Positions 1-64,000 of a stretch of 64,000 nucleotides of DNA are shown here, piece by piece (the first letter of the stretch is position 1; the number at the start of each line of letters is the position of its first letter). Both the position numbers and the translations under genes were made by a program. The stretch covers positions 521,486 to 585,485 of the forward strand of contig NZ_LMSO01000001.1 of assembly GCF_001428435.1 (NCBI RefSeq), read 5' to 3'. Below the pieces are notes generated by a model. That model did no database searches. It was not told the DNA's origin and worked only from the letters and a program-made list of their open reading frames with translations. The DNA is from Arthrobacter sp. Soil782 (GTDB lineage: Bacteria > Actinomycetota > Actinomycetes > Actinomycetales > Micrococcaceae).

Positions 1-7
1 GCGCCCG

Positions 8-1024
8 CTACGCTGCCGGTGCTGCGGTGCTGGAGCGCACAATCATTTCGGTGTGGGCGGTGTGGTTGGAGCGGTCTCCCGACTCGGCGGGACCGGCGAA
101 GAGCTGCAGCATTCGTTGCACGGCACGGCTTCCCTGCAACGCCGGGTACTGCGCGATGGTGGTCAACCCGAAAACCTCGCCGAGGTCATGTCCGTCAATG
201 CCAATCACCGAGAGGGCATCCGGAACCCTGATTCCCAGTTCCCGTGCGGCAACAATGGCGCCGATCGCCATCTCATCCGAGGCGCAGAAGACGGCGGTGG
301 GACGGTTCCGGGGATACCCGAGCACCTGTTTGGCGCTGGCATATCCACCGGGAATCGTGAAGTCCGCATAGGCAAGCCATGAGGGAAGAATTTCCAGACC
401 GGCAGCTTCCATGGCTACCTCGTAGCCGCGGCGGCGGCCTTCCGAGATATTGAAGTCCCTGGCAGCGTCCTCAGGCCCGCCGATGTAGGCGATCCCGCGG
501 TGTCCCAGACTGATCAGGTGTTCGGTGGCCAACTGGGCAATGGCGAACTCGTTGACGCTGATGGTGTCAGCGCCGGGAAGGGGACCACCGATACCGACAA
601 TCGGCTTGCCCACCGCCAGCAGCTGTCCGAGCTCAGTGTCGGACAGCTGTAGGGAAACGGAGATGACGCCGTCGCAGCGTTGGCGCAGCAGGAACTCGGA
701 GAAGACGCGGTCCCGATGGCCTGCGCCGTCACTCACGTTGTAGAGCGTCAGGTCGTAGCCGGCGTCCAGAAGGGACGCCGCAACGCTGTCCACGATCTGG
801 GAGAAGTACCAGCGATTGACGGACGGAACGACGACACCGACATTGCGGTTCCTGCCCGAGGCGAGTGATGACGCCGAGAAGGACGGCACGAAGTCCAGCT
901 GCTTTGCAGCCTGAAGAACCTTCAGCCGTGCCCGCTCGGAGACCTGGCCGTTGCCGCTGAGGGCACGGGACACCGTGGCGGTTGAGACGCCGGCGAGCGC
1001 TGCAACATCCTTGATGCCAACCAC
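8..1024 (-). CDS. LacI-family transcriptional repressor
   Basis: Sugar-responsive repressor of about 338 residues. The N-terminus carries the LacI helix-turn-helix (DVAALAGVSTATVSRAL), followed by a periplasmic-binding-protein-like effector domain (VGVVVPSVNRWYF near the domain start, VIGIDGHDLG near the end). I chose the GTG at 1024 because a strong GGAGGG ribosome site lies 5 nt upstream and the protein then begins just before the HTH. An in-frame ATG at 1081 would overlap the end of the upstream alpha-glucosidase but has no visible ribosome site. It is the second gene of a minus-strand unit after that glucosidase. It is the obvious candidate to bind the two AAGCGCTTAC-type sites in the 2752-3023 divergent promoter region. 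The ligand is inferred to be a maltodextrin or another alpha-glucoside. Confidence 0.93.
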   Translation of the reverse strand: MVGIKDVAALAGVSTATVSRALSGNGQVSERARLKVLQAAKQLDFVPSFSASSLASGRNRNVGVVVPSVNRWYFSQIVDSVAASLLDAGYDLTLYNVSDGAGHRDRVFSEFLLRQRCDGVISVSLQLSDTELGQLLAVGKPIVGIGGPLPGADTISVNEFAIAQLATEHLISLGHRGIAYIGGPEDAARDFNISEGRRRGYEVAMEAAGLEILPSWLAYADFTIPGGYASAKQVLGYPRNRPTAVFCASDEMAIGAIVAARELGIRVPDALSVIGIDGHDLGEVFGLTTIAQYPALQGSRAVQRMLQLFAGPAESGDRSNHTAHTEMIVRSSTAAPAA

Positions 1025-1062
1025 AGAGCCCTCCCTCAGAGCAAAGGACGGGCGCGGTCCTC

Positions 1063-2751
1063 TTAGTTGAGTTTCAACCATACGCACCGGTTCGGCGCCA
1101 GGACGCCTTCTACACCGGCATCCGCGTGACTCGCTGCGATGACCGTGCCCGATGGTACGTAGGCAACCGATTCTCCCATGTTCATGATCACCATGACGTC
1201 ATTGTTGAGAAACGCGATGGTTTCCGTGCCGTCGTAATCCGCGGCCCAGCTCAACGAACCGGCACCGAGACGGAGCTGTTTGCGAAGTGCGAGCGCCGAA
1301 CGGTACAGGTTGAGGGTGGAATCTGGATCGGACTGCTGGACGTCGCGCGCCAGGGTGTACCAGTCTTCCGGCTGGGGCAGCCATCCGCCGCTGGTGGAGC
1401 CGAACCCGTAGTGCGGCTCGTCAGCCCGCCATGGCAGCGGAACCCGGCACCCGTCCCGGCCTACGCGTTCTCCGCCCGTGCGGATGAACGTCGGGTCCTG
1501 GCGCTGCTCGTCCGGAATCTCCAGGTGGTCCGGCAGCCCGAGTTCCTCACCCTGGTAGAGGTAGACGCCACCGGGGAGTGCCAGCATGGCCAACGACGCC
1601 GCCCGTGCACGGTCGAGCCCGACCTCCGGATTGTTTTCGCCTAACCGCGTAGCGTGCCGTGCGACATCGTGGTTGCTCAGGACCCAGGTGGTCGGCGCAT
1701 CCACGCTGTCGAACGCCTGCAATGAGTCAGTAATGATCCTGCGAAGTTCAGCGGCATTCCAGGGGTGGTTCAGGTAGGCGAAGTTGAAGGCCTGGTGCAT
1801 CTGGTCATGGCGGACCCAGTTCACCAGACGGGACAGCGGATCAATGCTGGCTTCCGCGCAGAGGATGCGGTCGCCGTCGTACTCTGCAAGAACTGACCGC
1901 CACCGGCGGTAGATGTCGTGAATCTCTTTCTGGCCAAACATCGGCGCGGCGTGGCCCGGGTATCCGTCCGAGGAGCAGCCGTCGGGGCGGCCGTGCCAAT
2001 CCGGGAGCCCCTCGGCCTTGACCAGTGCGTGCGCAACGTCAACGCGGAAACCGGTGACGTTGCGGTCCAGCCAGAACCGCAGGATCCGCTCGAACTCGGC
2101 GTGGACGGCAGGGTTATCCCAGTTGAAGTCCGGCTGCGAGGAGTCGAAGAGGTGGAGGTACCACTGGCCGGGCGTGCCGTCGTCGTTCAGTGTGCGTGTC
2201 CACGCGGACCCGCCGAAGTGGGACTGCCAGTTGTTCGGCGGGTTTGAGCCGTCCGGTCCGGTGCCATCCCGGAAAATGAACATGGCCCGTTCGTCCGAGC
2301 CCGGCCCGGCGGCAAGGGCAGCCTTGAAGAGCGGGTGCTCGCTGGAGCAGTGGTTGGGAACGAGGTCGACGATCACCTTGACGCCCAGCTCGGATGCGCG
2401 GGCAGTCAGCTTGTCGAAGTCGTCGAGCGTTCCGAACATCGGGTCGACGTCGCAGTAATCGGCGACGTCATAGCCGCCGTCGCGCTGTGGCGAGGTGTAG
2501 AACGGCGACATCCAGATCGCGTCGATGCTGAGGTCGGCCAACTGGTGCAGCTCGGCGGCGATCCCCGCGAGGTCCCCCTGGCCGTCACCGTTCAGGTCCC
2601 GGAAAGACCGCGGGTACACCTGATAGATCACAGACGAGCGCCACCAGGCGTCGTCGTCGTGAGCGGTGTGAAGGGGTTCGTGGAAGGTGGGCGCTACAGT
2701 CTGCGCGGACACAGCAGGGGTCAGGGAAACAGCGTTGGGCATGGGGAACAT
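1063..2751 (-). CDS. GH13 alpha-glucosidase (oligo-1,6-glucosidase / alpha-glucosidase type)
   Basis: Cytoplasmic glycoside hydrolase of family 13, about 562 residues, predicted to release glucose from short alpha-glucosides. The (beta/alpha)8 signature begins at SSVIYQVYPRSFRD. Catalytic residues are visible: nucleophile Asp238 (GFRVDVAH), acid/base Glu300 (CAEASID) and the NHD Asp362. I placed the start at the ATG at 2751; a second ATG at 2742 is equally possible. The reading frame stays open much further upstream, but through the operator region, so a longer start is unlikely. It is divergent from the binding-protein gene at 3024 and is followed after 38 bp by the LacI gene. It closely resembles the GH13 at 61805-63424, so the two look like paralogues. 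Confidence 0.93.
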   Translation of the reverse strand: MFPMPNAVSLTPAVSAQTVAPTFHEPLHTAHDDDAWWRSSVIYQVYPRSFRDLNGDGQGDLAGIAAELHQLADLSIDAIWMSPFYTSPQRDGGYDVADYCDVDPMFGTLDDFDKLTARASELGVKVIVDLVPNHCSSEHPLFKAALAAGPGSDERAMFIFRDGTGPDGSNPPNNWQSHFGGSAWTRTLNDDGTPGQWYLHLFDSSQPDFNWDNPAVHAEFERILRFWLDRNVTGFRVDVAHALVKAEGLPDWHGRPDGCSSDGYPGHAAPMFGQKEIHDIYRRWRSVLAEYDGDRILCAEASIDPLSRLVNWVRHDQMHQAFNFAYLNHPWNAAELRRIITDSLQAFDSVDAPTTWVLSNHDVARHATRLGENNPEVGLDRARAASLAMLALPGGVYLYQGEELGLPDHLEIPDEQRQDPTFIRTGGERVGRDGCRVPLPWRADEPHYGFGSTSGGWLPQPEDWYTLARDVQQSDPDSTLNLYRSALALRKQLRLGAGSLSWAADYDGTETIAFLNNDVMVIMNMGESVAYVPSGTVIAASHADAGVEGVLAPNRCVWLKLN

Positions 2752-2774
2752 GCTAACCCCGGTTGCTAAGAAAA

Positions 2775-2788
2775 TGGAAGCGCTTACA
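2775..2788. promoter_or_regulatory. LacI-type operator near the alpha-glucosidase start
   Basis: The sequence TGGAAGCGCTTACA has the central CG step and near-palindromic AAGCGCTT core typical of LacI/CcpA-type operators. It lies about 25 bp upstream of the glucosidase start on the minus strand. It shares AAGCGCTTAC with the second site at 2875-2887, which supports recognition by one repressor, most simply the LacI protein encoded at 8-1024. Confidence 0.7.
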
Positions 2789-2822
2789 GCTGTCGGGAAA
2801 TGGCCAACACCGCTGAAACTCG

Positions 2823-2839
2823 AGTTTTCCGCGGAAACT
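2823..2839. promoter_or_regulatory. Palindrome between the two LacI-type operators
   Basis: A perfect 12-bp palindrome, TTTCCGCGGAAA, sits between the two LacI-type operators in the divergent promoter region. It does not match the AAGCGCTT core, so it may be a site for a different regulator or the centre of a promoter element. Its function is unknown. Confidence 0.35.
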
Positions 2840-2859
2840 GGGCGATCGTAGCCGTGGTG

Positions 2860-2889
2860 TTGTGCAGACCGGCCGCAAGCGCTTACGAT
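2860..2889 (+). promoter_or_regulatory. Promoter of the maltodextrin importer with embedded LacI operator
   Basis: A -35 candidate TTGTGC (2860-2865) and a -10 candidate TACGAT (2884-2889) are separated by 18 bp. The LacI-type operator GCAAGCGCTTACG (2875-2887) overlaps the spacer and the -10 element. This is the expected geometry for direct repression of the transporter operon starting at 3024. Confidence 0.5.
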
Positions 2890-3023
2890 GTGTTGTGCCT
2901 CACTCGTTCCGTTTCGGATTCGACGTGTTCGGCGCAACCAAATCGGTCTTCCATTTACCACCGCGCCATGCAGCGCAAACCCTCAGTATCGGCTGCCTCG
3001 CGGCGCCACAGAAAGGTTCACCA

Positions 3024-4319
3024 ATGAAGGTGCAAACAACCAGACTCCTGAATCGCCGGACGCTGGCCACCGCGGCTTTGTCCGTCGCGATGTTGGCAGT
3101 CACCGCCTGCGGTGGCGGATCCACCGACACCGCCGCGGGAGAATCCGCAGCACCGACCGACCTCGCAGAAGGCGGCTCAACCACCCTGACCATGTGGGTC
3201 GATGCCGAGCGTGCTCCGGCCCTGGAGCAGATCGCTGCCGACTTCAAGGAAGACACCGGCATCTCGATCGATCTCGCTGTGAAGGACTTCGCAGCGGTAC
3301 GCGATGACTTCATCACCCAGGTGCCTACCGGCAACGGACCGGACCTGATTGTCGGCCCACATGACTGGATCGGCACCTTCGTTGAGAACGGCGTTGTTGC
3401 TCCCATCGAACTGGGAGACAAGGCTGGAGAGTTCCAGGAGTCCGCAATCCAGGCCATGTCCTACGAGGGCAGCCTGTACGGCGTGCCGTACGCAGTCGAG
3501 AACATCGCGCTGCTGCGCAACACCGACATGGTCTCCGAGGCTTCCGAAACCTTCGATCAGGTCATCGAGAAGGGCCAGGCAGCGGTTGACGCGGGCGAGG
3601 CCGAGTTCCCGTTCCTGGTTGGCCTCGATCCCAAGCAGGCGGATCCGTACCACATGTACCCGTTCCAGACCTCGATGGGCGTTCCTGTCTTCGCTCAGAA
3701 CGAGGACGGCAGCTACGATCCCTCGAAGCTGATGCTTGGTGAGCCCAACGGCGTTGAGTTCGCGAAAAAGCTTGTTGAGTGGGGCGACACCGGTTCCGGC
3801 GTCCTGAACTCCAACATCACAGGAGACATCGCCAAGGAGAAGTTCCTCGCCGGCGAGTCCCCTTACTACCTGACCGGCCCGTGGAACGTTCCTGCTGCAC
3901 AGGAGGCAGGTATCAACCTGGCCATCGATCCGCTGCCCACCGTGGGTGATGAACCCGCCCAGCCGTTCATCGGCGTCAACGGCTTCTTCATCTCCTCGCA
4001 GAGCTCCAATGCTCTCGCAGCCAATGAGTTTGCGGTGAACTACCTGACCTCCGAAGAGGCGCAGGACGCGATGTTCAGCGTCGGCGGCCGTCCCCCGGCA
4101 CTGACCGCGTCCTTCGACAAGGCAGCGTCAGATCCCGTAGTTGCCGCATTCGGTGAAATCGGCGCCAACGGCGTTCCGATGCCGGCGGTACCCGAGATGC
4201 AGGCAGTCTGGGCCGACTGGGGCGCAACTGAACTCGCGCTGATCAAGGGCGCCGTCAAGCCGGAAGAGGCCTGGCCGGCAATGGTGAAGAACATCGAGCA
4301 GAAGATCGCTGCCGGATAG
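3024..4319 (+). CDS. MalE-like maltodextrin/alpha-glucoside ABC transporter binding lipoprotein
   Basis: Extracytoplasmic solute-binding protein of 431 residues. The N-terminus is a lipoprotein signal peptide with an AVTAC lipobox. The mature part has the family 1 / MalE pattern (TLTMWVDAERAPALEQIAADF, GPDLIVGPHDWIG, LYGVPYAVENIALLRN). The ATG at 3024 is preceded by GAAAGG; the reading frame extends upstream, but only through the promoter region. It captures the sugar and delivers it to the permeases at 4466 and 6061. A strong hairpin lies between it and the first permease gene, a common arrangement that leaves more binding-protein mRNA. Maltodextrin is the best guess because permeases and hydrolases are of the MalF/MalG/GH13 type. 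Other alpha-glucosides are possible. Confidence 0.93.
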   Translation: MKVQTTRLLNRRTLATAALSVAMLAVTACGGGSTDTAAGESAAPTDLAEGGSTTLTMWVDAERAPALEQIAADFKEDTGISIDLAVKDFAAVRDDFITQVPTGNGPDLIVGPHDWIGTFVENGVVAPIELGDKAGEFQESAIQAMSYEGSLYGVPYAVENIALLRNTDMVSEASETFDQVIEKGQAAVDAGEAEFPFLVGLDPKQADPYHMYPFQTSMGVPVFAQNEDGSYDPSKLMLGEPNGVEFAKKLVEWGDTGSGVLNSNITGDIAKEKFLAGESPYYLTGPWNVPAAQEAGINLAIDPLPTVGDEPAQPFIGVNGFFISSQSSNALAANEFAVNYLTSEEAQDAMFSVGGRPPALTASFDKAASDPVVAAFGEIGANGVPMPAVPEMQAVWADWGATELALIKGAVKPEEAWPAMVKNIEQKIAAG

Positions 4320-4332
4320 TTCCACCCTTTGA

Positions 4333-4373
4333 AAGCCGTTGTGGGCCGGACAGACCCCGGCCCACAACGGCTT
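4333..4373 (+). terminator. Intra-operon hairpin after malE-like gene
   Basis: Two perfect 17-nt complementary arms (4333-4349 and 4357-4373) enclose a 7-nt loop, starting 13 bp after the binding-protein stop codon. No long T-run follows. It may act as a partial terminator or as a 3' mRNA stabiliser that raises binding-protein levels over the permeases. Confidence 0.7.
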
Positions 4374-4465
4374 CGCTTTACCTCCATACCTGCCTTACCT
4401 GACTCACTGCCTTTTACCTGCCCCGGCCCGCTTCGCCGAAGTGCCCTCAACGAAAGCTCCGCCGC

Positions 4466-6061
4466 ATGCCCACCACCACTGCCTCCCCCGCCGAGTCCAC
4501 GAAGCGGTCCCGGACCCTTCGCCCTTCAGATTCCGTTGCCGGTCTCCTCGCAAAGATCATTCTGCTGGGACTCGTTGACGCCTTTGCCGTCTATGTCCTG
4601 ATTGTCCTGTTTCTGCAGGAAAAGTGGATAGTGCTGGTGCTGGCCGCTGCGGTCACACTACTCATCAACTGGATCTACCTCCGGCGCGGCGGGCTGCCCG
4701 CCAAGTACCTGGCCCCGGGAATTTTCTTCCTCCTGCTCTTCCAGGTGTTCGTCATGATCTTCAGCGGCTACGTTGCGTTCACCAACTACGGTGACGGCCA
4801 CAACAGCACCAAGGAAGACGCCATCCTGTCCATCCAGCTGGCGGCGCAGCAGCGGGTACCGGACTCCCCCGCCTACCGGGTCACCATCGTTGAGCAGGGC
4901 GGCGAGTTGCACTTCCTCACCACCGATCCCGACGGCGACATCAGCATCGGCAGCACGGAAGAACCGCTCGAAGAAGTTTCCAACGCCGTCACCGACGGCA
5001 CCGGCAAGGCGACCGAACTCGAGGACTACCGCACCCTGCAGTTCGACGAGATCCTCGCGAACCAGTCCGAGATCCTTGCGCTGACCGTCCCGTTCTCTGA
5101 AGATCCCGACGACGGAACCCTGCGCACCAGCGACGGCTCCACTGCGTACGTGTTCAGCCCAACCCTCGTCTACGACGACGCGTCCGACACCTTCACCGAC
5201 ACTGAAACCGGAACGGTCTACTCAGACTCCGGCGAGGGAACCTTTGTCTCTGCGGACGGTCAGCAACTCAACACCGGCTGGAAGATCGACGTCGGCTTTG
5301 CGAACTTCGTCAAGGCATTCTCCAATGAGGACATCCGCGGACCCCTCCTGCAGGTGACCCTCTGGACGTTCACCTTTGCGCTGATCTCGGTGCTCTCCAC
5401 GTTTGCGCTCGGCCTGTTCCTGGCCAACGCTTTCAACCACCCGAACCTTCGCGGCAAGAAGATCTACCGCATCCTGATGATCCTGCCCTACGCGTTTCCC
5501 GCCTTCCTTGCCGGCCTCGTCTGGTCCGGTCTGCTCAATCCGGAATTCGGCTACGTCAACAACACGTTCTTCGGCGGCGCGAACATCCCGTGGCTCACGG
5601 ATCCATTGCTCGCGAAGTTCAGCGTGCTGCTGGTCAACTTGTGGCTCGGATTCCCCTACATGTTCCTGGTGTGCACCGGTGCGCTGCAGTCGCTGCCCGA
5701 GGACGTCAACGAAGCCGCACGGCTCGACGGCGCCAGCCCGTGGAAGCTCTTCACCTCCATCAAGCTCCCGCTCCTGCTGGTCTCGGTTGCTCCGCTGCTC
5801 ATTGCGAGCTTCGCGTTCAACTTCAACAACTTCAACGTGATCTACATGCTTACCGACGGCGGCCCGCGGCTTTCGGACACCACGGTCAACGTGGGCGCAA
5901 CGGACATCCTCATCACCATGGTTTACGAGGTTGCGTTCGGCAGCGGCGTGGGGCGTGACTACGGCCTCGCAAGCGCGCTGTCCATCATCATCTTCTTCAT
6001 CGTTGCCGTGATCTCCGTGATCAGCTTCCGGCAGACAAAGTCTCTCGAGGAGATCAACTAA
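4466..6061 (+). CDS. MalF-like ABC transporter permease
   Basis: Integral membrane permease of 531 residues. Hydrophobic helices occur at about residues 27-70 and 80-105, then a long polar region (about 110-275) resembles the large periplasmic P2 loop of MalF. A bundle of further helices follows. The EAA loop that contacts the ATPase is visible near residue 412 (NEAARLDGASPWKLF). No MalK-type ATPase gene is present in this window, so the importer probably uses a shared ATPase (MsiK/MalK type) encoded elsewhere, as is common in actinobacteria. Its stop overlaps the next start (TAATG). It pairs with the MalG-like permease. Confidence 0.93.
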   Translation: MPTTTASPAESTKRSRTLRPSDSVAGLLAKIILLGLVDAFAVYVLIVLFLQEKWIVLVLAAAVTLLINWIYLRRGGLPAKYLAPGIFFLLLFQVFVMIFSGYVAFTNYGDGHNSTKEDAILSIQLAAQQRVPDSPAYRVTIVEQGGELHFLTTDPDGDISIGSTEEPLEEVSNAVTDGTGKATELEDYRTLQFDEILANQSEILALTVPFSEDPDDGTLRTSDGSTAYVFSPTLVYDDASDTFTDTETGTVYSDSGEGTFVSADGQQLNTGWKIDVGFANFVKAFSNEDIRGPLLQVTLWTFTFALISVLSTFALGLFLANAFNHPNLRGKKIYRILMILPYAFPAFLAGLVWSGLLNPEFGYVNNTFFGGANIPWLTDPLLAKFSVLLVNLWLGFPYMFLVCTGALQSLPEDVNEAARLDGASPWKLFTSIKLPLLLVSVAPLLIASFAFNFNNFNVIYMLTDGGPRLSDTTVNVGATDILITMVYEVAFGSGVGRDYGLASALSIIIFFIVAVISVISFRQTKSLEEIN

Positions 6062-6996
6062 TGGCTACCGAAACCCCCACACCGCTCCTCGCTACGCCCA
6101 GTCACGGCACGACGACGCCGCCACCGGAACGCCGTAAACAATCCTTCGGTGCGTGGTTCCGTGACAAGGGGTGGCGGCACTTGGTCGCGGTCATCACCAC
6201 GGCGTTTGCGATCTTCCCGCTGCTGTACGTTCTGTCCGCTGCCCTTAACTCCACTGGCACCATGGCCGGTTCCAACGTACTCTTCAGCCGGATTGACTTC
6301 GGCAACTTCGAGGAACTGTTCAGCAATCCCAACCGCCCGTTCGGCAAGTGGTTCATGAACACGCTGGTGATCGGCGTTGTCACCTCGGCAGCAACGGTCT
6401 TCCTCGGGGCTTTGGCCGCCTATGCATTCAGCCGCATGCGGTTCAAGGGCCGAAGGGTCAGCCTGCTGTCCCTGCTGGTACTGCAGATGTTTCCGCAGCT
6501 GCTTGCCGTCGTCGCAATTTTCCTGCTGCTGAACTTCATCACCGATGTGGTGCCGTGGCTGGGACTGGGCAGCCAGCTAGGGCTGATCATGGTGTACCTC
6601 GGCGGTGCACTCGGTGTGAATACCTACCTGATGTACGGGTTCTTCAACACCATTCCGGCGTCCCTCGACGAGGCGGCGCGGATCGATGGCGCCAGCCACG
6701 TTCAGGTATTTTTCACGATCATCCTGCCGCTGGTGACGCCGATCCTGGCCGTCGTCGGGCTGTTGGCGTTTATCGGTCTTAGCAGTGAGTTTGTGATTGC
6801 CAGTGTGGTGCTCAATGACCCGGACAGCCAGACCCTCGCGGTAGGTCTCTACTCCTATGTGGGCCAGCAGCGTTCCGAGAACTGGGGAGTGTTCGCCGCC
6901 GGTGCTGTGCTGGCTGCCCTGCCGGTCATGGCGCTGTTCCTTTACCTGCAGAAGTACATCGTGAACGGGCTCGCGGCCGGATCGGTCAAGGGCTAA
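6061..6996 (+). CDS. MalG-like ABC transporter permease
   Basis: Integral membrane permease of 311 residues with about six helices, the partner of the MalF-like protein. The EAA motif lies near residue 203 (DEAARIDGASHVQVFFTIILP), matching the binding-protein-dependent inner-membrane component family. Its ATG overlaps the stop of the MalF-like gene by one base, indicating translational coupling. The C-terminus (NGLAAGSVKG) is the typical MalG ending. Only 6 bp separate it from the GH13 gene downstream, so import and intracellular hydrolysis are co-expressed. Confidence 0.94.
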   Translation: MATETPTPLLATPSHGTTTPPPERRKQSFGAWFRDKGWRHLVAVITTAFAIFPLLYVLSAALNSTGTMAGSNVLFSRIDFGNFEELFSNPNRPFGKWFMNTLVIGVVTSAATVFLGALAAYAFSRMRFKGRRVSLLSLLVLQMFPQLLAVVAIFLLLNFITDVVPWLGLGSQLGLIMVYLGGALGVNTYLMYGFFNTIPASLDEAARIDGASHVQVFFTIILPLVTPILAVVGLLAFIGLSSEFVIASVVLNDPDSQTLAVGLYSYVGQQRSENWGVFAAGAVLAALPVMALFLYLQKYIVNGLAAGSVKG

Positions 6997-7002
6997 GGAA
7001 CG

Positions 7003-8874
7003 ATGTTCCAGGTTCCGCATCACGACGGATCGGCGCTGTATGTGCCGCCCTCCCCCGCTCTTGGTGCTGCGGTGCCGGTCCGTCTTCGGGTACCGCGGGG
7101 ATACGGTTCGGTGGAGCGGGTGTTTGTCCGGTCGCTGCGTGATGCGGAGCCGCACTATGACGAGGCGGTCCCTCTCGGCACGGACGGTGCGTGGGACTGG
7201 TGGGAGGCCTCGGTTCTGCTGGTGAATCCTGTGACGCGGTACCGGTTTCTGCTGGAGGTTTCTGGTGCTGGCGATGCTTCCGAGGGCTCATCCTGGCACT
7301 GGCTGAACGCCGAGGGGTTCTTCACCCGGGATACGCCTGATGTGCACGACTTCCGGATGGTGACCCATGAGCCTGCACCTTCCTGGGCGCGGAGCGGCGT
7401 GATCTACCAGATCTTCCCGGACCGGTTCGGGCGTTCCACGTCGGCGGCATCCGAAGCCCCGGATTGGGCGGTTCCCTGCGAATGGGATGCTCCGGTTCAC
7501 CCAACCGGCCCCGATACGCCGCGCCAGTTCTACGGCGGCGACCTCGACGGGATTACGGAGCGGCTCGATCACATCGTCTCGCTCGGCGCCACGGTGGTGT
7601 ACCTGACGCCCTTCTTTCCGGCGCGTTCCAACCACCGGTACGACGCCTCGACGTTCGCCATGGTGGATCCGTTGCTCGGCGGCGATGAGGCGCTGATCCG
7701 GCTCGTTTCGGCGGCTCATGAGCGGGGCTTGAAGGTAATTGGTGATCTCACCACCAACCACACGGGAGCTGCGCACGAGTGGTTCCGGACGGCGTCGACA
7801 TCTCCTGCCTCTGAGGAGGCCGGCTTCTACTACTTTTCCGAGGACGGCTCCGAGTACGCGTCGTGGTTCGGTGTGCCGAGCCTGCCCAAGCTGAACTGGC
7901 TCTCCCCTGCGCTGCGGGAGCGGTTCGTCAGCGGACCGTCGTCCGTCGTCGCGCGGTTCCTGGAGGCTCCGTTCAATCTGGACGGGTGGCGGATCGATGT
8001 GGCGAATATGACCGGCCGCCATGGGGACGTGGACCTGAACCGTTCGGTGGCTTCTGCTGTGCGATCCACCATGCGGTCAGTCAATCCAGACACCCTGCTC
8101 CTTGCGGAATCGACCAATGACGCGGCACGGGATTTCGACGGCGGCACCTGGCACGGTGCCATGACCTACTCAAACTTCACGAGGCCGCTGTGGCAGTGGC
8201 TGGCCGGGTCCTCGGACGTGAACTTCTTCGGGACTCCCCTGCCCGGGCCCAACCGTATTCCGGCCGAGCAGTTCGTGGAGCTGCATGCAGTGTTTGCGGC
8301 GGCGTTTCCGTGGCAGGTCCGGACGCAGAACATGATCGCGCTGAACACGCATGACACTGCCCGTGCTTCGACCGTCATGGTTCCTGGTGGACAGCTGATC
8401 GGGCTGGGCATTCTGTTTTCAATGCCCGGGATTCCGACGCTCTTTGCCGGTGACGAGTTTGGCCTCGAAGGCGTCAACGGTGAGGATTCCCGGACGCCGA
8501 TGCCGTGGGACTCGCTCTCGACGGAACACCGGAACCTGTGCGACGCCGTTGCCCACCTTGGCAGGTTGCGTCGGGCGGTGCCGGCGTTGGTTGAGGGCGG
8601 GTTGCGGTGGGTGTATGCGCAGGGGGATGTGCTGGTGTACCTCCGTGAGCATGCGTCGGCGTCGGTGTTGGTGGTGGCTTCACGGTCTGGGTTTGACGAG
8701 GTTCAGCTTCCGTTGGACCTGATTGGTGTCCCTTTGGACGGTCAGCCTACAGAACTGTGGAGTACGGGCAGTATCTCGGCGGAGTGGGCTGCCGATTCGG
8801 TAGGTTTCAGCGGCGACGGGCTCGGGATTGGGCTGTGGCAGTTGCCGGGGGTCGGGTATGGTTTCAGCCCGTGA
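7003..8874 (+). CDS. GH13 neopullulanase / cyclomaltodextrinase-like enzyme
   Basis: GH13 enzyme of 623 residues, likely a cytoplasmic hydrolase of maltodextrins or cyclomaltodextrins. Residues 1-120 form a beta-rich N-terminal domain like the CBM34-type domain of neopullulanases. The catalytic barrel starts at SGVIYQIFPDRFGRS. Active-site residues are visible: Asp332 (GWRIDVANMTG), Glu369 (LAESTND) and Asp451 (NTHDTAR). There is no signal peptide. It ends the importer operon, 6 bp after the MalG-like gene. Its C-terminal end overlaps the convergent gene at 8864-9190 by 11 bp. The exact specificity (neopullulanase, maltogenic amylase or cyclomaltodextrinase) cannot be read from sequence alone. 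Confidence 0.9.
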   Translation: MFQVPHHDGSALYVPPSPALGAAVPVRLRVPRGYGSVERVFVRSLRDAEPHYDEAVPLGTDGAWDWWEASVLLVNPVTRYRFLLEVSGAGDASEGSSWHWLNAEGFFTRDTPDVHDFRMVTHEPAPSWARSGVIYQIFPDRFGRSTSAASEAPDWAVPCEWDAPVHPTGPDTPRQFYGGDLDGITERLDHIVSLGATVVYLTPFFPARSNHRYDASTFAMVDPLLGGDEALIRLVSAAHERGLKVIGDLTTNHTGAAHEWFRTASTSPASEEAGFYYFSEDGSEYASWFGVPSLPKLNWLSPALRERFVSGPSSVVARFLEAPFNLDGWRIDVANMTGRHGDVDLNRSVASAVRSTMRSVNPDTLLLAESTNDAARDFDGGTWHGAMTYSNFTRPLWQWLAGSSDVNFFGTPLPGPNRIPAEQFVELHAVFAAAFPWQVRTQNMIALNTHDTARASTVMVPGGQLIGLGILFSMPGIPTLFAGDEFGLEGVNGEDSRTPMPWDSLSTEHRNLCDAVAHLGRLRRAVPALVEGGLRWVYAQGDVLVYLREHASASVLVVASRSGFDEVQLPLDLIGVPLDGQPTELWSTGSISAEWAADSVGFSGDGLGIGLWQLPGVGYGFSP

Positions 8875-9190
8875 TTCCCAGTACTGCGAGCGCCACCGCT
8901 ATGGCAGCCAGCACAGCAACAACTACCACCACTCGTCGCGAACCGCGCAGTACTGTGAAGCACACCGCCGCTGGGAGAGCGATGCCGGCGACTGCACCTC
9001 CAATCAGCAGAGCTGAGTAGCCCGGACGCATTCCGGTATCCAGGGGAGAGCCCAGCTCTGATGATTCAACGTAGAGGGCGAGAACACAGCCAAGTGTGGC
9101 CAGTGCACCGGCGACAGCGAACGCGATACAGGCCCCCGCGACCAGCGGGGACGATCGCTGCTGACCAGGGCTACTTCGGGTAGACCTCAT
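8864..9190 (-). CDS. Small three-helix membrane protein, unknown function
   Basis: A 108-residue protein with three hydrophobic segments (about residues 15-42, 57-80 and 84-107) and a short polar N-terminus. I chose the ATG at 9190 because an AGGGTGA ribosome site lies just upstream; the frame continues upstream to 9325 without support. It converges on the end of the neopullulanase-like gene and overlaps it by 11 bp. I do not recognise the family. It could form a unit with the minus-strand genes upstream (9375-10834), but the 184-bp gap makes that uncertain. Confidence 0.6.
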   Translation of the reverse strand: MRSTRSSPGQQRSSPLVAGACIAFAVAGALATLGCVLALYVESSELGSPLDTGMRPGYSALLIGGAVAGIALPAAVCFTVLRGSRRVVVVVAVLAAIAVALAVLGITG

Positions 9191-9374
9191 TTCACCCTGC
9201 TCGATTTCCCGCCAGATAGGCGACGCGATGATTCTGGATGCCTGTGAGGGGGTGCCAGCTCTCGAAGAGTATGCGTCGCGTCCGGCAAAGACAAGGGTCG
9301 AGCTGATTTTGCCTGTGGTCGACATTCCGACGTCGGATCCCCCCGGGGGCCAAGCGGTTGACCCGGCGAAACGC

Positions 9375-9863
9375 TCAGCCGGTGATGGTGAGCGGTTCTA
9401 TCCGCGCCGCGCAGGACACTCGTTGCAGCGGCACGTCAGCCTCGGACACACGATTATTCCGGCCGGTGTCATCACACCAGTCAACGTTATGCGGGTAAGC
9501 CTCAACCGCTGCTTTCCCTGTCGCGGCCTCTTCCGGGACCTCGAACGAATAGCTGAAGCCGCCGGCGTCGTTCATGGGTGCGGTTGTGTCGATAATCTTC
9601 CGGCCAAGTGAGTCGGTGACGATTACCTGAATTTCGGCGCTCCCTCCGTAGCGGGGATCGCACTCAGCATCCTGCGCGTGGACCGTCACCGTTTCGCCGA
9701 TTTCGACGGTTGACGGGCTCACCGAATGTGTGGGCGGCATGCAGGGCGGAGCGCCGGGGCCGAAAGTGCTGCACCCAGTCAGGGCGATACCCGCGCCGAT
9801 CAAGCCGGCCGCGAGCATCGCCGCTGACCGCCGGGTCAGTGTGTGGTGAGACGTTCGAGGCAT
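9375..9863 (-). CDS. Putative lipoprotein with Ig-like/beta-rich domain
   Basis: A secreted lipoprotein of about 162 residues. The signal peptide ends in a lipobox (ALTGC), and the mature protein begins with a Pro/Gly-rich linker. The body (SVSPSTVEIGETVTVHAQDAEC onward) looks like a small Ig-like beta-sandwich with paired cysteines. Function is not recognised. Two ATGs (9863 and 9869) fit the signal peptide; the frame extends further but adds a charged, unlikely leader. It lies just downstream of the coiled-coil protein at 9895-10581 on the same strand, with a 31-bp gap, so co-transcription is likely. Confidence 0.7.
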   Translation of the reverse strand: MPRTSHHTLTRRSAAMLAAGLIGAGIALTGCSTFGPGAPPCMPPTHSVSPSTVEIGETVTVHAQDAECDPRYGGSAEIQVIVTDSLGRKIIDTTAPMNDAGGFSYSFEVPEEAATGKAAVEAYPHNVDWCDDTGRNNRVSEADVPLQRVSCAARIEPLTITG

Positions 9864-9894
9864 CCCCATCTGACCATTATGGCGCTGATCCGCC

Positions 9895-10581
9895 CTATTG
9901 CTTCTGCCAGGCTCCGCAGCGTGTGGTGTTGAAGTCCTGCCCATCGACGAGTGTCACCGTGGGACGGCCGCCACCAGGGATGTCGTTCTGCTGTATGTCA
10001 TCGCCGTTGGTGCCGCTTGTGTAAATCGCCCAGTAGCAGGAAGAACCGACAGCTTCTTTCGTGCGGTACGTTCCCGGCTCTAGGTCGACACCAACCGTCC
10101 AAGTCCCCTCAGTGATCGTGTTGGCCGCCTGCTGAGCTTCGGCTCCAGCAACGGCTTCCTCGCGCTTTTTCACAGCGGCTTCGGCTGCTTTGACCTTTTC
10201 CTGTGCAGCTGCTGCTTCGGCTTCTCTTGCTTCAACCTCGGTGCGTTCGCTGTCTACGGCACGCTCGCGGTCCTTGATGTCCCCGAGCAGTTCTGCGTAT
10301 TTGCCGCGCACACCCTGGTAATCCTCTTCAAGGCTGCGCAGGGAAGCATCCAGCTCAGTCTTCTCGGAACTCAGGGACACATACTCATCACTCTGTGTCG
10401 GATCCGGCAGGACCGTCCCGAATGCAGCACCGCCACTGAAGAGGACGACGACGGCCGCACCGGCGGCGATCCATCGTGCCCTGGAGTTGGAGGCAACCCC
10501 CTTGGCGCGCGTCAGCGTTTCCCCCGGCGCAGCCGGGGATATGTCCTGGCCATCGTTGGCCGGAGTCTGTTCATCAGTCAT
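9895..10581 (-). CDS. Membrane-anchored coiled-coil protein with C-terminal beta domain
   Basis: A 228-residue protein with a short cytoplasmic N-terminus, one transmembrane helix (about residues 37-57) and a long Glu/Ala/Lys-rich coiled coil (about 70-155). A compact C-terminal domain follows (TWTVGVDLEPGTYRT, SSCYWAIY, NTTRCGAW). The C-terminal pattern, with two cysteines and a PGTYR motif, recurs in actinobacterial secreted proteins of unknown role; this is recalled, not searched. I chose the ATG at 10581 because AAAGGA precedes it at suitable spacing; the frame is open to 10824 without support. The lipoprotein gene at 9375-9863 follows closely. The topology suggests an envelope-associated function. 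Confidence 0.72.
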   Translation of the reverse strand: MTDEQTPANDGQDISPAAPGETLTRAKGVASNSRARWIAAGAAVVVLFSGGAAFGTVLPDPTQSDEYVSLSSEKTELDASLRSLEEDYQGVRGKYAELLGDIKDRERAVDSERTEVEAREAEAAAAQEKVKAAEAAVKKREEAVAGAEAQQAANTITEGTWTVGVDLEPGTYRTKEAVGSSCYWAIYTSGTNGDDIQQNDIPGGGRPTVTLVDGQDFNTTRCGAWQKQ

Positions 10582-10687
10582 GTCTGGTCGTCCTTTCATT
10601 GAGTCAGTCGGCGCAGTGCGCTCGTGAGTAGAAGGCCGGCCGCGGGATGGGAAACGCCCCCACCCATCTCCCATCCCGCGACCGGGG

Positions 10688-10834
10688 TCAGGGCACCCGT
10701 GTCCAGGTGGTGGTCTGGAACCGCCCGCACCGTGAACACGGCGGCAGAGCATCATCAGGATCGTTGAGCGTAATGGTGTGGCCGGATTCGTCTCGATAGG
10801 AGCCGATACCCGGCTTCTCTCCAATTGCGTACAT
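10688..10834 (-). CDS. 48-residue zinc-ribbon-like small protein
   Basis: A short ORF encoding 48 residues that begins MYAIGEKPGIGSYRDESGH and contains a single CSRCG knuckle (CxxC) near residue 33. An AGGAGAGG ribosome site lies directly upstream of the ATG at 10834, which strongly supports translation. The LPPCSRCG segment resembles half of a rubredoxin-type or zinc-ribbon knuckle, so it may bind zinc as a dimer. It is divergent from the restriction-modification operon starting at 10996, sharing its promoter region with the two inverted repeats. The next gene on the same strand is 106 bp downstream. I do not recognise the family. Confidence 0.6.
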   Translation of the reverse strand: MYAIGEKPGIGSYRDESGHTITLNDPDDALPPCSRCGRFQTTTWTRVP

Positions 10835-10895
10835 GGTGTTCCTCTCCTGTAGCTGTTGGGAGAAACGGTAGGGTCATTCCCTGCCCGCTCGTTAT

Positions 10896-10927
10896 GGACA
10901 GCTGATAACCGTTGTTATCAGCTGTCC
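10896..10927. promoter_or_regulatory. Perfect 14-bp-arm inverted repeat upstream of the hsd operon
   Basis: Arms 10896-10909 (GGACAGCTGATAAC) and 10914-10927 are exact reverse complements around a CGTT loop. The element lies between the divergent 48-residue gene and the restriction operon, just upstream of the promoter proposed at 10932-10959. It could be an operator for the HTH protein encoded first in the operon, or a small hairpin. Confidence 0.6.
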
Positions 10928-10931
10928 AAGA

Positions 10932-10959
10932 TTGGAAGGTCCCTTCCAGCACGTACACT
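10932..10959 (+). promoter_or_regulatory. Putative promoter of the hsd operon with overlapping inverted repeat
   Basis: A -35 candidate TTGGAA (10932-10937) and a -10 candidate TACACT (10954-10959) are separated by 16 bp. A second perfect inverted repeat (TGGAAGG, 10933-10939, and CCTTCCA, 10942-10948) covers the -35 element and the spacer. A protein bound there would block transcription, which suggests controlled expression of the restriction genes. Confidence 0.45.
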
Positions 10960-10995
10960 CAAAACCATCCAGCGGCGCGCCCGGGAAGGAGCAGC

Positions 10996-13026
10996 GTGAA
11001 CACCGAAACCCTGGAGCAGCGCATCACGCTCTCCGACGTTGCCCGGCTCGCCGGCGTGCAACGTCCGGTCGTTTCCATGTGGCGCAGCCGCAGCAAGGAC
11101 TCAGCCTTCCCTTTCCCGCCGGTGCGCGGGAACTCCAAGGGTCGTGAAGTTTTCGATGCCGGCGACGTGGTCGACTGGCTCACAGCCACAGGGCGGGGAA
11201 ACAACTCAAACGCAGTCGACGACGTCGGTGCCTTCACCTTCGCTGCCACCTTCCAAGCCTCTGAAGCGGCAGAGCTATCCGGGTGCACGGCGCTCATTAC
11301 CCTGCGGGAAGTGCTCGGGCACCCGCTCGCGGAAATGTCGGCTGCGGACCTCGTGGATGCAGCTGATGAGGTGGATCCGGACGACGCGTTCCTTTTCTCT
11401 GAAGTCCAGTTCCTGGAGCGGACAGGGAGCCTGATCCAAACTGCTGCTTACTGCGACAACCTGGTGCACGCGGCCTACAGCAACACGGCCGCTTTTGAAC
11501 AGCTGATCCAGGAGAAGCGTCGGTTGAATCTCCGCGAGCAGGCAGCAACTGCCCTGGCTCCAGGTGCTCTTGAACTCCTTGCCTCCTCAGCCCTCGAGCT
11601 CGGAAGCCCGGCGGCGGACGGCGTCCTGGTCGATCCGTTCGCGAGCGCCGGAGACGTACTCCCCGCCGTCCTTCGACGCGCACCGGAGGCAGCGCCGATC
11701 ACTGTGCTGAGCCCTCTCTTGGATGATCACGCGGTTCGTCTGGCACACCGGCGGTTGCGGCTGCACGGCGCCCTGCACCGGCCGCTCACCTCTGACCCGC
11801 TGGAATTCCAGGAAGGGTCCGTCATAGTGGCGCAGTTCCCCTCCGAGCGCGATCCCTCCATGACGCCGGCTGAGATGCTGGCGAAGGTCGAACTGCTTGT
11901 CGATGCCATGGACAACACCAACCGCGCACTGCTGGTCGCGCCGTCGTCGGTGCTGTCCGGCTCACTTCATAAGCGCAGCGAAGACCGCCGGCGCGCCGAC
12001 CTTTTGCGCTCCGGCCGGGTGCGGGCCGCTGTGACCCTTCCGCGCGGGTTGGTGCGGAACAAGCCGCGGCAGCAATACACGCTCTGGGTTCTCGGGCAGG
12101 ATCACCATGATGTTCCGCTCGCGGACCGGTGGACGCTGGTTGCGGATCTGACCGCTCACGCGCTCGACGACGTCGTCATCCAGGACCTTGTCGGCGACCT
12201 TGCAGCGGCGATGGGAAGCCGCCGGGACGTCTTTGCACACTCGTTTCGGTTCGGGCGGATCGTGCTAACCCGGTCGCTGCTGACCGCACGCGGATCACTG
12301 ACCGGCGCGGCGTTGAAGCCGCGGGGCGCAGCGAGCGATCCCGCAGGAGCGCTGGCCCGGATTGACGCGCTTGCCGAGCTGTTGCAGGACAAAGAGTCGC
12401 TGCAGGACCATCCCGGGCCGTCGCTGTCACTCACCGCTGCCGTGCGGAGCGGAGGGAGAGACCTGCCGCCGCTTCTGGTCGGAGACGCAATCGTAGCCAA
12501 GACCCTGCGGTATTTCCCCGGCAACCGGGTCCAGGGTGAACACGTCTCAGGAACCACCGGCGTCCGTTTGCTCGGTGTACCGGAACTGCTCGGGGAACTT
12601 GAGGCCGGAACCCGGCGTATCGGCCAGCTGGAGCTTGCTTCCACGTACCCATCGGCACGCCGGACGGAACCCGGCGACATCGTGTTCTGCACTTCGCCGC
12701 AAACTGCGGCGATGGTGGATGAGGAGGGTGGCGCCGTCGTCGTCTTTCCTGCCCGAGTGCTTCGAATCGATGAAGGCGATCCGGGCGGCCTGGTGCCGGA
12801 GCTGGTGGCCCATGCGCTCCGCTGCGGCAAGGGCCCCGACTGGCGGAGTCGGGCGGTGCGCCGCGTGTCGGACGCGCAGCGGGAGCGGGTGCGGGCGGTG
12901 TTGGGCAGACTGGAGCAGGAGAAGCGCCGGGCGCAGGAGCGGCTGGCCCGGATCGAAGAGTTGGCCGGTCTGGTCCTGAAAACGGACGGCATTGAGTTTA
13001 CGGATATCGAAGAGAGCGGAAGGTAG
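10996..13026 (+). CDS. HTH / degenerate N6-methylase / TRD-like fusion protein of the type I RM operon
   Basis: A 676-residue protein starting at the GTG at 10996 (AAGGAG 4 nt upstream). Residues 8-60 form a DNA-binding helix-turn-helix (TLSDVARLAGVQRPVVSMW). Residues about 170-450 follow the fold order of HsdM-type N6-adenine methylases, but key motifs are altered. Motif I reads VDPFASAGD (212-220) in place of DPxxGSGG, and the NPPF position reads QFPS (280-283). The C-terminal part (about 500-676) resembles a target-recognition domain (RTEPGDIVF) followed by a charged coiled coil. It lies 6 bp before hsdM. I infer a catalytically dead, DNA-binding or regulatory subunit. A divergent but active enzyme is the alternative. 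Confidence 0.75.
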   Translation: MNTETLEQRITLSDVARLAGVQRPVVSMWRSRSKDSAFPFPPVRGNSKGREVFDAGDVVDWLTATGRGNNSNAVDDVGAFTFAATFQASEAAELSGCTALITLREVLGHPLAEMSAADLVDAADEVDPDDAFLFSEVQFLERTGSLIQTAAYCDNLVHAAYSNTAAFEQLIQEKRRLNLREQAATALAPGALELLASSALELGSPAADGVLVDPFASAGDVLPAVLRRAPEAAPITVLSPLLDDHAVRLAHRRLRLHGALHRPLTSDPLEFQEGSVIVAQFPSERDPSMTPAEMLAKVELLVDAMDNTNRALLVAPSSVLSGSLHKRSEDRRRADLLRSGRVRAAVTLPRGLVRNKPRQQYTLWVLGQDHHDVPLADRWTLVADLTAHALDDVVIQDLVGDLAAAMGSRRDVFAHSFRFGRIVLTRSLLTARGSLTGAALKPRGAASDPAGALARIDALAELLQDKESLQDHPGPSLSLTAAVRSGGRDLPPLLVGDAIVAKTLRYFPGNRVQGEHVSGTTGVRLLGVPELLGELEAGTRRIGQLELASTYPSARRTEPGDIVFCTSPQTAAMVDEEGGAVVVFPARVLRIDEGDPGGLVPELVAHALRCGKGPDWRSRAVRRVSDAQRERVRAVLGRLEQEKRRAQERLARIEELAGLVLKTDGIEFTDIEESGR

Positions 13027-13032
13027 GGCCTG

Positions 13033-14640
13033 GTGCCACCGAAGAAGAAGGTCGACGCAACGCCGTCCACCATGAAGGAACTGAAGGACACGCTGTGGAA
13101 GGCGGCTGACAAGCTGCGCGGCTCAATGGATGCGTCCCAGTACAAGGACGTGATTCTGGGGCTGGTGTTCCTGAAGTATGTGTCGGACGCGTTCGAGGAG
13201 CGGCGGGGACAGATTGCTGCTGAACTGACGGCCGAGGGTTTCGATGAGTCGCAGATCGGGGACCTGCTCGACGACGTCGACGAGTACACCGGCCGTGGCG
13301 TCTTCTGGGTTCCGGCGGAGGCACGCTGGCAGTTCCTGGCCGAAAATGCGAAGGGGCTGCCGGCGTTTGACGGTGCTCCCGCGAAGTCGATCGGTCAGCT
13401 GATCGATGAGGCGATGGACGCCGTCATGACAGCCAACCCGTCGCTCGCTGCGACGCTGCCGAAGCTGTACAACCGGGACAATGTGGACCAGCGGCGGCTG
13501 GGCGAGCTGCTGGACCTGTTCAATTCGGCGCGGTTCACCGGGCAGGGCGCCACGAAGGCGCGGGACCTGCTCGGTGAGGTGTACGAGTACTTCCTCGAGA
13601 AGTTCGCCCGTGCCGAGGGCAAGCGGGGCGGGGAGTTCTACACACCGGCCGGCGTCGTGCGTGTGCTGGTGGAGGTGTTGGAGCCGGACCATGGCCGGGT
13701 GTATGACCCGTGCTGTGGTTCGGGCGGCATGTTTGTGCAGACGGAGAAGTTCCTGGAGTCGCACAAAAAAGAGGGCTCCAACATCTCCGTGTACGGGCAG
13801 GAGCTGAACGAGCGCACCTGGCGGATGGCGAAGATGAACCTTGCCATCCATGGGTTGAACGGAAATCTGGCGTCGCGGTGGGGTGACACGTTCGCGCGGG
13901 ATCAGCATCCCGATCTGCAGGCCGATTTCATCATGGCGAACCCACCGTTCAACATCAAGGACTGGGCGCGGTCGGAGAGCGACCCGCGCTGGAAGTTCGG
14001 CGTCCCGCCGGCCGGTAACGCGAACTATGCGTGGATTCAGCACATCATTTCGAAGCTGGCGCCGGGCGGCAGCGCGGGTGTGGTGATGGCGAATGGCTCG
14101 ATGTCGTCGAACTCAGGCGGTGAGGGTGATATTCGGGCGCAGCTTGTGGAGGCTGATCTGGTCTCCTGTATGGTGGCGTTGCCGACGCAGCTGTTCCGTT
14201 CGACCGGCATTCCCGTGTGCCTCTGGTTCTTTGCGAAGGACAAGAGTTCCGGTGCAGTTGACCGGTCAGGCGAGGTGCTGTTCATCGACGCGCGGAACCT
14301 GGGTTACATGGTCGATAGGGCCGAGCGTGCGCTGTCGGATGAGGACATCGCGAAGATTGCGAATGCGTACCACTCCTGGCGCGGGTCCCCTTCCGCTGTT
14401 TCATCCGGCCTTGAGTACGACGACGAGCCCGGCTTCTGCAAGTCCGTTTCGTTGGCGGAGATCAAGGCCGCGGATTACGCGTTGACGCCGGGCCGGTATG
14501 TCGGTGCGGCTGAGATCGCTGATGATGGCGAGCCGATCGAGGAGAAGATCGACCGGCTGAAGAAGGAGCTGTTCGAGCAGTTCGACGAGTCGGAGCGGTT
14601 AGCGGCTGTGGTGCGGGAGCAGTTGGGGAGGGTTTCGTGA
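13033..14640 (+). CDS. hsdM: Type I restriction-modification methylase subunit HsdM
   Basis: N6-adenine DNA methyltransferase of 535 residues, the modification subunit of a type I system. The N-terminal helical HsdM domain (about 15-170) is followed by the SAM-binding domain with motif I DPCCGSGG (225-232) and the catalytic NPPF (303-306). A helical C-terminus follows that normally contacts HsdS. The GTG start at 13033 is preceded by GGAAGG and AGGGCC. It lies 6 bp after the fusion gene, and its TGA overlaps the GTG of hsdS by 4 bp (GTGA). All catalytic motifs are intact, so the system is probably active in modification. Confidence 0.96.
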   Translation: MPPKKKVDATPSTMKELKDTLWKAADKLRGSMDASQYKDVILGLVFLKYVSDAFEERRGQIAAELTAEGFDESQIGDLLDDVDEYTGRGVFWVPAEARWQFLAENAKGLPAFDGAPAKSIGQLIDEAMDAVMTANPSLAATLPKLYNRDNVDQRRLGELLDLFNSARFTGQGATKARDLLGEVYEYFLEKFARAEGKRGGEFYTPAGVVRVLVEVLEPDHGRVYDPCCGSGGMFVQTEKFLESHKKEGSNISVYGQELNERTWRMAKMNLAIHGLNGNLASRWGDTFARDQHPDLQADFIMANPPFNIKDWARSESDPRWKFGVPPAGNANYAWIQHIISKLAPGGSAGVVMANGSMSSNSGGEGDIRAQLVEADLVSCMVALPTQLFRSTGIPVCLWFFAKDKSSGAVDRSGEVLFIDARNLGYMVDRAERALSDEDIAKIANAYHSWRGSPSAVSSGLEYDDEPGFCKSVSLAEIKAADYALTPGRYVGAAEIADDGEPIEEKIDRLKKELFEQFDESERLAAVVREQLGRVS

Positions 14641-15824
14641 GGACTATCCGCACGATCGAGGAAGTGTGCACCCAGATCGTCGATTGCGAGCACAAGACAG
14701 CGCCGCTTGACCCTGAGGGCGAATATTTCGCGGTTGGCACACCTGCCATGCGGGGAAACGCGATCAATTACGAAGAATCCCGGAGGATCTCGAAGGACAC
14801 GTTCATAAGATGGACCCGCAGAATGGCTCCGCAGCAGGGCGACCTCCTGTTTGCTCGCGAGGCTCCGGTAGGACCAATCGTGATGATTCCCGACACGGGC
14901 AACATCGCTCCGGGACAGCGCACAATGCTTTTGAGGCCAGACCCCGAGCAGATCGACAGCCGGTTTCTCTATTACCTGCTGACCTCTCCCAGACAGCAAG
15001 AACTACTTCTTTCCCAAGCATCCGGTTCCACGGTCGCCCACCTCAATGTTGCCGATGTTCGTGCGTTCGAGCTCCCCCCGTTGCCTTCCGTTGACGAACA
15101 ACGTGCTATCGCGGAGGTACTGGGCGCGCTCGACGACAAGATCGCCGCCAACACCAAGCTCGCGTCTACTTCCGCAGATCTCGCTGGCCTCATTTACGAC
15201 ACTGCTGTCTCGTCTCGAGAGACGCAACCGATGAGCCACGTACTCACGCCGATTCTAGGCGGGACCCCTCCACGGGCCAACCCTGCCTACTGGGAAGAGG
15301 AGTATCTTTGGGCATCCGCTCGGGACGTTACGTCGGCGCCCTTCGGCATGATCGTGGACACCGCCGAAAAGATATCGAACGCTGCGGCGACGACCACCAA
15401 GGCAAAGCCTCTTCCCCTCGGGAGTGTCATTCTTACCGCGCGTGGAACAGTAGGTGCAGTAGCCCGGCTAGCGGTCCCGTCGTCGTTCAATCAGTCATGC
15501 TACGGATTTGTACCGGATGCCTTACCGCCTGGAATTCTCTACTTTTCAATCCTTCGAGCGACGCAGCGAGCCAAGGCGATTGCGCACGGATCTGTATTTG
15601 ACACCATCACCATGAAAACGTTCGATCACCTTGATATTCCCGTCTTGTGCGAGACCTCGGTCGAGACGTTGGAGTCTAGGATTGGACCGCTTCTGGATGT
15701 CATTTCCGAAGCAGTCAAGGAGAACGCAACTCTCGCCAACACCCGGGATGCTCTCCTCCCTCAGCTCATGTCTGGCAGGCTACGAGTGAAGGATGTCGCC
15801 GACGTCGTCGGGAGTCTCGTGTGA
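14637..15824 (+). CDS. hsdS: Type I restriction-modification specificity subunit HsdS
   Basis: DNA-recognition subunit of 395 residues with two target-recognition domains, about 1-150 and 195-340. Each is followed by the conserved helical spacer (LPPLPSVDEQRAIAEVLGALDDKIAANTKL and the LPQLMSGRL end region). The PxxxEQxxIxxxLxxLDxKI pattern of HsdS is clear after the first TRD. The start GTG overlaps hsdM. The TRD parts have less biased, lower-GC codon use than the flanking genes, as expected for rapidly exchanged recognition modules. Its recognition sequence cannot be deduced here. Confidence 0.94.
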   Translation: MRTIRTIEEVCTQIVDCEHKTAPLDPEGEYFAVGTPAMRGNAINYEESRRISKDTFIRWTRRMAPQQGDLLFAREAPVGPIVMIPDTGNIAPGQRTMLLRPDPEQIDSRFLYYLLTSPRQQELLLSQASGSTVAHLNVADVRAFELPPLPSVDEQRAIAEVLGALDDKIAANTKLASTSADLAGLIYDTAVSSRETQPMSHVLTPILGGTPPRANPAYWEEEYLWASARDVTSAPFGMIVDTAEKISNAAATTTKAKPLPLGSVILTARGTVGAVARLAVPSSFNQSCYGFVPDALPPGILYFSILRATQRAKAIAHGSVFDTITMKTFDHLDIPVLCETSVETLESRIGPLLDVISEAVKENATLANTRDALLPQLMSGRLRVKDVADVVGSLV

Positions 15825-16001
15825 ATCCCTTCCAGCACAAAAACTGCCCGAAGGTGCAGGGTCTCGCCGGTTCGAAGCGGCGATCCTGCACCTGCGGGAC
15901 TTTTCTGAGCACTAAGTGGCCGTATATCCAACCCTGGAAGTGTCAGAACCGCGGGATAGCTTCGGAGAATCCACCGCGGATTCCTTCGAATGGAGACGCT
16001 C

Positions 16002-17105
16002 ATGACCGCCCCTGAGAACAACTCGACCAACACCGCTTCGGAAGCGCCGGCGTCCTTTCCGGCAACGCCCGCGCGAGCGACGATGCCCCACTGGTACCCG
16101 GAGCTACTTGACACCATCACCGGGCGCATTGCCGCCGGGCGCACGAAAGCGATCACGGCAGCTAATCAGGAGCTTGCAGCGACGTACTGGGACATCGGAC
16201 ACGAGATCCTTCAGCGACAGAACGCTGAAGGATGGGGCGCAAAGATCATCGCTCGGCTGTCGACTGACATGCGCGAGAAGTTCCCAGATGCCAAGGGCTT
16301 CTCGCCACGGAATCTCAAATATATGCGGACCTTCGCCGACAGCTGGACGCTAGAAGCAATTGTGCAAGCACCACTTGCACAATTGCCGTGGTACCACCAC
16401 GTCGCACTGCTTGAAAAGCTGGACCACCCTGACACGCGGCTTTGGTACGCCGGCAAGGCCGTCGAAGAAGGCTGGTCGCGGAACGTCCTTGTCCACCAGA
16501 TCGAGAGCCGCCTGTACGAGCGCTCCGGTAAGGCTGTCACCAACTTCAAGGCGACCCTGCCGCCGTCGGACTCGGATCTTGCCCAGCAGCTAACAAAGGA
16601 TCCGTACGTCTTCGACTTCGTCGCGATGACTGATCGGCGAAATGAGTCGGAGCTCCAACACCAACTGGTGCATCACGTTCAAAAGTTCCTGCTGGAGCTG
16701 GGCCAGGGTTTCGCCTTCGTAGGCGAACAGGTACGGCTGGTAATTGGGGGCGACGAGTTCTTTGCCGACCTGCTGTTCTACAACTTCAGGGTGCGCTCTT
16801 TCGTTGTAATCGAGCTCAAGGCTGGCAAATTTAACCCCAGCTACCTGGGTCAACTCGGCATGTACATGGCCGCCGTCGATGACCTGCTTGCGCACCCGGA
16901 CGACAAGCCCACGATCGGTCTACTGCTCTGCAAGGAGAAGAACAACGTCGTAGCCGAGTATGCGCTCCAGGGTTACTCAGCGCCGATTGGTGTGGCTGAA
17001 TGGGAAGCAGAGATCGTGGAGTCGCTTCCTGAAGAGTTCGCCTCGAGCCTGCCAAGCGTCGAACAACTGGAATCGGAATTGGCCGACGACGGTCCACCAG
17101 CATGA
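16002..17105 (+). CDS. DUF1016 / YhcG-type PD-(D/E)xK nuclease-domain protein
   Basis: A 367-residue protein of the DUF1016 (YhcG-like) family. The N-terminal DUF1016 helical domain (about 25-170: ITAANQELAATYWDIGHEI, LPWYHHVALLEKL) is followed by a PD-(D/E)xK-like nuclease fold. Its likely catalytic residues are Asp256 (FFADLLFY), Glu271 and Lys273 (IELKAGKF). I chose the ATG at 16002 because GGAG lies 6 nt before it; an in-frame ATG at 15990 overlaps that site. It sits between hsdS and hsdR on the same strand, 177 bp after hsdS and 16 bp before hsdR. DUF1016 genes are known neighbours of type I loci. An accessory nuclease or defence role is inferred. Confidence 0.88.
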   Translation: MTAPENNSTNTASEAPASFPATPARATMPHWYPELLDTITGRIAAGRTKAITAANQELAATYWDIGHEILQRQNAEGWGAKIIARLSTDMREKFPDAKGFSPRNLKYMRTFADSWTLEAIVQAPLAQLPWYHHVALLEKLDHPDTRLWYAGKAVEEGWSRNVLVHQIESRLYERSGKAVTNFKATLPPSDSDLAQQLTKDPYVFDFVAMTDRRNESELQHQLVHHVQKFLLELGQGFAFVGEQVRLVIGGDEFFADLLFYNFRVRSFVVIELKAGKFNPSYLGQLGMYMAAVDDLLAHPDDKPTIGLLLCKEKNNVVAEYALQGYSAPIGVAEWEAEIVESLPEEFASSLPSVEQLESELADDGPPA

Positions 17106-17121
17106 TCATCAGGGGGAACAG

Positions 17122-20100
17122 ATGACACTACAAACCAGCTACACCGAAGCCGACTGGGAGGGCCTCACCCTCGAGGTCCTCGCTGAACCGCTCGGCTGGG
17201 AACCGAAGGCCGGCGAATACATATCGCCCGGCTCCGGTGAACGGGATACCTGGGACGAACTGCTCATCCGCCCCCGCCTGCTCGACGCCCTGAGAAAGCT
17301 CAACCCCGACGTCCCCGCCGAGTACATCAAGCAGGCACTGGCTGACATCGCCTCCCCCAAGTCCCAGGACGCCCTCACCGAGAACCACCGCATCCACCGG
17401 TTCCTCGTCGAGGGCTACCGGCTCAGCTACATCGACGCCGACGGCACCGAGCAGAACCCCACGCTCCGCCTTCTCAGCTCCGAACCCGCCGATAACAACT
17501 GGCTCGCCGTCAACCAGGTCACCCTGCGGCAGGGCGATTACCGCCGGCGCCTTGATGTCGTCCTCTACTGCAACGGCATGCCCGTCAGCATCCTCGAACT
17601 CAAAAAAGCCGGCAGCGCCCACGCCGACGTTGGCGGCGCTCACGCCCAACTCCAGACCTACCTACGCGAATTCCCCATGGCGTTCCGGTTCTGCGTCTTC
17701 GCGCTCGTCTCGGACGGGATCATCGCCCGCTACGGCACCCCCTTCACCCCGTTCAACCACTTCTCCCCCTGGAACGTCGATGACGACGGCAACCTCATCA
17801 AGCCGGGACAGATCGTCGACGGCGAGCCGATGCAGCCGCTCGAAGCCGCGCTTCTCGGCCTCTACGAACAGCTCCGCTTCCTGCAACTGACGACGTCGTT
17901 CACCGCCTTCGATGAAGGATCCGACGGACTCTCGAAACGCATCGCCAAACCGCACCAGTACTTTGCCGTCACCAAAGCCGTCGGCAGCACCGTCCAGGCG
18001 GTCGAGAGCAACGGCAAGGCCGGCGTCGTCTGGCACACGCAGGGGTCCGGTAAGTCCATGGAGATGGAGCTCTACGCCAACCAGGTCGGCCGGCATCCAC
18101 GGCTGCGCAATCCCACCATTGTGGTCATCACCGACCGCAACGAACTCGACGGACAGCTGTACGAGACCTTCGCACGGAGCCTGCTGCTGCCCGGAACGCC
18201 GCAGCAGATCCGCAAACGCTCCGAACTGCGGGAAGAACTGAGCAACCGCACCACCGGCGGCATCTACTTCACCACCCTGCAGAAGTTCGGCCGCAGCAAG
18301 GACGAGCGCGACGCCGGCCACGACCACCCGCTGCTGTCCGACCGGCGCAACATCATCGTCGTCGTCGACGAGGCGCACCGCAGCCACTACGACGACCTCG
18401 ACGGCTACGCCCGCCACCTCCGCGACGCCCTGCCCAACGCCACACTCATCGCGTTCACCGGCACGCCGATCTCGTTCGAGGACCGCAATACCAAGGAGGT
18501 GTTCGGCGAGTACATCGACATCTATGACCTCTCCCGCGCGGTGGAGGACGGAGCCACCGTGCCGGTCTACTTCGAGCCGCGGCTGATCAAGGTCAACCTC
18601 GCTGAGTCCGTAACGCAGGAGGACCTGAACCTCGCCGCCGATGAAGCAACCCGCGGCCTCGACGATACGGAGCGTGCGCGCCTTGAGCAGAGTGTCGCCG
18701 TCGTCAATGCGGTGTATGGGGCGCCGGAGCGGATCAAGTCGCTCGCCGCGGACCTGGTGGCTCATTGGGAGGACCGGCGGACGCAGATGACCAAGTTCAT
18801 CGACAAGCCGGGCAAGGCGTTGATCGTCGGCGCAACCAGGGAGATTTGCGCGAACCTGTATTCGGCAATCGTGGCGCTGCGGCCGGACTGGCACTCGGAT
18901 GATCTCGATAAGGGCCGCATTAAGGTCGTCTACTCGGGCGATGCCACCGACGGACCGCCCGTCAGCAACCACGTCCGCCGCGACAGCGCCAACGCGTCCA
19001 TCAAGGAGCGGCTCAAGAACGTCGACGATGAGCTGGAGCTGGTGATCGTCAAGGACATGATGCTCACCGGCTACGACTCACCGCCCCTGCACACCCTGTA
19101 CCTGGACCGGCCGCTGAAGGGTGCGCTGCTGATGCAGACGCTCGCCCGCGTGAACCGCACGTTCCGCGGCAAGCAGGACGGCCTGCTGGTGGCCTACGCG
19201 CCCTTGGCAGACAACCTGGCCAAGGCGCTGGCCGAGTACACCGACACCGATCAGGCACGGAAGCCGATCGGCAAGAACATCGACGAGGCGGTGGGGATCG
19301 CTACCGACCTGGTGCAGGAGTTGCGCACCTTGCTCGCCGGCTACGACTGGAAAGCGGTCCTGCACCGCGGCGGCCCAAGGGCCTTCCTGAACGCAGTCAG
19401 CGGTGCGGCAAATTATCTGCGTGACCCCGGCACCCCCGGCAACAAGCCCGACGACGACGGCGAAACGCTTGCTGACCGGTACCGTCGCATTTCGGGACAG
19501 TTGGCGCGGGCATACGCGCTCTGTTCCGGACGGCTCGTGGAACTGCGGCCGGAGATCCAGGTGTACGAAGAGATCCGGGTCTGGATGGCGAAGTTCGACG
19601 CCGAGGACAGGCAGTCGCGTGGCGAACCGATCCCGGCCGAGATCCAGCGCATGCTCAACGAGCTGATTGCGACGGCCACCGCCTCGGGTGAAGTTGTAGA
19701 CATCTACGAGGCGGCCGGAATGCCGAAGCCGTCGCTGGATGACCTGACGCCGGAATTCGTTGCGGCAACGCGGCACGCGCGGAATCCGCAGCTGGCCATT
19801 GAGGCGTTGCGGAAGACGCTCGTTGAGGAGTCGACCCGGGTTGCGCGCAACAACGTGGTGCGGCAGCGGGCGTTCGCGGAGCGGATCGCCGAGCTGATGA
19901 ACAAGTACACCAATCAGCAGCTCACTTCAGCAGAAGTCATCGCGGAACTGGTCGAAATGGCCAAGGAAGTAGCGGCAGAGTCGAAACGCGGTGAGCGCTT
20001 TTCACCTCCATTGAATGACGACGAACTCGCTTTCTACGATGCCGTCTCGCAGAACGAGTCGGCGGTGCTGGAGCAGGGCGACGATGTGCTGGCTCGAATC

Positions 20101-20304
20101 GCGCGGGACCTCGTTGAGGTGATGCGGCGGGATGTGCGGACGGACTGGACGGTACGTGATGATGTCCGGGCCAAGCTGCGGTCCTCCATCAAACGGCTTC
20201 TCGTCAAGAACGGGTATCCGCCGGACAAGCAACCGGGTGCGATCAAGCTGGTGATGGAGCAGATGGAGTCGATGGCGCCGAGGTTTGCGGAGGCGCGGGG
20301 GTAA
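17122..20304 (+). CDS. hsdR: Type I restriction enzyme subunit HsdR
   Basis: Restriction and translocation subunit of 1060 residues. The N-terminal nuclease domain has Asp145, Glu159 and Lys161 (RRLDVVLYC, ILELKKA). A superfamily 2 motor follows, with Walker A TQGSGKS (306-312), DEAH (416-419) and AFTGTPIS. Later helicase motifs (VVYSGDA, DMMLTGYDSPPLHTLYLD, LARVNRTF) are intact. The ATG at 17122 has AGGGGGAA upstream; the frame extends further into the DUF1016 gene but this is unlikely. With hsdM and hsdS it completes the type I system: HsdR cuts DNA lacking the methylation set by HsdM/HsdS. Confidence 0.96.
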   Translation: MTLQTSYTEADWEGLTLEVLAEPLGWEPKAGEYISPGSGERDTWDELLIRPRLLDALRKLNPDVPAEYIKQALADIASPKSQDALTENHRIHRFLVEGYRLSYIDADGTEQNPTLRLLSSEPADNNWLAVNQVTLRQGDYRRRLDVVLYCNGMPVSILELKKAGSAHADVGGAHAQLQTYLREFPMAFRFCVFALVSDGIIARYGTPFTPFNHFSPWNVDDDGNLIKPGQIVDGEPMQPLEAALLGLYEQLRFLQLTTSFTAFDEGSDGLSKRIAKPHQYFAVTKAVGSTVQAVESNGKAGVVWHTQGSGKSMEMELYANQVGRHPRLRNPTIVVITDRNELDGQLYETFARSLLLPGTPQQIRKRSELREELSNRTTGGIYFTTLQKFGRSKDERDAGHDHPLLSDRRNIIVVVDEAHRSHYDDLDGYARHLRDALPNATLIAFTGTPISFEDRNTKEVFGEYIDIYDLSRAVEDGATVPVYFEPRLIKVNLAESVTQEDLNLAADEATRGLDDTERARLEQSVAVVNAVYGAPERIKSLAADLVAHWEDRRTQMTKFIDKPGKALIVGATREICANLYSAIVALRPDWHSDDLDKGRIKVVYSGDATDGPPVSNHVRRDSANASIKERLKNVDDELELVIVKDMMLTGYDSPPLHTLYLDRPLKGALLMQTLARVNRTFRGKQDGLLVAYAPLADNLAKALAEYTDTDQARKPIGKNIDEAVGIATDLVQELRTLLAGYDWKAVLHRGGPRAFLNAVSGAANYLRDPGTPGNKPDDDGETLADRYRRISGQLARAYALCSGRLVELRPEIQVYEEIRVWMAKFDAEDRQSRGEPIPAEIQRMLNELIATATASGEVVDIYEAAGMPKPSLDDLTPEFVAATRHARNPQLAIEALRKTLVEESTRVARNNVVRQRAFAERIAELMNKYTNQQLTSAEVIAELVEMAKEVAAESKRGERFSPPLNDDELAFYDAVSQNESAVLEQGDDVLARIARDLVEVMRRDVRTDWTVRDDVRAKLRSSIKRLLVKNGYPPDKQPGAIKLVMEQMESMAPRFAEARG

Positions 20305-20517
20305 CGGTTCAGGCAGGCGCAGACGATCTCAGCCTCCACGCAGTCGGTTGCAGGGCTCAAGAAGACCAGTCGCTCAAGTCGAAGCCGCTGCAAAGTGCGC
20401 TGAGCCGCGCCTGGCCAACGGTCGTCCGGTTCATAGCGAGAGTATGCTGACGGGCATGGGAATGGTCCCGATGAAGTTTTGGCGTGACCCCTCGGTAGCC
20501 CAGCGGAAGGCTTCCCG

Positions 20518-21255
20518 TTGAGGGCCTCCGTGCCGGGCGCTTTTCTGGCCCTTCTGCTGCTGATGACCGGCTGCGCCGACAACGGCGAGGTGGCCGGTCC
20601 GACGCAACAGGCGCCTTCCGAGTCCGCGGGTTCACCGAGCACGTCGGGCACTTCGAGCACACCGAGCGCGTCCCCGCTAGCCGTGGAGTCTGCTCCGGAA
20701 GTCTCGCCGAGCAGCGCCTCGCCTCCCCCCACGCCGCTCACACCCGAAGAACAGATCGCGCTCAATCAGAACCTGATCAACGCCGCCTGGGAGAACAACG
20801 TCGCCGAAGCTAACCGGCTCATCGAGGCTGGTGCTGACGTCAACTACGAGGACGAGACCCAACAGAGCGCTTTCCTCATCGCGGCGAGTGAGGGCTACCT
20901 CGAGCTGCTGGAGCTGACCTTGAGGAACGGTGCAGACGTCCACGCGCTCGACAGTTTCAACGGCACCGCCCTGATCCGCGCCGCGGAGCGTGGCCACGCG
21001 GACGTGGTGCGTAGGCTGCTGGAGACCGATGTGGACGTTAACCACGTCAACAACCTGGGCTGGACCGCACTGAACGAGGCGATCATTTTCGGCGATGGCT
21101 CGCCCCGGTATGTGGAGACCGTGCAGCTGCTCGTCGAAGGCGGCGCCGATGTAAGACTTCCCTCCCAGGGCGATGGTCTGACGCCCCTACAGCAAGCCAC
21201 GTCCCTGGGATTCGAAGAGATCGCCGCCGTTCTGCGCACAGCGGTGGAACAGTAG
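20518..21255 (+). CDS. Ankyrin-repeat lipoprotein
   Basis: A 245-residue lipoprotein. The signal peptide ends at LMTGC (Cys about 19). A Ser/Pro/Thr-rich linker (about 25-80) then leads into four or so ankyrin repeats (about 80-240: ANRLIEAGADVNYEDE, LLELTLRNGADVHALD, VVRRLLETDVDVNHVN, LLVEGGADVRLPS). The start is a TTG at 20518 with GGAAGG upstream; no ATG gives a signal peptide. Ankyrin repeats mediate protein-protein contacts and are less usual outside the cytoplasm. It follows hsdR by 213 bp and converges on the GNAT-AAA gene. Function is unknown. Confidence 0.82.
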   Translation: MRASVPGAFLALLLLMTGCADNGEVAGPTQQAPSESAGSPSTSGTSSTPSASPLAVESAPEVSPSSASPPPTPLTPEEQIALNQNLINAAWENNVAEANRLIEAGADVNYEDETQQSAFLIAASEGYLELLELTLRNGADVHALDSFNGTALIRAAERGHADVVRRLLETDVDVNHVNNLGWTALNEAIIFGDGSPRYVETVQLLVEGGADVRLPSQGDGLTPLQQATSLGFEEIAAVLRTAVEQ

Positions 21256-21280
21256 AGCGAGGCTCGGCCGTCGTCGTTCC

Positions 21281-22579
21281 TCACACCCGCCCGAGGACGT
21301 CGATATCCTCCAGGAATTGCCGGTGCACCTCTTCGCTCACGGTGGTCCGCGTGTCCTCGATCGCGTCCAGGTAGTCCTGGGTGGCCGGACCCTTGGTGGC
21401 TCCCTCCGTGGCTCCACCTCCACCGTTGCCATAGACCGCCTTCTCCAGCGCCCGTTGGGAAGCGCTCCGCGCGGCGTATTCGATGTCTGCTGGAGTGAAG
21501 CCATCGGTGCGCCGCACCAGAAGGGGCACATCGACGTCGTTCACCACTGAGGAAGGAATAAAACGCTGCCACATTGCCTCGCGCGCCTGCTGATCCGGAA
21601 GTCCAATGGGGATGACATAGTCGAAGCGTCCGTGGCGCAGGAACGCGGAGTCCAGGGTGCGGATGAAGTTCGTGGCACAGATGAGGAGCCTGCCTGGCTG
21701 TTCACGGAAGGCCGGAATGATCTTCAACAACTCGTTGGTGACGCCCTGCAGCGGAGACGGCGGCTCACCCGACCGATGCGAGGCAATTTCCTCGACCTCA
21801 TCGATGAAAACGACTGCGTGCTCAAGCTCCGCGACCTCCAGGAACGTTTCTCGCAAGGCTCCCGCGAGTCCCTTGGAATCGGAAGCCAGCCGCGACGGGA
21901 ATATCTCCACGAAAGGCCATTCAAGCCGTGAGGAAATTGCTTTCGCGAAGGTTGTCTTGCCTGTGCCCGGCGGACCAAAGAGAACGACGGCGCGTGGAGG
22001 CACTACCCCGAATTCGTCAGCCAGATCCGCTTTGGCCAGGGGCAACACCAGGCGCCGCTCCAACAGTTCCTTTTCCTTGCGCATCCCGGAAACGTTCTCC
22101 CAGAGGCCGCGTGCGAGGACCCTGCCTCCCAGCGAACTGAGCGGTTCGAGCTCCTGCCGCTGAACCGGAATTTTCCGCTCGAGATAGCGCAGGTTCTGTT
22201 TCAGACTGAAACCCCTGGCAAGGAATGCACCCACCCGGGTTTCAGCTTCCGGCATCAGCGCCGACAGCTTGTTCAATCCGTGCGGGGCCATGCGGGTTTC
22301 GACGCCGGCGAGCAGCGCCGTTCCGATTCCGCTGCTGCGGTACTCAGGCAGGACGGCCAGAAAAACGATCCACCCCTGATCATGCGCTGCCCTCCCGACG
22401 GCGGCACCTATCACCTGATCGCCCTCCACCGCGACAATGGCATAATCCTTCTCACACGACGCCAACACTTCCGAAAGCGCATAGACGGATTCGGCGCTTG
22501 CAGCTTTGGCAGACTCCCAGAGGTGCAGTATTCCGTCCAGATCGGTCGTGTGAAAGTCGCGGACTCGCCACTTGGTCAT
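21281..22579 (-). CDS. GNAT acetyltransferase-AAA+ ATPase fusion
   Basis: A 432-residue two-domain protein. Residues 1-135 are a GNAT N-acetyltransferase with the acetyl-CoA binding region near residues 74-90 (LAVLPEYRSSGIGTALL). Residues about 165-430 are a Cdc48/FtsH-type AAA+ ATPase: Walker A GPPGTGKT (202-209), Walker B VVFIDEVEE (257-265), sensor/arginine-finger region ATNFIRTLDSAFLRHGRFD. AAGG precedes the ATG. It is a single gene, convergent with the ankyrin gene and 25 bp from it. I infer that an ATP-driven remodelling step is coupled to acetylation of a bound substrate; no substrate is evident from the context. Confidence 0.88.
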   Translation of the reverse strand: MTKWRVRDFHTTDLDGILHLWESAKAASAESVYALSEVLASCEKDYAIVAVEGDQVIGAAVGRAAHDQGWIVFLAVLPEYRSSGIGTALLAGVETRMAPHGLNKLSALMPEAETRVGAFLARGFSLKQNLRYLERKIPVQRQELEPLSSLGGRVLARGLWENVSGMRKEKELLERRLVLPLAKADLADEFGVVPPRAVVLFGPPGTGKTTFAKAISSRLEWPFVEIFPSRLASDSKGLAGALRETFLEVAELEHAVVFIDEVEEIASHRSGEPPSPLQGVTNELLKIIPAFREQPGRLLICATNFIRTLDSAFLRHGRFDYVIPIGLPDQQAREAMWQRFIPSSVVNDVDVPLLVRRTDGFTPADIEYAARSASQRALEKAVYGNGGGGATEGATKGPATQDYLDAIEDTRTTVSEEVHRQFLEDIDVLGRV

Positions 22580-22824
22580 GATGCACCTTCATTGGTGGAG
22601 GCAACGTGTACCTATACTCTCCAGCACGATGACGCCATCTGTTGGTGAAATCTCGAAGATGAAGTCGTCTTTCTTCGCGAGCTGACTATGACGGACGATT
22701 AGGGGGCCTTGGACCGGGCACAGCCTGCCCGCCGGTCGTTCAGACTACTCTTGACGCCGAACTTGCCGCCGGGTGACCATAAAGCATCATTTCTCCTGGG
22801 TCTCCTTATTGATGGCGGTCATTC

Positions 22825-23463
22825 ATGTCCTGGGACTTTCTCCAAACGCACTGGAGCTCTCGCCTGGCCGGGCCCTTCGCTCTGGCCGGCGGAGCCTTGG
22901 GCTCACTCGCGATACTCCTCCACTCCCTCCAACCGAGCGGCTGCGTCGGAAGTGACTGCGGCGCTCAATCGATGCGGACTGCGTCAGGTCTCGTTACCGG
23001 CCTTGGTTCTGTTGCGGCCATCCTCGTTCTCATGGGGATCGTTGGGTTGACCTTCAGGGCACGTCTATCCGGACGTCCGCCGAGGCTCATGCACATCGGG
23101 GTGGGATCCGCCGCCCTGGGCTTTCTGGTGCTGCTTGCAGCGGTTTTTCTCCAGGCTGCGTTCTTCGATGGTGACTTTTCCGGCATGCCCTACTTCGTCG
23201 TCGTCGGCATGGTGGCGCTCATTATCGGGTTTGTGCTGATCGGCATCTTTATCCTCCGCTCAGAAGTGCTGCCGCGGTGGATCGGCGTCTTCCTTGTGGT
23301 TAGCAGCGCACTGCTGCTGGTGGCAAACGAACAGACCTCAGCAGTCCTGTTTGCCGTTCCGTTCCAGCTCGCGATCGCGTCGGCGGGCTACGTCATGTGG
23401 ACGGCGGACAGGCAGGAACGTAAGTCTTCGCATCCCGGATCGCTGCGTCTAAGAGCTGAGTAA
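22825..23463 (+). CDS. Six-helix membrane protein, unknown function
   Basis: A 212-residue integral membrane protein with about six hydrophobic segments (residues 14-35, 52-75, 87-112, 122-147, 151-170, 172-192) and a basic C-terminal tail. The periplasmic or cytoplasmic loop near residue 38 carries a CVGSDC pair. No enzyme motif is visible, and the ribosome site is weak, so the exact start is uncertain. It is divergent from the GNAT-AAA gene, with 245 bp between them that hold no other gene I can support. I do not recognise the family; DUF998-like or DUF4386-like membrane proteins are possible. Confidence 0.65.
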   Translation: MSWDFLQTHWSSRLAGPFALAGGALGSLAILLHSLQPSGCVGSDCGAQSMRTASGLVTGLGSVAAILVLMGIVGLTFRARLSGRPPRLMHIGVGSAALGFLVLLAAVFLQAAFFDGDFSGMPYFVVVGMVALIIGFVLIGIFILRSEVLPRWIGVFLVVSSALLLVANEQTSAVLFAVPFQLAIASAGYVMWTADRQERKSSHPGSLRLRAE

Positions 23464-23532
23464 ACGCCGGCTTCTTCCGCTTGTTCAGGCACTGATCCAA
23501 AAATGTCAGACCCGGATGATTAGCTGTTTTGT

Positions 23533-25134
23533 ATGGGAATCGCGATGTGGGAGACGCTCGAGGAAGCCGATGGGCTGACTCGCGAAGAAGCGTACGAGCG
23601 CGTTCTTGATGCCGCCTATGCTGAGGCGGACCAGCGCTGGTGGGACCTGCCTGCCGGCCAGTCCTTTGCACTGGATTGGGACGATGAATTTGACGACGGC
23701 GAATCCGAGGCGCGTTCCCGCGCGGCCGTGGACTCCGCATCGGCGTACCAACTGGTTGGCCGGTTGCAGAACATTCGCTCGTCAGAGTCCCGGCGGTCGC
23801 GGACCATCGCTGACAGTCTCGACCTTCTCCGAGCAGCACAGCGGTTGGCGTCCTGGGCCGCAGCCAGACAAGCCGTACTTATCGCTGATGTCTTCGACCA
23901 TATTAATGCAATTGACGGCACCGCTTTGGGGAAGCCCGGAGAAGGCGGTACCTCTCCGGATCTGAGCTTCACCATGGCGGCTGAGGAAATCGCCCCGTTG
24001 CTGCGGGTGCCGGGCAGGGCAGCACAACGGATGCTTGGCGAAGCGCTCCGCTTGAGGGAAGACCTACCGGGAACGTTGGAGGCGCTTGACGACGGCACGA
24101 TCAGTCCCACCCAGGCGCAGGTCATCGTTGAGGAATCTCAATGCATCCCGGCAGAGACCACGGCGGGGTTTGAAGATACGGTCCTGGAAACGGCAGGCGC
24201 GCTGACGCGCCCCAAACTTGTCCGGCGCTGCAGGCAGCTCCGCGAAAAACTGCATCCGGAATCGATCATCGAGCGGAAGGCCCGCTCGATGAAAGATCGC
24301 CGCGTTGCGGTGGAGCCTGAGCAGGACGGTATGGCCTGGCTCAGCGCCTACCTCCCAGCGGAGCAGGCACACGGGATCTTCAACCGGGTTGACGCCGCGG
24401 CCCGCTCCTTGCAGGGTCCCGACGAGGCCCGGACTCTGTCACAGTTGCGTGCAGATGTGTTCGCTGATGTCCTGACCCATACTTGCGCGGGAGACCCGAA
24501 GAAGGGCACAGGCTTCCGCGGGGTAGGAGCCACGGTTTTTGTCACCGTTCCCGTGATGACTCTGCTCGGTCACACTCGCGCTGACTGGCAGAATCCTTCC
24601 GCCGCACGTGGCGCCGAGTTCGATGAAAGCGCGGCGGTGGACCTACCAGCTAGCGGTGCGGAGGCTGTTGCGCAAAGCGGCGAGGGCGCCGCCCCGGATC
24701 TCGAGGGCTGTGAAAACGGCTACCTCAATGGACACGGGCCCATTGACCCCGAAACGGCCAGGAACCTCGCGGCGCATGCACCGAGCTTCACCAGAATCCT
24801 CGTCCACCCCGAAACGGGCGCGGTGCTCAGCGTCGGCAGGGACAGATACCGGCCACCGAAACACCTTCAGGATTGGGTGAGAACCAAGAGCCCAACCTGT
24901 ATTCATCCGGGGTGCAACCGGTCGTCGTGGTCCTGCGAAATCGATCACCTCATCCCCTGGGCACATGGCGGGCAAACGTCGCTGACTAATCTCGGGCCTC
25001 GGTGTAAACGACACCACATGATGAAGACCGAGGGCCTCTGGTCTATCGGGCAGGACGCCTCCGGCACACCAAACGTCACGTCGCTGGGTGGTGAGACCTA
25101 CGTCGAACCGCCCGAACTACCGCCGCCGTTTTAG
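23533..25134 (+). CDS. HNH endonuclease-domain protein with DUF222 (13E12-type)
   Basis: A 533-residue protein of the actinobacterial DUF222/HNH family (13E12 repeat family of Mycobacterium). The DUF222 region spans about residues 90-400. The C-terminal HNH nuclease motif is intact: CIHPGCNRSSWSCEIDHLIPW, then NLGPRCKRHHMMK, with the Cys pairs that bind structural zinc and the catalytic His in the DH step. Such proteins occur in many copies in actinobacterial genomes. Their role is unsettled, with mobile or nuclease functions proposed. It stands alone and converges on the mannosidase gene. Either ATG at 23533 or 23545 may be the start. Confidence 0.92.
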   Translation: MGIAMWETLEEADGLTREEAYERVLDAAYAEADQRWWDLPAGQSFALDWDDEFDDGESEARSRAAVDSASAYQLVGRLQNIRSSESRRSRTIADSLDLLRAAQRLASWAAARQAVLIADVFDHINAIDGTALGKPGEGGTSPDLSFTMAAEEIAPLLRVPGRAAQRMLGEALRLREDLPGTLEALDDGTISPTQAQVIVEESQCIPAETTAGFEDTVLETAGALTRPKLVRRCRQLREKLHPESIIERKARSMKDRRVAVEPEQDGMAWLSAYLPAEQAHGIFNRVDAAARSLQGPDEARTLSQLRADVFADVLTHTCAGDPKKGTGFRGVGATVFVTVPVMTLLGHTRADWQNPSAARGAEFDESAAVDLPASGAEAVAQSGEGAAPDLEGCENGYLNGHGPIDPETARNLAAHAPSFTRILVHPETGAVLSVGRDRYRPPKHLQDWVRTKSPTCIHPGCNRSSWSCEIDHLIPWAHGGQTSLTNLGPRCKRHHMMKTEGLWSIGQDASGTPNVTSLGGETYVEPPELPPPF

Positions 25135-25175
25135 CGGAGCTTGCACGACGCCCCTCGTCAGCCCCCTATACAGGC

Positions 25176-28100
25176 CTACCGCCGAAACCGCAGCGTCACC
25201 AACTGGAAGGGTCGCAGCGAGAGAGCAACACCGCCGTCGTCGGTGGTTTGGACGCAGTCCGCTGAAACGGGACGCTCCAACAGGTCTGTAGCAATCACTG
25301 ACGAATACTCAAAGCCGGTCGAAAGCACCGCCGACGCACGCCCACCGAACGCCTCATACAGCCGCACCACAACATCACCGCTCCGGTCCTCGGCAAGCTT
25401 CACCGCCTCCACCACCACTGCTGGGTTGGAGACCGTCAGGACCGGCTCAACAGCCGATGATCCCACCCCCGACACCGTACGCACCGGCAGATTCAACCGA
25501 TAGCCCTCCGCAACCGCCTCGGAGATTCCGGACGACGGCCGCAGCGAAAACTCGAACGTATGCGCGCCCTGATCCGCCTGGGGATCCGGAAACAGCGGCC
25601 CCCTCAGCAGTGATGCACGCACCAGTGTGTGCGAAACACCGGACGGCGATTCCGCCCGCGTGACGTCATAGCCGTACGTCGAATCATTCGCCAGCGACAC
25701 CCCAAACCCGGGCTCCCCCACCTGGACCCAGCGGTGCGCAACCGTCTCGAACCGCGCGGCATCCCAGGACGTGTTCGTGGTGGTAGGCCGCTGGATATGC
25801 CCGAACTGGATTTCCGACGCCGCCCGGTCAGCCAGCACGTCAACCGGGAACGCGAGTTTGAGGAGCTTTTGCTGCTCATGCCAGTCGACCTCGATCGACA
25901 GGTCCACCGCGGTGCCGTCAGCACTCAACGAAATCCGCTGGACCAGCCTCGACTTCCCGAACACCCGCTCCACCCGCAACACCGAACCGACCGCATCAAC
26001 GGACGCTGCCTCGGTCAGCTCGGTGACATTGAACTTGTAATGCTCATCGATATCCCAGGCGTCCCACTGATTCGGCGTATCCCGGAACAGCTGGAACACG
26101 TTCGCGCTCGTTCCGGCAGGAATGACCTCACGACCGCCCGCGGCACTCAAGCCGCCAACCACCAACGAGGTGAACAACCCGTTCTCATCAACCGTCAGCC
26201 GCAGGGATTCGCTTTCCAATACCCACGATGACCCCTCGCGTGCCGGTTCATAAACAGCCGACGACGACGGCGCCGCACCTCCCAGTGCAGGCACACCCTC
26301 CACGCGATAGGGGCCGGCATTCAGCGCGGCGGTCGCTGAACCGGTGCCCAGCAGCGCCCCCAACGCCACCGCAATCAGCGACTCCAGCGAAGCCGTGACC
26401 GCCGCGTAGTTCCGCTCGGCCTCCTCATGGACCCAGGCAATCGAGGATCCCGGCAGGATGTCATGGAACTGCTGCAACAGCACCGTATGCCAGGCGGTTT
26501 CCAGCTCGTCATACGGGTACTCGAACCCCGATCGCACCGCAGCAATCGTGCACCACAGCTCCGCCTCACGCAGCAGGTGTTCACACCGGCGGTTGCCCCG
26601 TTTGGTCCGCGCCTGCGACGTGTACGTACCGCGGTGGAACTCAAGGTACAGCTCACCGGACCACACCGGCGCATCCGGATACTCGGCGGCTGCCTCCGAG
26701 AAGAACCGTGCAGGAGAAGACAGCGTCACCGTGGGCGATCCCTCGAGGGAAGCGGCGCGGGCAGCAGCGGCGAGCATCTCCCGGGTGGGTCCGCCACCGC
26801 CGTCCCCCCAGCCGAACGGGACCAGCGACGTGTTGGCCGCCCCCTTCTCCCGGTAGTTCCGCTGGGCGCGCGCAAGATCGGGCCCGCTGAGATCCGAGTT
26901 GTAGGTGTCCACCGGCGGGAAGTGCGTGAAGACCCTCGTGCCGTCAATGCCCTCCCAGTTGAAGGAGGAATGCGGAAACAGGTTCGTCTCGTTCCACGAG
27001 ATCTTCTGGGTGAGGAAGTACTCCGACCCCGCCGCACGGACAATCTGCGGCAGTGCAGCCGAGTACCCGAAAGAATCCGGCAACCACACCTCCTGCGGCT
27101 CCACGCCGAAGTTCTCGAGGAAGAAACGCTTACCGGCAACAAACTGCCGCGCGAGCGCCTCGCCGCCCGGCATATTGGTATCCGACTCCACCCACATACC
27201 GCCGGCCGGCGCGAACTGCCCTGACCGGACCTTCTCCGCGACCCGCTCGAACAGGTCCGGGTAGGAAGACTTGAGCCACGCGTACTGCTGCGCCGAGGAG
27301 GCGGCAAACACGAAGTCCGGATTGTGATCCATCAGCTCAAGCACGTTGGAGAACGTCCGCGCCACCTTGCGCACTGTCTCCCGGACCGGCCACAGCCACG
27401 CGCTGTCGATATGCGCATGCCCCACAGCGTGCAACCGGTGCGCACTCGCGTGCGGTGGCGCAGCCAGCACTGCAGCCAGACACGCGCGGCCCGCCGATGC
27501 TGTCCCGGAGATATCCGTTGGGTCGACGGCGTTGACCGCCTTCTCCAGTGCGCGCAGGATTTCGTGCCGTCGCGGCAGGTCAACCGGCAGCTCGTGCATG
27601 AGTCCGTTCAGCGTCCAGACATCCTGGCCCAGCTCCCACGCCTCGCGGTCGAACAGCGCCACCTCCGCCCGGCGGAACGTGTACAGCGGATCCGAACCCG
27701 CAGTGGACAGCGAGCCCAACGGAGTGGGCTGGTAATCGAACCCGTCAATGACATTGGGGTTGGACGCCGCCTCAACATAGAACTCGACGGCGGTGCCCGG
27801 CGCCGCGTCCAGCGGAACCCACATGTTCAGCGGCTCCAGTGCCTTGATCACCCGCCCGTCCGGTGCATACACCAGCCCCTCGGCCTGGAAGCCCGGCATG
27901 ATCGTGGAGAATCCGAGGTCAATCACGGCCTCAAGCTGGTGCCCGGAAGAGACAGACCACTCCTCCGGCACGGTCGCGGTGAAGCGGAACCAGGTGGTTC
28001 CCCACGGTCGCCCCCACATGGAGCCCACAACGAACGGCTCGAACTGCTCGGCGACGACGGAAGAAAACGGCACCGGCTCCCCGGGCGCCTGCCACGCGGA

Positions 28101-28199
28101 GACCTCGAGCGGCACCGAGACCGTCCAGACCGCAGGGGTCAGCCGCTCGGCAAGGAACCGGGCGATTCGCGCCTCGACGAGAAGTCGATTGTCATGCAT
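25176..28199 (-). CDS. GH38 alpha-mannosidase
   Basis: Glycoside hydrolase family 38 alpha-mannosidase of 1007 residues with no signal peptide, so it probably acts in the cytoplasm on imported mannosides. The zinc-binding HAHID motif is at residues 261-265 and the likely nucleophile is Asp340 in WVESDTN. The long C-terminal beta-rich half (about 640-1007) is typical of the family. It is the last gene of a minus-strand operon after a binding protein and two permeases, 4 bp after the second permease gene. The context indicates uptake and hydrolysis of mannose-containing oligosaccharides, for example glycoprotein or yeast mannan fragments. Confidence 0.95.
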   Translation of the reverse strand: MHDNRLLVEARIARFLAERLTPAVWTVSVPLEVSAWQAPGEPVPFSSVVAEQFEPFVVGSMWGRPWGTTWFRFTATVPEEWSVSSGHQLEAVIDLGFSTIMPGFQAEGLVYAPDGRVIKALEPLNMWVPLDAAPGTAVEFYVEAASNPNVIDGFDYQPTPLGSLSTAGSDPLYTFRRAEVALFDREAWELGQDVWTLNGLMHELPVDLPRRHEILRALEKAVNAVDPTDISGTASAGRACLAAVLAAPPHASAHRLHAVGHAHIDSAWLWPVRETVRKVARTFSNVLELMDHNPDFVFAASSAQQYAWLKSSYPDLFERVAEKVRSGQFAPAGGMWVESDTNMPGGEALARQFVAGKRFFLENFGVEPQEVWLPDSFGYSAALPQIVRAAGSEYFLTQKISWNETNLFPHSSFNWEGIDGTRVFTHFPPVDTYNSDLSGPDLARAQRNYREKGAANTSLVPFGWGDGGGGPTREMLAAAARAASLEGSPTVTLSSPARFFSEAAAEYPDAPVWSGELYLEFHRGTYTSQARTKRGNRRCEHLLREAELWCTIAAVRSGFEYPYDELETAWHTVLLQQFHDILPGSSIAWVHEEAERNYAAVTASLESLIAVALGALLGTGSATAALNAGPYRVEGVPALGGAAPSSSAVYEPAREGSSWVLESESLRLTVDENGLFTSLVVGGLSAAGGREVIPAGTSANVFQLFRDTPNQWDAWDIDEHYKFNVTELTEAASVDAVGSVLRVERVFGKSRLVQRISLSADGTAVDLSIEVDWHEQQKLLKLAFPVDVLADRAASEIQFGHIQRPTTTNTSWDAARFETVAHRWVQVGEPGFGVSLANDSTYGYDVTRAESPSGVSHTLVRASLLRGPLFPDPQADQGAHTFEFSLRPSSGISEAVAEGYRLNLPVRTVSGVGSSAVEPVLTVSNPAVVVEAVKLAEDRSGDVVVRLYEAFGGRASAVLSTGFEYSSVIATDLLERPVSADCVQTTDDGGVALSLRPFQLVTLRFRR

Positions 28200-28203
28200 G
28201 AAG

Positions 28204-29112
28204 CTAACCTTTCAGGGCGCCGGACATGGCAAACGAGCCACCGAACACACGCGAGACGAGGATGTACAGGACAATCACGGGCAGTGCATAGAGGATCGAG
28301 AATGCGGCCAGCTGCCCGTACGCGACCGTCCCGAACTGCCCGAAGAACCGGAAGATACTCACCGCTGCGGGCTGGTTCTCCTGCGAGAACAGCAGGATGA
28401 ACGGCACAAAAAAGTTCCCCCACGCCTGAATGAACACGAAGATGAACACGACGCCGAGTCCCGGCCGCATCAGCGGCACCACAATGTGCCACAGCGCTTT
28501 CATGGCGGACGCGCCATCTACCCACGCCGCTTCCTCGAGTGACACCGGCACTGAATCCATGAAGTTCTTGGTCATCCAGATGGCCATCGGCAGGGACGTC
28601 GCGGCGAGGAAAAACGTGGTCGCGGCGAGTGAATCCAGCAGGTTCAGCTGCACAAACAGGCTGTACACCGGAACCATGATCGCCGTAATCGGCAGGCAGG
28701 TGCCAAACAGCACGGTGTAGAGGAACGGTCGGTTGAACCGGGTGTTGAAGCGGGACAGCGGGTAGGCGGCCAACACTGCGGCAATCACGGTCAGCGCCGC
28801 CGATCCACCGGACAGGATGAAGCTGTTCCACAGCGGCACAAACGTCTGTTCCGGCGTCAGAATGGCGGTGAAATTGGCCAGCGAGAAGGACGCCGGCAGG
28901 GCAGTCTCGTACGTCGCTTCAGCATCGAAGGACGCCAGCACCAGCCAGCTCAGCGGCACCACGAAACACAGGGCGATCACGGCCAGAACAACACTGGCGC
29001 TCCAGCTGGCCGCCCCGCGGCGCAGGCTGCGGGCACCCTGGCGGACGCTGCGGGACCGCTGCGAATCCGGGGGCGCCGCCGTCGTCGTCGTACTGGAAAC
29101 CGGCCCGCTCAT
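28204..29112 (-). CDS. ABC sugar transporter permease (MalG-like), mannoside operon
   Basis: Integral membrane permease of 302 residues with about six helices. The N-terminus is a Ser/Thr/Pro-rich polar leader. The EAA loop is visible (EEAAWVDGASAMKALWHIV) near residue 205. It has the MalG-type C-terminus (GGSFAMSGALKG). Its ATG overlaps the stop of the preceding permease gene (ATGA), and it ends 4 bp before the mannosidase gene. It forms the transport channel with the permease at 29109. No ATPase gene accompanies the pair, so a shared ATPase is implied, as for the maltodextrin importer. Confidence 0.94.
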   Translation of the reverse strand: MSGPVSSTTTTAAPPDSQRSRSVRQGARSLRRGAASWSASVVLAVIALCFVVPLSWLVLASFDAEATYETALPASFSLANFTAILTPEQTFVPLWNSFILSGGSAALTVIAAVLAAYPLSRFNTRFNRPFLYTVLFGTCLPITAIMVPVYSLFVQLNLLDSLAATTFFLAATSLPMAIWMTKNFMDSVPVSLEEAAWVDGASAMKALWHIVVPLMRPGLGVVFIFVFIQAWGNFFVPFILLFSQENQPAAVSIFRFFGQFGTVAYGQLAAFSILYALPVIVLYILVSRVFGGSFAMSGALKG

Positions 29113-29963
29113 GAGGGTTTCCTCTCGCGCAGCAGGCGGATGTACGCGAGGGAGAACGCGGCGCCGATGATCAGCATGACCACCGCGATCGCCGTGCCGT
29201 AGCCGATGTCGCTGTAGCGGAAGGCTTCCTCGTACGCCATGATCGGCAGGGTGGTGCTCCGGTTGGTGGGCCCGCCGGCGGTCATCACGTAGATCAGCGT
29301 GAACACGGCGAGGGTCTGCAGAGTGATCAGCATCAGGTTGGTGGCGATGCTGCGCCGAATCATCGGAACGGTGACGAAAACCAGCGTCTTGGCCCCGCCC
29401 GCCCCGTCGATTTCCGCGGCCTCAGTGATCTCCTTCGGCACGTCATTAAGCGCCGCCTGGTAGACCATCATCGAGAACGCGGTCCCCCGCCAGATGTTGG
29501 CGAGAATGATCGCGAGCATCGGATGCTCAAAGAGCCAGTCCACCGCCGGCAAGCCCGCAAAACCGGTGATTTGATTCAGCGTCCCGTCCCGGAAGAAGAA
29601 CGCGTACGCAACAAACGCTGCCACGATTTCCGGCAGCACCCACGCTGCCACCACACACACGCCGACGACGGCGGCAACCGCCTTGTGTGCCCGCTGCATG
29701 AGCAGTGCGAGGCCAAGTCCAAGGAAGTTCTGCCCAATCACGGCCGACACCAGCACAAAGACAACGGTGAGTAGCAGTGACTGCGGAAAGAGCGGGTCGG
29801 CAAAGAGAGTGGTGTAGTTTTCCAGGCCGATCCACTCGGGGTTCTTCGCGTTGGGACCGGTCAGGGCGGCATTGGTGAAGGACCCGTAGAAGGACCAGAT
29901 GATCGGCCCGGCCAGAAAGATCCCGATAAGGATGATGGCCGGCGCGAGGGGTATGAGCTTCAA
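29109..29963 (-). CDS. ABC sugar transporter permease (MalF-like), mannoside operon
   Basis: Integral membrane permease of about 284 residues (TTG start at 29963) with six helices and an EAA loop (KEITEAAEIDGAGGAKTLVF). The TTG has no visible ribosome site. The same frame stays open upstream and encodes a plausible basic leader (RGSSSGAARRGGSGNNSQER) that ends at an ATC codon at 30083. This ATC is preceded at 5 nt by GAGGAG and would overlap the binding-protein gene end closely. The true protein may therefore be about 324 residues with a non-standard start. Functionally it is the partner of the permease at 28204. Confidence 0.88.
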   Translation of the reverse strand: MKLIPLAPAIILIGIFLAGPIIWSFYGSFTNAALTGPNAKNPEWIGLENYTTLFADPLFPQSLLLTVVFVLVSAVIGQNFLGLGLALLMQRAHKAVAAVVGVCVVAAWVLPEIVAAFVAYAFFFRDGTLNQITGFAGLPAVDWLFEHPMLAIILANIWRGTAFSMMVYQAALNDVPKEITEAAEIDGAGGAKTLVFVTVPMIRRSIATNLMLITLQTLAVFTLIYVMTAGGPTNRSTTLPIMAYEEAFRYSDIGYGTAIAVVMLIIGAAFSLAYIRLLRERKPS

Positions 29964-30085
29964 CGCCGACGCCAGGGAACGGGAGGCCCGTCCGTTACGC
30001 TCCCGCTCCTGGCTGTTGTTCCCGCTGCCGCCGCGGCGCGCGGCGCCGGAGGACGAACCGCGGGAAGTGACCGTGGAGGAGATGG

Positions 30086-31447
30086 CTACTCCTCGACGAC
30101 GTTCTCTTCGCCGACGATCGCCGTCAACGCCTCGTCGTACGTTGCCGCCGCTTCCTCGGGAGTGGCTCCTCCAGTGATGACGGCCTCGGTGGCTTCCTGC
30201 ACCGCTGTCGAAATCTCGGCATAGTTGGAGGTTGCGGGCCGGTAGTTCGTAACATCAAGCACCGCCGAGACATCCGCCACGAACGGGTTTGCGTCAAGGT
30301 ACTCAGGCGCTTCCGCAATGTCAGTACGCACGGCGATCTGCGAGCTGTCCACCGTGTACTGCAGCAGGTTTTCCTGGCTCATGGCGGTGGTGAGGAACTC
30401 GAAGGCGAGGTCCGGGTTCTCCGTGCCCGCACCGACTGCCAGCGTCCAGCCGCCGGACATGCTGGTGGCGCCGGGCTCCTGTCCGTTCTGGGTGGGGAAC
30501 GGAGCAACGCCCATCACGTCCGCGTATTCCGGCCACTCGAACATGCCACCTTCCTGCCAGAACGACGGCGCATAGGAACCTTCCACCGTGGCTGCCATCT
30601 GGTTCTCGGGCAGCATGGTGCCGAGGACTACCTGCCACACGTTGGGATCGAGGGCCTCGGCCGGGGTGACGGCGAATTCCTCGTCATAGAGAGTCTTCAG
30701 GAACGCCAGTGAATCGACGAAGCCCTGTGATCCGGCGATCCACTTCGATGACTCGTCATCATAGAGACCGCCGCTTTCAGTGCCGTAGAGCAGCTCGTAG
30801 AAGCTCTGCATGACGGTGCCTTCACCGGTGCCGGTTCCCGCGTACATGCTGAACGGCCGGGAGTCGGGCTGCGCTTCCTTGACGGTACGTGCCATTTCGA
30901 GGAGGTCATCCCATGATTCGGGCTGCCAGGGAACCTCGATCCCGGCGTCCTGGAGCACCTGCTTGTTGTACCAGATGACCCGGGTGTCGGTGCCGAGCGG
31001 CACCGCGTAGGTGCCGCCGTCGTCCGCCTTTCCTGCTTCCTTTGCGCGCTCGTTGAAGGCGTCCCACTCATCCCAGCCGGCTAGGTGTTCGTCGAGATTG
31101 AGCAAGTACCCGGCCTCAACGTCGGAGCGGAGGCGGAAGGTGTCCTCATAGAAGACGTCCGGAGCGGTATCCGGCGAGCGCTGCGAGAGCGCAAGGCGGG
31201 TGTTGTAGTCCTCATCAGTGCCCTCGACCGGCTCAAGTTCCACGGTGACGCCCTCATTGGCGGCCTCGAACTGTTCCTTGGTGGTCTGCATGAGGGTGTC
31301 CAGCGGAGAGGCCTCGCCGGCCTTCTGGTAGATGATCCGCAGGGTGTTGTCCGTGGCCTCCTCCTCTCCGCCGCCGCCTGCGCAGCCGCTGAGGACGAGG
31401 AGCGCGGCAACCGCCGCTGCTGGGAGGGTTCGAGAGGCGCCGCGCAT
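30086..31447 (-). CDS. ABC sugar transporter binding lipoprotein, mannoside operon
   Basis: Family 1 extracellular solute-binding lipoprotein of 453 residues. The signal peptide ends in the lipobox LLVLSGC, followed by a Gly-rich linker. The mature protein has the sugar-binding pattern (TLRIIYQKAGEASPLDTLM, DTAPDVFYEDTF, TYAVPLGTDTRVIWYNK). I chose the ATG at 31447 because AAAGGAG lies just upstream; the frame continues upstream through the promoter. It is the first gene of the operon with two permeases and the GH38 mannosidase, so a mannose-containing oligosaccharide is the likely ligand. Confidence 0.92.
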   Translation of the reverse strand: MRGASRTLPAAAVAALLVLSGCAGGGGEEEATDNTLRIIYQKAGEASPLDTLMQTTKEQFEAANEGVTVELEPVEGTDEDYNTRLALSQRSPDTAPDVFYEDTFRLRSDVEAGYLLNLDEHLAGWDEWDAFNERAKEAGKADDGGTYAVPLGTDTRVIWYNKQVLQDAGIEVPWQPESWDDLLEMARTVKEAQPDSRPFSMYAGTGTGEGTVMQSFYELLYGTESGGLYDDESSKWIAGSQGFVDSLAFLKTLYDEEFAVTPAEALDPNVWQVVLGTMLPENQMAATVEGSYAPSFWQEGGMFEWPEYADVMGVAPFPTQNGQEPGATSMSGGWTLAVGAGTENPDLAFEFLTTAMSQENLLQYTVDSSQIAVRTDIAEAPEYLDANPFVADVSAVLDVTNYRPATSNYAEISTAVQEATEAVITGGATPEEAAATYDEALTAIVGEENVVEE

Positions 31448-31494
31448 GGTTTCTCCTTTGAAACTTAGGCATCGGGAGACTTCCGATACCGGAA

Positions 31495-31523
31495 ATAGTA
31501 CATCGAGTGGATTTAACCCACAA
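31495..31523 (-). promoter_or_regulatory. Putative promoter of the mannoside operon
   Basis: On the minus strand a -35 candidate TTGTGG (31518-31523) and a -10 candidate TACTAT (31495-31500) are separated by 17 bp. An imperfect inverted repeat with ATCGG/CCGAT arms at 31468-31490 follows immediately downstream, in operator position, before the AAAGGAG of the binding-protein gene. The ROK regulator at 34620 is one candidate to bind it. Confidence 0.5.
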
Positions 31524-31539
31524 TCCCCGCTTGAAAGAG

Positions 31540-31580
31540 CAGGACACGCCCTCATGGCCAACCATTCAGGGCGTGTCCTG
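31540..31580 (-). terminator. Hairpin terminator after the DUF305 gene
   Basis: Perfect 13-nt arms (31540-31552 and 31568-31580) flank a 15-nt loop, 40 bp after the stop of the DUF305 gene on the minus strand. A short pyrimidine-rich CTCTTTC run follows. It separates the copper module from the mannoside operon promoter. Confidence 0.65.
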
Positions 31581-31620
31581 CCAAATCAACGGTGGTGGAA
31601 ACCAGCCTAGAGCCTGCCGC

Positions 31621-32211
31621 CTACAGTTCCGCGAGCAACTCCTTCATCTCCTCGATTTCCGCCTCCTGCGTTTCGACGATGTCTTCGGCGAGCGCAATGG
31701 CCTCAGGGTTCTCGCCGTTCTCGATTTCCTCCTGTGCCATGTCCACGGCTCCGTTGTGGTGAGCGGTCATGGACTCGAGGAACATGCGCGCTGCCTCCTC
31801 GCCCTGGGCGACCTCAAGCTCACCCATCTGGTCCTCGCTCAGCATGCCGTCCATGCCGTCCTCGCCGTCAGCAGATTCCATGTGGTGGCCCTCAACCGGC
31901 TCTCCCCAGGCATCGAGCCAGCCGGTCATCGTCTCGATTTCGGGCGCCTGGGCGTCCTTGACCTGGGTGGCCAGCTCAGTGATCTCGGGGCTGAGGCCGT
32001 CCTTGGCGAGAACGACGTCGCTCATCTGAACCGCCTGCTCATGGTGGGGAATCATCATCTGCGCGAACATTACGTCGGCGTCGTTATGCTCCCCGGACAC
32101 CTCACCGCCGGATGAGCCGGCTGCTGATTCACCCGGATCGGCAGCCCCACAGCCGGCAAGCACGACGACGGCGGCAAGGCCGAGCGCTGACAGGGATAGG
32201 TAACGCTTCAT
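31621..32211 (-). CDS. DUF305 lipoprotein, copper module
   Basis: A 196-residue DUF305-family lipoprotein. The signal peptide ends at VLAGC. The mature part has the two His-rich helical motifs of DUF305 (MIPHHEQAVQMSD and MTAHHNGAVDMAQ), which in this family are thought to bind metal, and Met-rich stretches. I chose the ATG at 32211 because AGAAGGA precedes it; an upstream ATG at 32235 overlaps the ATPase stop (ATGA). It directly follows the copper-type P-type ATPase, so it probably binds or shuttles copper at the cell surface. Confidence 0.88.
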   Translation of the reverse strand: MKRYLSLSALGLAAVVVLAGCGAADPGESAAGSSGGEVSGEHNDADVMFAQMMIPHHEQAVQMSDVVLAKDGLSPEITELATQVKDAQAPEIETMTGWLDAWGEPVEGHHMESADGEDGMDGMLSEDQMGELEVAQGEEAARMFLESMTAHHNGAVDMAQEEIENGENPEAIALAEDIVETQEAEIEEMKELLAEL

Positions 32212-32231
32212 GATGGTCTGATCCTTCTGGT

Positions 32232-34334
32232 TCATTGGGTGATGCGGTCTGGGTTGAGGTCGATCCTGCGCAGCAGCTGCGCATTCAGCGCAACCACAAT
32301 GGTGGAGACGCTCATCAGCACGGCCCCGGCAGCGGGCGAGAGCACGATGCCCGCAAAGGCGAGCACTCCCGCCGCCAGCGGAACGGCGAGGACGTTGTAG
32401 CCGGTGGCCCAGACGAGGTTCTGGATCATTTTCCGGTAGCTGGCCCGGGACAGGTCGATCATCGCCAGCACCGACCGCGGATCATTTCCCGCAAGCACGA
32501 CGCCGGCAGATTCCATTGCGACGTCGGTGCCCGCACCGATCGCAATCCCCACTTCCGAGCGGGCCAGCGCCGGAGCGTCATTCACGCCGTCGCCGACCAT
32601 AGCCACCTTGAGCCCGCGTGACTGCAGCTCGGCTACCTTGGAGTCTTTGTCCTGCGGCAAAACGTCAGCGAAGACCTCATCGATGCCCAATTCGGCACCC
32701 ACAGCCTCAGCCACCTGGCGCGCGTCTCCGGTGATCATCGCAACCTTGACTCCGCGATCCTGCAGCGCCTTCACGGCCGCCCGGGACTCATCCCGTACCC
32801 GATCCTCAAGCCGGAGCACACCAATGATGGCACCGTCCCGGACCACGTGCAGCACCGAAGCGCCGCGGCCCATCCACTCCTGGACGGCGCCGCTCAGGTC
32901 CGGCGGCGTATCGAGGGAGAGTTCCCGGAGCAGGTTGGGGCCGCCGACAGCGATCCGGGAACTGTTGACTACCGCCTGCACTCCCCGTCCCGTCATTGAC
33001 GAGAACCCGGTGCCACGGAAACCGAAGGCTACGGCGTCAGGATTGTCCGCTGTCGCCTGCACAATGGCACGGGCCACCGGGTGCTCGCTGTCGGATTCGG
33101 CAGCGCCGGCCAGGGCCAGCAGTTCCGCCTCTGCAACACCGCCGGTGGCGGCGGCAGCGGTCACCGCGTGACGGCCTTCGGTGAGCGTGCCCGTCTTGTC
33201 GAACAGCACGACGTCGATGGTCCGCATGCGCTCCAGCGCCATCCGGTTCTTGATCAGCACTCCGCTCTTGGCCGCGCGCTCCGTGGAAATGGCAATGACC
33301 AGCGGAATCGCCAGGCCGAGGGCGTGCGGGCAGGCGATCACCAGCACGGTCACGGTCCGGATCACCGCATCATCCGGACTGCCGAGCAGCAGCCAGGCAA
33401 TGAAGGTGAGGATGCCCGCGGTGAGCGCAAAGTAGAACAGAAGCGCTGCCGCACGGTCAGCGAGGGCCTGCGCCTTGGAGGAGGAGGCCTGGGCTTCGGC
33501 GACCAGACGCTGGATACCGGCCAGAGTGGTGTCGGAGCCGACGGCGGTGACGCGCACCCGCACGGCGTTGTCCGTTGCGACCGTGCCAGCCACCACTTTC
33601 TCGCCGACGGCGCGGGAGACGGTGCGGGACTCACCGGTGATCATCGACTCATCGAACTCGGCGGCGCCGTCGACAATGTCGCCGTCGGCCGGAACGCGGG
33701 CACCGGAGCGGACCAGGACTATATCCCCGCTCGCGAGCGAGCTGACCGGCACAGTCTCGATACCGGCGTCGGTCACCTTGTCCGCCTCATCCGGCAGGAG
33801 TGCCGCCAGGGCGTCGAGGGCGCCGGCGGCTGAGCCGAGGGCACGCATTTCCATCCAGTGGCCCAGCAGCATGATCACCACCAGCAGAGCCAGTTCCCAC
33901 CAGAAATCGAGGTTGAAGTTCCCGATCCCAAGGGTGGTGATCCAGGACGCGATGAAGGCGACGCTGATGGCCATGGCAATCAGCAGCATCATGCCGGGCT
34001 GACGGGACTTCAGCTCGGAAATGCCGCCCTTGAGGAACGGCGCACCGCCGTAGAGGAAAATGATGGTGCCCAGAATCGGTGAGATCCACAGTACGCCGGG
34101 AAACTCGGGCGGTGTGTAGCCGACGATTTCCGCGAACATGTGGCTGAACAGGACAACGGGGACGGCCAGGACCAGGCTGATCCAAAACCGATTTTTGAAC
34201 ATCGCGGTGGAGTGCCCGGCATGCTGGCCATGCGTATGCACTCCAGAATCGGCGTGGGAGGAATGGTCGAGGTGTTCCGGCGTTTCATGGTCCGCGACCT
34301 GCGCACCCGCGTGGCCGGAAGTCTGGTGTTTCAT
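32232..34334 (-). CDS. CPH-type copper-translocating P-type ATPase (CopB-like)
   Basis: P1B-type heavy-metal ATPase of 700 residues. The N-terminus is His-rich (about 15-42) rather than carrying a CxxC metal domain. The transmembrane metal site is CPH (335-337), typical of CopB-type (P1B-3) pumps. TGES (233-236), the phosphorylation motif DKTGT (Asp379), the HP motif (SEHPVAR) and GDGVND are all intact. It is predicted to export copper or silver ions across the membrane. AAGGGA precedes the ATG. A CsoR-like operator lies about 185 bp upstream, and the DUF305 lipoprotein follows with an ATGA overlap to its longest start. Confidence 0.94.
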
Positions 34335-34518
34335 GATGATTCCCTTCGGCCCTCAGGAAAAGCCTTCCGAGGGACCTGGAAAGTCAGGCGTTGATGGAGG
34401 AATGTTTGGCCTGCCGCTGAACATCAACCAGATGAGCGACGGCGGCATCGAATGACCTTCAAGGAGTATGCGGCCCGGTGAGCGGGCTCGGACTTCCTGA
34501 CTCCGGTACCAGTAAGCT

Positions 34519-34535
34519 ATACCCCCAGGGGGTAT
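34519..34535. promoter_or_regulatory. CsoR-like copper operator
   Basis: The palindrome ATACCCCCAGGGGGTAT matches the known pattern of CsoR operators, GC-rich C-run/G-run arms flanked by TA. It lies upstream of the copper ATPase operon. No csoR gene is seen in this window, so the repressor must be encoded elsewhere. Confidence 0.8.
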
Positions 34536-34551
34536 CCGTCAACCCCGGAAA

Positions 34552-34607
34552 TTTTGCGCACCTCCGGTGACTTCCACGGCATGCAAAGTCACCGGAGGTG
34601 CGCAAAA
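34552..34607. terminator. Strong 22-bp hairpin between ROK gene and copper promoter
   Basis: Two perfect 22-nt arms (34552-34573 and 34586-34607), T-rich on one side and A-rich on the other, enclose a 12-nt loop. The element starts 13 bp beyond the ROK stop codon on the minus strand and is a clear factor-independent terminator. Being symmetric, it may also work in the other direction. Confidence 0.85.
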
Positions 34608-34619
34608 ATCAAGGGGAAG

Positions 34620-35843
34620 CTAGCGCGCCAACATCAATCGCTCGGCCCGCGGACCCAGCGTCCGCTCAAGCATGAGGCAGGCGGCTCCGACGGCCGCAAC
34701 GTCGTCGCCGATCCCGGTGGAAACCACCTCCACCGGATGGATACTCCGCGCAGCCCGGAAGTCCAATAACGACGACGGCACCACCTCCAGGTACCGGTTC
34801 GCCAACGGCGCCCAGAACGGCCCGCCGAAGACCACGCGGTCGACGTCGAGCACGTTGGCGAGGACCGACACAGCGCGGGCCGTGCGCACGGCAGCAGTGG
34901 TGATGATGTCGCAGGCGATCCTGTCCCCCGCCTCCGCCGCTGCGCACAACCGCACGAGCCCGTCTGCCACATCGCCGCTGCGGTGCCGCTCCGCGCTCAG
35001 CACGCCGGCGCGCTCGGCTTCGCGCACGAGCGACTGCGGATCACATGTCACCGCAATGCATCCGCGCATCCCGCAGGCGCACTCGGGGCCGTTGGGGTCC
35101 GTCACGATGTGCCCGATCTCCCCGGCATTGCCTGAGGTTCCGCGCAGCACCTCACCGTCCACCACTATGCCGCTGCCGATACCCGTGCCGATATAGACGA
35201 AGACGAAGCTCTGCGTGCTCCCGTGGCCGCCGCCCCAGATCTCCGCAACCGCTGCCGCTGTCACATCCTTCTCCACGAAGACCGGCATCTCGGTGGCCTC
35301 CGCGAGCGCATCCCGCAGCGGAACACGGTGCCAGCCCATCAGGAGGGGAGGGTCGACGACGGCGCCCGCCGGCTGATCGATCGGCCCCGGAGGTGCCACC
35401 CCGATTCCTTCGATGCGGGTCTGGTCCACGGATGACTCGGCGAGCAGGGCGCGTACCTCACCGGCAATCGCGTCGATGATCTGGCCCGGCTCGGTGCCAA
35501 GCGGTGTATCGCGCACCCGGCGGTGCAGTACCACCCCCATCAGGTCCATCAGCACCACCGTCATCAGCGCAGGGTCCAGGTGCACGCCGACGGCGTACCG
35601 GCCGGATGGATTGATGCGCAGGATGGTCCGCGGCTTACCCGGTCCGCTGCCGGATTTGCCGGCCTCCACGATCAGTTCCTCGGAGAGCAGGCGCCGGGTG
35701 ATGTTGGAGACGGCCTGCGGTGACAGGCCGATCAGATCCACCAGTTCAACCCTGCTGAGGCCCTCGCTGGACCGGCGGATGGCATCGAGAATGACACTCT
35801 GGTTAAAGTCCCCCATCCGGGGAAGATTGGTGCCACGGCGCAC
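34620..35843 (-). CDS. ROK-family transcriptional regulator
   Basis: A 407-residue ROK-type repressor. Residues about 8-75 form a winged helix (VILDAIRRSSEGLSRVELVD, LSPQAVSNITRRLL). The sugar-kinase-like ROK domain follows, with the zinc motif CACGMRGCIAVTCDP and the phosphate loop FVYIGTGIGSGIV. The start is a GTG at 35843 with GAAAGG upstream. It is divergent from the two-component system at 35977 and is followed by a strong terminator. ROK repressors usually sense a sugar. The nearest sugar genes are the mannoside operon beyond the copper module, which makes that operon a plausible but unproven target. Confidence 0.92.
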   Translation of the reverse strand: MRRGTNLPRMGDFNQSVILDAIRRSSEGLSRVELVDLIGLSPQAVSNITRRLLSEELIVEAGKSGSGPGKPRTILRINPSGRYAVGVHLDPALMTVVLMDLMGVVLHRRVRDTPLGTEPGQIIDAIAGEVRALLAESSVDQTRIEGIGVAPPGPIDQPAGAVVDPPLLMGWHRVPLRDALAEATEMPVFVEKDVTAAAVAEIWGGGHGSTQSFVFVYIGTGIGSGIVVDGEVLRGTSGNAGEIGHIVTDPNGPECACGMRGCIAVTCDPQSLVREAERAGVLSAERHRSGDVADGLVRLCAAAEAGDRIACDIITTAAVRTARAVSVLANVLDVDRVVFGGPFWAPLANRYLEVVPSSLLDFRAARSIHPVEVVSTGIGDDVAAVGAACLMLERTLGPRAERLMLAR

Positions 35844-35976
35844 GTTCGGGCCTTTCGTCGGGGCGGCTGATGCACGATCCTACCGTTCCCTGTCAGCGGG
35901 ACAACCGGCACATCGCTAGACTCGGCAGAACCTGCTGTACCAACGGTCTGCAATATTGAACACAAGGGGACGAGTC

Positions 35977-37629
35977 TTGCGCGCAACCAGCGAGATCACT
36001 ACTACCGGGGGCACTGCCCTGGTGGTCGACTCGGACATCGACCTACTCAACCAACTTGCCGGCGGCCTGCGCAACGCCGGTTTCACCGTAGCCGCGCACA
36101 GCACAGTCAGCCCGGCCATCGAGGCGGCGCGGGAGCTCACGGCTGATGTCGCCGTCGTCGGTGCGGACATTGCACTGGAGTATCTGGCGACCATCGCCAA
36201 GGAAGCCGACCACCTGCTGCCGCGGAATATCCCGGTGGTGCTGACAGCGAAGTCGGCCGAGCAGGTGACGTCCCATCCCGAGCTGGCGATGCGCTCCAGC
36301 GATTACCTGCTGCTGCCGATTGCCTCCGAGGAGCTGCTGCACCGGGTCAATACCGCGATCCACCGTAACCGGCTTCGCGAAGAACGGCGGAATGAATCGG
36401 CGTTCCTGCGGGACCGGGTGCGGCGCATCTCCGACGACATCCGCCAGACCAACGAACCAGCGGACATGGTTGAACTGGCCTTGCGGGGAATCGGTGAAGC
36501 ACTCGGCGCTGAGGACGTGACCCTTCATACCTTTGACGACGCCCGGGTTTCCTACGGTGGTGCCCGCTGGCAGCGCGGTGTCGGAAGCGCTCAACCGAAT
36601 GACGTCAGTGAATTACTGGATGAGCTGTGGGTGCTCGGGACTGAGCTGTGGCGTACCTCGGGTTCCCTCGCAGTGATCGCCGGGCAGCTCACTGAGGTTC
36701 CGGATACGCTGCCCAAAATTCACGCCAGAATGGAGGGTTTCGACAGCAGCGGCCTGCTGCTGCCGATCGGCGAGGGCGCTACGCCGTTCGGCCTCCTATG
36801 GATCGTTGCAGACCGCGGCGCGCGCAAGTGGTCGGGTGCCGAGATCGCCCTGCTGCAACACTTGCTCGGGAACCTTGCCCACGGGATGATCCAGGGCCAG
36901 CTGATCGTCGGCCAGCAGCAGGTGGTGGACAGACTCCGCGAACTGGATGCAGCCAAGAACGGTTTTGTGGCCACGGTGCACCATGAGCTGCGCACTCCCC
37001 TCTCCTCGATCCTCGGGTACGTTGAGCTGCTGCAGGACGGCGACGGCGGTGATCTGCCCGCGCCGGCGGAGAAGATGCTGAAGATCATTGAGCGCAACGG
37101 TCAGCGCCTGAGCAGCCTCGTGGAGAACGTTCTTGCGTTGTCAGTGCTCGACGCCGGTACGGCGCTTGGCCGCACGTCGATTGATGTGGTTCATCTGCTT
37201 GAGACGGTTACCGCAGACCTGCTGCCGCTCGCTGCCAGGAAGAACGTCTCGATTCAGGTCCTGCCTACTGATCAGGCGCTGTATGTGAACGGCATGTGGG
37301 CGCTGCTCGAGCGCGCTTTCGTGAATGTGCTGTCCAACGCGGTGAAGTTCAGTCCCGACGGCGGGAAGGTCACCGTGAGCTTCACAACCGAGAGCGGCGC
37401 AGTGCAGGTGACGGTCGAAGACGCAGGCATGGGTATTCCAGCAGACGAGCTCCCCCAGCTGCTGACCCGCTTCTACCGCGCGACCAACTCGGTGGCCGCG
37501 GAGATCCCCGGTACCGGGCTGGGCCTGTCGATAGCTGCCGAGGCTGTGGAACGGCACGGCGGATCGCTGGTCATCCAGTCCGAGCTGGGCGAAGGAACCA
37601 CGGTGGTCATCGAGTTGCCGCGATCATGA
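35977..37629 (+). CDS. Hybrid-like histidine kinase with N-terminal pseudo-receiver and GAF domain
   Basis: A 550-residue soluble sensor kinase with no transmembrane helix. Residues about 10-130 resemble a receiver domain, but the phosphoacceptor Asp is replaced (ADVAVVGADI) and the KP motif reads LP, so it is a pseudo-receiver. A GAF-like domain (about 155-310) follows. The HisKA H-box has His336 (HHELRTPLSSILGYVELL), and the HATPase domain has ANAVKFSP-, DAGMGIP- and GTGLGLSIA-type boxes. The TTG at 35977 is preferred because AAGGGGA lies 6 nt upstream; another TTG at 35956 is possible. The response regulator gene follows after 12 bp. It probably senses a cytoplasmic signal through GAF. Confidence 0.88.
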   Translation: MRATSEITTTGGTALVVDSDIDLLNQLAGGLRNAGFTVAAHSTVSPAIEAARELTADVAVVGADIALEYLATIAKEADHLLPRNIPVVLTAKSAEQVTSHPELAMRSSDYLLLPIASEELLHRVNTAIHRNRLREERRNESAFLRDRVRRISDDIRQTNEPADMVELALRGIGEALGAEDVTLHTFDDARVSYGGARWQRGVGSAQPNDVSELLDELWVLGTELWRTSGSLAVIAGQLTEVPDTLPKIHARMEGFDSSGLLLPIGEGATPFGLLWIVADRGARKWSGAEIALLQHLLGNLAHGMIQGQLIVGQQQVVDRLRELDAAKNGFVATVHHELRTPLSSILGYVELLQDGDGGDLPAPAEKMLKIIERNGQRLSSLVENVLALSVLDAGTALGRTSIDVVHLLETVTADLLPLAARKNVSIQVLPTDQALYVNGMWALLERAFVNVLSNAVKFSPDGGKVTVSFTTESGAVQVTVEDAGMGIPADELPQLLTRFYRATNSVAAEIPGTGLGLSIAAEAVERHGGSLVIQSELGEGTTVVIELPRS

Positions 37630-37641
37630 AAGGTTCATCCC

Positions 37642-38412
37642 ATGGGTACTGACTCCTTCGAACGCACGGCCGTGGTGGTGGAGGATGATCCCGACATCCG
37701 CGAGCTCCTGGTGCTCACGCTTTCGATGGTGGGGTTCAACATCATCGAAACTGCGAGTGGAAGGGAAGCGCTCGCCCTGGTCCGGGAACATAAACCGGAC
37801 CTGGTGACCCTGGACCTGAACCTGCCGGATCTCGACGGCATGGAGGTCTGCCGCCAGCTGCGGCCGGAGACCGATGCCTACATTGTGATGATCACGGCCC
37901 GCGTCGAAGAAATTGAGCGGGTATTGGGCCTGGAGATCGGGGCAGACGACTTCATTATCAAGCCGTTCAGTCCGCGTGAGGTGCGGGCAAGGGTTGCGGC
38001 TATGTTCCGCCGTCCGCGCTCCTTTGTCGACAGCGGGTCGGGGTCACGGGACGCTGTGTCACGGGACGCGGCTGGAACTGAAGCTGCAGCGGGGAACGCA
38101 GTTGACGGCGTCGTCGTTCATGGAAGTCTCTCGGTCGATGTTGAGGGAAGGGTGGCGCGGCTTGGGGGTGAGGAGCTGCCGCTGACCAAGATTGAGTTCG
38201 ATCTGCTCGCAACGCTCATCACCGGATCCCGCCGGGTGTGGACCCGGGAGACCCTGCTTGAGCGTGTGTGGGGTGAGGGGTGGACGGACGATCATCACCT
38301 CGTTGAGGTGCACATCCGGAATCTCCGGAAGAAGCTCGGCGAGGACACCCGGGAGCCCCGGTTCATCAAGACTGTTCGGGGCGTGGGCTACCGGATGATC
38401 CCGGTGGAGTGA
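37642..38412 (+). CDS. OmpR/PhoB-type response regulator
   Basis: A 256-residue response regulator. The receiver domain (about 9-125) is intact, with VVEDD, phosphoacceptor Asp58 (TLDLNLPDLDG), a conserved Thr in VMITAR and Lys in IIKPFS. A linker rich in Asp, Ala and Gly (about 130-165) leads to the winged-helix DNA-binding domain (about 168-255: LPLTKIEFDLLATLI, IRNLRKKLGED, VRGVGYRM). AAAGG lies upstream of the ATG. It is the cognate partner of the kinase directly upstream. Its targets cannot be read from the sequence; the lipoprotein and Hpt-like genes downstream are on the opposite strand. Confidence 0.95.
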   Translation: MGTDSFERTAVVVEDDPDIRELLVLTLSMVGFNIIETASGREALALVREHKPDLVTLDLNLPDLDGMEVCRQLRPETDAYIVMITARVEEIERVLGLEIGADDFIIKPFSPREVRARVAAMFRRPRSFVDSGSGSRDAVSRDAAGTEAAAGNAVDGVVVHGSLSVDVEGRVARLGGEELPLTKIEFDLLATLITGSRRVWTRETLLERVWGEGWTDDHHLVEVHIRNLRKKLGEDTREPRFIKTVRGVGYRMIPVE

Positions 38413-38443
38413 CGCCGGTCGACTAATGCTCCGGTGTCTTTTG

Positions 38444-38488
38444 CTCCGGTCGCTAGTACTCCGGTCGCTAGTACTGCGGTCGCTAGTA
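38444..38488. repeat. Tandem repeat, 15-bp unit x3
   Basis: Three adjacent copies of the 15-bp unit CTCCGGTCGCTAGTA (third copy with one change, CTGCGG) occupy 38444-38488. A partial fourth copy follows, and a related CTCCGGT lies just upstream. The array fills the gap between the convergent response regulator and lipoprotein genes. Confidence 0.85.
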
Positions 38489-38503
38489 CTGCGCGCAGGC
38501 CGA

Positions 38504-39028
38504 CTACGTGCTGGAACAGGTTGGCAGTTTGGTGCGCAGGGCGTCTTCTCCGACGTCGAAAAGATTTGTCCGGTCTGCGGGATCAGGCGGGAAGTTGGTG
38601 ACTGGGACATAACCGGTGTCCTGTCCCGCTTCAATCCTGACTGCGCTTCCAGTGTCACCGGCCTGCGTTTGGGCTTCCGGAACAAAGCAGAGGGCGGTTG
38701 CCACGTCCCCCTCGCGAATCATACCCACCATGACGTCTTCGAGGGGCTCCAGGGAAATCAGGACGTCCTGGAGAGCTGAGATCTCCATACTGTTGGGCGC
38801 AGGAGCGGAGCTGCTGGGAGCAGGAGTCGAGGCGGACGGGGACTGTGGCTCTGACGATGACGGTGACACCGGGGAGGGTGTCGGTGCGGATGCTGTCGGT
38901 GTCTGCCTCTGCGTCGGTGGGGATGTCGGCGAAGTCGAGACAGGCGAAGCCGCACAACCGGCAGCGAGTAAGGCCGCTGAAACCGCAAGGATTCCCGCTG
39001 ATCTCTGGGTGCTATATCGCGACAACAT
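38504..39028 (-). CDS. Putative lipoprotein with Ser/Pro/Thr-rich linker
   Basis: A 174-residue lipoprotein. The signal peptide ends at LLAAGC, then a long Ser/Pro/Thr-rich linker (about 25-85) leads to a small C-terminal domain (MEISALQDVLISLEPLEDVMVGM, ATALCFVPEAQ, VPVTNFPPDP). Function is not recognised. The ATG at 39028 gives the signal peptide directly; the frame is open further upstream without support. It is convergent with the response regulator across the 15-bp tandem repeat and lies 73 bp after the Hpt-like gene on the same strand. It could belong to the same signalling neighbourhood. Confidence 0.7.
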   Translation of the reverse strand: MLSRYSTQRSAGILAVSAALLAAGCAASPVSTSPTSPPTQRQTPTASAPTPSPVSPSSSEPQSPSASTPAPSSSAPAPNSMEISALQDVLISLEPLEDVMVGMIREGDVATALCFVPEAQTQAGDTGSAVRIEAGQDTGYVPVTNFPPDPADRTNLFDVGEDALRTKLPTCSST

Positions 39029-39101
39029 CTTCACCACGGTATCCCCACAGCGGACGGCATGAATCACGTTCCGGCAACCATTGGATAACTGATCGGCAAG
39101 C

Positions 39102-39644
39102 TCAATCGAGGGTCGCGTCCTCCGGCCCTGACAGCAACATGAGGAACCGCTCGGCTTCACCCACGAGTGCCGGCAGGCAGCTCATTTCGCGGCCGCCGCG
39201 GAAGTCGGACAAGCACCGGTCCGCGACGTACTGCAGTCTCGGGGCTCCGACCATGGTGGCGCCAACGTTGAGGCTCAGGAGAGTACCCTCGGCGTCTTCG
39301 AGGTTCTTGGAGCTCTTTGACCGAAGATCCGCCTCAAGGTCCCGGATGCGCTTGGGCAGGAGCCGGGCAAAGTTGTCCCGGTAGCGGAGGGCATCGGCGA
39401 GAGTCGCCAGTTCCTCACCCAGTTGTGTGATGACTTCGGGACGGTGCACCGGCAGGTTTGCGGGAACACAGTCCTCAAGTGCTTCAGTCGATGCCGCCCG
39501 GGCCAGTGCGGGCACACCGGATACTGCCGAGGTTCGTTTGTTCTTCAGCCAGGCCACCGCACTTGCTCCCAACCCGTCAAAGAAGTCGACCTCCGGGCCG
39601 GCGAACGGTCCGGTCCGGAGGAGTCTTCCTCCACTGTGACCCAT
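39102..39644 (-). CDS. Degenerate Hpt-like protein, putative
   Basis: A 180-residue soluble, mostly helical protein. The segment LLSLNVGATMVGAPRLQYVADRC aligns by eye with the Hpt core pattern (AHxLKGSSxxVGAxxL), but the phosphoacceptor His position reads Leu. The protein would therefore be an Hpt-fold without phosphotransfer, or a related helical bundle. I chose the ATG at 39644; a TTG at 39653 is in frame, and neither has a good ribosome site. It lies near, but on the opposite strand to, the kinase/regulator pair at 35977-38412. A docking or regulatory role in that system is an inference only. Confidence 0.55.
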   Translation of the reverse strand: MGHSGGRLLRTGPFAGPEVDFFDGLGASAVAWLKNKRTSAVSGVPALARAASTEALEDCVPANLPVHRPEVITQLGEELATLADALRYRDNFARLLPKRIRDLEADLRSKSSKNLEDAEGTLLSLNVGATMVGAPRLQYVADRCLSDFRGGREMSCLPALVGEAERFLMLLSGPEDATLD

Positions 39645-39756
39645 CCAGATCAAGCCACTATGCGCTTTTGGCCGAAGCTTTCCTCAAGAATGGTCAGATC
39701 CAGAGCAATCCGAAACCCGCTGCTGTGTTGAACTAGAGTCGTCAGGAATGCGGCGA

Positions 39757-39785
39757 CGTGAAGCTATAGCGTCGTGAAGCTATAG
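39757..39785. repeat. Direct repeat upstream of the GntR gene
   Basis: Two copies of CGTGAAGCTATAG (39757-39769 and 39773-39785), 16 bp apart, contain the palindromic GCTATAGC/CTATAG core. They end 33 bp before the GntR start and may be its autoregulatory operators or an UP-like element. Confidence 0.5.
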
Positions 39786-39818
39786 ACGAGTCAGCGGGAG
39801 CAGAGGGAGGACGCGTAG

Positions 39819-40481
39819 ATGGCCGGCACATCGCCCAAGCGGCCCCCCACCGCGCAGGCCTTCGCCCTCGCTGAGCTGCGCCGCATGATCATCGCCGGTG
39901 AAGTCCAGCCCGGCGAGCCGCTGCGGCAGGACGCCCTCGCCGAACGGCTTGGCGTCAGCAGGGTTCCGCTGCGCGAGGCGTTCAAGATCCTCGAGGGCGA
40001 GGGGCAGATTGTCTACGAGCCGCATCGCGGGTTCAAAGTTGCCCGGCTCTCCCTCGCGGACCTTCTTGAGACGTACCGCATCCGGCAGCTCCTGGAGACT
40101 GAAGCCGCGTACGCCGCCGTGAAACGTGCCGACAGCTCGGTGCTGCAGGCGATGAAAGACGCCGCCCGCGAAGTCGAGGCGGCCAGCGCCGCAGCGGACA
40201 TCCTGCCCATGACCGAAGCCAACCGCCGGTTCCACTTTGTGCTGCTTTCCGCCTCGGGGATGCCGCGGCTCGACCGGCTCATCCAGGTCCTCTGGGACGC
40301 CACTGATACCTACCGGTTTGTCTACTATGGCGTTCCGACCAACCGCCACCTCGTCGAGGAAGAGCACAACCTCATCATCGACGCCTTCGCGGACCGGGAC
40401 GCCGACCGGCTCGTCAAGCACATGGATGAGCATCGCGACCACGCCGTGGACGCCCTCCGGAAGTTCCTCGACGCCAAGTAG
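39819..40481 (+). CDS. GntR-family (FadR/FCD subfamily) transcriptional regulator
   Basis: A 220-residue regulator. The winged helix (about 12-75) shows the GntR pattern (MIIAGEVQPGEPLRQDALAERL, SRVPLREAFKILEGEG). The all-helical FCD effector domain (about 85-215) has the metal-binding pattern of acidic and His residues (LLETEAAY, ANRRFHFVLL, EEEHNLIIDAF, HMDEHRDHAVDAL). FCD regulators usually sense organic acids, which suits the catabolic operon that starts 295 bp downstream. GAGGACG precedes the ATG. The TTGTATACAA operator at 40708 is of a type used by this subfamily. Confidence 0.93.
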   Translation: MAGTSPKRPPTAQAFALAELRRMIIAGEVQPGEPLRQDALAERLGVSRVPLREAFKILEGEGQIVYEPHRGFKVARLSLADLLETYRIRQLLETEAAYAAVKRADSSVLQAMKDAAREVEAASAAADILPMTEANRRFHFVLLSASGMPRLDRLIQVLWDATDTYRFVYYGVPTNRHLVEEEHNLIIDAFADRDADRLVKHMDEHRDHAVDALRKFLDAK

Positions 40482-40652
40482 GAATCCGGACGAGGTGATG
40501 AGCGATCCGGACTCAAGTTGGAGCAAGTTGGTCCGAAGTGTCTCACCCAAGGCTGGCATACAGGGAATAATGCACCGCTTTGTCCAGGTTGCTCGCCCCT
40601 ACTCAGTAACATGTCACACTCTCGTAACACTCCTCCGAACCCCTCCCGCAAC

Positions 40653-40673
40653 GAAGTTACCTCTGGTAACTTC
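40653..40673. promoter_or_regulatory. Inverted repeat GAAGTTACC-TCT-GGTAACTTC
   Basis: Perfect 9-nt arms with a 3-nt spacer, about 100 bp upstream of the SDR start. The GTTAC/GTAAC core recurs four more times nearby, which suggests a multi-site regulator distinct from the GntR protein. Confidence 0.5.
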
Positions 40674-40707
40674 TCGTGTGTGACCGGGGTTACATTCCGT
40701 CCCATTT

Positions 40708-40717
40708 TTGTATACAA
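40708..40717. promoter_or_regulatory. GntR/FCD-type operator overlapping the -10 region
   Basis: The perfect palindrome TTGTATACAA matches the known (T)TGTATACA(A) operator type of FCD-family GntR regulators. It overlaps a TACAAT -10 candidate (40713-40718), so binding of the upstream GntR protein would repress the operon until its ligand appears. Confidence 0.7.
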
Positions 40718-40776
40718 TCTCCAATAGCGCTTATTTCGATGACACCAACAACGACGACGCAAAGGGATCGCATTTC

Positions 40777-41505
40777 GTGGAGAACTGGCTAGGACTCACC
40801 GATCGGCGCGTGCTGATTGCAGGAGCCGGCGGCATCGGGGAAGCCTGTGCCGCTGCCTTCACCGCAGCTGGTGCCCGCGTGGTCGTCGCCGATATTGACG
40901 AGTCACGCCTGACGGCCCACGAGAACGGCCTCACCGCAGACTTCTCCACCGCCGAAGGCTGCGAGAACGCTGTCCAGGCAACGGTCGAAGTACTCGGCGG
41001 CATCGACATCCTCCTCCACGCGGTCGGCATGAACCAGCGGGTCCCGGTCCTCGACACTGCGGACGAGGACTGGCAGCGCACCCTCGACATCAACCTCTCG
41101 AGCGCCTTCCGCCTCGGCAAGGCCGCGGGCAAGCACATGGTCAGCGCAGGCTGGGGCCGCCAGATCTACTGCTCTTCAGTCTCGGGCCTCCTCGCCCATC
41201 CGGATCACGCCCCTTACGCGGCCAGCAAGGGCGGCATCAACCAGATGATGCGCGTCATGGCCCGCGAATGGGCCTCCAGCGGCGTGACCGTCAACGCCAT
41301 AGCCCCCGGCTACACCGAAACGGATCTCACCCGCACCCATCTGGACAAGCCCGGCGTCCGCGAGCACTACACCTCGCTGGTTCCAGCAGGGCGGCTCGGC
41401 AGTGTCGATGACCTCACCGGCCCCGTGCTCTTCCTCGCCTCCGAGCAGGCCTCCTTTGTCACCGGGCATGTCCTCTACGTGGACGGAGGGCGGACCCTTG
41501 TTTAA
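40777..41505 (+). CDS. SDR-family oxidoreductase (first gene of catabolic operon)
   Basis: A classical short-chain dehydrogenase of 242 residues. The NAD(P)-binding motif reads GAGGIGEA (16-23); an Asp at the end of the second strand (VVADIDE) suggests NAD preference. Catalytic Ser134, Tyr147 and Lys151 (PYAASK) are present. I chose the GTG at 40777 because AAAGGG precedes it; an in-frame TTG lies inside the operator at 40708. It probably oxidises a hydroxyl group of a sugar acid or hydroxy acid. It starts a plus-strand operon that runs to 55026, and its stop overlaps the next start. Confidence 0.9.
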   Translation: MENWLGLTDRRVLIAGAGGIGEACAAAFTAAGARVVVADIDESRLTAHENGLTADFSTAEGCENAVQATVEVLGGIDILLHAVGMNQRVPVLDTADEDWQRTLDINLSSAFRLGKAAGKHMVSAGWGRQIYCSSVSGLLAHPDHAPYAASKGGINQMMRVMAREWASSGVTVNAIAPGYTETDLTRTHLDKPGVREHYTSLVPAGRLGSVDDLTGPVLFLASEQASFVTGHVLYVDGGRTLV

Positions 41506-42091
41506 CCACTTCCCCCTCCTGCAGCCCGCGGACCTGTCACCGGACCAGCAGGACCTCTACGAAAAGATTACTGCCGGCCCGCGCGCCAACGGTCCGTTCC
41601 GGATCATGCACGACGACGGCACCCTCGCCGGCCCGTTCAACGCCCTCCTCTTCGCACCGGCAATCGGCAACGCGGTCCAGGAACTCGGCGCCGCGCTTCG
41701 ATTCGGCGGCGAACTCCCCGACCGCACCCGGGAACTGGTGATCTGCGCTGTCGCGGCAGCCCTCAATTCCGAGTACGAGTGGTACGCGCACAGCCGGGCG
41801 GCCGTCGTCGTCGGCGTTTCAGCGGAGGAACTGAGCCAACTGCAGGCAGGCAGCGTCCCGGCGAGCGTCTCCGACAGCGAGGCTGCAGCCCTCGAACTCA
41901 CCCGCGAACTGGTGACCGAAGCCGGAGTGAATGAAACCATCCGCGCCACCGCACAGAAGCACTTCGGGCACAGCGGGCTCACCGAAATTTCAGTCCTCGT
42001 AGGGTACTACCGCACCCTCGCCGGACTGCTTGCCGTGGCTGACGTCCCAGCCCCGGCTGACACCGCTCCAGAGGAGGGGCACCAGCAGTGA
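41498..42091 (+). CDS. Carboxymuconolactone decarboxylase (CMD)-family protein
   Basis: A 197-residue helical protein of the CMD/AhpD-like superfamily. The signature region (LVICAVAAALNSEYEWYAHSRAA) has the conserved Glu and His but no AhpD-type CxxC, so a peroxidase role is unlikely. The TTG start at 41498 overlaps the SDR stop and has GGAGGG upstream; no better start exists. CMD proteins often act in aromatic or organic-acid catabolism, as decarboxylases or with unclear roles. Its place within a GntR-controlled catabolic operon fits the second case. Confidence 0.82.
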   Translation: MFNHFPLLQPADLSPDQQDLYEKITAGPRANGPFRIMHDDGTLAGPFNALLFAPAIGNAVQELGAALRFGGELPDRTRELVICAVAAALNSEYEWYAHSRAAVVVGVSAEELSQLQAGSVPASVSDSEAAALELTRELVTEAGVNETIRATAQKHFGHSGLTEISVLVGYYRTLAGLLAVADVPAPADTAPEEGHQQ

Positions 42092-42153
42092 AGATCACAC
42101 CCATGAAAATCAACACCGCACCAAAAACCCAACACATATCAAGGGAGATATCC

Positions 42154-43164
42154 ATGACCAGCACCTCGAACAAGGTCCGCGGATCGCGCATTGCTGCCGC
42201 CGCACTCCTTGCACCGGCACTGTTCCTGAGCGCCTGTGGAAGTCCGGCACCCAGCGGAGGAGGTGACGGCGGCGGCGCGGACAGCGGCGAAGGCGGCACC
42301 CTGTCCATCGCAACCGGCGGCACCGGCGGCGTCTACTACCCGCTGGGCGGCGGTTTCGCGACTGTCATCCGCGAGAACGTTGAGGGCTACGACGCCACGG
42401 TCCAGGAGACCAACGCGTCGGTAGACAACATCCTGCTGCTCGAAAGCGGGGCCGCTGACCTCGCCCTTGCCGTGGGCGACGTCGTTGCGGATGCCGTTGA
42501 AGGCGTCAATGACTTCGAGGGCAAGGCCCAGGAGATCTGCTCGCTCGGCAACGTCTACAACAACTTCCTGCAGCCCGTCACGGTTGAGGGCACCGGAATT
42601 CAGAGTGTCGAGGACATGAAGGGCAAGGTCGTCTCCGTGGGCGCACCGGGTTCGGCTACCGAGGTTGCCGCAATCCGTACCCTGGAGGCAGCCGGACTGG
42701 ATCCCGAAGCTGACATCGACCGCCGCCAGCTCGGGGTTGCCGAAACAGTGGCAGCCCTGCGTGACGGCACCATCGACGCCGGTTTCTGGTCAGGCGGGCT
42801 GCCCACCGGCGCGCTGATCGACCTCGCGGCCGACGGCGACATGGTGATTGTGCCCATCGGAGAGTACGCAGCTTCGATGGCCGAGGAATACGGCGAGTAC
42901 TACGTCGAGCAGGAAATCCCCGCCGAGACCTACGAGGGACAGACTGAGCCGATCTCCGTGATCGCCTCGCCGAACATCCTTGTTGCTCCGTCCAGCATGG
43001 ATGAGCAGCTCCAGGAGGACATCACCACCGCACTCTTCGAGAACAAGGAACAGCTCATCCAGGTCCACCCCGCCGCGGAGGAGATGGACGCCGCCACCGC
43101 CGGTGACGTGCCCTTCGTTGAGACCTGCCCAGGCGCCCAGGCGTACTACGACCAGGCCGGCTAA
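42154..43164 (+). CDS. TAXI-family TRAP transporter solute-binding lipoprotein
   Basis: A 336-residue TAXI-type TRAP binding protein. The signal peptide ends at FLSAC; the mature protein starts with a Gly/Ser-rich linker and then SIATGGTGGVYYPLGGG, the TAXI signature. AAGGGAG precedes the ATG at 42154; the frame is open from 42088 but the extra residues spoil the signal peptide. TRAP systems import organic acids driven by an ion gradient, so the substrate is likely a carboxylate, possibly glutarate-like or a sugar acid. It lies 62 bp after the CMD gene and 12 bp before the DUF1850 gene. Confidence 0.93.
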   Translation: MTSTSNKVRGSRIAAAALLAPALFLSACGSPAPSGGGDGGGADSGEGGTLSIATGGTGGVYYPLGGGFATVIRENVEGYDATVQETNASVDNILLLESGAADLALAVGDVVADAVEGVNDFEGKAQEICSLGNVYNNFLQPVTVEGTGIQSVEDMKGKVVSVGAPGSATEVAAIRTLEAAGLDPEADIDRRQLGVAETVAALRDGTIDAGFWSGGLPTGALIDLAADGDMVIVPIGEYAASMAEEYGEYYVEQEIPAETYEGQTEPISVIASPNILVAPSSMDEQLQEDITTALFENKEQLIQVHPAAEEMDAATAGDVPFVETCPGAQAYYDQAG

Positions 43165-43176
43165 GGCTGACCGGAC

Positions 43177-43677
43177 ATGCGTAAGCTCGCCGTCGTCGTT
43201 GCCGTGTTGGTGTGCCTTGGCACACTGGCCGGCGTGACCGCCGGAAACGCTGGCCCCACCCAGCGTTTCCTGACAGTGACAAACGACGGCGGCGAGCTTG
43301 CCCGTGTGCCCCTTGACGGGGGCACCTTCGCGGTGAGCTACCGCAACTCGATCTACCAGACCCTCGCCGAGGAACGCTACGAGGTGCAGCCGGACGGTTC
43401 CTACCGCCTGGTGCAGATAGCGGCTGATCAGCTCGCTGTCCTCGAGGAGTACTACGGCGTCCCCGATGCCCCTACAGCCGCCGGTCCGTCCGACCGACGC
43501 AATTACGTTGTGCCGCCGAACCCTGAGCGTCCGGTGGTCTTTGACACCCTCTCAATCGCTGCCACCGATCTGGGGCAGCGCACCCTCCACGTCCCCGGAG
43601 AGCCGCCGCTGGAACTGTGGCCGCTGGTGGGGAACGCCAATCCGTTTGTTGTGCTAGATATCAAGGAGACCCAATGA
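43177..43677 (+). CDS. DUF1850-family protein of the TRAP transporter
   Basis: A 166-residue protein with an N-terminal signal or membrane anchor (LAVVVAVLVCLGTLAGV) and a beta-rich extracytoplasmic domain (FAVSYRNSIYQTLAEERYEV). It matches the DUF1850 family, which is characteristically encoded between the binding protein and permease of TAXI-TRAP transporters. Its stop codon overlaps the permease start (ATGA). Its role in transport, perhaps as an accessory subunit, is not established. Confidence 0.82.
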   Translation: MRKLAVVVAVLVCLGTLAGVTAGNAGPTQRFLTVTNDGGELARVPLDGGTFAVSYRNSIYQTLAEERYEVQPDGSYRLVQIAADQLAVLEEYYGVPDAPTAAGPSDRRNYVVPPNPERPVVFDTLSIAATDLGQRTLHVPGEPPLELWPLVGNANPFVVLDIKETQ

Positions 43678-45854
43678 CCGAGCGACCTGACGGCAAGGGA
43701 GCCGTAGCTGCGCATAAGTCGCCACCGTCCGAGGATCAGCCGCCCGGCGAGAAACACGGCCGCGGGGAGAAACACGGCAAAGGCTCCCATCGGGCTGTCC
43801 ACAGCAGGGTTGCCGACCAGAAGTTCACCGGCTCCCCCGATCCCTACAAGGACACGGACGGCAAGTTCGACGAAGAGGCGCTGATTGCCGAGTTCGAGGC
43901 GGAGAAACCCGCCCGGCACCTCACCGGAACGCCCGCCGCCATCATCAAGGCAGTCGGCGTGGCGTTGTCCCTCTTCGGCCTGTACTGGGTGTTCAACCCC
44001 ATGGCCACGCAGTTCTACCTTCCCGCGTTTCTGATGATCGGGCTGTCAATGACGTTCCTCGTCTACCGCGGCTGGGGCCGGTCCGACAAGGACAAAGCGG
44101 CCGGCAAGAGCGATAACCCGCACATTCTGGACTGGGCGCTGGCGATCATCGCCGTTGTCCCGTTTGCCTACATCATTTCCGACTGGGACGCCTTCTTCCG
44201 CCGGGCGATCATCCCCACCTACCTCGACCTCATCATGGGCACCATCGCCATCCTCGTAGTGCTGGAAGCCTGCCGGCGGACGGTGGGCATCCTGGTGCCG
44301 ATCGTCGTGGCCGGATTCTTCGCCTACGCCTACTTCGGTCCGTATATTCCGGATCCGTTCCAGACGTCGTCGTTCGGGTGGATCCGCCTCGTGGGCCACA
44401 ACGTGATGGGAACGCAGGGCATCTTCGGTGTTCCCACGGACGTCGCGGCGACGTACATCATCCTGTTCACCATCTACGGCGCCGTGCTGACGGCGTCGGG
44501 GGCCACCAAGTTCTTCATTGACCTGTCCTTCTCCGCGTTCGGTCAGTCCAAGTCAGGTCCGGGCCGTACAGTGACGCTGGCAGGCTTCCTGCTCGGTACC
44601 GTCTCCGGCTCGGGGGTGGCCACCACGGTGACCCTCGGTGGTATTTCCTGGCCGCTGCTGAAAAAGGCAGGCTACCCGAAGGAACACGGTGGCGCAGTTC
44701 TGGCTGCTGCCGGTATCGGCGCGATCATGTCTCCGCCGACCCTGGGCGCTGCGGCCTTCATCATTGCCGCGCTGCTGAACGTCTCCTACCTCGAGGTGCT
44801 GATCTGGGCGACGATCCCCACGCTGCTCTACTACCTCGGCATCATCCTCGCCATTGAGATGGACGCCCGCAGGTTCAAGACCCAGCCGGTGGACATGGAA
44901 ACCCAGAAGGCCGGCAAACTGCTGCTGCGCTTCGGCTACCACTTCAGCTCCCTGATCGCGATCGTGGTGTTCATGGCCACCGGCATGACCCCGTTCCGCG
45001 CAGTGGTGTACGCGACAATCCTTGCGTTCCTGCTCAGCTTCCTGGACCGCAAGTCCTGGATGACCCCCAAGCGCATCTGGGATGCGCTGGCCACCGGCGC
45101 CACCGGCGCCCTCTCGGTCATCCCCGTCATGGCGGCGGCCGGCCTGATCGTGGGCATCATGACGCTCACCGGGCTGGGCCTGAAGCTCGCGAACATCATC
45201 GTGGACTTCGCCGGCGGCAGCCTGTTCCTCACCGCGTTGTTCTCGGCGATCTCGGTGATCCTGCTGGGCCTCGCGGTGCCGGTGACGGCGAGCTTCATCA
45301 TCTCGTGGGTCATCATCGGCCCGGCGCTGCAGGATGTCGGCGTCCCGGCCTTCGCCGCTGCGATGTTCATCTTCTACTACTCCGTTCTCAGCGAAGTGTC
45401 CCCTCCGACCGCGCTCTCCCCGTTCGCGGCGTCGGCCATCACGGGCGGCAAGCCGATCAAGACCATGTGGCTCACCTGGCGGTACACCCTCTCTGCCTTC
45501 CTGGTTCCGTTCATCTTCGTGCTCACCGGCCCGGGTATCGGCCTGCTCATGCAGGGCGGATTCGGCACCGTGCTGATGGCGCTGGTGGTCTCGACCATCG
45601 CCGTAGCGGCCCTGGCCGTGGCAACCGGCGGCTGGATCATGGGCCCGGCCAACTGGCTTGAGCGCCTGCTCATCGGCGTCGGCTCGCTGCCGATGCTGGT
45701 GATGGAGCCGATGTACCTGATCGTCGGCGGCGCGCTGATCGCCCTCGGCCTTGTGATGCATGTGGTCCGGATGAAGCGGCACCCGCATGACGATTCGACC
45801 ACGCCGGAACGTTCAGGAACTGACCGCTCACGGACGGCTGAATCGACCTCGTGA
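43674..45854 (+). CDS. TRAP transporter fused permease (TAXI type)
   Basis: A 726-residue integral membrane protein that fuses the small (DctQ-like) and large (DctM-like) TRAP subunits. A hydrophilic His/Lys/Asp-rich N-terminus of about 85 residues comes first, then some 18 helices. The DctM signature around the ion/substrate region is visible (AGFLLGTVSGSGVATTVTLGG, GIGAIMSPPTLGAAAFIIA). AAGGAG precedes the ATG. It works with the TAXI binding protein at 42154 to import an organic acid. Its stop overlaps the MFS gene (GTGA). Confidence 0.94.
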   Translation: MTERPDGKGAVAAHKSPPSEDQPPGEKHGRGEKHGKGSHRAVHSRVADQKFTGSPDPYKDTDGKFDEEALIAEFEAEKPARHLTGTPAAIIKAVGVALSLFGLYWVFNPMATQFYLPAFLMIGLSMTFLVYRGWGRSDKDKAAGKSDNPHILDWALAIIAVVPFAYIISDWDAFFRRAIIPTYLDLIMGTIAILVVLEACRRTVGILVPIVVAGFFAYAYFGPYIPDPFQTSSFGWIRLVGHNVMGTQGIFGVPTDVAATYIILFTIYGAVLTASGATKFFIDLSFSAFGQSKSGPGRTVTLAGFLLGTVSGSGVATTVTLGGISWPLLKKAGYPKEHGGAVLAAAGIGAIMSPPTLGAAAFIIAALLNVSYLEVLIWATIPTLLYYLGIILAIEMDARRFKTQPVDMETQKAGKLLLRFGYHFSSLIAIVVFMATGMTPFRAVVYATILAFLLSFLDRKSWMTPKRIWDALATGATGALSVIPVMAAAGLIVGIMTLTGLGLKLANIIVDFAGGSLFLTALFSAISVILLGLAVPVTASFIISWVIIGPALQDVGVPAFAAAMFIFYYSVLSEVSPPTALSPFAASAITGGKPIKTMWLTWRYTLSAFLVPFIFVLTGPGIGLLMQGGFGTVLMALVVSTIAVAALAVATGGWIMGPANWLERLLIGVGSLPMLVMEPMYLIVGGALIALGLVMHVVRMKRHPHDDSTTPERSGTDRSRTAESTS

Positions 45855-47080
45855 ACCTACCGTCCTCCGGGCGGCCTGTAACCACCCTGTTGCAGGCCGT
45901 CTCGGTCACTACCACCGGAGTACTGCCGGCGTTCCTTCTGGGCGCGCTGGCGGTGCAGATCCGCGACGACCTCGATCTGGGGCCGGCGCAGATGGGCATC
46001 GCAGCAGCAACGCTGTTTGCGGTCTCCGGAACCCTCGCCCGCCCGCTTGGAGGAGTTGTCCAGCGGGTGGGAGCAGGGCGGGGCATGGTCTTCTCGGCCA
46101 TTCTCGCGACCGTGGCGTTGGCAGGCGCCGGTGCAGCACCGTCATTTCCCGTTTTGGTGGCGGCGCTGTTCATCGGTGGCCTTGCCAACGCCATGGCCCA
46201 GCCCTCGGCAAACCTCGGCATTTCCCGCAGCATCGGCAGCAACCGGCTGGGCCTGGCGTTCGGCGTGAAGCAGTCGTCCATCCCAATGGCATCGCTGCTG
46301 GGCGGCCTTGCCGTTCCGGGCATAGCCCTGGTGCTCGGCTGGCGATACGCGTTCTTCTTCGGCGCCGGACTGGCGCTGTGCCTGGCGGTCTGGGCCTTCT
46401 TCCGCGGTCAGGCACCACTGACAACGACGACGACGGCCGGCCACCCAGAGGACCGCGGCACCCCGCGCGCCGGGCTGGTTGTCCTCACAATCGGCGCCGG
46501 CCTCGCTGCTGCGGCCGCCACCTCCTTGGGGGTGTTCCTCGTGGACTCGATGGTGCAGTCCGGGATCGAGCCCAGCACCGCCGGGTTCATCTTCGCGGCA
46601 GCCGCGGTAGTGGGCCTCAGCATCCGCATCCTCCTCGGTGCGCTCATGGACAAGATGCCCACCCGCAGCCCCTACGTACTGATCGCCAATCTGCTGGTGG
46701 CCGGCGTCGTCGGCTATCTCATGCTCAGTGTCGGCTCCACGGCGCTGATGGTGACCGGCACACTCCTCGCCTACAGCGCAGGCTGGACCTGGCCGGGACT
46801 GCTGCACTTCGCCGTCGTGCGCGATAACCGGCAGGCTGCAGCGTCTGCAACCGGTGTTGTGCAGACCGGGCTCTCGCTCGGCGCGGCCGGCGGGCCGCTG
46901 CTGTTCGGCCTGTTGGTGAGCGCCACGTCGTATTCCACTGCCTGGGTGGTGGCCGGAGTTGTTGCGTTGGCTGCAGCCATTACGTTCCGCATCGGGCGGA
47001 GGATGATTCGCCGCGCACGCGGCGTGTCGGTCTTCACGCTGCGGCGTCCATTTTCGAACCCTGTAAAGGAGACTTCATGA
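45851..47080 (+). CDS. MFS transporter
   Basis: A major facilitator superfamily permease of 409 residues with about 12 helices. The GTG start overlaps the TRAP permease stop, and its own stop overlaps the LhgO-type gene (ATGA), so it belongs to the operon. No substrate-specific motif is evident. Two transporters in one operon suggest either a second substrate, or export of a by-product alongside TRAP import. Confidence 0.87.
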   Translation: MNLPSSGRPVTTLLQAVSVTTTGVLPAFLLGALAVQIRDDLDLGPAQMGIAAATLFAVSGTLARPLGGVVQRVGAGRGMVFSAILATVALAGAGAAPSFPVLVAALFIGGLANAMAQPSANLGISRSIGSNRLGLAFGVKQSSIPMASLLGGLAVPGIALVLGWRYAFFFGAGLALCLAVWAFFRGQAPLTTTTTAGHPEDRGTPRAGLVVLTIGAGLAAAAATSLGVFLVDSMVQSGIEPSTAGFIFAAAAVVGLSIRILLGALMDKMPTRSPYVLIANLLVAGVVGYLMLSVGSTALMVTGTLLAYSAGWTWPGLLHFAVVRDNRQAAASATGVVQTGLSLGAAGGPLLFGLLVSATSYSTAWVVAGVVALAAAITFRIGRRMIRRARGVSVFTLRRPFSNPVKETS

Positions 47081-48303
47081 CAGCCACACGCTATGCGGTG
47101 ATCGGCGGCGGCATCCTGGGAACCGCCGTCGCGCGCCGGCTGCTCCAGCAGCAGCCGGACGCATCGGTGACCGTGCTTGAGAAGGAAGATTCGCTTGCCG
47201 CCCACCAGACCGGGCGGAACTCGGGCGTGGTCCATGCCGGGCTGTATTACACGCCCGGGTCGCTGAAGGCGAAGCTGTGCCGACGCGGCGTGGAACTGTT
47301 GAAGGAGTACTGCGGCGAGCGTAGCCTCGCCTATGACGAGATCGGCAAGGTGCTTGTCGCCCGGGACGCGGTGGAGGAATCGCGGCTGGGTGACATCATG
47401 GCCCGCGCCCAGGCCAACGGAGTCCCGGGCGTGCGGATCATCAACCGCGCAGAGCTGCGCGAACTTGAGCCGCATGTTGAGGGAGTGGGCGGGCTGCATT
47501 CCCCGCACACGGCGATCGTGGACTACGGTGCGGTGACCCGTTCCTTTGCGGAAGACGTGGTCGCGGCCGGAGGAACCGTGCACACGGGATTCGAGGTCAC
47601 CGGCATCACCCAGCGCGGGAAAGAGACGCTGGTGACCGGGACCCACAACGGCACGGACACCTGGGAGATCTTCGACTCGGTGATTATCTGCGCCGGGCTG
47701 CAGGCGGACCGGGTGGCCGGGCTGGCCGGTGACCGTGAGGATCCGAAGATTGTGCCGTTCCGCGGTGAGTACTACCTGCTCAAGCCCGAGAAGCGTTCGC
47801 TGGTGCGGGGGCTCGTGTACCCGGTGCCGGATCCGCGCTACCCGTTCCTCGGCGTGCACCTGACGCCGCGGACGGACGGCGAGGTCATGGTGGGTCCCAA
47901 CGCCGTACTGGCGCTGGCCCGTGAGGCTTACGGCTGGGGCACGGTCTCCCCGCGCGACCTCGGGGACGCAGTCGGCTACCCCGGTTTCCGGGCCTTCGCG
48001 AAGCAGCACTGGAAGACGGGCGCCGTCGAAATGGTGGGCTCGCTGAGCAAGCGCCGCTTCGTGAACGAGGCACGCAAGTACGTGCCGGAGCTGACCGTCG
48101 ACGACGTCGTTCCCGGGCCGAGCGGCATCCGCGCCCAGGCGCTGGACCGCGACGGTTCGCTGGTGGACGACTTCCGGATTTCCCACCATGGATCGGTGCT
48201 GGCGGTACGGAATGCGCCGTCACCGGCCGCGACCTCCTCGCTCGCCATTGCTGAGCACATTGTTTCGCTTGTCCTTGATTCAGACAGTAAGGAAGTTGCA
48301 TGA
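47077..48303 (+). CDS. lhgO: FAD-dependent L-2-hydroxyglutarate oxidase-like protein (LhgO family)
   Basis: A 408-residue FAD-dependent oxidoreductase of the DAO family, close to LhgO. The FAD dinucleotide motif is GGGILG (9-14), and the LhgO-type signature HQTGRNSGVVHAGLYYTPGS is clear. LhgO oxidises (S)-2-hydroxyglutarate to 2-oxoglutarate and passes electrons to the respiratory chain. AAGGAG precedes the ATG. Another 2-hydroxy acid is possible in this operon. Its stop overlaps the DHDPS-family gene start. Confidence 0.87.
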   Translation: MTATRYAVIGGGILGTAVARRLLQQQPDASVTVLEKEDSLAAHQTGRNSGVVHAGLYYTPGSLKAKLCRRGVELLKEYCGERSLAYDEIGKVLVARDAVEESRLGDIMARAQANGVPGVRIINRAELRELEPHVEGVGGLHSPHTAIVDYGAVTRSFAEDVVAAGGTVHTGFEVTGITQRGKETLVTGTHNGTDTWEIFDSVIICAGLQADRVAGLAGDREDPKIVPFRGEYYLLKPEKRSLVRGLVYPVPDPRYPFLGVHLTPRTDGEVMVGPNAVLALAREAYGWGTVSPRDLGDAVGYPGFRAFAKQHWKTGAVEMVGSLSKRRFVNEARKYVPELTVDDVVPGPSGIRAQALDRDGSLVDDFRISHHGSVLAVRNAPSPAATSSLAIAEHIVSLVLDSDSKEVA

Positions 48304-49190
48304 CGCACTTGAAGAAGGGGCTCTGGGGTGTGCTGGCCACGCCGTTCACCGGCCCGTCATTCGCCGTCGATACCGAGTCGCTGAAGCGGGAGGTGGAGCT
48401 CTACACCCACATTCCGGCCACCGGCATGGTGGTGCTCGGCGTGTTCGGCGAGGGCGGCACGTTGGATACCCGTGAGCAGGCCCTGACCGTCTCAACGGTT
48501 GCTGAAGCTGCTGGGGAAACACCGCTGATTGTGGGGTTGTCGGCGCGCAGTACTAACGTCGCGATTGAGCAGGCGCGCACCGCCGTCGAGGCTGCGGGGT
48601 CGAACCTCGCCTCGCTCATGGTGCAGGCGAATACACCGAACCCGGACCTGCTGACCGCCCACTTCACCGCAATCCATGAGGCAACCGGCGCGGACATCGT
48701 GCTGCAGGACTACCCTGTGGCCTCCGGAGTGAAGATCAGCACCGCGCAGATTCTCGCCGTCGTCGAGCGTTGCCCGTTCATCTCGGCCATCAAGTCCGAG
48801 GCACCGCCCACGGCTGCCGCGATTGCCCAGTTGACGCGAGCCACGGACGTGCCGGTGTTCGGCGGGCTCGGCGGTGTCGGCCTGATCGATGAGCTCGCGG
48901 CCGGTGCCGCCGGCGCCATGACCGGCTTCTCCCACCCGGAAGCACTGCAGCTTGCCATTACCGCGAACGACGACGGCGGCTTCCGTGCCGCCCGCGACGT
49001 CTTTGCGCCGTGGTTACCGTTGGCGAACTTCGAGGGACAGCCCGGAATTGGGCTGGCCCTGCGCAAGGAGATCCTTCGTAGGCGCGGCATCATCGCCGAA
49101 GCCCTGGTCCGCCCGCCGGCGCCAACGCTGCCTGCTGAACTGGCCGACATGATCGACGCACACCTCGATGCTGTTAAGGAGCTTGCCTAG
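48300..49190 (+). CDS. DHDPS/NAL-family aldolase or dehydratase
   Basis: A 296-residue (beta/alpha)8 class I lyase of the dihydrodipicolinate synthase family. The Schiff-base Lys165 (ISAIKSEAPP) and the upstream Tyr138 (LQDYPV) are present. The GVFGEGGTLDTREQ loop marks the pyruvate-type site. DHDPS-family members in sugar-acid operons act as 2-keto-3-deoxy acid dehydratases or aldolases, or as 4-hydroxy-2-oxoglutarate aldolases; here the exact reaction is open. AAGGAAG precedes the ATG. The neighbouring SDR starts right after its stop. Confidence 0.87.
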   Translation: MTHLKKGLWGVLATPFTGPSFAVDTESLKREVELYTHIPATGMVVLGVFGEGGTLDTREQALTVSTVAEAAGETPLIVGLSARSTNVAIEQARTAVEAAGSNLASLMVQANTPNPDLLTAHFTAIHEATGADIVLQDYPVASGVKISTAQILAVVERCPFISAIKSEAPPTAAAIAQLTRATDVPVFGGLGGVGLIDELAAGAAGAMTGFSHPEALQLAITANDDGGFRAARDVFAPWLPLANFEGQPGIGLALRKEILRRRGIIAEALVRPPAPTLPAELADMIDAHLDAVKELA

Positions 49191-49964
49191 ATGGAAATGG
49201 GTCTCAACGGGAAGAACGTACTGGTGCCGGGTTCAAGCTCCGGGATCGGGCTGGCCATCGCTCAGGCGCTGGCCGCGGAGGGCGCCAATGTGGTGCTCGC
49301 CGCCCGACGCGAGGACGTGGTGCAGGCCGAGGCAGGAAAGCTGCCGTCCGCCGTCGGGATCGGGATTGACCTGAACCAGGACGGCGCACCGGAGCATCTG
49401 GTCGCCGAGGCGGAGAAGGCCTTCGGGCCCATCGATGTACTGATCCTCAACAGCGGCGGCCCGCCGCCCGGTGGCGCCGCCGATGTGTCGGATGAGCAGA
49501 CGCTGGCCGCCGTGAACCAGCTGCTGGTGCAGCACATCCGCCTTGTTTCGTTGGTGCTGCCCGGGATGCGGGAGCGGGGCTGGGGACGGATTGTCGCCGT
49601 CGGCTCCTCCGGTGTGCAGAGTCCGCTGCCCAACCTGGCGCTGTCCAACATCGGCCGTGCCGGGCTCGCCGGGTACCTGAAGACGCTGGCAGGCGAGGTC
49701 GCCAAGGACGGTGTCACCGTGAACATGGTGCTGCCGGGCCGGATCGATACCGACCGCGTGGCCTCGCTGGATGCGGGCGCCGCGAAGCGCACCGGCAAAA
49801 CGCCCGAGGAGGCCCGGGCCTCGTCCGAGGCCACCATCCCCGCCGGAAGGTACGGGAAGCCGGAGGAGTTCGGCGCCGTCGTCGCTTTCCTGGCAAGTGA
49901 GCCGGCCGCCTATGTGACCGGTGAACAGATCCGCTGCGACGGCGGACTGGTAAGGAGCTACTGA
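49191..49964 (+). CDS. Atypical SDR-family protein
   Basis: A 257-residue short-chain dehydrogenase-like protein. The cofactor loop (GSSSGIG, 14-20) is intact, but the catalytic YxxxK is replaced by SNIGR (152-156) within LPNLALSNIGRAG. This pattern defines a recurring SDR subfamily whose reaction is unclear. A C-terminal SDR signature (LASEPAAYVTGEQIRCDGG) remains. AAGGAG is upstream. Its stop overlaps the FAH-family gene start (TGATG). It may act on a keto or hydroxy acid with another proton donor, or be non-catalytic. Confidence 0.85.
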   Translation: MEMGLNGKNVLVPGSSSGIGLAIAQALAAEGANVVLAARREDVVQAEAGKLPSAVGIGIDLNQDGAPEHLVAEAEKAFGPIDVLILNSGGPPPGGAADVSDEQTLAAVNQLLVQHIRLVSLVLPGMRERGWGRIVAVGSSGVQSPLPNLALSNIGRAGLAGYLKTLAGEVAKDGVTVNMVLPGRIDTDRVASLDAGAAKRTGKTPEEARASSEATIPAGRYGKPEEFGAVVAFLASEPAAYVTGEQIRCDGGLVRSY

Positions 49965-50827
49965 TGATGAACCATACTGTGCACTTGTGCTCGATCCGCG
50001 AGGGAGCGGAGGAGATTGCCGCCGTAGTACATCCCCGACGCGGGCTCGCGCTGGTCCGGGATCTGATTCCCGGCTGGCAGGGCGACGTCCGGGAAATCCT
50101 CTCGGAAGAGTTGCTCGACAAACTGGAGTCACTCGTTTCCACCGTCGACGACGGCGCGTTTCGTGATCCGGACTCCGTCACCTACGGCCCGCCCTACCGG
50201 CACCCGCGGATGCTGTGGGGCATCGGACTGAACTACGTGGAGCACGCCTCGGACCTGTCCGAGGGTGTACCGGAGGAGCCGGCGTCGTTCATCAAGGGCG
50301 ACCACACCATCATCGGCCCGGGCGAGGACATCCCCATCCCGTCGCAGAGCGAGCGGACCACCGCGGAGGGGGAAGTCGCCGTCGTCATCGGGCGGTACTG
50401 CCGCAATGTGGAGGTGGAGGACGCGCTGGACTATGTGGCCGGCGTAGTGCCCGTGCTGGACCAGACAGCGGAGGACATTCTGCAGCGGAACCCGCGGTTC
50501 CTGACGCGGTCCAAGAACTTCCCCGGGTTCTTTTCGTTTGGGCCGCGGATTGTGCCGCTGGCCGAGGCGGTGGGTGACGGGATGCTCGCGGACATGGAGG
50601 TGTCCACTGTGGTGAACGGTGAGGTGCTGCGGACCAATACCGTGGCGCACATGCGGTACAGCCCCGAGTTCCTCATCAGCTTCCACTCGAAGGTGATGCC
50701 GCTGTTCCCGGGCGACATCATTTCGACAGGCACGCCGGGCGCGATCCACATCAAGCCCGGGGATGTTGCTGAGGCGCGGGTGGCGGGCGTGGGTACGCTG
50801 ACCAACCCCGTGACGCAAGGAACCTGA
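49964..50827 (+). CDS. Fumarylacetoacetate hydrolase (FAH)-family protein
   Basis: A 287-residue FAH-fold enzyme. The family pattern is visible from GIGLNYVEHASD through the substrate and metal region (TAEGEVAVVIGRYC, FPGDIISTGTPGAI). FAH-family enzymes cleave 1,3-diketones or decarboxylate and hydrolyse oxaloacetate-like acids. In sugar-acid pathways they cleave 2,4-diketo-3-deoxy acids, releasing pyruvate and a hydroxy acid. That activity, fed by the SDRs and the IlvD/Edd dehydratase, would fit this operon. Two adjacent ATGs (49964, 49967) are possible starts. Confidence 0.88.
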   Translation: MMNHTVHLCSIREGAEEIAAVVHPRRGLALVRDLIPGWQGDVREILSEELLDKLESLVSTVDDGAFRDPDSVTYGPPYRHPRMLWGIGLNYVEHASDLSEGVPEEPASFIKGDHTIIGPGEDIPIPSQSERTTAEGEVAVVIGRYCRNVEVEDALDYVAGVVPVLDQTAEDILQRNPRFLTRSKNFPGFFSFGPRIVPLAEAVGDGMLADMEVSTVVNGEVLRTNTVAHMRYSPEFLISFHSKVMPLFPGDIISTGTPGAIHIKPGDVAEARVAGVGTLTNPVTQGT

Positions 50828-50843
50828 GTTACAAGAGCACCAC

Positions 50844-50905
50844 CATCGAGTGGGCGCTGAGAACGGGTTCCCGGCAGGGAGCACGTAACCAGCGCCCACT
50901 CGATG
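50844..50905 (+). promoter_or_regulatory. Intra-operon inverted repeat before the CoA-transferase gene
   Basis: Perfect 15-nt arms (50844-50858 and 50891-50905) flank a 32-nt loop that itself contains a TCCC/GGGA stem. It lies in the only sizeable gap of the operon (100 bp). It may be a processing site, attenuator or partial terminator that separates upstream and downstream expression. Confidence 0.6.
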
Positions 50906-50927
50906 CACCAAAAGTAAGGAGATGACG

Positions 50928-52100
50928 ATGGGCACGTCAGGATCAGGCCCTCTCGAGGGCGTTCGGGTGGCGGACTTTTCCCGTGTTCTCGCGGGGCCGT
51001 ATGCGTCGATGATGCTTGCCGATTTCGGGGCGGACGTCATCAAGGTGGAGAGCCCTGCCGGGGATGACACCCGTTCCTGGACACCGCCCGTCGACGAGCA
51101 CGGCGTCGGCACGTACTTCTCGAGCGTGAACCGGAACAAACGCTCGGTGGTGTGTGACCTGCGGACCGACGAGGGGCTGGCGCGCGCTAAGGAGCTGGCG
51201 CTGAGCTCGGATGTGATCATCGAGAACTTCCGGCCCGGCGTGATGAAGAAGTTCGGGCTGGACTACGAGACGCTGCACGCGCTCAAACCCGACCTCATCT
51301 ACTGCTCCATCACCGGATTCGGTTCGACGGCGGGGGCCCACCTTCCGGGGTATGACCTGTTGGTGCAGGCCGTCGGCGGACTGATGAGCGTGACCGGGTC
51401 CCTGGATTCGGAGCCGAGCAAGGTGGGCGTGGCGCTGGTCGACGTGGTCACCGGGCAGAACGCGGCACTCGGGATTCTGGCTGCGCTGCGGCACAAGGAC
51501 GCGACCGGGCAGGGGCAGCGGATCGACGTGAACCTGCTGTCGTCGTTGCTGGCGGGGCTGGTGAACCAGGCGTCGAGCACGCTGGCCACCGGCGAGGCAC
51601 CGCAGCGGATGGGGAACGCGCACCCGTCGATCGCGCCCTACGAAACGCTGGCCACCGCGGACGGACCGCTGGCTGTCGCCGTCGGGACCGACCGGCAGTT
51701 CGCCGGCCTGGTGCGGGTTCTTGGGGTGCCTGAGATGGCAACGGACCCCCGGTTCGAGACCAACACCCAGCGCGTGGCCCACCGCGACGAGCTGAAGGCG
51801 CGTCTTGAGAAGCAGCTCGCCAAGCGTCCTGCGGCCGAGTGGTCCGCCGTCCTGTCGAAGGAGGGCGTTCCGGCCGGGAAGGTGAACTCTATTGTGGAGG
51901 CGCTCCAACTGGCTGAGGAGCTGGGACTTGATCCCGCCGTCGAAATGGCCGACGACGCCGGCCCGCGCACCAGCCACCAGGTCGCCAACCCAATCCATCT
52001 CTCCGAGACTCCTGCCAGTTACCGGAGACTGCCGCCGCTGCTCGGCGAACATAACGATGCGACGTTCGCCGCGCTGTCGACCACCACCACTTCTCACTGA
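50928..52100 (+). CDS. Class III CoA-transferase (CaiB/BaiF family)
   Basis: A 390-residue CaiB/BaiF-family CoA-transferase. The conserved catalytic Asp is Asp143 in PGYDLLVQAVGG, and the N-terminal LEGVRVADFSRVLAGPYA pattern is typical. I chose the ATG at 50928 because AAGGAG lies 6 nt upstream; the ATG at 50922 abuts that site. It lies 14 bp before a glutaryl-CoA-dehydrogenase-like gene. This pairing recalls glutarate CoA-transferase (SUGCT type) feeding GCDH, so the acyl substrate may be glutarate or a close C5 dicarboxylate. Confidence 0.92.
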   Translation: MGTSGSGPLEGVRVADFSRVLAGPYASMMLADFGADVIKVESPAGDDTRSWTPPVDEHGVGTYFSSVNRNKRSVVCDLRTDEGLARAKELALSSDVIIENFRPGVMKKFGLDYETLHALKPDLIYCSITGFGSTAGAHLPGYDLLVQAVGGLMSVTGSLDSEPSKVGVALVDVVTGQNAALGILAALRHKDATGQGQRIDVNLLSSLLAGLVNQASSTLATGEAPQRMGNAHPSIAPYETLATADGPLAVAVGTDRQFAGLVRVLGVPEMATDPRFETNTQRVAHRDELKARLEKQLAKRPAAEWSAVLSKEGVPAGKVNSIVEALQLAEELGLDPAVEMADDAGPRTSHQVANPIHLSETPASYRRLPPLLGEHNDATFAALSTTTTSH

Positions 52101-52114
52101 AAGTACGTTGAACC

Positions 52115-53269
52115 ATGACTGTTGACCTTCTGTCCATCGACTCGCTCCTGTCACAGGAGGAGATTGACCTCCGCTCCACAGTCCGTTCCTTTGTGGATAC
52201 CGAAATCAAGCCGAACATCGCCGAGTGGTATGACAACGCGGTGTTCCCGCTGGAGATCGTGCCGAAGATGGCTGAGCTGGGGCTCCTCGGTATGCACATC
52301 AAGGGGTACGGCTGCCCGGGACGCAGTTCGGTGGAGTACGGGCTTGCCGCGCTGGAGCTCGAGGCGGGCGACTCCGGTCTGCGCACGTTCGTGAGCGTGC
52401 AGGGTTCCCTGGCGATGAGCGCCATCGCCAAGCACGGCTCCGAGGAGCAGAAGAACGAGTGGCTGCCGAAAATGGCTGCCGGTGAGGCGATCGGTTGCTT
52501 CGGTTTGACGGAGCCGACGGCTGGGTCAGACCCGGGTTCGATGGCGACTTTTGCTAAGCGCGACGGCGACGATTGGGTGCTGAGCGGTGCCAAGCGCTGG
52601 ATCGGGCTGGCTTCGGTGGCGCAGGTTGCCATCATCTGGGCCATGACCGACGACGGCGTCCGCGGCTTCGTGGTGCCGACCGACAGTCCGGGGTTCACGG
52701 CCACGCCGATTACGCAGAAGCTGTCGATGCGCGCGTCGATCCAGTGTGACATCACGCTTGAGGACGTGCGGCTGCCGGAATCGGCGATGCTGCCGAAGGC
52801 CAAGGGGTTGCGCGGCCCGTTCGAGTGCCTGAACGAGGCTCGGTACGGCATCATCTGGGGTGCGATGGGTGCGGCGCGGGACAGCTACGAGGCGGCGCTG
52901 AACTATTCGAAGGAGCGTCTGCAGTTCGGCAAGCCGCTGTCCGGGTACCAGCTGACTCAGGAGAAGCTGGTGAATATGGCGCTGGAAATTAACAAGGGCA
53001 TGTTGCTAGCGCTGCAGGTGGGCCGGTTGAAGGATGCCGGGACGCTGGAGCCGTACCAGATCTCCGTGGGCAAGCTGAACAATTGCCGCGAGGCGATTCA
53101 GATCTGCCGTGACGCCCGGGCGATGCTCGGCGGCAACGGGATCACGCTGGACTATTCGCCGCTGCGGCACGCGAACAACCTGGAGAGTGTGCGGACGTAC
53201 GAGGGCACTGACGAGGTGCACACCCTGATCCTGGGCAACCACATCACCGGGACACCTGCGTTCCGATGA
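52115..53269 (+). CDS. Glutaryl-CoA dehydrogenase-like acyl-CoA dehydrogenase
   Basis: A 384-residue FAD-dependent acyl-CoA dehydrogenase of the GCDH branch. It shows GYGCPGRSSVEYGL, the Arg in LRTFVSVQGSL that binds the distal carboxylate in GCDH, FGLTEPTAGSDPGSM, and catalytic Glu363 in TYEGTDEVHTLILG. GCDH converts glutaryl-CoA to crotonyl-CoA with loss of CO2. Its co-operonic CoA-transferase would supply the CoA thioester. Whether the substrate is glutaryl-CoA or a hydroxylated or branched analogue is not decided by the sequence. The stop overlaps the IlvD gene (ATGA). Confidence 0.92.
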   Translation: MTVDLLSIDSLLSQEEIDLRSTVRSFVDTEIKPNIAEWYDNAVFPLEIVPKMAELGLLGMHIKGYGCPGRSSVEYGLAALELEAGDSGLRTFVSVQGSLAMSAIAKHGSEEQKNEWLPKMAAGEAIGCFGLTEPTAGSDPGSMATFAKRDGDDWVLSGAKRWIGLASVAQVAIIWAMTDDGVRGFVVPTDSPGFTATPITQKLSMRASIQCDITLEDVRLPESAMLPKAKGLRGPFECLNEARYGIIWGAMGAARDSYEAALNYSKERLQFGKPLSGYQLTQEKLVNMALEINKGMLLALQVGRLKDAGTLEPYQISVGKLNNCREAIQICRDARAMLGGNGITLDYSPLRHANNLESVRTYEGTDEVHTLILGNHITGTPAFR

Positions 53270-55026
53270 GCGACTCTTCCTCCCCTACACCTTCGCGTGA
53301 ACCCACCGGCCTCCGCCGCGGCCTCACGAGCTACGGGGACGCCGAGTTCTCGCTGTTCCTCCGGAAGGCATTCATCAAGGGCGCCGGGTATTCGGATGAT
53401 GCGCTGGACCGGACCGTCGTCGGGATCGTGAACACCGGCAGCGGTTACAACCCGTGTCACGGCAACATGCCGGCGCTGGTAGAGGCCGTGAAGCGCGGCG
53501 TGATGCTGGCCGGTGGGCTGCCGGTGGAGTTCCCGACCATCTCGGTGCACGAGAGCTTCTCCTCCCCCACCAGCATGTTCCTGCGGAACCTGATGTCTAT
53601 GGACACGGAGGAGATGATCCGCGCGCAGCCGATGGACGCCGTCGTGCTCATCGGCGGGTGTGACAAGACGGTGCCGGCGCAGCTGATGGGTGCGGCGTCG
53701 GCCGGAGTGCCGGCGATTTCGCTGGTCACCGGGTCGATGCTGACCGGCGGGTACCGCGGCGAGCGGGTCGGTGCGTGTACGGATTGCCGGGCGTTCTGGG
53801 GCAAGTTCCGTGCGCAGGAGATCTCAAAACCAGAGATCGACGACGTGAACTCGCGTCTGGTGGGCAGCGTCGGCACCTGTTCGGTGATGGGCACGGCGAG
53901 CACCATGGCGTGTATCGCCGAGGCGATGGGGATTGCCTTGCCGGGGTCTGCGTCGGCGCCGGCGGTGACGGCGGACCGGGTGCGGATCGCTGAGGCTACC
54001 GGGACGCAGGCTGTGGCGCTGGCCGCTGGCGGGATTGCGCCGTCGTCCATCCTGACGCCGGAGGCCTTCGAGAACGGGCTGCGGATGCTGCTGGCGATCG
54101 GCGGTTCGACGAACGCGATCATCCACCTGACCGCTGTGGCCGGGCGGCTTGGCATCAAGCTGTCGCTGGATGAGCTGGACCGCATGAGCGCCGAGACGCC
54201 GGTGCTGGTGGACCTGAAGCCGTCGGGCAAGTACTACATGGAGGACTTCCACCGTGCCGGCGGTGTACCCGCGGTGCTGCGTGAACTGGGTTCGCTGATC
54301 AATCGCGACGTCATGACTGTCACCGGCCGCACGCTGGGTGAAGAGATCGACGACGCCGGTCCCGGCTTCCCGCAGGACATCATCCGGCCGCTGTCTGACC
54401 CGATCTACCCGCAGGGCAGCCTCGCGGTGCTGCGCGGGAACCTGGCTCCGGGTGGCGCGATCATCAAGCAGGCGGCGGTGTCGCCGGCGTTGCTGGAGCA
54501 TTCCGGGCCCGCTGTGGTGTTCGAGAATGCGGCGGACCTGGCGGCGCGGATCGACGATCCGTCCCTCGACGTCACGGCCGATTCAGTGCTGGTGCTGAAG
54601 AACATCGGTCCGGTGGGCAACCCCGGTATGCCGGAGGCCGGCTATCTGCCGATCCCCAAGAAAATCGCAGCCCAGGGTGTGAAGGACATGGTGCGGATCT
54701 CGGATGGCCGGATGTCCGGGACGGCGGCTGGTGCGGTGGTGTTGCATGTGACACCCGAGTCAGCGGTTGGTGGGCCGCTGAGGCTGGTGCGGACGGGTGA
54801 CACGATCACGTTGAGTGTGAGCCGGCGGTTGGTGCAGCTTGAGGTTTCTGACGAGGAGCTCGAGCGGCGTGAATCGGAGCTCGGGCCGGCGTCGCCGACG
54901 ATCCCGGACCGTGGCTACTGGCGCCTCTACGTCCAAGAGGTGACTCAAGCGGACGAGGGCTGTGACTTCCGTTTTCTCCAGGCTTCAGGAGAAACGCCCA
55001 TGACGCCAATCCGATCGTATTGCTAG
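53266..55026 (+). CDS. IlvD/Edd-family dehydratase (sugar-acid or dihydroxy-acid type)
   Basis: A 586-residue [Fe-S]-dependent dehydratase of the IlvD/Edd family. Cluster cysteines are Cys64 (YNPCHGNM), Cys132 (GGCDKT) and Cys205 (GTCSVMGTAST). The extra ACTDCRAFWG segment and the overall pattern are closer to sugar-acid (arabonate/xylonate-type) dehydratases than to biosynthetic IlvD, judged by eye. It would form a 2-keto-3-deoxy acid from an aldonic acid. It is the last gene of the operon; no clear terminator follows. Confidence 0.88.
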   Translation: MSDSSSPTPSREPTGLRRGLTSYGDAEFSLFLRKAFIKGAGYSDDALDRTVVGIVNTGSGYNPCHGNMPALVEAVKRGVMLAGGLPVEFPTISVHESFSSPTSMFLRNLMSMDTEEMIRAQPMDAVVLIGGCDKTVPAQLMGAASAGVPAISLVTGSMLTGGYRGERVGACTDCRAFWGKFRAQEISKPEIDDVNSRLVGSVGTCSVMGTASTMACIAEAMGIALPGSASAPAVTADRVRIAEATGTQAVALAAGGIAPSSILTPEAFENGLRMLLAIGGSTNAIIHLTAVAGRLGIKLSLDELDRMSAETPVLVDLKPSGKYYMEDFHRAGGVPAVLRELGSLINRDVMTVTGRTLGEEIDDAGPGFPQDIIRPLSDPIYPQGSLAVLRGNLAPGGAIIKQAAVSPALLEHSGPAVVFENAADLAARIDDPSLDVTADSVLVLKNIGPVGNPGMPEAGYLPIPKKIAAQGVKDMVRISDGRMSGTAAGAVVLHVTPESAVGGPLRLVRTGDTITLSVSRRLVQLEVSDEELERRESELGPASPTIPDRGYWRLYVQEVTQADEGCDFRFLQASGETPMTPIRSYC

Positions 55027-55047
55027 GCCAATCTGCCTTTCTGTGAT

Positions 55048-56006
55048 CCCCCGTTAGTTGACGTAGCATTCCGTTATCGGCACTTTACGATGCCGAGTTG
55101 CATCTGCTGCGCGAACTCGACACCCTCTGAGATTAACCGCTGTTTCCGCTGATTTCAGCCTTCGAGGAGCCGGACGGGTGGGATCGCGTCAAGTGTTTGC
55201 GGCTGGATGAAATGGTTCCTGACCAGAGCGTTTGTATTTGATCAATCATCTAATGAATGATTTGGGCACCTGTCAGTGTTGAGCCGTGGCGCTTCGCGCG
55301 CATCAGCACCCCTACGCCGCCGGTGAATTCTGTTGTGTGAAATTTCGGAGCCCGAGCCGCCTCAATGAACCCCCACCGACGATGAAGTTCGATGGAAGCG
55401 CTATTGGAGGGGTTGACTACATACCAGGCGTCCATGGAGCGGTGCCAGATCCATTCCAACCGGGCCTGGGTTAGGGCGATCCCAATGCCTCGGCGTCTCA
55501 GGTTGGGCGTCACGGTTACCCCACCCAAGTAGTGACCGGCAGGGGCAGGCCCGTCGGCGTAGTGCCAGAAATGGGTCTTACCCCAGCCGACAACGCTTCC
55601 GTCCAGAACGGCGACAACGACCAATCGAGTGACATCGTCAATTGCTGGGGCAAGAGCTTCGGCATCAATAGAAGATCCGTCAGCTTCGACCTGCAGCTTG
55701 AGTATCGGAAGGATGTCGTTCTTGACCGCAGGACGAACTCCCACCGCACCCGCCCACGTGCTGCTTAGGCCCTGGTTTGGTGAACAGTCAGCAAATCCAG
55801 CGTCGCTCACTTATCTCTGCCACCCCATCCAACTGCCGAACCTGGCCTTCACCATGGACCACAGTACTGATTTGCCCCTGCGGATGACCGTGCACCCGAC
55901 ACCGTTGAACACGACGTGTTGCCGGTAAGCCGCCGGAAACATTGATTGACCTATCTGGCCTTGGTCTTCATTGCCGGTAGATGCCTTTGCATAACCCCCG
56001 TTAGTT
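55048..56006. repeat. Direct repeat pair CCCCCGTTAGTT flanking the GNAT gene
   Basis: The exact 12-mer CCCCCGTTAGTT occurs at 55048-55059 and 55995-56006, each preceded by TGCCTTT at about the same distance. A TGCTAGGCCA 10-mer also appears near both ends (55021-55030 and about 56020-56029). The pair brackets the GNAT gene and may mark a duplication or recombination junction at the edge of the accessory region. Confidence 0.45.
55250..55810 (-). CDS. GNAT-family N-acetyltransferase
   Basis: A GNAT protein of up to 186 residues. The acetyl-CoA-binding motif A (GGVTVTPNLRRRGIGIALTQARLEW) and motif B (NPSNSASIELHRRWGF) are clear. The substrate is unknown. The start is a GTG at 55810; an in-frame GTG at 55744 would begin closer to the conserved domain. 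It stands alone in a loosely packed region between the catabolic operon and the accessory genes, bracketed by the 12-bp direct repeats. Confidence 0.85.
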   Translation of the reverse strand: MSDAGFADCSPNQGLSSTWAGAVGVRPAVKNDILPILKLQVEADGSSIDAEALAPAIDDVTRLVVVAVLDGSVVGWGKTHFWHYADGPAPAGHYLGGVTVTPNLRRRGIGIALTQARLEWIWHRSMDAWYVVNPSNSASIELHRRWGFIEAARAPKFHTTEFTGGVGVLMRAKRHGSTLTGAQIIH

Positions 56007-56115
56007 TGGCAGAATGAATGTGCTAGGCCATCGCGGTGGTACTAGAAGTGAACCTCGGGAGATCCTGCCGGACGACAGGGCCTGAGGTTTTGCGTTTTAA
56101 CTACGTTTCCGCGTT
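55811..56115. other. Intergenic region without a supported gene
   Basis: About 305 bp between the GNAT start and the DUF3800 end. It holds the second copy of the CCCCCGTTAGTT repeat (55995) and presumably the GNAT promoter. No open frame with a ribosome site or family similarity was seen. Confidence 0.5.
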
Positions 56116-56688
56116 TCAAGCGTCAAGGCTGATGATGTCCAGTTTGGCGCTTAGCAGCTCCACGTAGACCATGTTCCCGGTCCTTGCTTGGGACAAGGCT
56201 CCGCAAAAAATATCGGGTACCCAGAGGAGAGGTTCGGCTTTTCCTGCTAGATGGTCAACGCGGAATGATCCAGTGATCTGCTTGCGTGCTTTAAGGGAGT
56301 CCAGATGCGTTCTGTCGCGGCGATCATCGGCGGGCCCCCTGGATTCAAAAACGGCGTTCCGCACACCATTCTGTTGCAATTCGTAGTACATCCGCTCGCC
56401 GCATAGGCGTCGCCGGCGCTCGTCCTTTTCACCCGGTAGTCCGTTGCGAACGACTATGAGGCCTAGGCCTTCAAGCCTGGCTACCTCATTGACGAGCTTG
56501 AGTCGACGTCGTTCGTCTTCGTCATGCCAATGAACCTTTGTCTGGCCGGGCAGCAGAAGGCTTTGCATTGCTGCCGAGGCTTTCAGCGCGGCTTCGGAAT
56601 TGTAGATTGCGGCGCCCAACATGTACGTGTTTGGGTCTAGGGATCGGTGGGATCCTGACTCGTCGATGAACGCAGAGAGGTCACTCAC
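56116..56688 (-). CDS. DUF3800 domain-containing protein
   Basis: A 190-residue DUF3800 protein. The family hallmark FIDESGSH near the N-terminus and the later Asp in WVPDIFCGA are present; by resemblance to RNase-H-like folds they may form an acidic metal site. The GTG start at 56688 has AGGAGG 7 nt upstream. The family is common in mobile and phage-linked regions and has no settled function. It is 70 bp downstream of the winged-helix gene on the same strand, so the two are probably co-transcribed. Confidence 0.82.
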   Translation of the reverse strand: MSDLSAFIDESGSHRSLDPNTYMLGAAIYNSEAALKASAAMQSLLLPGQTKVHWHDEDERRRLKLVNEVARLEGLGLIVVRNGLPGEKDERRRRLCGERMYYELQQNGVRNAVFESRGPADDRRDRTHLDSLKARKQITGSFRVDHLAGKAEPLLWVPDIFCGALSQARTGNMVYVELLSAKLDIISLDA

Positions 56689-56758
56689 TGCACGCCTCCT
56701 GAAAGTGCAGCGTGCCGCGGCTCGAGCCAGTGTTGGAAGGTTGTAGGTCCTGCCGGCT

Positions 56759-57637
56759 TCATTTCTTCGGGTCTTCCTGGTTCATGGGCGTTCGTGTTCG
56801 TGATCGGCTGTACTTGTTCACTAAGGCGTTGATTTGGTCTTGCCCGAAGGGTCCGGCGAGGTTGTATTCGTTGACAGTGGTTAGTCCTGTGGGGCTTAGA
56901 GGGGCTTTCTTCACCCTCTCGGTTATGGACAGGACGTGAAGCTCTTGAAGACGTTTGAAGCCCCGTTCGGCAGTGTCGGCCGACCATCCGTACCAGAAAG
57001 GTACTTTTTCAGCGGGTAGTTGGAACCCCGGTTTTTCGTGCAGGGCGACGAGAAGCATGGCGGTTGCGGGTAGATCGAGGTCTTTGTACCAACCCTCGGT
57101 CCAGAAAATGTGGGGGAGGCGGAAGAACCTGTCTTCGTTGTTTAATCCAGGCCGCTGGTAGGCCTTCCCTGATCCATCTTCACGCAGCAGGGTTACACGC
57201 ACATTGCGTTCGCGTCCCTTGCGGGCGCGGGTGATTAGCTGTCTGTCCTCTAACCGGGTGAGGATTTTGCTGGCCGCGTTAGATGCTGATGCCGCGGTTG
57301 CTGTTGCGGTTGTGTCGAATGCTCTTGCCCATACTTGTATCGGCAGGGTAGTACTCCAGCCGTCATGAGCGTCGCTGCTGATGATGCCGTAGAGCAGCAA
57401 TTGTGCGCGAAGTCCTCTTAGGTCTCCTTTTCGGACGAACTCACTAAGAGGTCCATGGCGACTGTCTCGACCGGGGGGAGCTTGGACGAAAACCTTACCG
57501 ATAGGGGCGAAAGGCCGGTTCGATCGCTCCAGAAGAGCTGCCCGCGTCTCATCTTCGGTTGCCGCTTCGGTAGGTCGTTCCTCGTGTTTCACACCTTGAT
57601 TATGCGGGAGGCCGATGTTCTCTGGCAAACGCACCAC
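56759..57637 (-). CDS. Winged-helix replication-initiator-like or regulatory protein
   Basis: A protein of up to 292 residues. Two helix-rich segments resemble winged-helix units: about 70-150 (LRGLRAQLLLYGIISSDA, SNAASKILTRLEDRQLITRARKG) and about 170-260 (LPATAMLLVALHEKP, SADTAERGFKRLQELHVL). The duplicated layout recalls plasmid-type replication initiators or phage regulators, but the match is weak. The start is uncertain (GTG at 57637 or 57592). It precedes the DUF3800 gene on the same strand. I do not recognise it with confidence. Confidence 0.65.
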   Translation of the reverse strand: MVRLPENIGLPHNQGVKHEERPTEAATEDETRAALLERSNRPFAPIGKVFVQAPPGRDSRHGPLSEFVRKGDLRGLRAQLLLYGIISSDAHDGWSTTLPIQVWARAFDTTATATAASASNAASKILTRLEDRQLITRARKGRERNVRVTLLREDGSGKAYQRPGLNNEDRFFRLPHIFWTEGWYKDLDLPATAMLLVALHEKPGFQLPAEKVPFWYGWSADTAERGFKRLQELHVLSITERVKKAPLSPTGLTTVNEYNLAGPFGQDQINALVNKYSRSRTRTPMNQEDPKK

Positions 57638-58160
57638 TGTGTCTTTAAATGGCGCTCCAGCGGGTGTTATGGAAGATCAATGCGATATCCACTGCGAGAC
57701 CCATGTAAACCCTTGTTAGAGCCATAGCCCAGTGGCGCTCCGGCCCTTCTCCTTTGACGCGTGATCACCGCTGGTAACTCCCCTTCAGGGCAGGCAGACT
57801 TCCGATGGACTGCAGGGCCTTGGGAGGTAAACATAGGTAGGAGCTCAAAGCCTTCCAAAGCGGCACTGTCCAAAGCTGGTCCGAAGCTTGCATCTGACTC
57901 GTCGAGCAAGGCTACGAAGTCCAAGGCAGGATCGACGGTTGGAAAGGGCTAACGTTCCGGGAGGCCCGTTTGGAGGCGGGAGTCGGGCGTTCCTACTCGC
58001 GCCCCATCGGAAGCAGCGGTTGGGTACACCCATATGTGCCAGGCAGTGCCAGCAAGTTTCGCGATGCGTTAGGGTCGGTTCCGGTCTTTGCAATGGATGT
58101 GTGCAGAGGTCTAGATAGAAGGCATCAGGAATCAGGCATCAGGCAGCTGCGGAGGCGTCA
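57638..58160. other. 523-bp region without a supported gene
   Basis: Several open frames cross this stretch but none has a ribosome site, sensible composition or a recognisable family. It lies between the winged-helix gene and the broken recombinase and probably contains the winged-helix promoter plus decayed mobile-element sequence. Confidence 0.45.
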
Positions 58161-58771
58161 TCATTCCCTGGGAAGCGTGGCGATCCATTGCTGTGCGTCG
58201 AGGTTGGTGATTCGCCGGTACAGGGTGGCTCTGGACATGCCGAGGTCGCGAGCGACGTGGGATGCGGGTTGGCTTTGTTCGATGAGTCGGCGGGCGTTGG
58301 CGATTTGGCTGTCGCTGAAGATCGGTCGTCGGCCGCCGAGGTCGAGGCCTGCGGTGGCGTTTGGTGTTGGAGCCGTTGACGCGTTCGCGTTTGATCTCGA
58401 GCTCCATCTGCGCGAGGGCGGCCATGACGATGAAGACCATGGATCCCATGGGTGTGCCGGTGTCGACGTTCCCGCCGCCGAGGTTCAGGACGCGCAGGTT
58501 CACCTTTTGCGCCCGGAATCCGTCGGCCAGGGCAAGCATGTTGGCAGTGGAGCGGCCGAGGCGATCGAGGGTGGTGACTATCAGGGTGTCGCCTTCATGG
58601 AGCGCGTCGAGGGCTTTGTCGAACTGGGGCCGCCGCGCATGGGCACCGCTGACGCCGTGGTCGATGTAAAGGTCATCGCGGCGGACATCGGCGGCGAGTA
58701 GATTAGCGAACTTACCGGTCGGGGTCCTGGGCACGAGTGGATACCCGCGCGTACCCGATGAGCTTGCCCAT
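58161..58771 (-). pseudogene. Serine recombinase (resolvase/invertase family), frameshifted
   Basis: Three frames together encode a resolvase-type recombinase. The first (ATG at 58771) gives MGKLIGYARVSTRAQDPDR with the catalytic Ser, then stops. A second frame continues with NLLAADVRRDDLYIDHGVSG, DRLGRSTANMLALADG and GSMVFIVMAALAQMELEI. A third frame supplies the C-terminal HTH (PIFSDSQIANARRLIEQ, ASHVARDLGMSRATLYRRI). The shifts fall near 58720 and near 58355. At least two frameshifts mean it is not functional as read, unless the sequence has errors. It marks past mobility in this accessory region. Confidence 0.85.
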
Positions 58772-59133
58772 GCGGCTCCTCTATGTCGATTGGTCCCCAT
58801 AACTGTCTCGCAACCTACTTCTCGGTCACGAAGGGATACCCCTACTTAGGAGACAGGGTAGCAAGACATAGAGGGAGTAGTAGTGGCGGGGGAGTCGTGT
58901 TGTCTCGTCCTAGTGTGTTGCAACTCTAAGCTTGAAAGACACTACTCATTGTTCCGTGTATGGCCCTCACCGCGCACAGGCCATCGGGTGAATCTTTGGC
59001 TGGTCTAAGCAGGTGCTATCGCCGCGTCCGCTTATAAAGATGAGGCTTGCGGCCCGGCTCGTTGCAGGATCGAGACGCGTGACTCCATCTCGGATGTGCT
59101 GACGAGAGCGCTACGAACGAATAGCATCGCAAC
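58772..59133. other. 362-bp region without a supported gene
   Basis: The stretch between the recombinase remnant and the large REase-PIN gene shows no plausible coding frame. It is less GC-rich than the surroundings and must carry the promoter of the gene at 59134. No convincing -35/-10 pair was picked out. Confidence 0.45.
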
Positions 59134-61320
59134 ATGTCCTCCCGCTTTCGCCTTGCACTGGAACAGCTACCGTCAACCGACTGGCGTTCTTTCGAAACGC
59201 TCGCCCTGCAGTTCCTCGCCGCAGAGTACCCGATGCTTCGCAGCACTGCTTCACAAGCCGGCGACGGCGGCAGGGACGGTGAGTTGTTTAGCCCCGAAGG
59301 TATGCCGGATACCGGTTTCCAGTTTTCCGTGCGCAAAGATTGGGCGGCCAAAATCGGGGAAACCCGGCAGCGCCTTGCGAAAACCTTCCCGGAGATACGA
59401 AGAATTATCTACGTGACCAACCAGGAGATTGGCGCCAGCGCAGATAAGTTGCGAGCCGAAGTATGGGACGAGCACAAAGTCCTCATTGACGTACTGGACA
59501 TTTCATACTTCCTCGACCGGCAGAACCGCGACTCACAACGCAGGGCCGCTGCCGAGGAGCTCGCGGCCAAGATTGTCGACCCGTTCTTGTCCAAGCGAGG
59601 GGTCGCTAACACGGTGACCGACGCATTGGAACCAGAGGAAGGGAAACTCGCTCTCCTTCATCTAACCCTGAGCAGGCGGGATGGTGAGGGGGGACAGAAT
59701 CTTACGAAAAGCTGCTTCGATTCTCTCGTGCTATCCACATTGCACGGCTCCACCTCAGAGAATGTGCGAGCTAAAGAAGAAATCGTGGACGAGCTGTCCG
59801 CTATAGTAACGGGCCCTAGCTATCAGATTCAGGCCCTTGTAGATAGTGCTCTTGGTCGACTAAGCGTGAAGAACGGTCCTGTCATGTTCAACCGCAGTCG
59901 CGGCGGGTATCACATCGCGTTCCAGGAGTCGCTCCGGCTAAATGAGGAGACAGCGAACTTTCTTCTAGGCGAGAATGCGCTCGAAGACGATCTTTTGGCC
60001 GGGCTCTACGGCCTGGATGAGCGCCTCGACCAGGACGCAACCAAGGCTCGGGCCGAGGCGAACCGTCTCAAGCATGCATTAGAGATGATTCTAATGAAAC
60101 GAGGAGAATCCTTCGCGGACGCGATCAGCAGCGGTGAAGTACTTCATCTAGATGCTCACGAGATCGGTGTTGATCTTGACAATATCGGACATAAGGGAGC
60201 GCTAACTCAGCCGCATGCCGCCATCGCGATCCTTCGAGTGCTAGAGGGTGCTTCTGCTGAAGCCCGCGACCATCTGCGTCGTATCATCGACGCATACACG
60301 CTGCTGGCCTTCCTCCGGGTAACGCCGGATGTGCAAAAAACGATGTCGAGGATATTTTCCGACGCTGACATCTGGCTGGATACGTCCGCAGTTCTTCCGC
60401 TCTTGGGGGAAATACTGCTTGAGGATAGTGAAGAGCGCCATTACACCAACCTCCTCGCCGCGGCGCGAGCCACTGGCATGAACTTGTTCATAACAGATGG
60501 AGTGGTAGAGGAAGTTGCAAGCCACCTGAAGCGATGCGAGGGCGTATCGAACAGGGTTCATCGCGGTGACCCCATCGAAGGCCAGCTCCCGTTCATCTAC
60601 GCGATTTATGTAGTATCAGGACGAGACACCCGCGAGTTCGGAGATTGGCTCTTAGAGATCCGGGGTAGTCAGCGCCCTGAGGAAGATGTGCGGACTTATT
60701 TGAAGGAAGTTTTCGGGATTGAGAGAAAGAGTCTTCGGGAGTTTTCGGACAACGCGAACCCAGACCTGCGCGCTGCGGTGCAGGAACTTTGGTATCCAAC
60801 GCACGACAGGCGCCGTGACCTCGATCAGGGAACGAAGGCTCGATTGGTCGCTCACGACGTTGAGAACACAGTCGGGGTCATTGAGGTACGCAGACAAAGC
60901 CCGGATTCACCGATGGGATATCGGGCTTGGTGGCTCACGCTTGATCGGACTGCGTTCAGACTCAAGAAGCACCTCATCAGCTTCCTTGGAGAGGATGCCC
61001 CTGCATCCCCAGCACTGAGTCCAGACTTCTTGTTGCAACTCCTACGTCTCCGTCCGCTGCCTGCGGGTGTGGAGGCCCGCACCTTGCCGCCCATCGTGGC
61101 GCAACTTGCGAGGTTCCGTGGTTCGGCGCAGGAAGTCCTGAACGCAGCCGATCAAATTCGCCAGAAGCACGCCGGAATGAGCGAGCGTCTCATACGGCGA
61201 GAAGTGCGTGACGGTCTGGACACGCTCCGGGGATCGTTCACCCCCGATGCTGAGATCACTCCGATGGCCCTTGAAGAGCGGCTGAAGTCTGACTTGGAGA
61301 CGCAACGCTCTGCTTTGTGA
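59134..61320 (+). CDS. Mrr-like PD-(D/E)xK / PIN-like fusion protein, putative defence nuclease
   Basis: A 728-residue protein I cannot assign to a named family. Residues about 1-110 look like an Mrr-type restriction-endonuclease domain: Glu21 (FETLALQFL), Asp-containing GDGGRDGE (43-50) and the QxxxK element QFSVRK (63-68). The middle (about 120-400) is helical. Residues about 405-520 look like a PIN-type nuclease fold, with Asp416 in IWLDTSAVLPLL and Asp455/Glu459 in FITDGVVEEVASHL. The C-terminus is helical and charged. Codon use is looser than in the flanking sugar genes. With a broken recombinase upstream, an acquired anti-phage role is inferred, not shown. Confidence 0.7.
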   Translation: MSSRFRLALEQLPSTDWRSFETLALQFLAAEYPMLRSTASQAGDGGRDGELFSPEGMPDTGFQFSVRKDWAAKIGETRQRLAKTFPEIRRIIYVTNQEIGASADKLRAEVWDEHKVLIDVLDISYFLDRQNRDSQRRAAAEELAAKIVDPFLSKRGVANTVTDALEPEEGKLALLHLTLSRRDGEGGQNLTKSCFDSLVLSTLHGSTSENVRAKEEIVDELSAIVTGPSYQIQALVDSALGRLSVKNGPVMFNRSRGGYHIAFQESLRLNEETANFLLGENALEDDLLAGLYGLDERLDQDATKARAEANRLKHALEMILMKRGESFADAISSGEVLHLDAHEIGVDLDNIGHKGALTQPHAAIAILRVLEGASAEARDHLRRIIDAYTLLAFLRVTPDVQKTMSRIFSDADIWLDTSAVLPLLGEILLEDSEERHYTNLLAAARATGMNLFITDGVVEEVASHLKRCEGVSNRVHRGDPIEGQLPFIYAIYVVSGRDTREFGDWLLEIRGSQRPEEDVRTYLKEVFGIERKSLREFSDNANPDLRAAVQELWYPTHDRRRDLDQGTKARLVAHDVENTVGVIEVRRQSPDSPMGYRAWWLTLDRTAFRLKKHLISFLGEDAPASPALSPDFLLQLLRLRPLPAGVEARTLPPIVAQLARFRGSAQEVLNAADQIRQKHAGMSERLIRREVRDGLDTLRGSFTPDAEITPMALEERLKSDLETQRSAL

Positions 61321-61535
61321 CAAGCCAGGACGTATGTCCTGATCAGCGAGCTCTGGTCATCGACCGGGCTATGAAGGTGTTGACCGCTGCCGACGCCTTG
61401 CAGGCCCGCCGATGGGCCCTGGCTGCGCCGACCGTAAGTGCCCGATGTTTCGGATGGGCAACGTCTAACGGGACTGTCTCGTACTTTGTCTTGTATCCCA
61501 TGGGTTACGAGATCCTTCTGGCTCGAAAGTCTTAG
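61317..61535 (+). CDS. Possible 72-residue ORF coupled to the REase-PIN gene
   Basis: A short frame whose GTG start overlaps the TGA of the large gene (GTGA), the same kind of junction seen in real operons here. It encodes 72 residues (for example VLYPMGYEILLARKS at the end) with no recognised motif. No independent ribosome site was found. It could be a small partner protein or chance. Confidence 0.25.
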   Translation: MTSQDVCPDQRALVIDRAMKVLTAADALQARRWALAAPTVSARCFGWATSNGTVSYFVLYPMGYEILLARKS

Positions 61536-61804
61536 CAGCTGGGATACCGAGACGGAACACCGTCAGATATCCTTTCCAGCCGAGCATGGTCCCGACCCGC
61601 GAATTCGGACTCGCTGGGAACTGAAGTCGACCTCCGGCGAAAGACCCTTTCGAGGGCTAAGCAGGCGTCTCGTCAGCAGATACTTCCCTGTAACCGGGAC
61701 CTGAACCTCATTGTTCGAGCGGCTCCTTGCGTAGCCTTTGGTACGGCGGATCGCTACATCCGTCGCCTAGACAGTCGCTGCGCGCCCCGAAGAGAGGACC
61801 CACA
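61536..61804. other. Upstream region of the second alpha-glucosidase
   Basis: About 270 bp with no supported gene. The LacI-type AAGCGCTT operator seen at the first glucosidase locus is absent here, so this paralogue is probably regulated differently. Confidence 0.45.
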
Positions 61805-63424
61805 ATGACGTTCACGGAGTCGCACTCAGCGAGCCATCCGGAGCCACAGAGCCCCCTCTGGTGGCAGGACGCCGTCATCTATCAGGTCTACCCGCGCTCC
61901 TTCGGCGACGGCGACGGCGACGGTGTCGGTGACCTCGCCGGGCTGCTGACCCGCCTGCCCTACATCGCATCGCTCGGCGTGGATGGCATCTGGATGACAC
62001 CGTTCCAGCCGTCCCCGCAGGTTGACCAGGGCTACGACGTCAGCGACTACTGCGGCGTCGATCCGCTGTTCGGCACCATGGGGCAGTTCGACCAACTGCT
62101 GGACGCCGCCCACACGCTCGGGCTCCGCATCTTTCTCGACGTGGTGCCCAACCACTGCTCCTCCGAGCATCCCCTGTTCCAGGCCGCGGTCGCCGCCGGC
62201 CCCGGTTCCCCGGAGCGGGCGATGTTCCACTTCGGCAACGGGCCCGACGGCGACACCCCGCCGAACAACTGGCAGAGCGTCTTCGGCGGCAGCGCCTGGC
62301 ACCGCGTGAACCCCGGCTCCGACACCGACACCGAGTGGTACCTGCACCTCTTCTCCCCACAGCAACCGGACTGGAACTGGCGCAACCCCGCAGTGGGCGA
62401 CTACTTCGAGGACGTACTCCGGTTCTGGTTCGACATGGGCGTGGACGGGCTCCGCATCGATGTCGCACACGCTCTCTTCAAGGCCGACGGGCTCCCCGAC
62501 GCCGCCAACGCCAACTCCGTGGTCGACGGCCTGCGCTCCAACCCCCAGGTGTCCGACCAGGAGGAGGTCCACGAGGTGTACCGGCGATGGCGTCGCGTCG
62601 CCGACTCCTACTCCCCCGGACGCGTGCTCGTCGGCGAGGTCAACCTCGATCCCCGCCGCGCCGCCCGCTACACTCGCCACGACGAGATGCACCAGGCGTT
62701 CGCCTTCGCCTTCGTGAAACTCGGCTGGGACGCCGACGCGTGGGCAGCGGTCGGCACCGAACTGGAAGCCGCCCGCCGGGAACACGGGGCGCCACCGAGC
62801 TGGGCACTCGAAAACCACGACATCGTCCGCTCCGCCACACGCTTCGGCAGAGGCGACCGCGGTTTCCTCCGCGCACGAGCCGGCCTGCTGGCCATCCTCG
62901 GCCTCCCCGGCGGCGCGTTCATCTACCAGGGTCAGGAACTCAACCTGCCCGAGGTCGACGTGCCGCTCGACGCCCGGGTGGACCCGATGTGGGCGCGCGG
63001 TGGAGTGTCCCGCGACGGCGCCCGCGTCCCGCTGCCCTGGACCGTCACACCGGCCAACACCTTCGGTTTCTCGTCCGACGGAGCGGCCGAACCATGGCTG
63101 CCGACCCCGGCGGACTGGGGCACGCGGTCCGTGGAAGCGAACCTGCAGGACGAGAACTCCACCCTGCACCTGACCATCGAGGCCCTCAAACTGCGGAAGC
63201 AGTTGACCGAGAAGGAAATACTTTCACCCGGCGACGGCGGCACCTGGCGGGTCGACGACGGCGGTCTGCTCACCTGCCAGCGAGGCGAACAGTTCCTCGT
63301 CGCCGTCGCCATGGGTGATGAGCCCGCACGGCTGCCCGATGGACAGGTAGTACTGACGTCCTCACCGCTTACCGCCGAGGGGTTACTCCCACCCGACGCT
63401 GCGGCCTGGGTTCTCCTACGCTGA
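61805..63424 (+). CDS. GH13 alpha-glucosidase, paralogue
   Basis: Cytoplasmic GH13 alpha-glucosidase of 539 residues. The start ATG at 61805 has GAGAGGA upstream; the frame continues upstream without support. The barrel signature DAVIYQVYPRSFGDGDGDGVGDL is present. Catalytic Asp219 (LRIDVAHALFK), Glu278 (LVGEVNLD) and Asp339 (ENHDIVRS) are intact. It closely resembles the enzyme at 1063-2751 (shared YDV-DYC-VDP-FGT pattern), so it is probably a paralogue acting on a different alpha-glucoside. It is a single transcription unit without a visible transporter. Confidence 0.93.
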   Translation: MTFTESHSASHPEPQSPLWWQDAVIYQVYPRSFGDGDGDGVGDLAGLLTRLPYIASLGVDGIWMTPFQPSPQVDQGYDVSDYCGVDPLFGTMGQFDQLLDAAHTLGLRIFLDVVPNHCSSEHPLFQAAVAAGPGSPERAMFHFGNGPDGDTPPNNWQSVFGGSAWHRVNPGSDTDTEWYLHLFSPQQPDWNWRNPAVGDYFEDVLRFWFDMGVDGLRIDVAHALFKADGLPDAANANSVVDGLRSNPQVSDQEEVHEVYRRWRRVADSYSPGRVLVGEVNLDPRRAARYTRHDEMHQAFAFAFVKLGWDADAWAAVGTELEAARREHGAPPSWALENHDIVRSATRFGRGDRGFLRARAGLLAILGLPGGAFIYQGQELNLPEVDVPLDARVDPMWARGGVSRDGARVPLPWTVTPANTFGFSSDGAAEPWLPTPADWGTRSVEANLQDENSTLHLTIEALKLRKQLTEKEILSPGDGGTWRVDDGGLLTCQRGEQFLVAVAMGDEPARLPDGQVVLTSSPLTAEGLLPPDAAAWVLLR

Positions 63425-63548
63425 AAGGCAGTCGACCACAGCGAAGCACTTCGAGGTGCGGTGAGAACCTATTTGGGTCCGTCAGCGAACTGAGACCGAT
63501 AGCTGCCGACCTTCTTGAGGAATCGCCGTCGTCGGTAGGCTGACCAAG

Positions 63549-64000
63549 GTGAGCGAGATCCGCATCGGCACCTCCGGGTGGAGTTACGACCACTGGGACG
63601 GCGTCTGCTATCCGCACGGCACACCGCCGGCGAAGCGGCGGGACCACTATGTGGCCCGGTTCGACACGGTGGAACTGAACGCCAGCTTCTACCGCTGGCC
63701 GCGCGACACCACGTTCGCCGGGTGGCGCCGTCGTCTTCCGCACGGGTTTGCACTGTCCGTCAAAGCGCCGCGCGGACTGACGCACGGAAAGAAGCTGTAC
63801 GCGCCGGAGGTGTGGATCGAGCGGATCGCCCGCTGCTGGCACGAGCTCGGCGACCGCCGCGCCGTCCTGCTGGTCCAGCTCCCGCCATGCATGGAGCGCG
63901 ACGACGCCCGCCTCGACTACTTCCTCTCCTGCCTGCCGTGGTGGATCCGCGTCGCCGTCGAATTCCGGCACCCCAGCTGGGACGACGACGCCGTCTACGC
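63549..64000 (+). CDS. DUF72-family protein, 5' part only
   Basis: The first 150 codons of a gene that runs off the window. Starting at GTG 63549, it encodes a DUF72 TIM-barrel-like protein: IRIGTSGWSYDHW at the N-terminus, then FDTVELNASFYRWP, FALSVKAPRGLTH and LLVQLPPCM, ending near VEFRHPSWDDDAVY. These are the diagnostic stretches of the family, whose function is unknown. The full protein should be roughly 240-300 residues. Confidence 0.85.
   Translation, partial: MSEIRIGTSGWSYDHWDGVCYPHGTPPAKRRDHYVARFDTVELNASFYRWPRDTTFAGWRRRLPHGFALSVKAPRGLTHGKKLYAPEVWIERIARCWHELGDRRAVLLVQLPPCMERDDARLDYFLSCLPWWIRVAVEFRHPSWDDDAVY

Follow-up and report, generated by a model that had tools for sequence, protein, structure and literature searches.

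A single-gene REase-wHTH-PIN protein family of bacterial chromosomes, plasmids and viral contigs with a plausible role in defence

The stretch of DNA analysed here (the window; 64,000 nucleotides of Arthrobacter sp. Soil782) carries an intact open reading frame for a 728-residue protein, in which a sequence-only reading had seen by eye both a REase and a PIN part; the motifs it quoted are present (Table 1). The gene stands in a segment where GC content drops to 0.56-0.59 per 2 kb (window starts 55001-60001) from 0.65-0.69 on either side. Its GC3 is 0.62 compared with 0.84-0.87 in three flanking genes (named by eye as dehydratase-like, acyl-CoA dehydrogenase-like and glucosidase-like). GC3 ranges from 0.58 to 0.70 in the four further genes of this stretch for which it was measured. 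The dehydratase-like gene occurs in 17 of 38 genomes of the genus, its own included, and homology to the window ends at 54974-55000 in all eight other genomes compared at this gene, three of the eight stretches reaching a contig end about 0.4-4.3 kb beyond the end of homology. Genome G256 has both flanking genes on a single contig and in unchanged order, separated by about 14 kb of other genes. Given the low GC and GC3, the break in homology in the eight relatives and the different genes at the same place in G256, the segment was probably acquired. A search for flanking repeats that would delimit an element gave none that was convincing.

Table 1. Coordinates in the window of the gene, the predicted parts of its product and the features discussed in the text.
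Feature	Coordinates	Strand	Evidence
REase-wHTH-PIN gene, 728 aa, single-gene unit	59134..61320	+	intact ORF, family searches, models
PD-(D/E)xK nuclease fold (predicted), residues 1-150	59134..59583	+	E21, D44, D48, Q63, S65, K73 conserved
Winged helix (predicted), residues 190-273	59701..59952	+	
Helical middle, residues 280-410	59971..60363	+	predicted secondary structure; Walker A absent in 253/253 full-length members
PIN nuclease fold (predicted) with helical insertion (~480-565), residues 410-643	60361..61062	+	D416, E460, D518, D575, D604 conserved
C-terminal helices, residues 654-727	61093..61314	+	R689, R692, D693 conserved
Low-GC3 segment between dehydratase-like and alpha-glucosidase-like genes (names by eye)	54980..61726	.	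homology end, GC3, G256
Truncated serine recombinase adjoining the gene	58132..58800	-	Resolvase PF00239 E 4e-27, profile 35-136 of 145
DUF3800-like ORF (E 0.03) and winged-helix-like ORF, paired	56116-57637	-	
Second glucosidase-like gene	1069-2682	-	50% identical to the one at 61805-63424
Type I restriction-modification system	13033-20304	+	
Type I methylase	13033-14640	+	
Type I specificity subunit	14637-15824	+	
Type I restriction subunit	16960-20304	+	
PDC-S02 candidate defence gene inside the type I system	15990-17105	+	

The decayed serine recombinase reported next to the gene is indeed a truncated resolvase; it borders the segment on one side, and we treat it as context of the gene. 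Its start region (window 58710-58941) is 85% identical to a stretch of genome G193 (L036 6075-6305) situated about 3.4 kb beyond the dehydratase-like gene, and recombinase remnants may therefore have gathered here more than once. The DUF3800-like and winged-helix-like pair, which had been taken as part of a defence context, lies inside the same low-GC3 segment; neither ORF is shared with the other loci, and the idea of a link with the pair was dropped. Elsewhere in the window, a second glucosidase-like gene stands at the opposite end. A second GC dip (0.585 at 15-17 kb), some 39 kb away from the gene studied, contains a type I restriction-modification system.

AlphaFold modelled the 728-residue chain with a mean pLDDT of 85. 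From N- to C-terminus the model contains a PD-(D/E)xK fold, a winged helix, a helical middle and a PIN fold, and the structure prediction thus finds in one polypeptide both of the nuclease folds first called by eye. With Foldseek alone at E≤1e-3, neither the first model (against PDB) nor the second (against BFVD) had a match. PDB searches by sequence only yielded no meaningful match, whether the query was the entire protein, either of two alignments or either of two domain pieces. A magnesium chelatase match (NCBIfam E 0.007) was rejected, being far below the cut-off of that model.

Searches of about 5.8 billion proteins (E≤1e-3, about 8,000 scored candidates each) gave 84 proteins in one case, 188 with an enterobacterial plasmid member (120 listed) and 216 with residues 375-640 (120 listed). 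The alignment consists of the 253 of 291 collected proteins with at least 700 residues, the 38 shorter ones being excluded from the counts; median identity of the 253 to the window protein is 0.37. Twenty-two columns are invariant, among them D44, G46, Q63, S65, K73, D122, D416, E460, H464, D518, D575 and R586, with ten others. Source names include Paenarthrobacter, Kribbella, Demequina, Propionibacterium, Marinobacter and Aeromonas as well as Pantoea, Pseudomonas, Nitrospira, Acidobacteriota, Magnetococcales and Desulfobaculum. Neither Pfam nor NCBIfam gives an NTPase family above its cut-off. As for a family name, these two libraries offer only matches far below their cut-offs, PHROGs has no match at 1e-3 and PADLOC partial matches only. 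In the literature covered, which leaves out most subscription papers and bioRxiv, no title or abstract opening among the records available describes a REase-wHTH-PIN architecture.

Of three proteins whose names suggested variants with other domains, P0123 ('TIR domain') and P0024 ('KAP NTPase') carry the ordinary family motifs, and P0239 ('predicted kinase') matches all four family patterns in a pattern scan. Looking for domain swapping with residues 375-640, we found no protein longer than 798 aa among the 120 listed of 216 matches. The short relatives inspected (nine from that search, and P0079) resemble the same protein truncated at its N- or C-terminus, and a natural form without the REase part may exist.

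The best structural match of the N-terminal fold is the effector domain of Avs4, and further matches of this region include the restriction enzymes EcoT38I, FokI and MspJI. In the alignment, D44 and Q63 are present in 253/253 members and D48 in 252/253, and E21 in all 250 members with a letter at that column. The position of the lysine in the (E/Q)xK motif is taken by S65 in every one of the 253 proteins, which also share the signature Q-x-S-x7-K. Lysines are known to migrate within the PD-(D/E)xK superfamily, and the invariant K73, early in the next helix, may substitute for the missing one in this predicted active site.

For the PIN fold, the best structural matches are RNA-free RNase P (HARP) and VapC toxins, the latter including VapC4 and VapBC15. 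The three to four conserved acidic residues typical of the PIN superfamily are present: D416, E460 and D575 are found in all 253 members and D604 in 252. In the model, D416 follows the first strand, E460 lies early in the next long helix, D575 is inside a helix and D604 comes after the WWLT strand, and this order of acids is the usual one in PIN domains. E460 and D575 are separated by 115 residues, and E577 follows D575 in 233/253 members.

The gene is patchily distributed over bacteria, prophages and plasmids. Counting its own genome each time, it was found in 4/395 sampled genomes of its family, 3/394 of its class, 3/396 of its order and 2/396 of its phylum; these samples overlap, and six other genomes with the gene were found in total. 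A DNA search with the plasmid gene detected it in 5 of 5,426 E. coli genomes, on a plasmid in every case. Among 72,556 plasmids ten match, eight of them over at least 80% of the query, and all but one of the ten, namely eight full copies and a truncated one, form a single lineage at an identity of at least 99%. None of 50,697 phage records matched either of two queries, and five IMG/VR viral contigs carry the gene; of two further single-protein scans of viral contigs, one was empty and the other returned only L009 and L010 again.

The viral contexts differ from one another. In L010 the gene has a tail collar fibre gene on one side and a convergent block of tail genes on the other, a position that may correspond to the Z/fun locus of P2; as in P2, no more than 2 kb separate a gpA-type gene (PF05840) of this contig from the portal gene. 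In L012 the REase-PIN gene adjoins a phrog_52 tail gene, and in L013 a single predicted ORF separates it from the terminase and portal genes that precede it. L012 and L013 appear P2-like by their gene content. Rousset et al. (2022, PMC9122126) locate a defence hotspot in P2-like phages, in the interval from gpA to the portal gene gpQ. The L013 position fits its portal side, but the L013 record, a fragment, showed no gpA. The L009 copy lies near a lambda J-like tail fibre gene. The L009 and L010 copies are 94% identical, and the stretches compared (13,980 and 20,802 bases) align over only 2,673 columns at 91.5%, a unit made up of the gene and short flanks (1540-4210 of L046, from the L009 contig; 9781-12450 of L045, from the L010 contig). 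Because these stretches share only about 2.7 kb, the gene seems to have moved alone, as a single-gene transfer between phage types.

On plasmids, copies of the enterobacterial lineage adjoin a TrlF ATPase matching PADLOC Ppl (E 6.9e-35), and in L015 Tmn (E 0) lies about 6 kb from the gene. The region of L014 with the Ppl-like TrlF also holds a 269-aa gene (18250-19059 +) with a HEPN_RiboL-PSP match below cut-off (E 3.7e-5). A 146-aa gene (L014 11422-11862 +), restricted to this lineage and without a Pfam or PADLOC match, lies 127 bases upstream of the plasmid copy. Remnants of the gene stand beside a type II restriction pair on a Gordonia plasmid (L016 10292-10735) and beside type III restriction genes on another plasmid (L018 10076-10741); both are C-terminal, so the gene is also lost by truncation. 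In L001 it adjoins a conjugative coupling protein gene. L023 has a phage-type integrase, a relative of which is present in L022. The copies in L019 and L020, which are 92% identical, have metabolic-looking neighbours. Taken together, the patchy presence, the low GC3 and the copies on plasmids, on viral contigs and beside the coupling protein speak for the acquisition proposed earlier.

A defence role had also been proposed, and it is plausible: a defence-like context is seen in the enterobacterial plasmid lineage (Ppl, and Tmn in L015) and suggested for the P2-type prophages L010, L012 and L013. At the seven actinobacterial loci (the window, L001 and L019-L023), however, the 50 neighbouring ORFs gave only generic PADLOC matches at 1e-5, to nine families with a single member apiece, and no clear defence system was among them. 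Another PADLOC scan covered 74 ORFs (72 of the 183 listed, and two others), with 25 of 58 matching families listed. A PADLOC search of the gene's own genome with the REase model had no match, and its control had none either. The control for the neighbours, a set of 30 further ORFs from the window, itself contained defence genes, namely the type I restriction system and the PDC-S02 candidate. Thus, with generic actinobacterial neighbours and such a control, the survey of neighbours does not demonstrate an enrichment of defence genes.

We clustered neighbouring ORFs of at least 70 aa from 17 loci (E 1e-6, coverage 40%); no gene was common to different lineages apart from transporter, LacI/LacZ-type, integrase and phage genes, and no methylase was shared. 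Antitoxin-sized ORFs (at least 30 residues, within 700 bp, 12 loci) are shared only inside the pairs L009/L010 and L019/L020, in a comparison that relies on ORF homology and that non-homologous antitoxins would escape. The ORF of the second pair (L020, about 8282-8737 -, and the matching L019 stretch) is a short divergent upstream one, 61% identical over 97 residues and absent from the other loci compared.

Since a conserved two-nuclease chain with no NTPase motif or shared partner occurs on viral contigs, plasmids and chromosomes, the best reading is that of a single-gene defence effector, and on balance we favour the view that the gene is self-contained, moves horizontally and gives immunity to phages or other invading DNA. 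In such a scheme the winged helix and helical middle would keep both nucleases silent as long as they sense no phage-made molecule or nucleic-acid structure. Once one is sensed, the PIN domain would cut RNA, most likely tRNA, and stop translation; tRNA is a guess prompted by the HARP-like shape and the helical insertion before the third acid. The REase domain would cut DNA, and the infected cell would be arrested or killed, or the phage genome destroyed. The stricter form of this proposal, in which a PD-(D/E)xK DNase, marked by the family's own Q-x-S-x7-K signature, and a HARP-like tRNase are both live in one chain and both fire on infection without an NTPase, guide, cyclic nucleotide or partner, is put forward only tentatively. 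If true, it would represent a new immune-effector design, one gene hitting DNA and translation together. A family so widespread, with a single gene and two strictly conserved nuclease centres, would then illustrate how a fail-safe immune effector can be built more simply.

The likeness of the REase part to EcoT38I, FokI and MspJI, and the remnants next to restriction genes of types II and III, would also fit a restriction-like gene that destroys incoming DNA, with the REase as its working part and the PIN domain as a nucleic-acid sensor or regulator. We think this unlikely: across the 253 members the PIN acids show the same degree of conservation as the REase residues, which argues for an active PIN enzyme, and no methylase is common to the 17 loci. 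That the PIN domain instead confers VapC-like toxicity, making the gene a toxin or maintenance gene that serves the mobile element and not the host, appears quite improbable to us. The fold is close to VapC4 and VapBC15 and the gene is found on plasmids, on viral contigs and, in L001, next to a gene for a conjugative coupling protein, but at the 12 loci no antitoxin-sized ORF within 700 bp is common to lineages; among these only L019 and L020 share their divergent ORF, and the 146-aa upstream gene does not leave the enterobacterial lineage.

A role in nucleic-acid processing or repair, with no part in defence, would suit the metabolic-looking neighbours in L019 and L020, the seven actinobacterial loci with no clear defence neighbour and the fact that HARPs process RNA (PMC8266387). 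It agrees poorly, however, with the patchy presence, the low GC3 in the window, the plasmid location and the 2.7-kb unit common to otherwise different prophage stretches, and we regard it as very improbable.

Many defence effectors pair one catalytic domain with a sensing NTPase, an Argonaute or a signalling enzyme. The closest fold to the window REase is that of the N-terminal effector domain of Avs4, an antiviral STAND NTPase, whereas the window family has neither a Walker A motif (253 members) nor an NTPase family above cut-off in Pfam or NCBIfam, nor the combination of STAND NTPase and sensor repeats that marks Avs proteins, and carries a second nuclease fold instead. By PADLOC models, 9 of 38 family members match the short-Argonaute-associated REase (PDLC02416; best E 6.7e-8) and 2 of 38 match LmuA (PDLC03852; best E 1.1e-4), while the window protein itself reaches only E 0.0058 over residues 17-142, the N-terminal domain alone. 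In contrast to these systems, no partner gene is shared across lineages at the 17 loci, and no Pfam domain of the short-Argonaute type was found in the 38 members. The PIN part resembles HARP, the prokaryotic protein-only RNase P of the PIN_5 cluster, VapC group, an oligomer that processes pre-tRNA at the 5' end, by its modelled fold only, and sits in a 728-residue multidomain protein. HARP requires D7, D138, D142 and D161, whereas in the window family D575 is followed by E577 with no acid four residues on. HARPs are RNA-processing enzymes linked to toxin-antitoxin nucleases (PMC8266387). Compared with the VapC proteins of type II toxin-antitoxin pairs, the window protein is much larger, 115 residues lie between its second and third PIN acids, and no adjacent antitoxin gene was found to be shared at the 12 loci. 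The single-gene systems of the P2-like prophage hotspot (tin/old, a DUF4238 protein) offer a likeness in position, L013 lying just beyond the portal gene, on the side of the published hotspot, but their domains differ from those of the window family, and the L010 gene is in the tail region, outside the gpA-gpQ interval. The REase-wHTH-PIN arrangement, which has no name in the libraries searched, is a new architecture of a known kind of defence protein, the multidomain nuclease, with a plausible role in defence.
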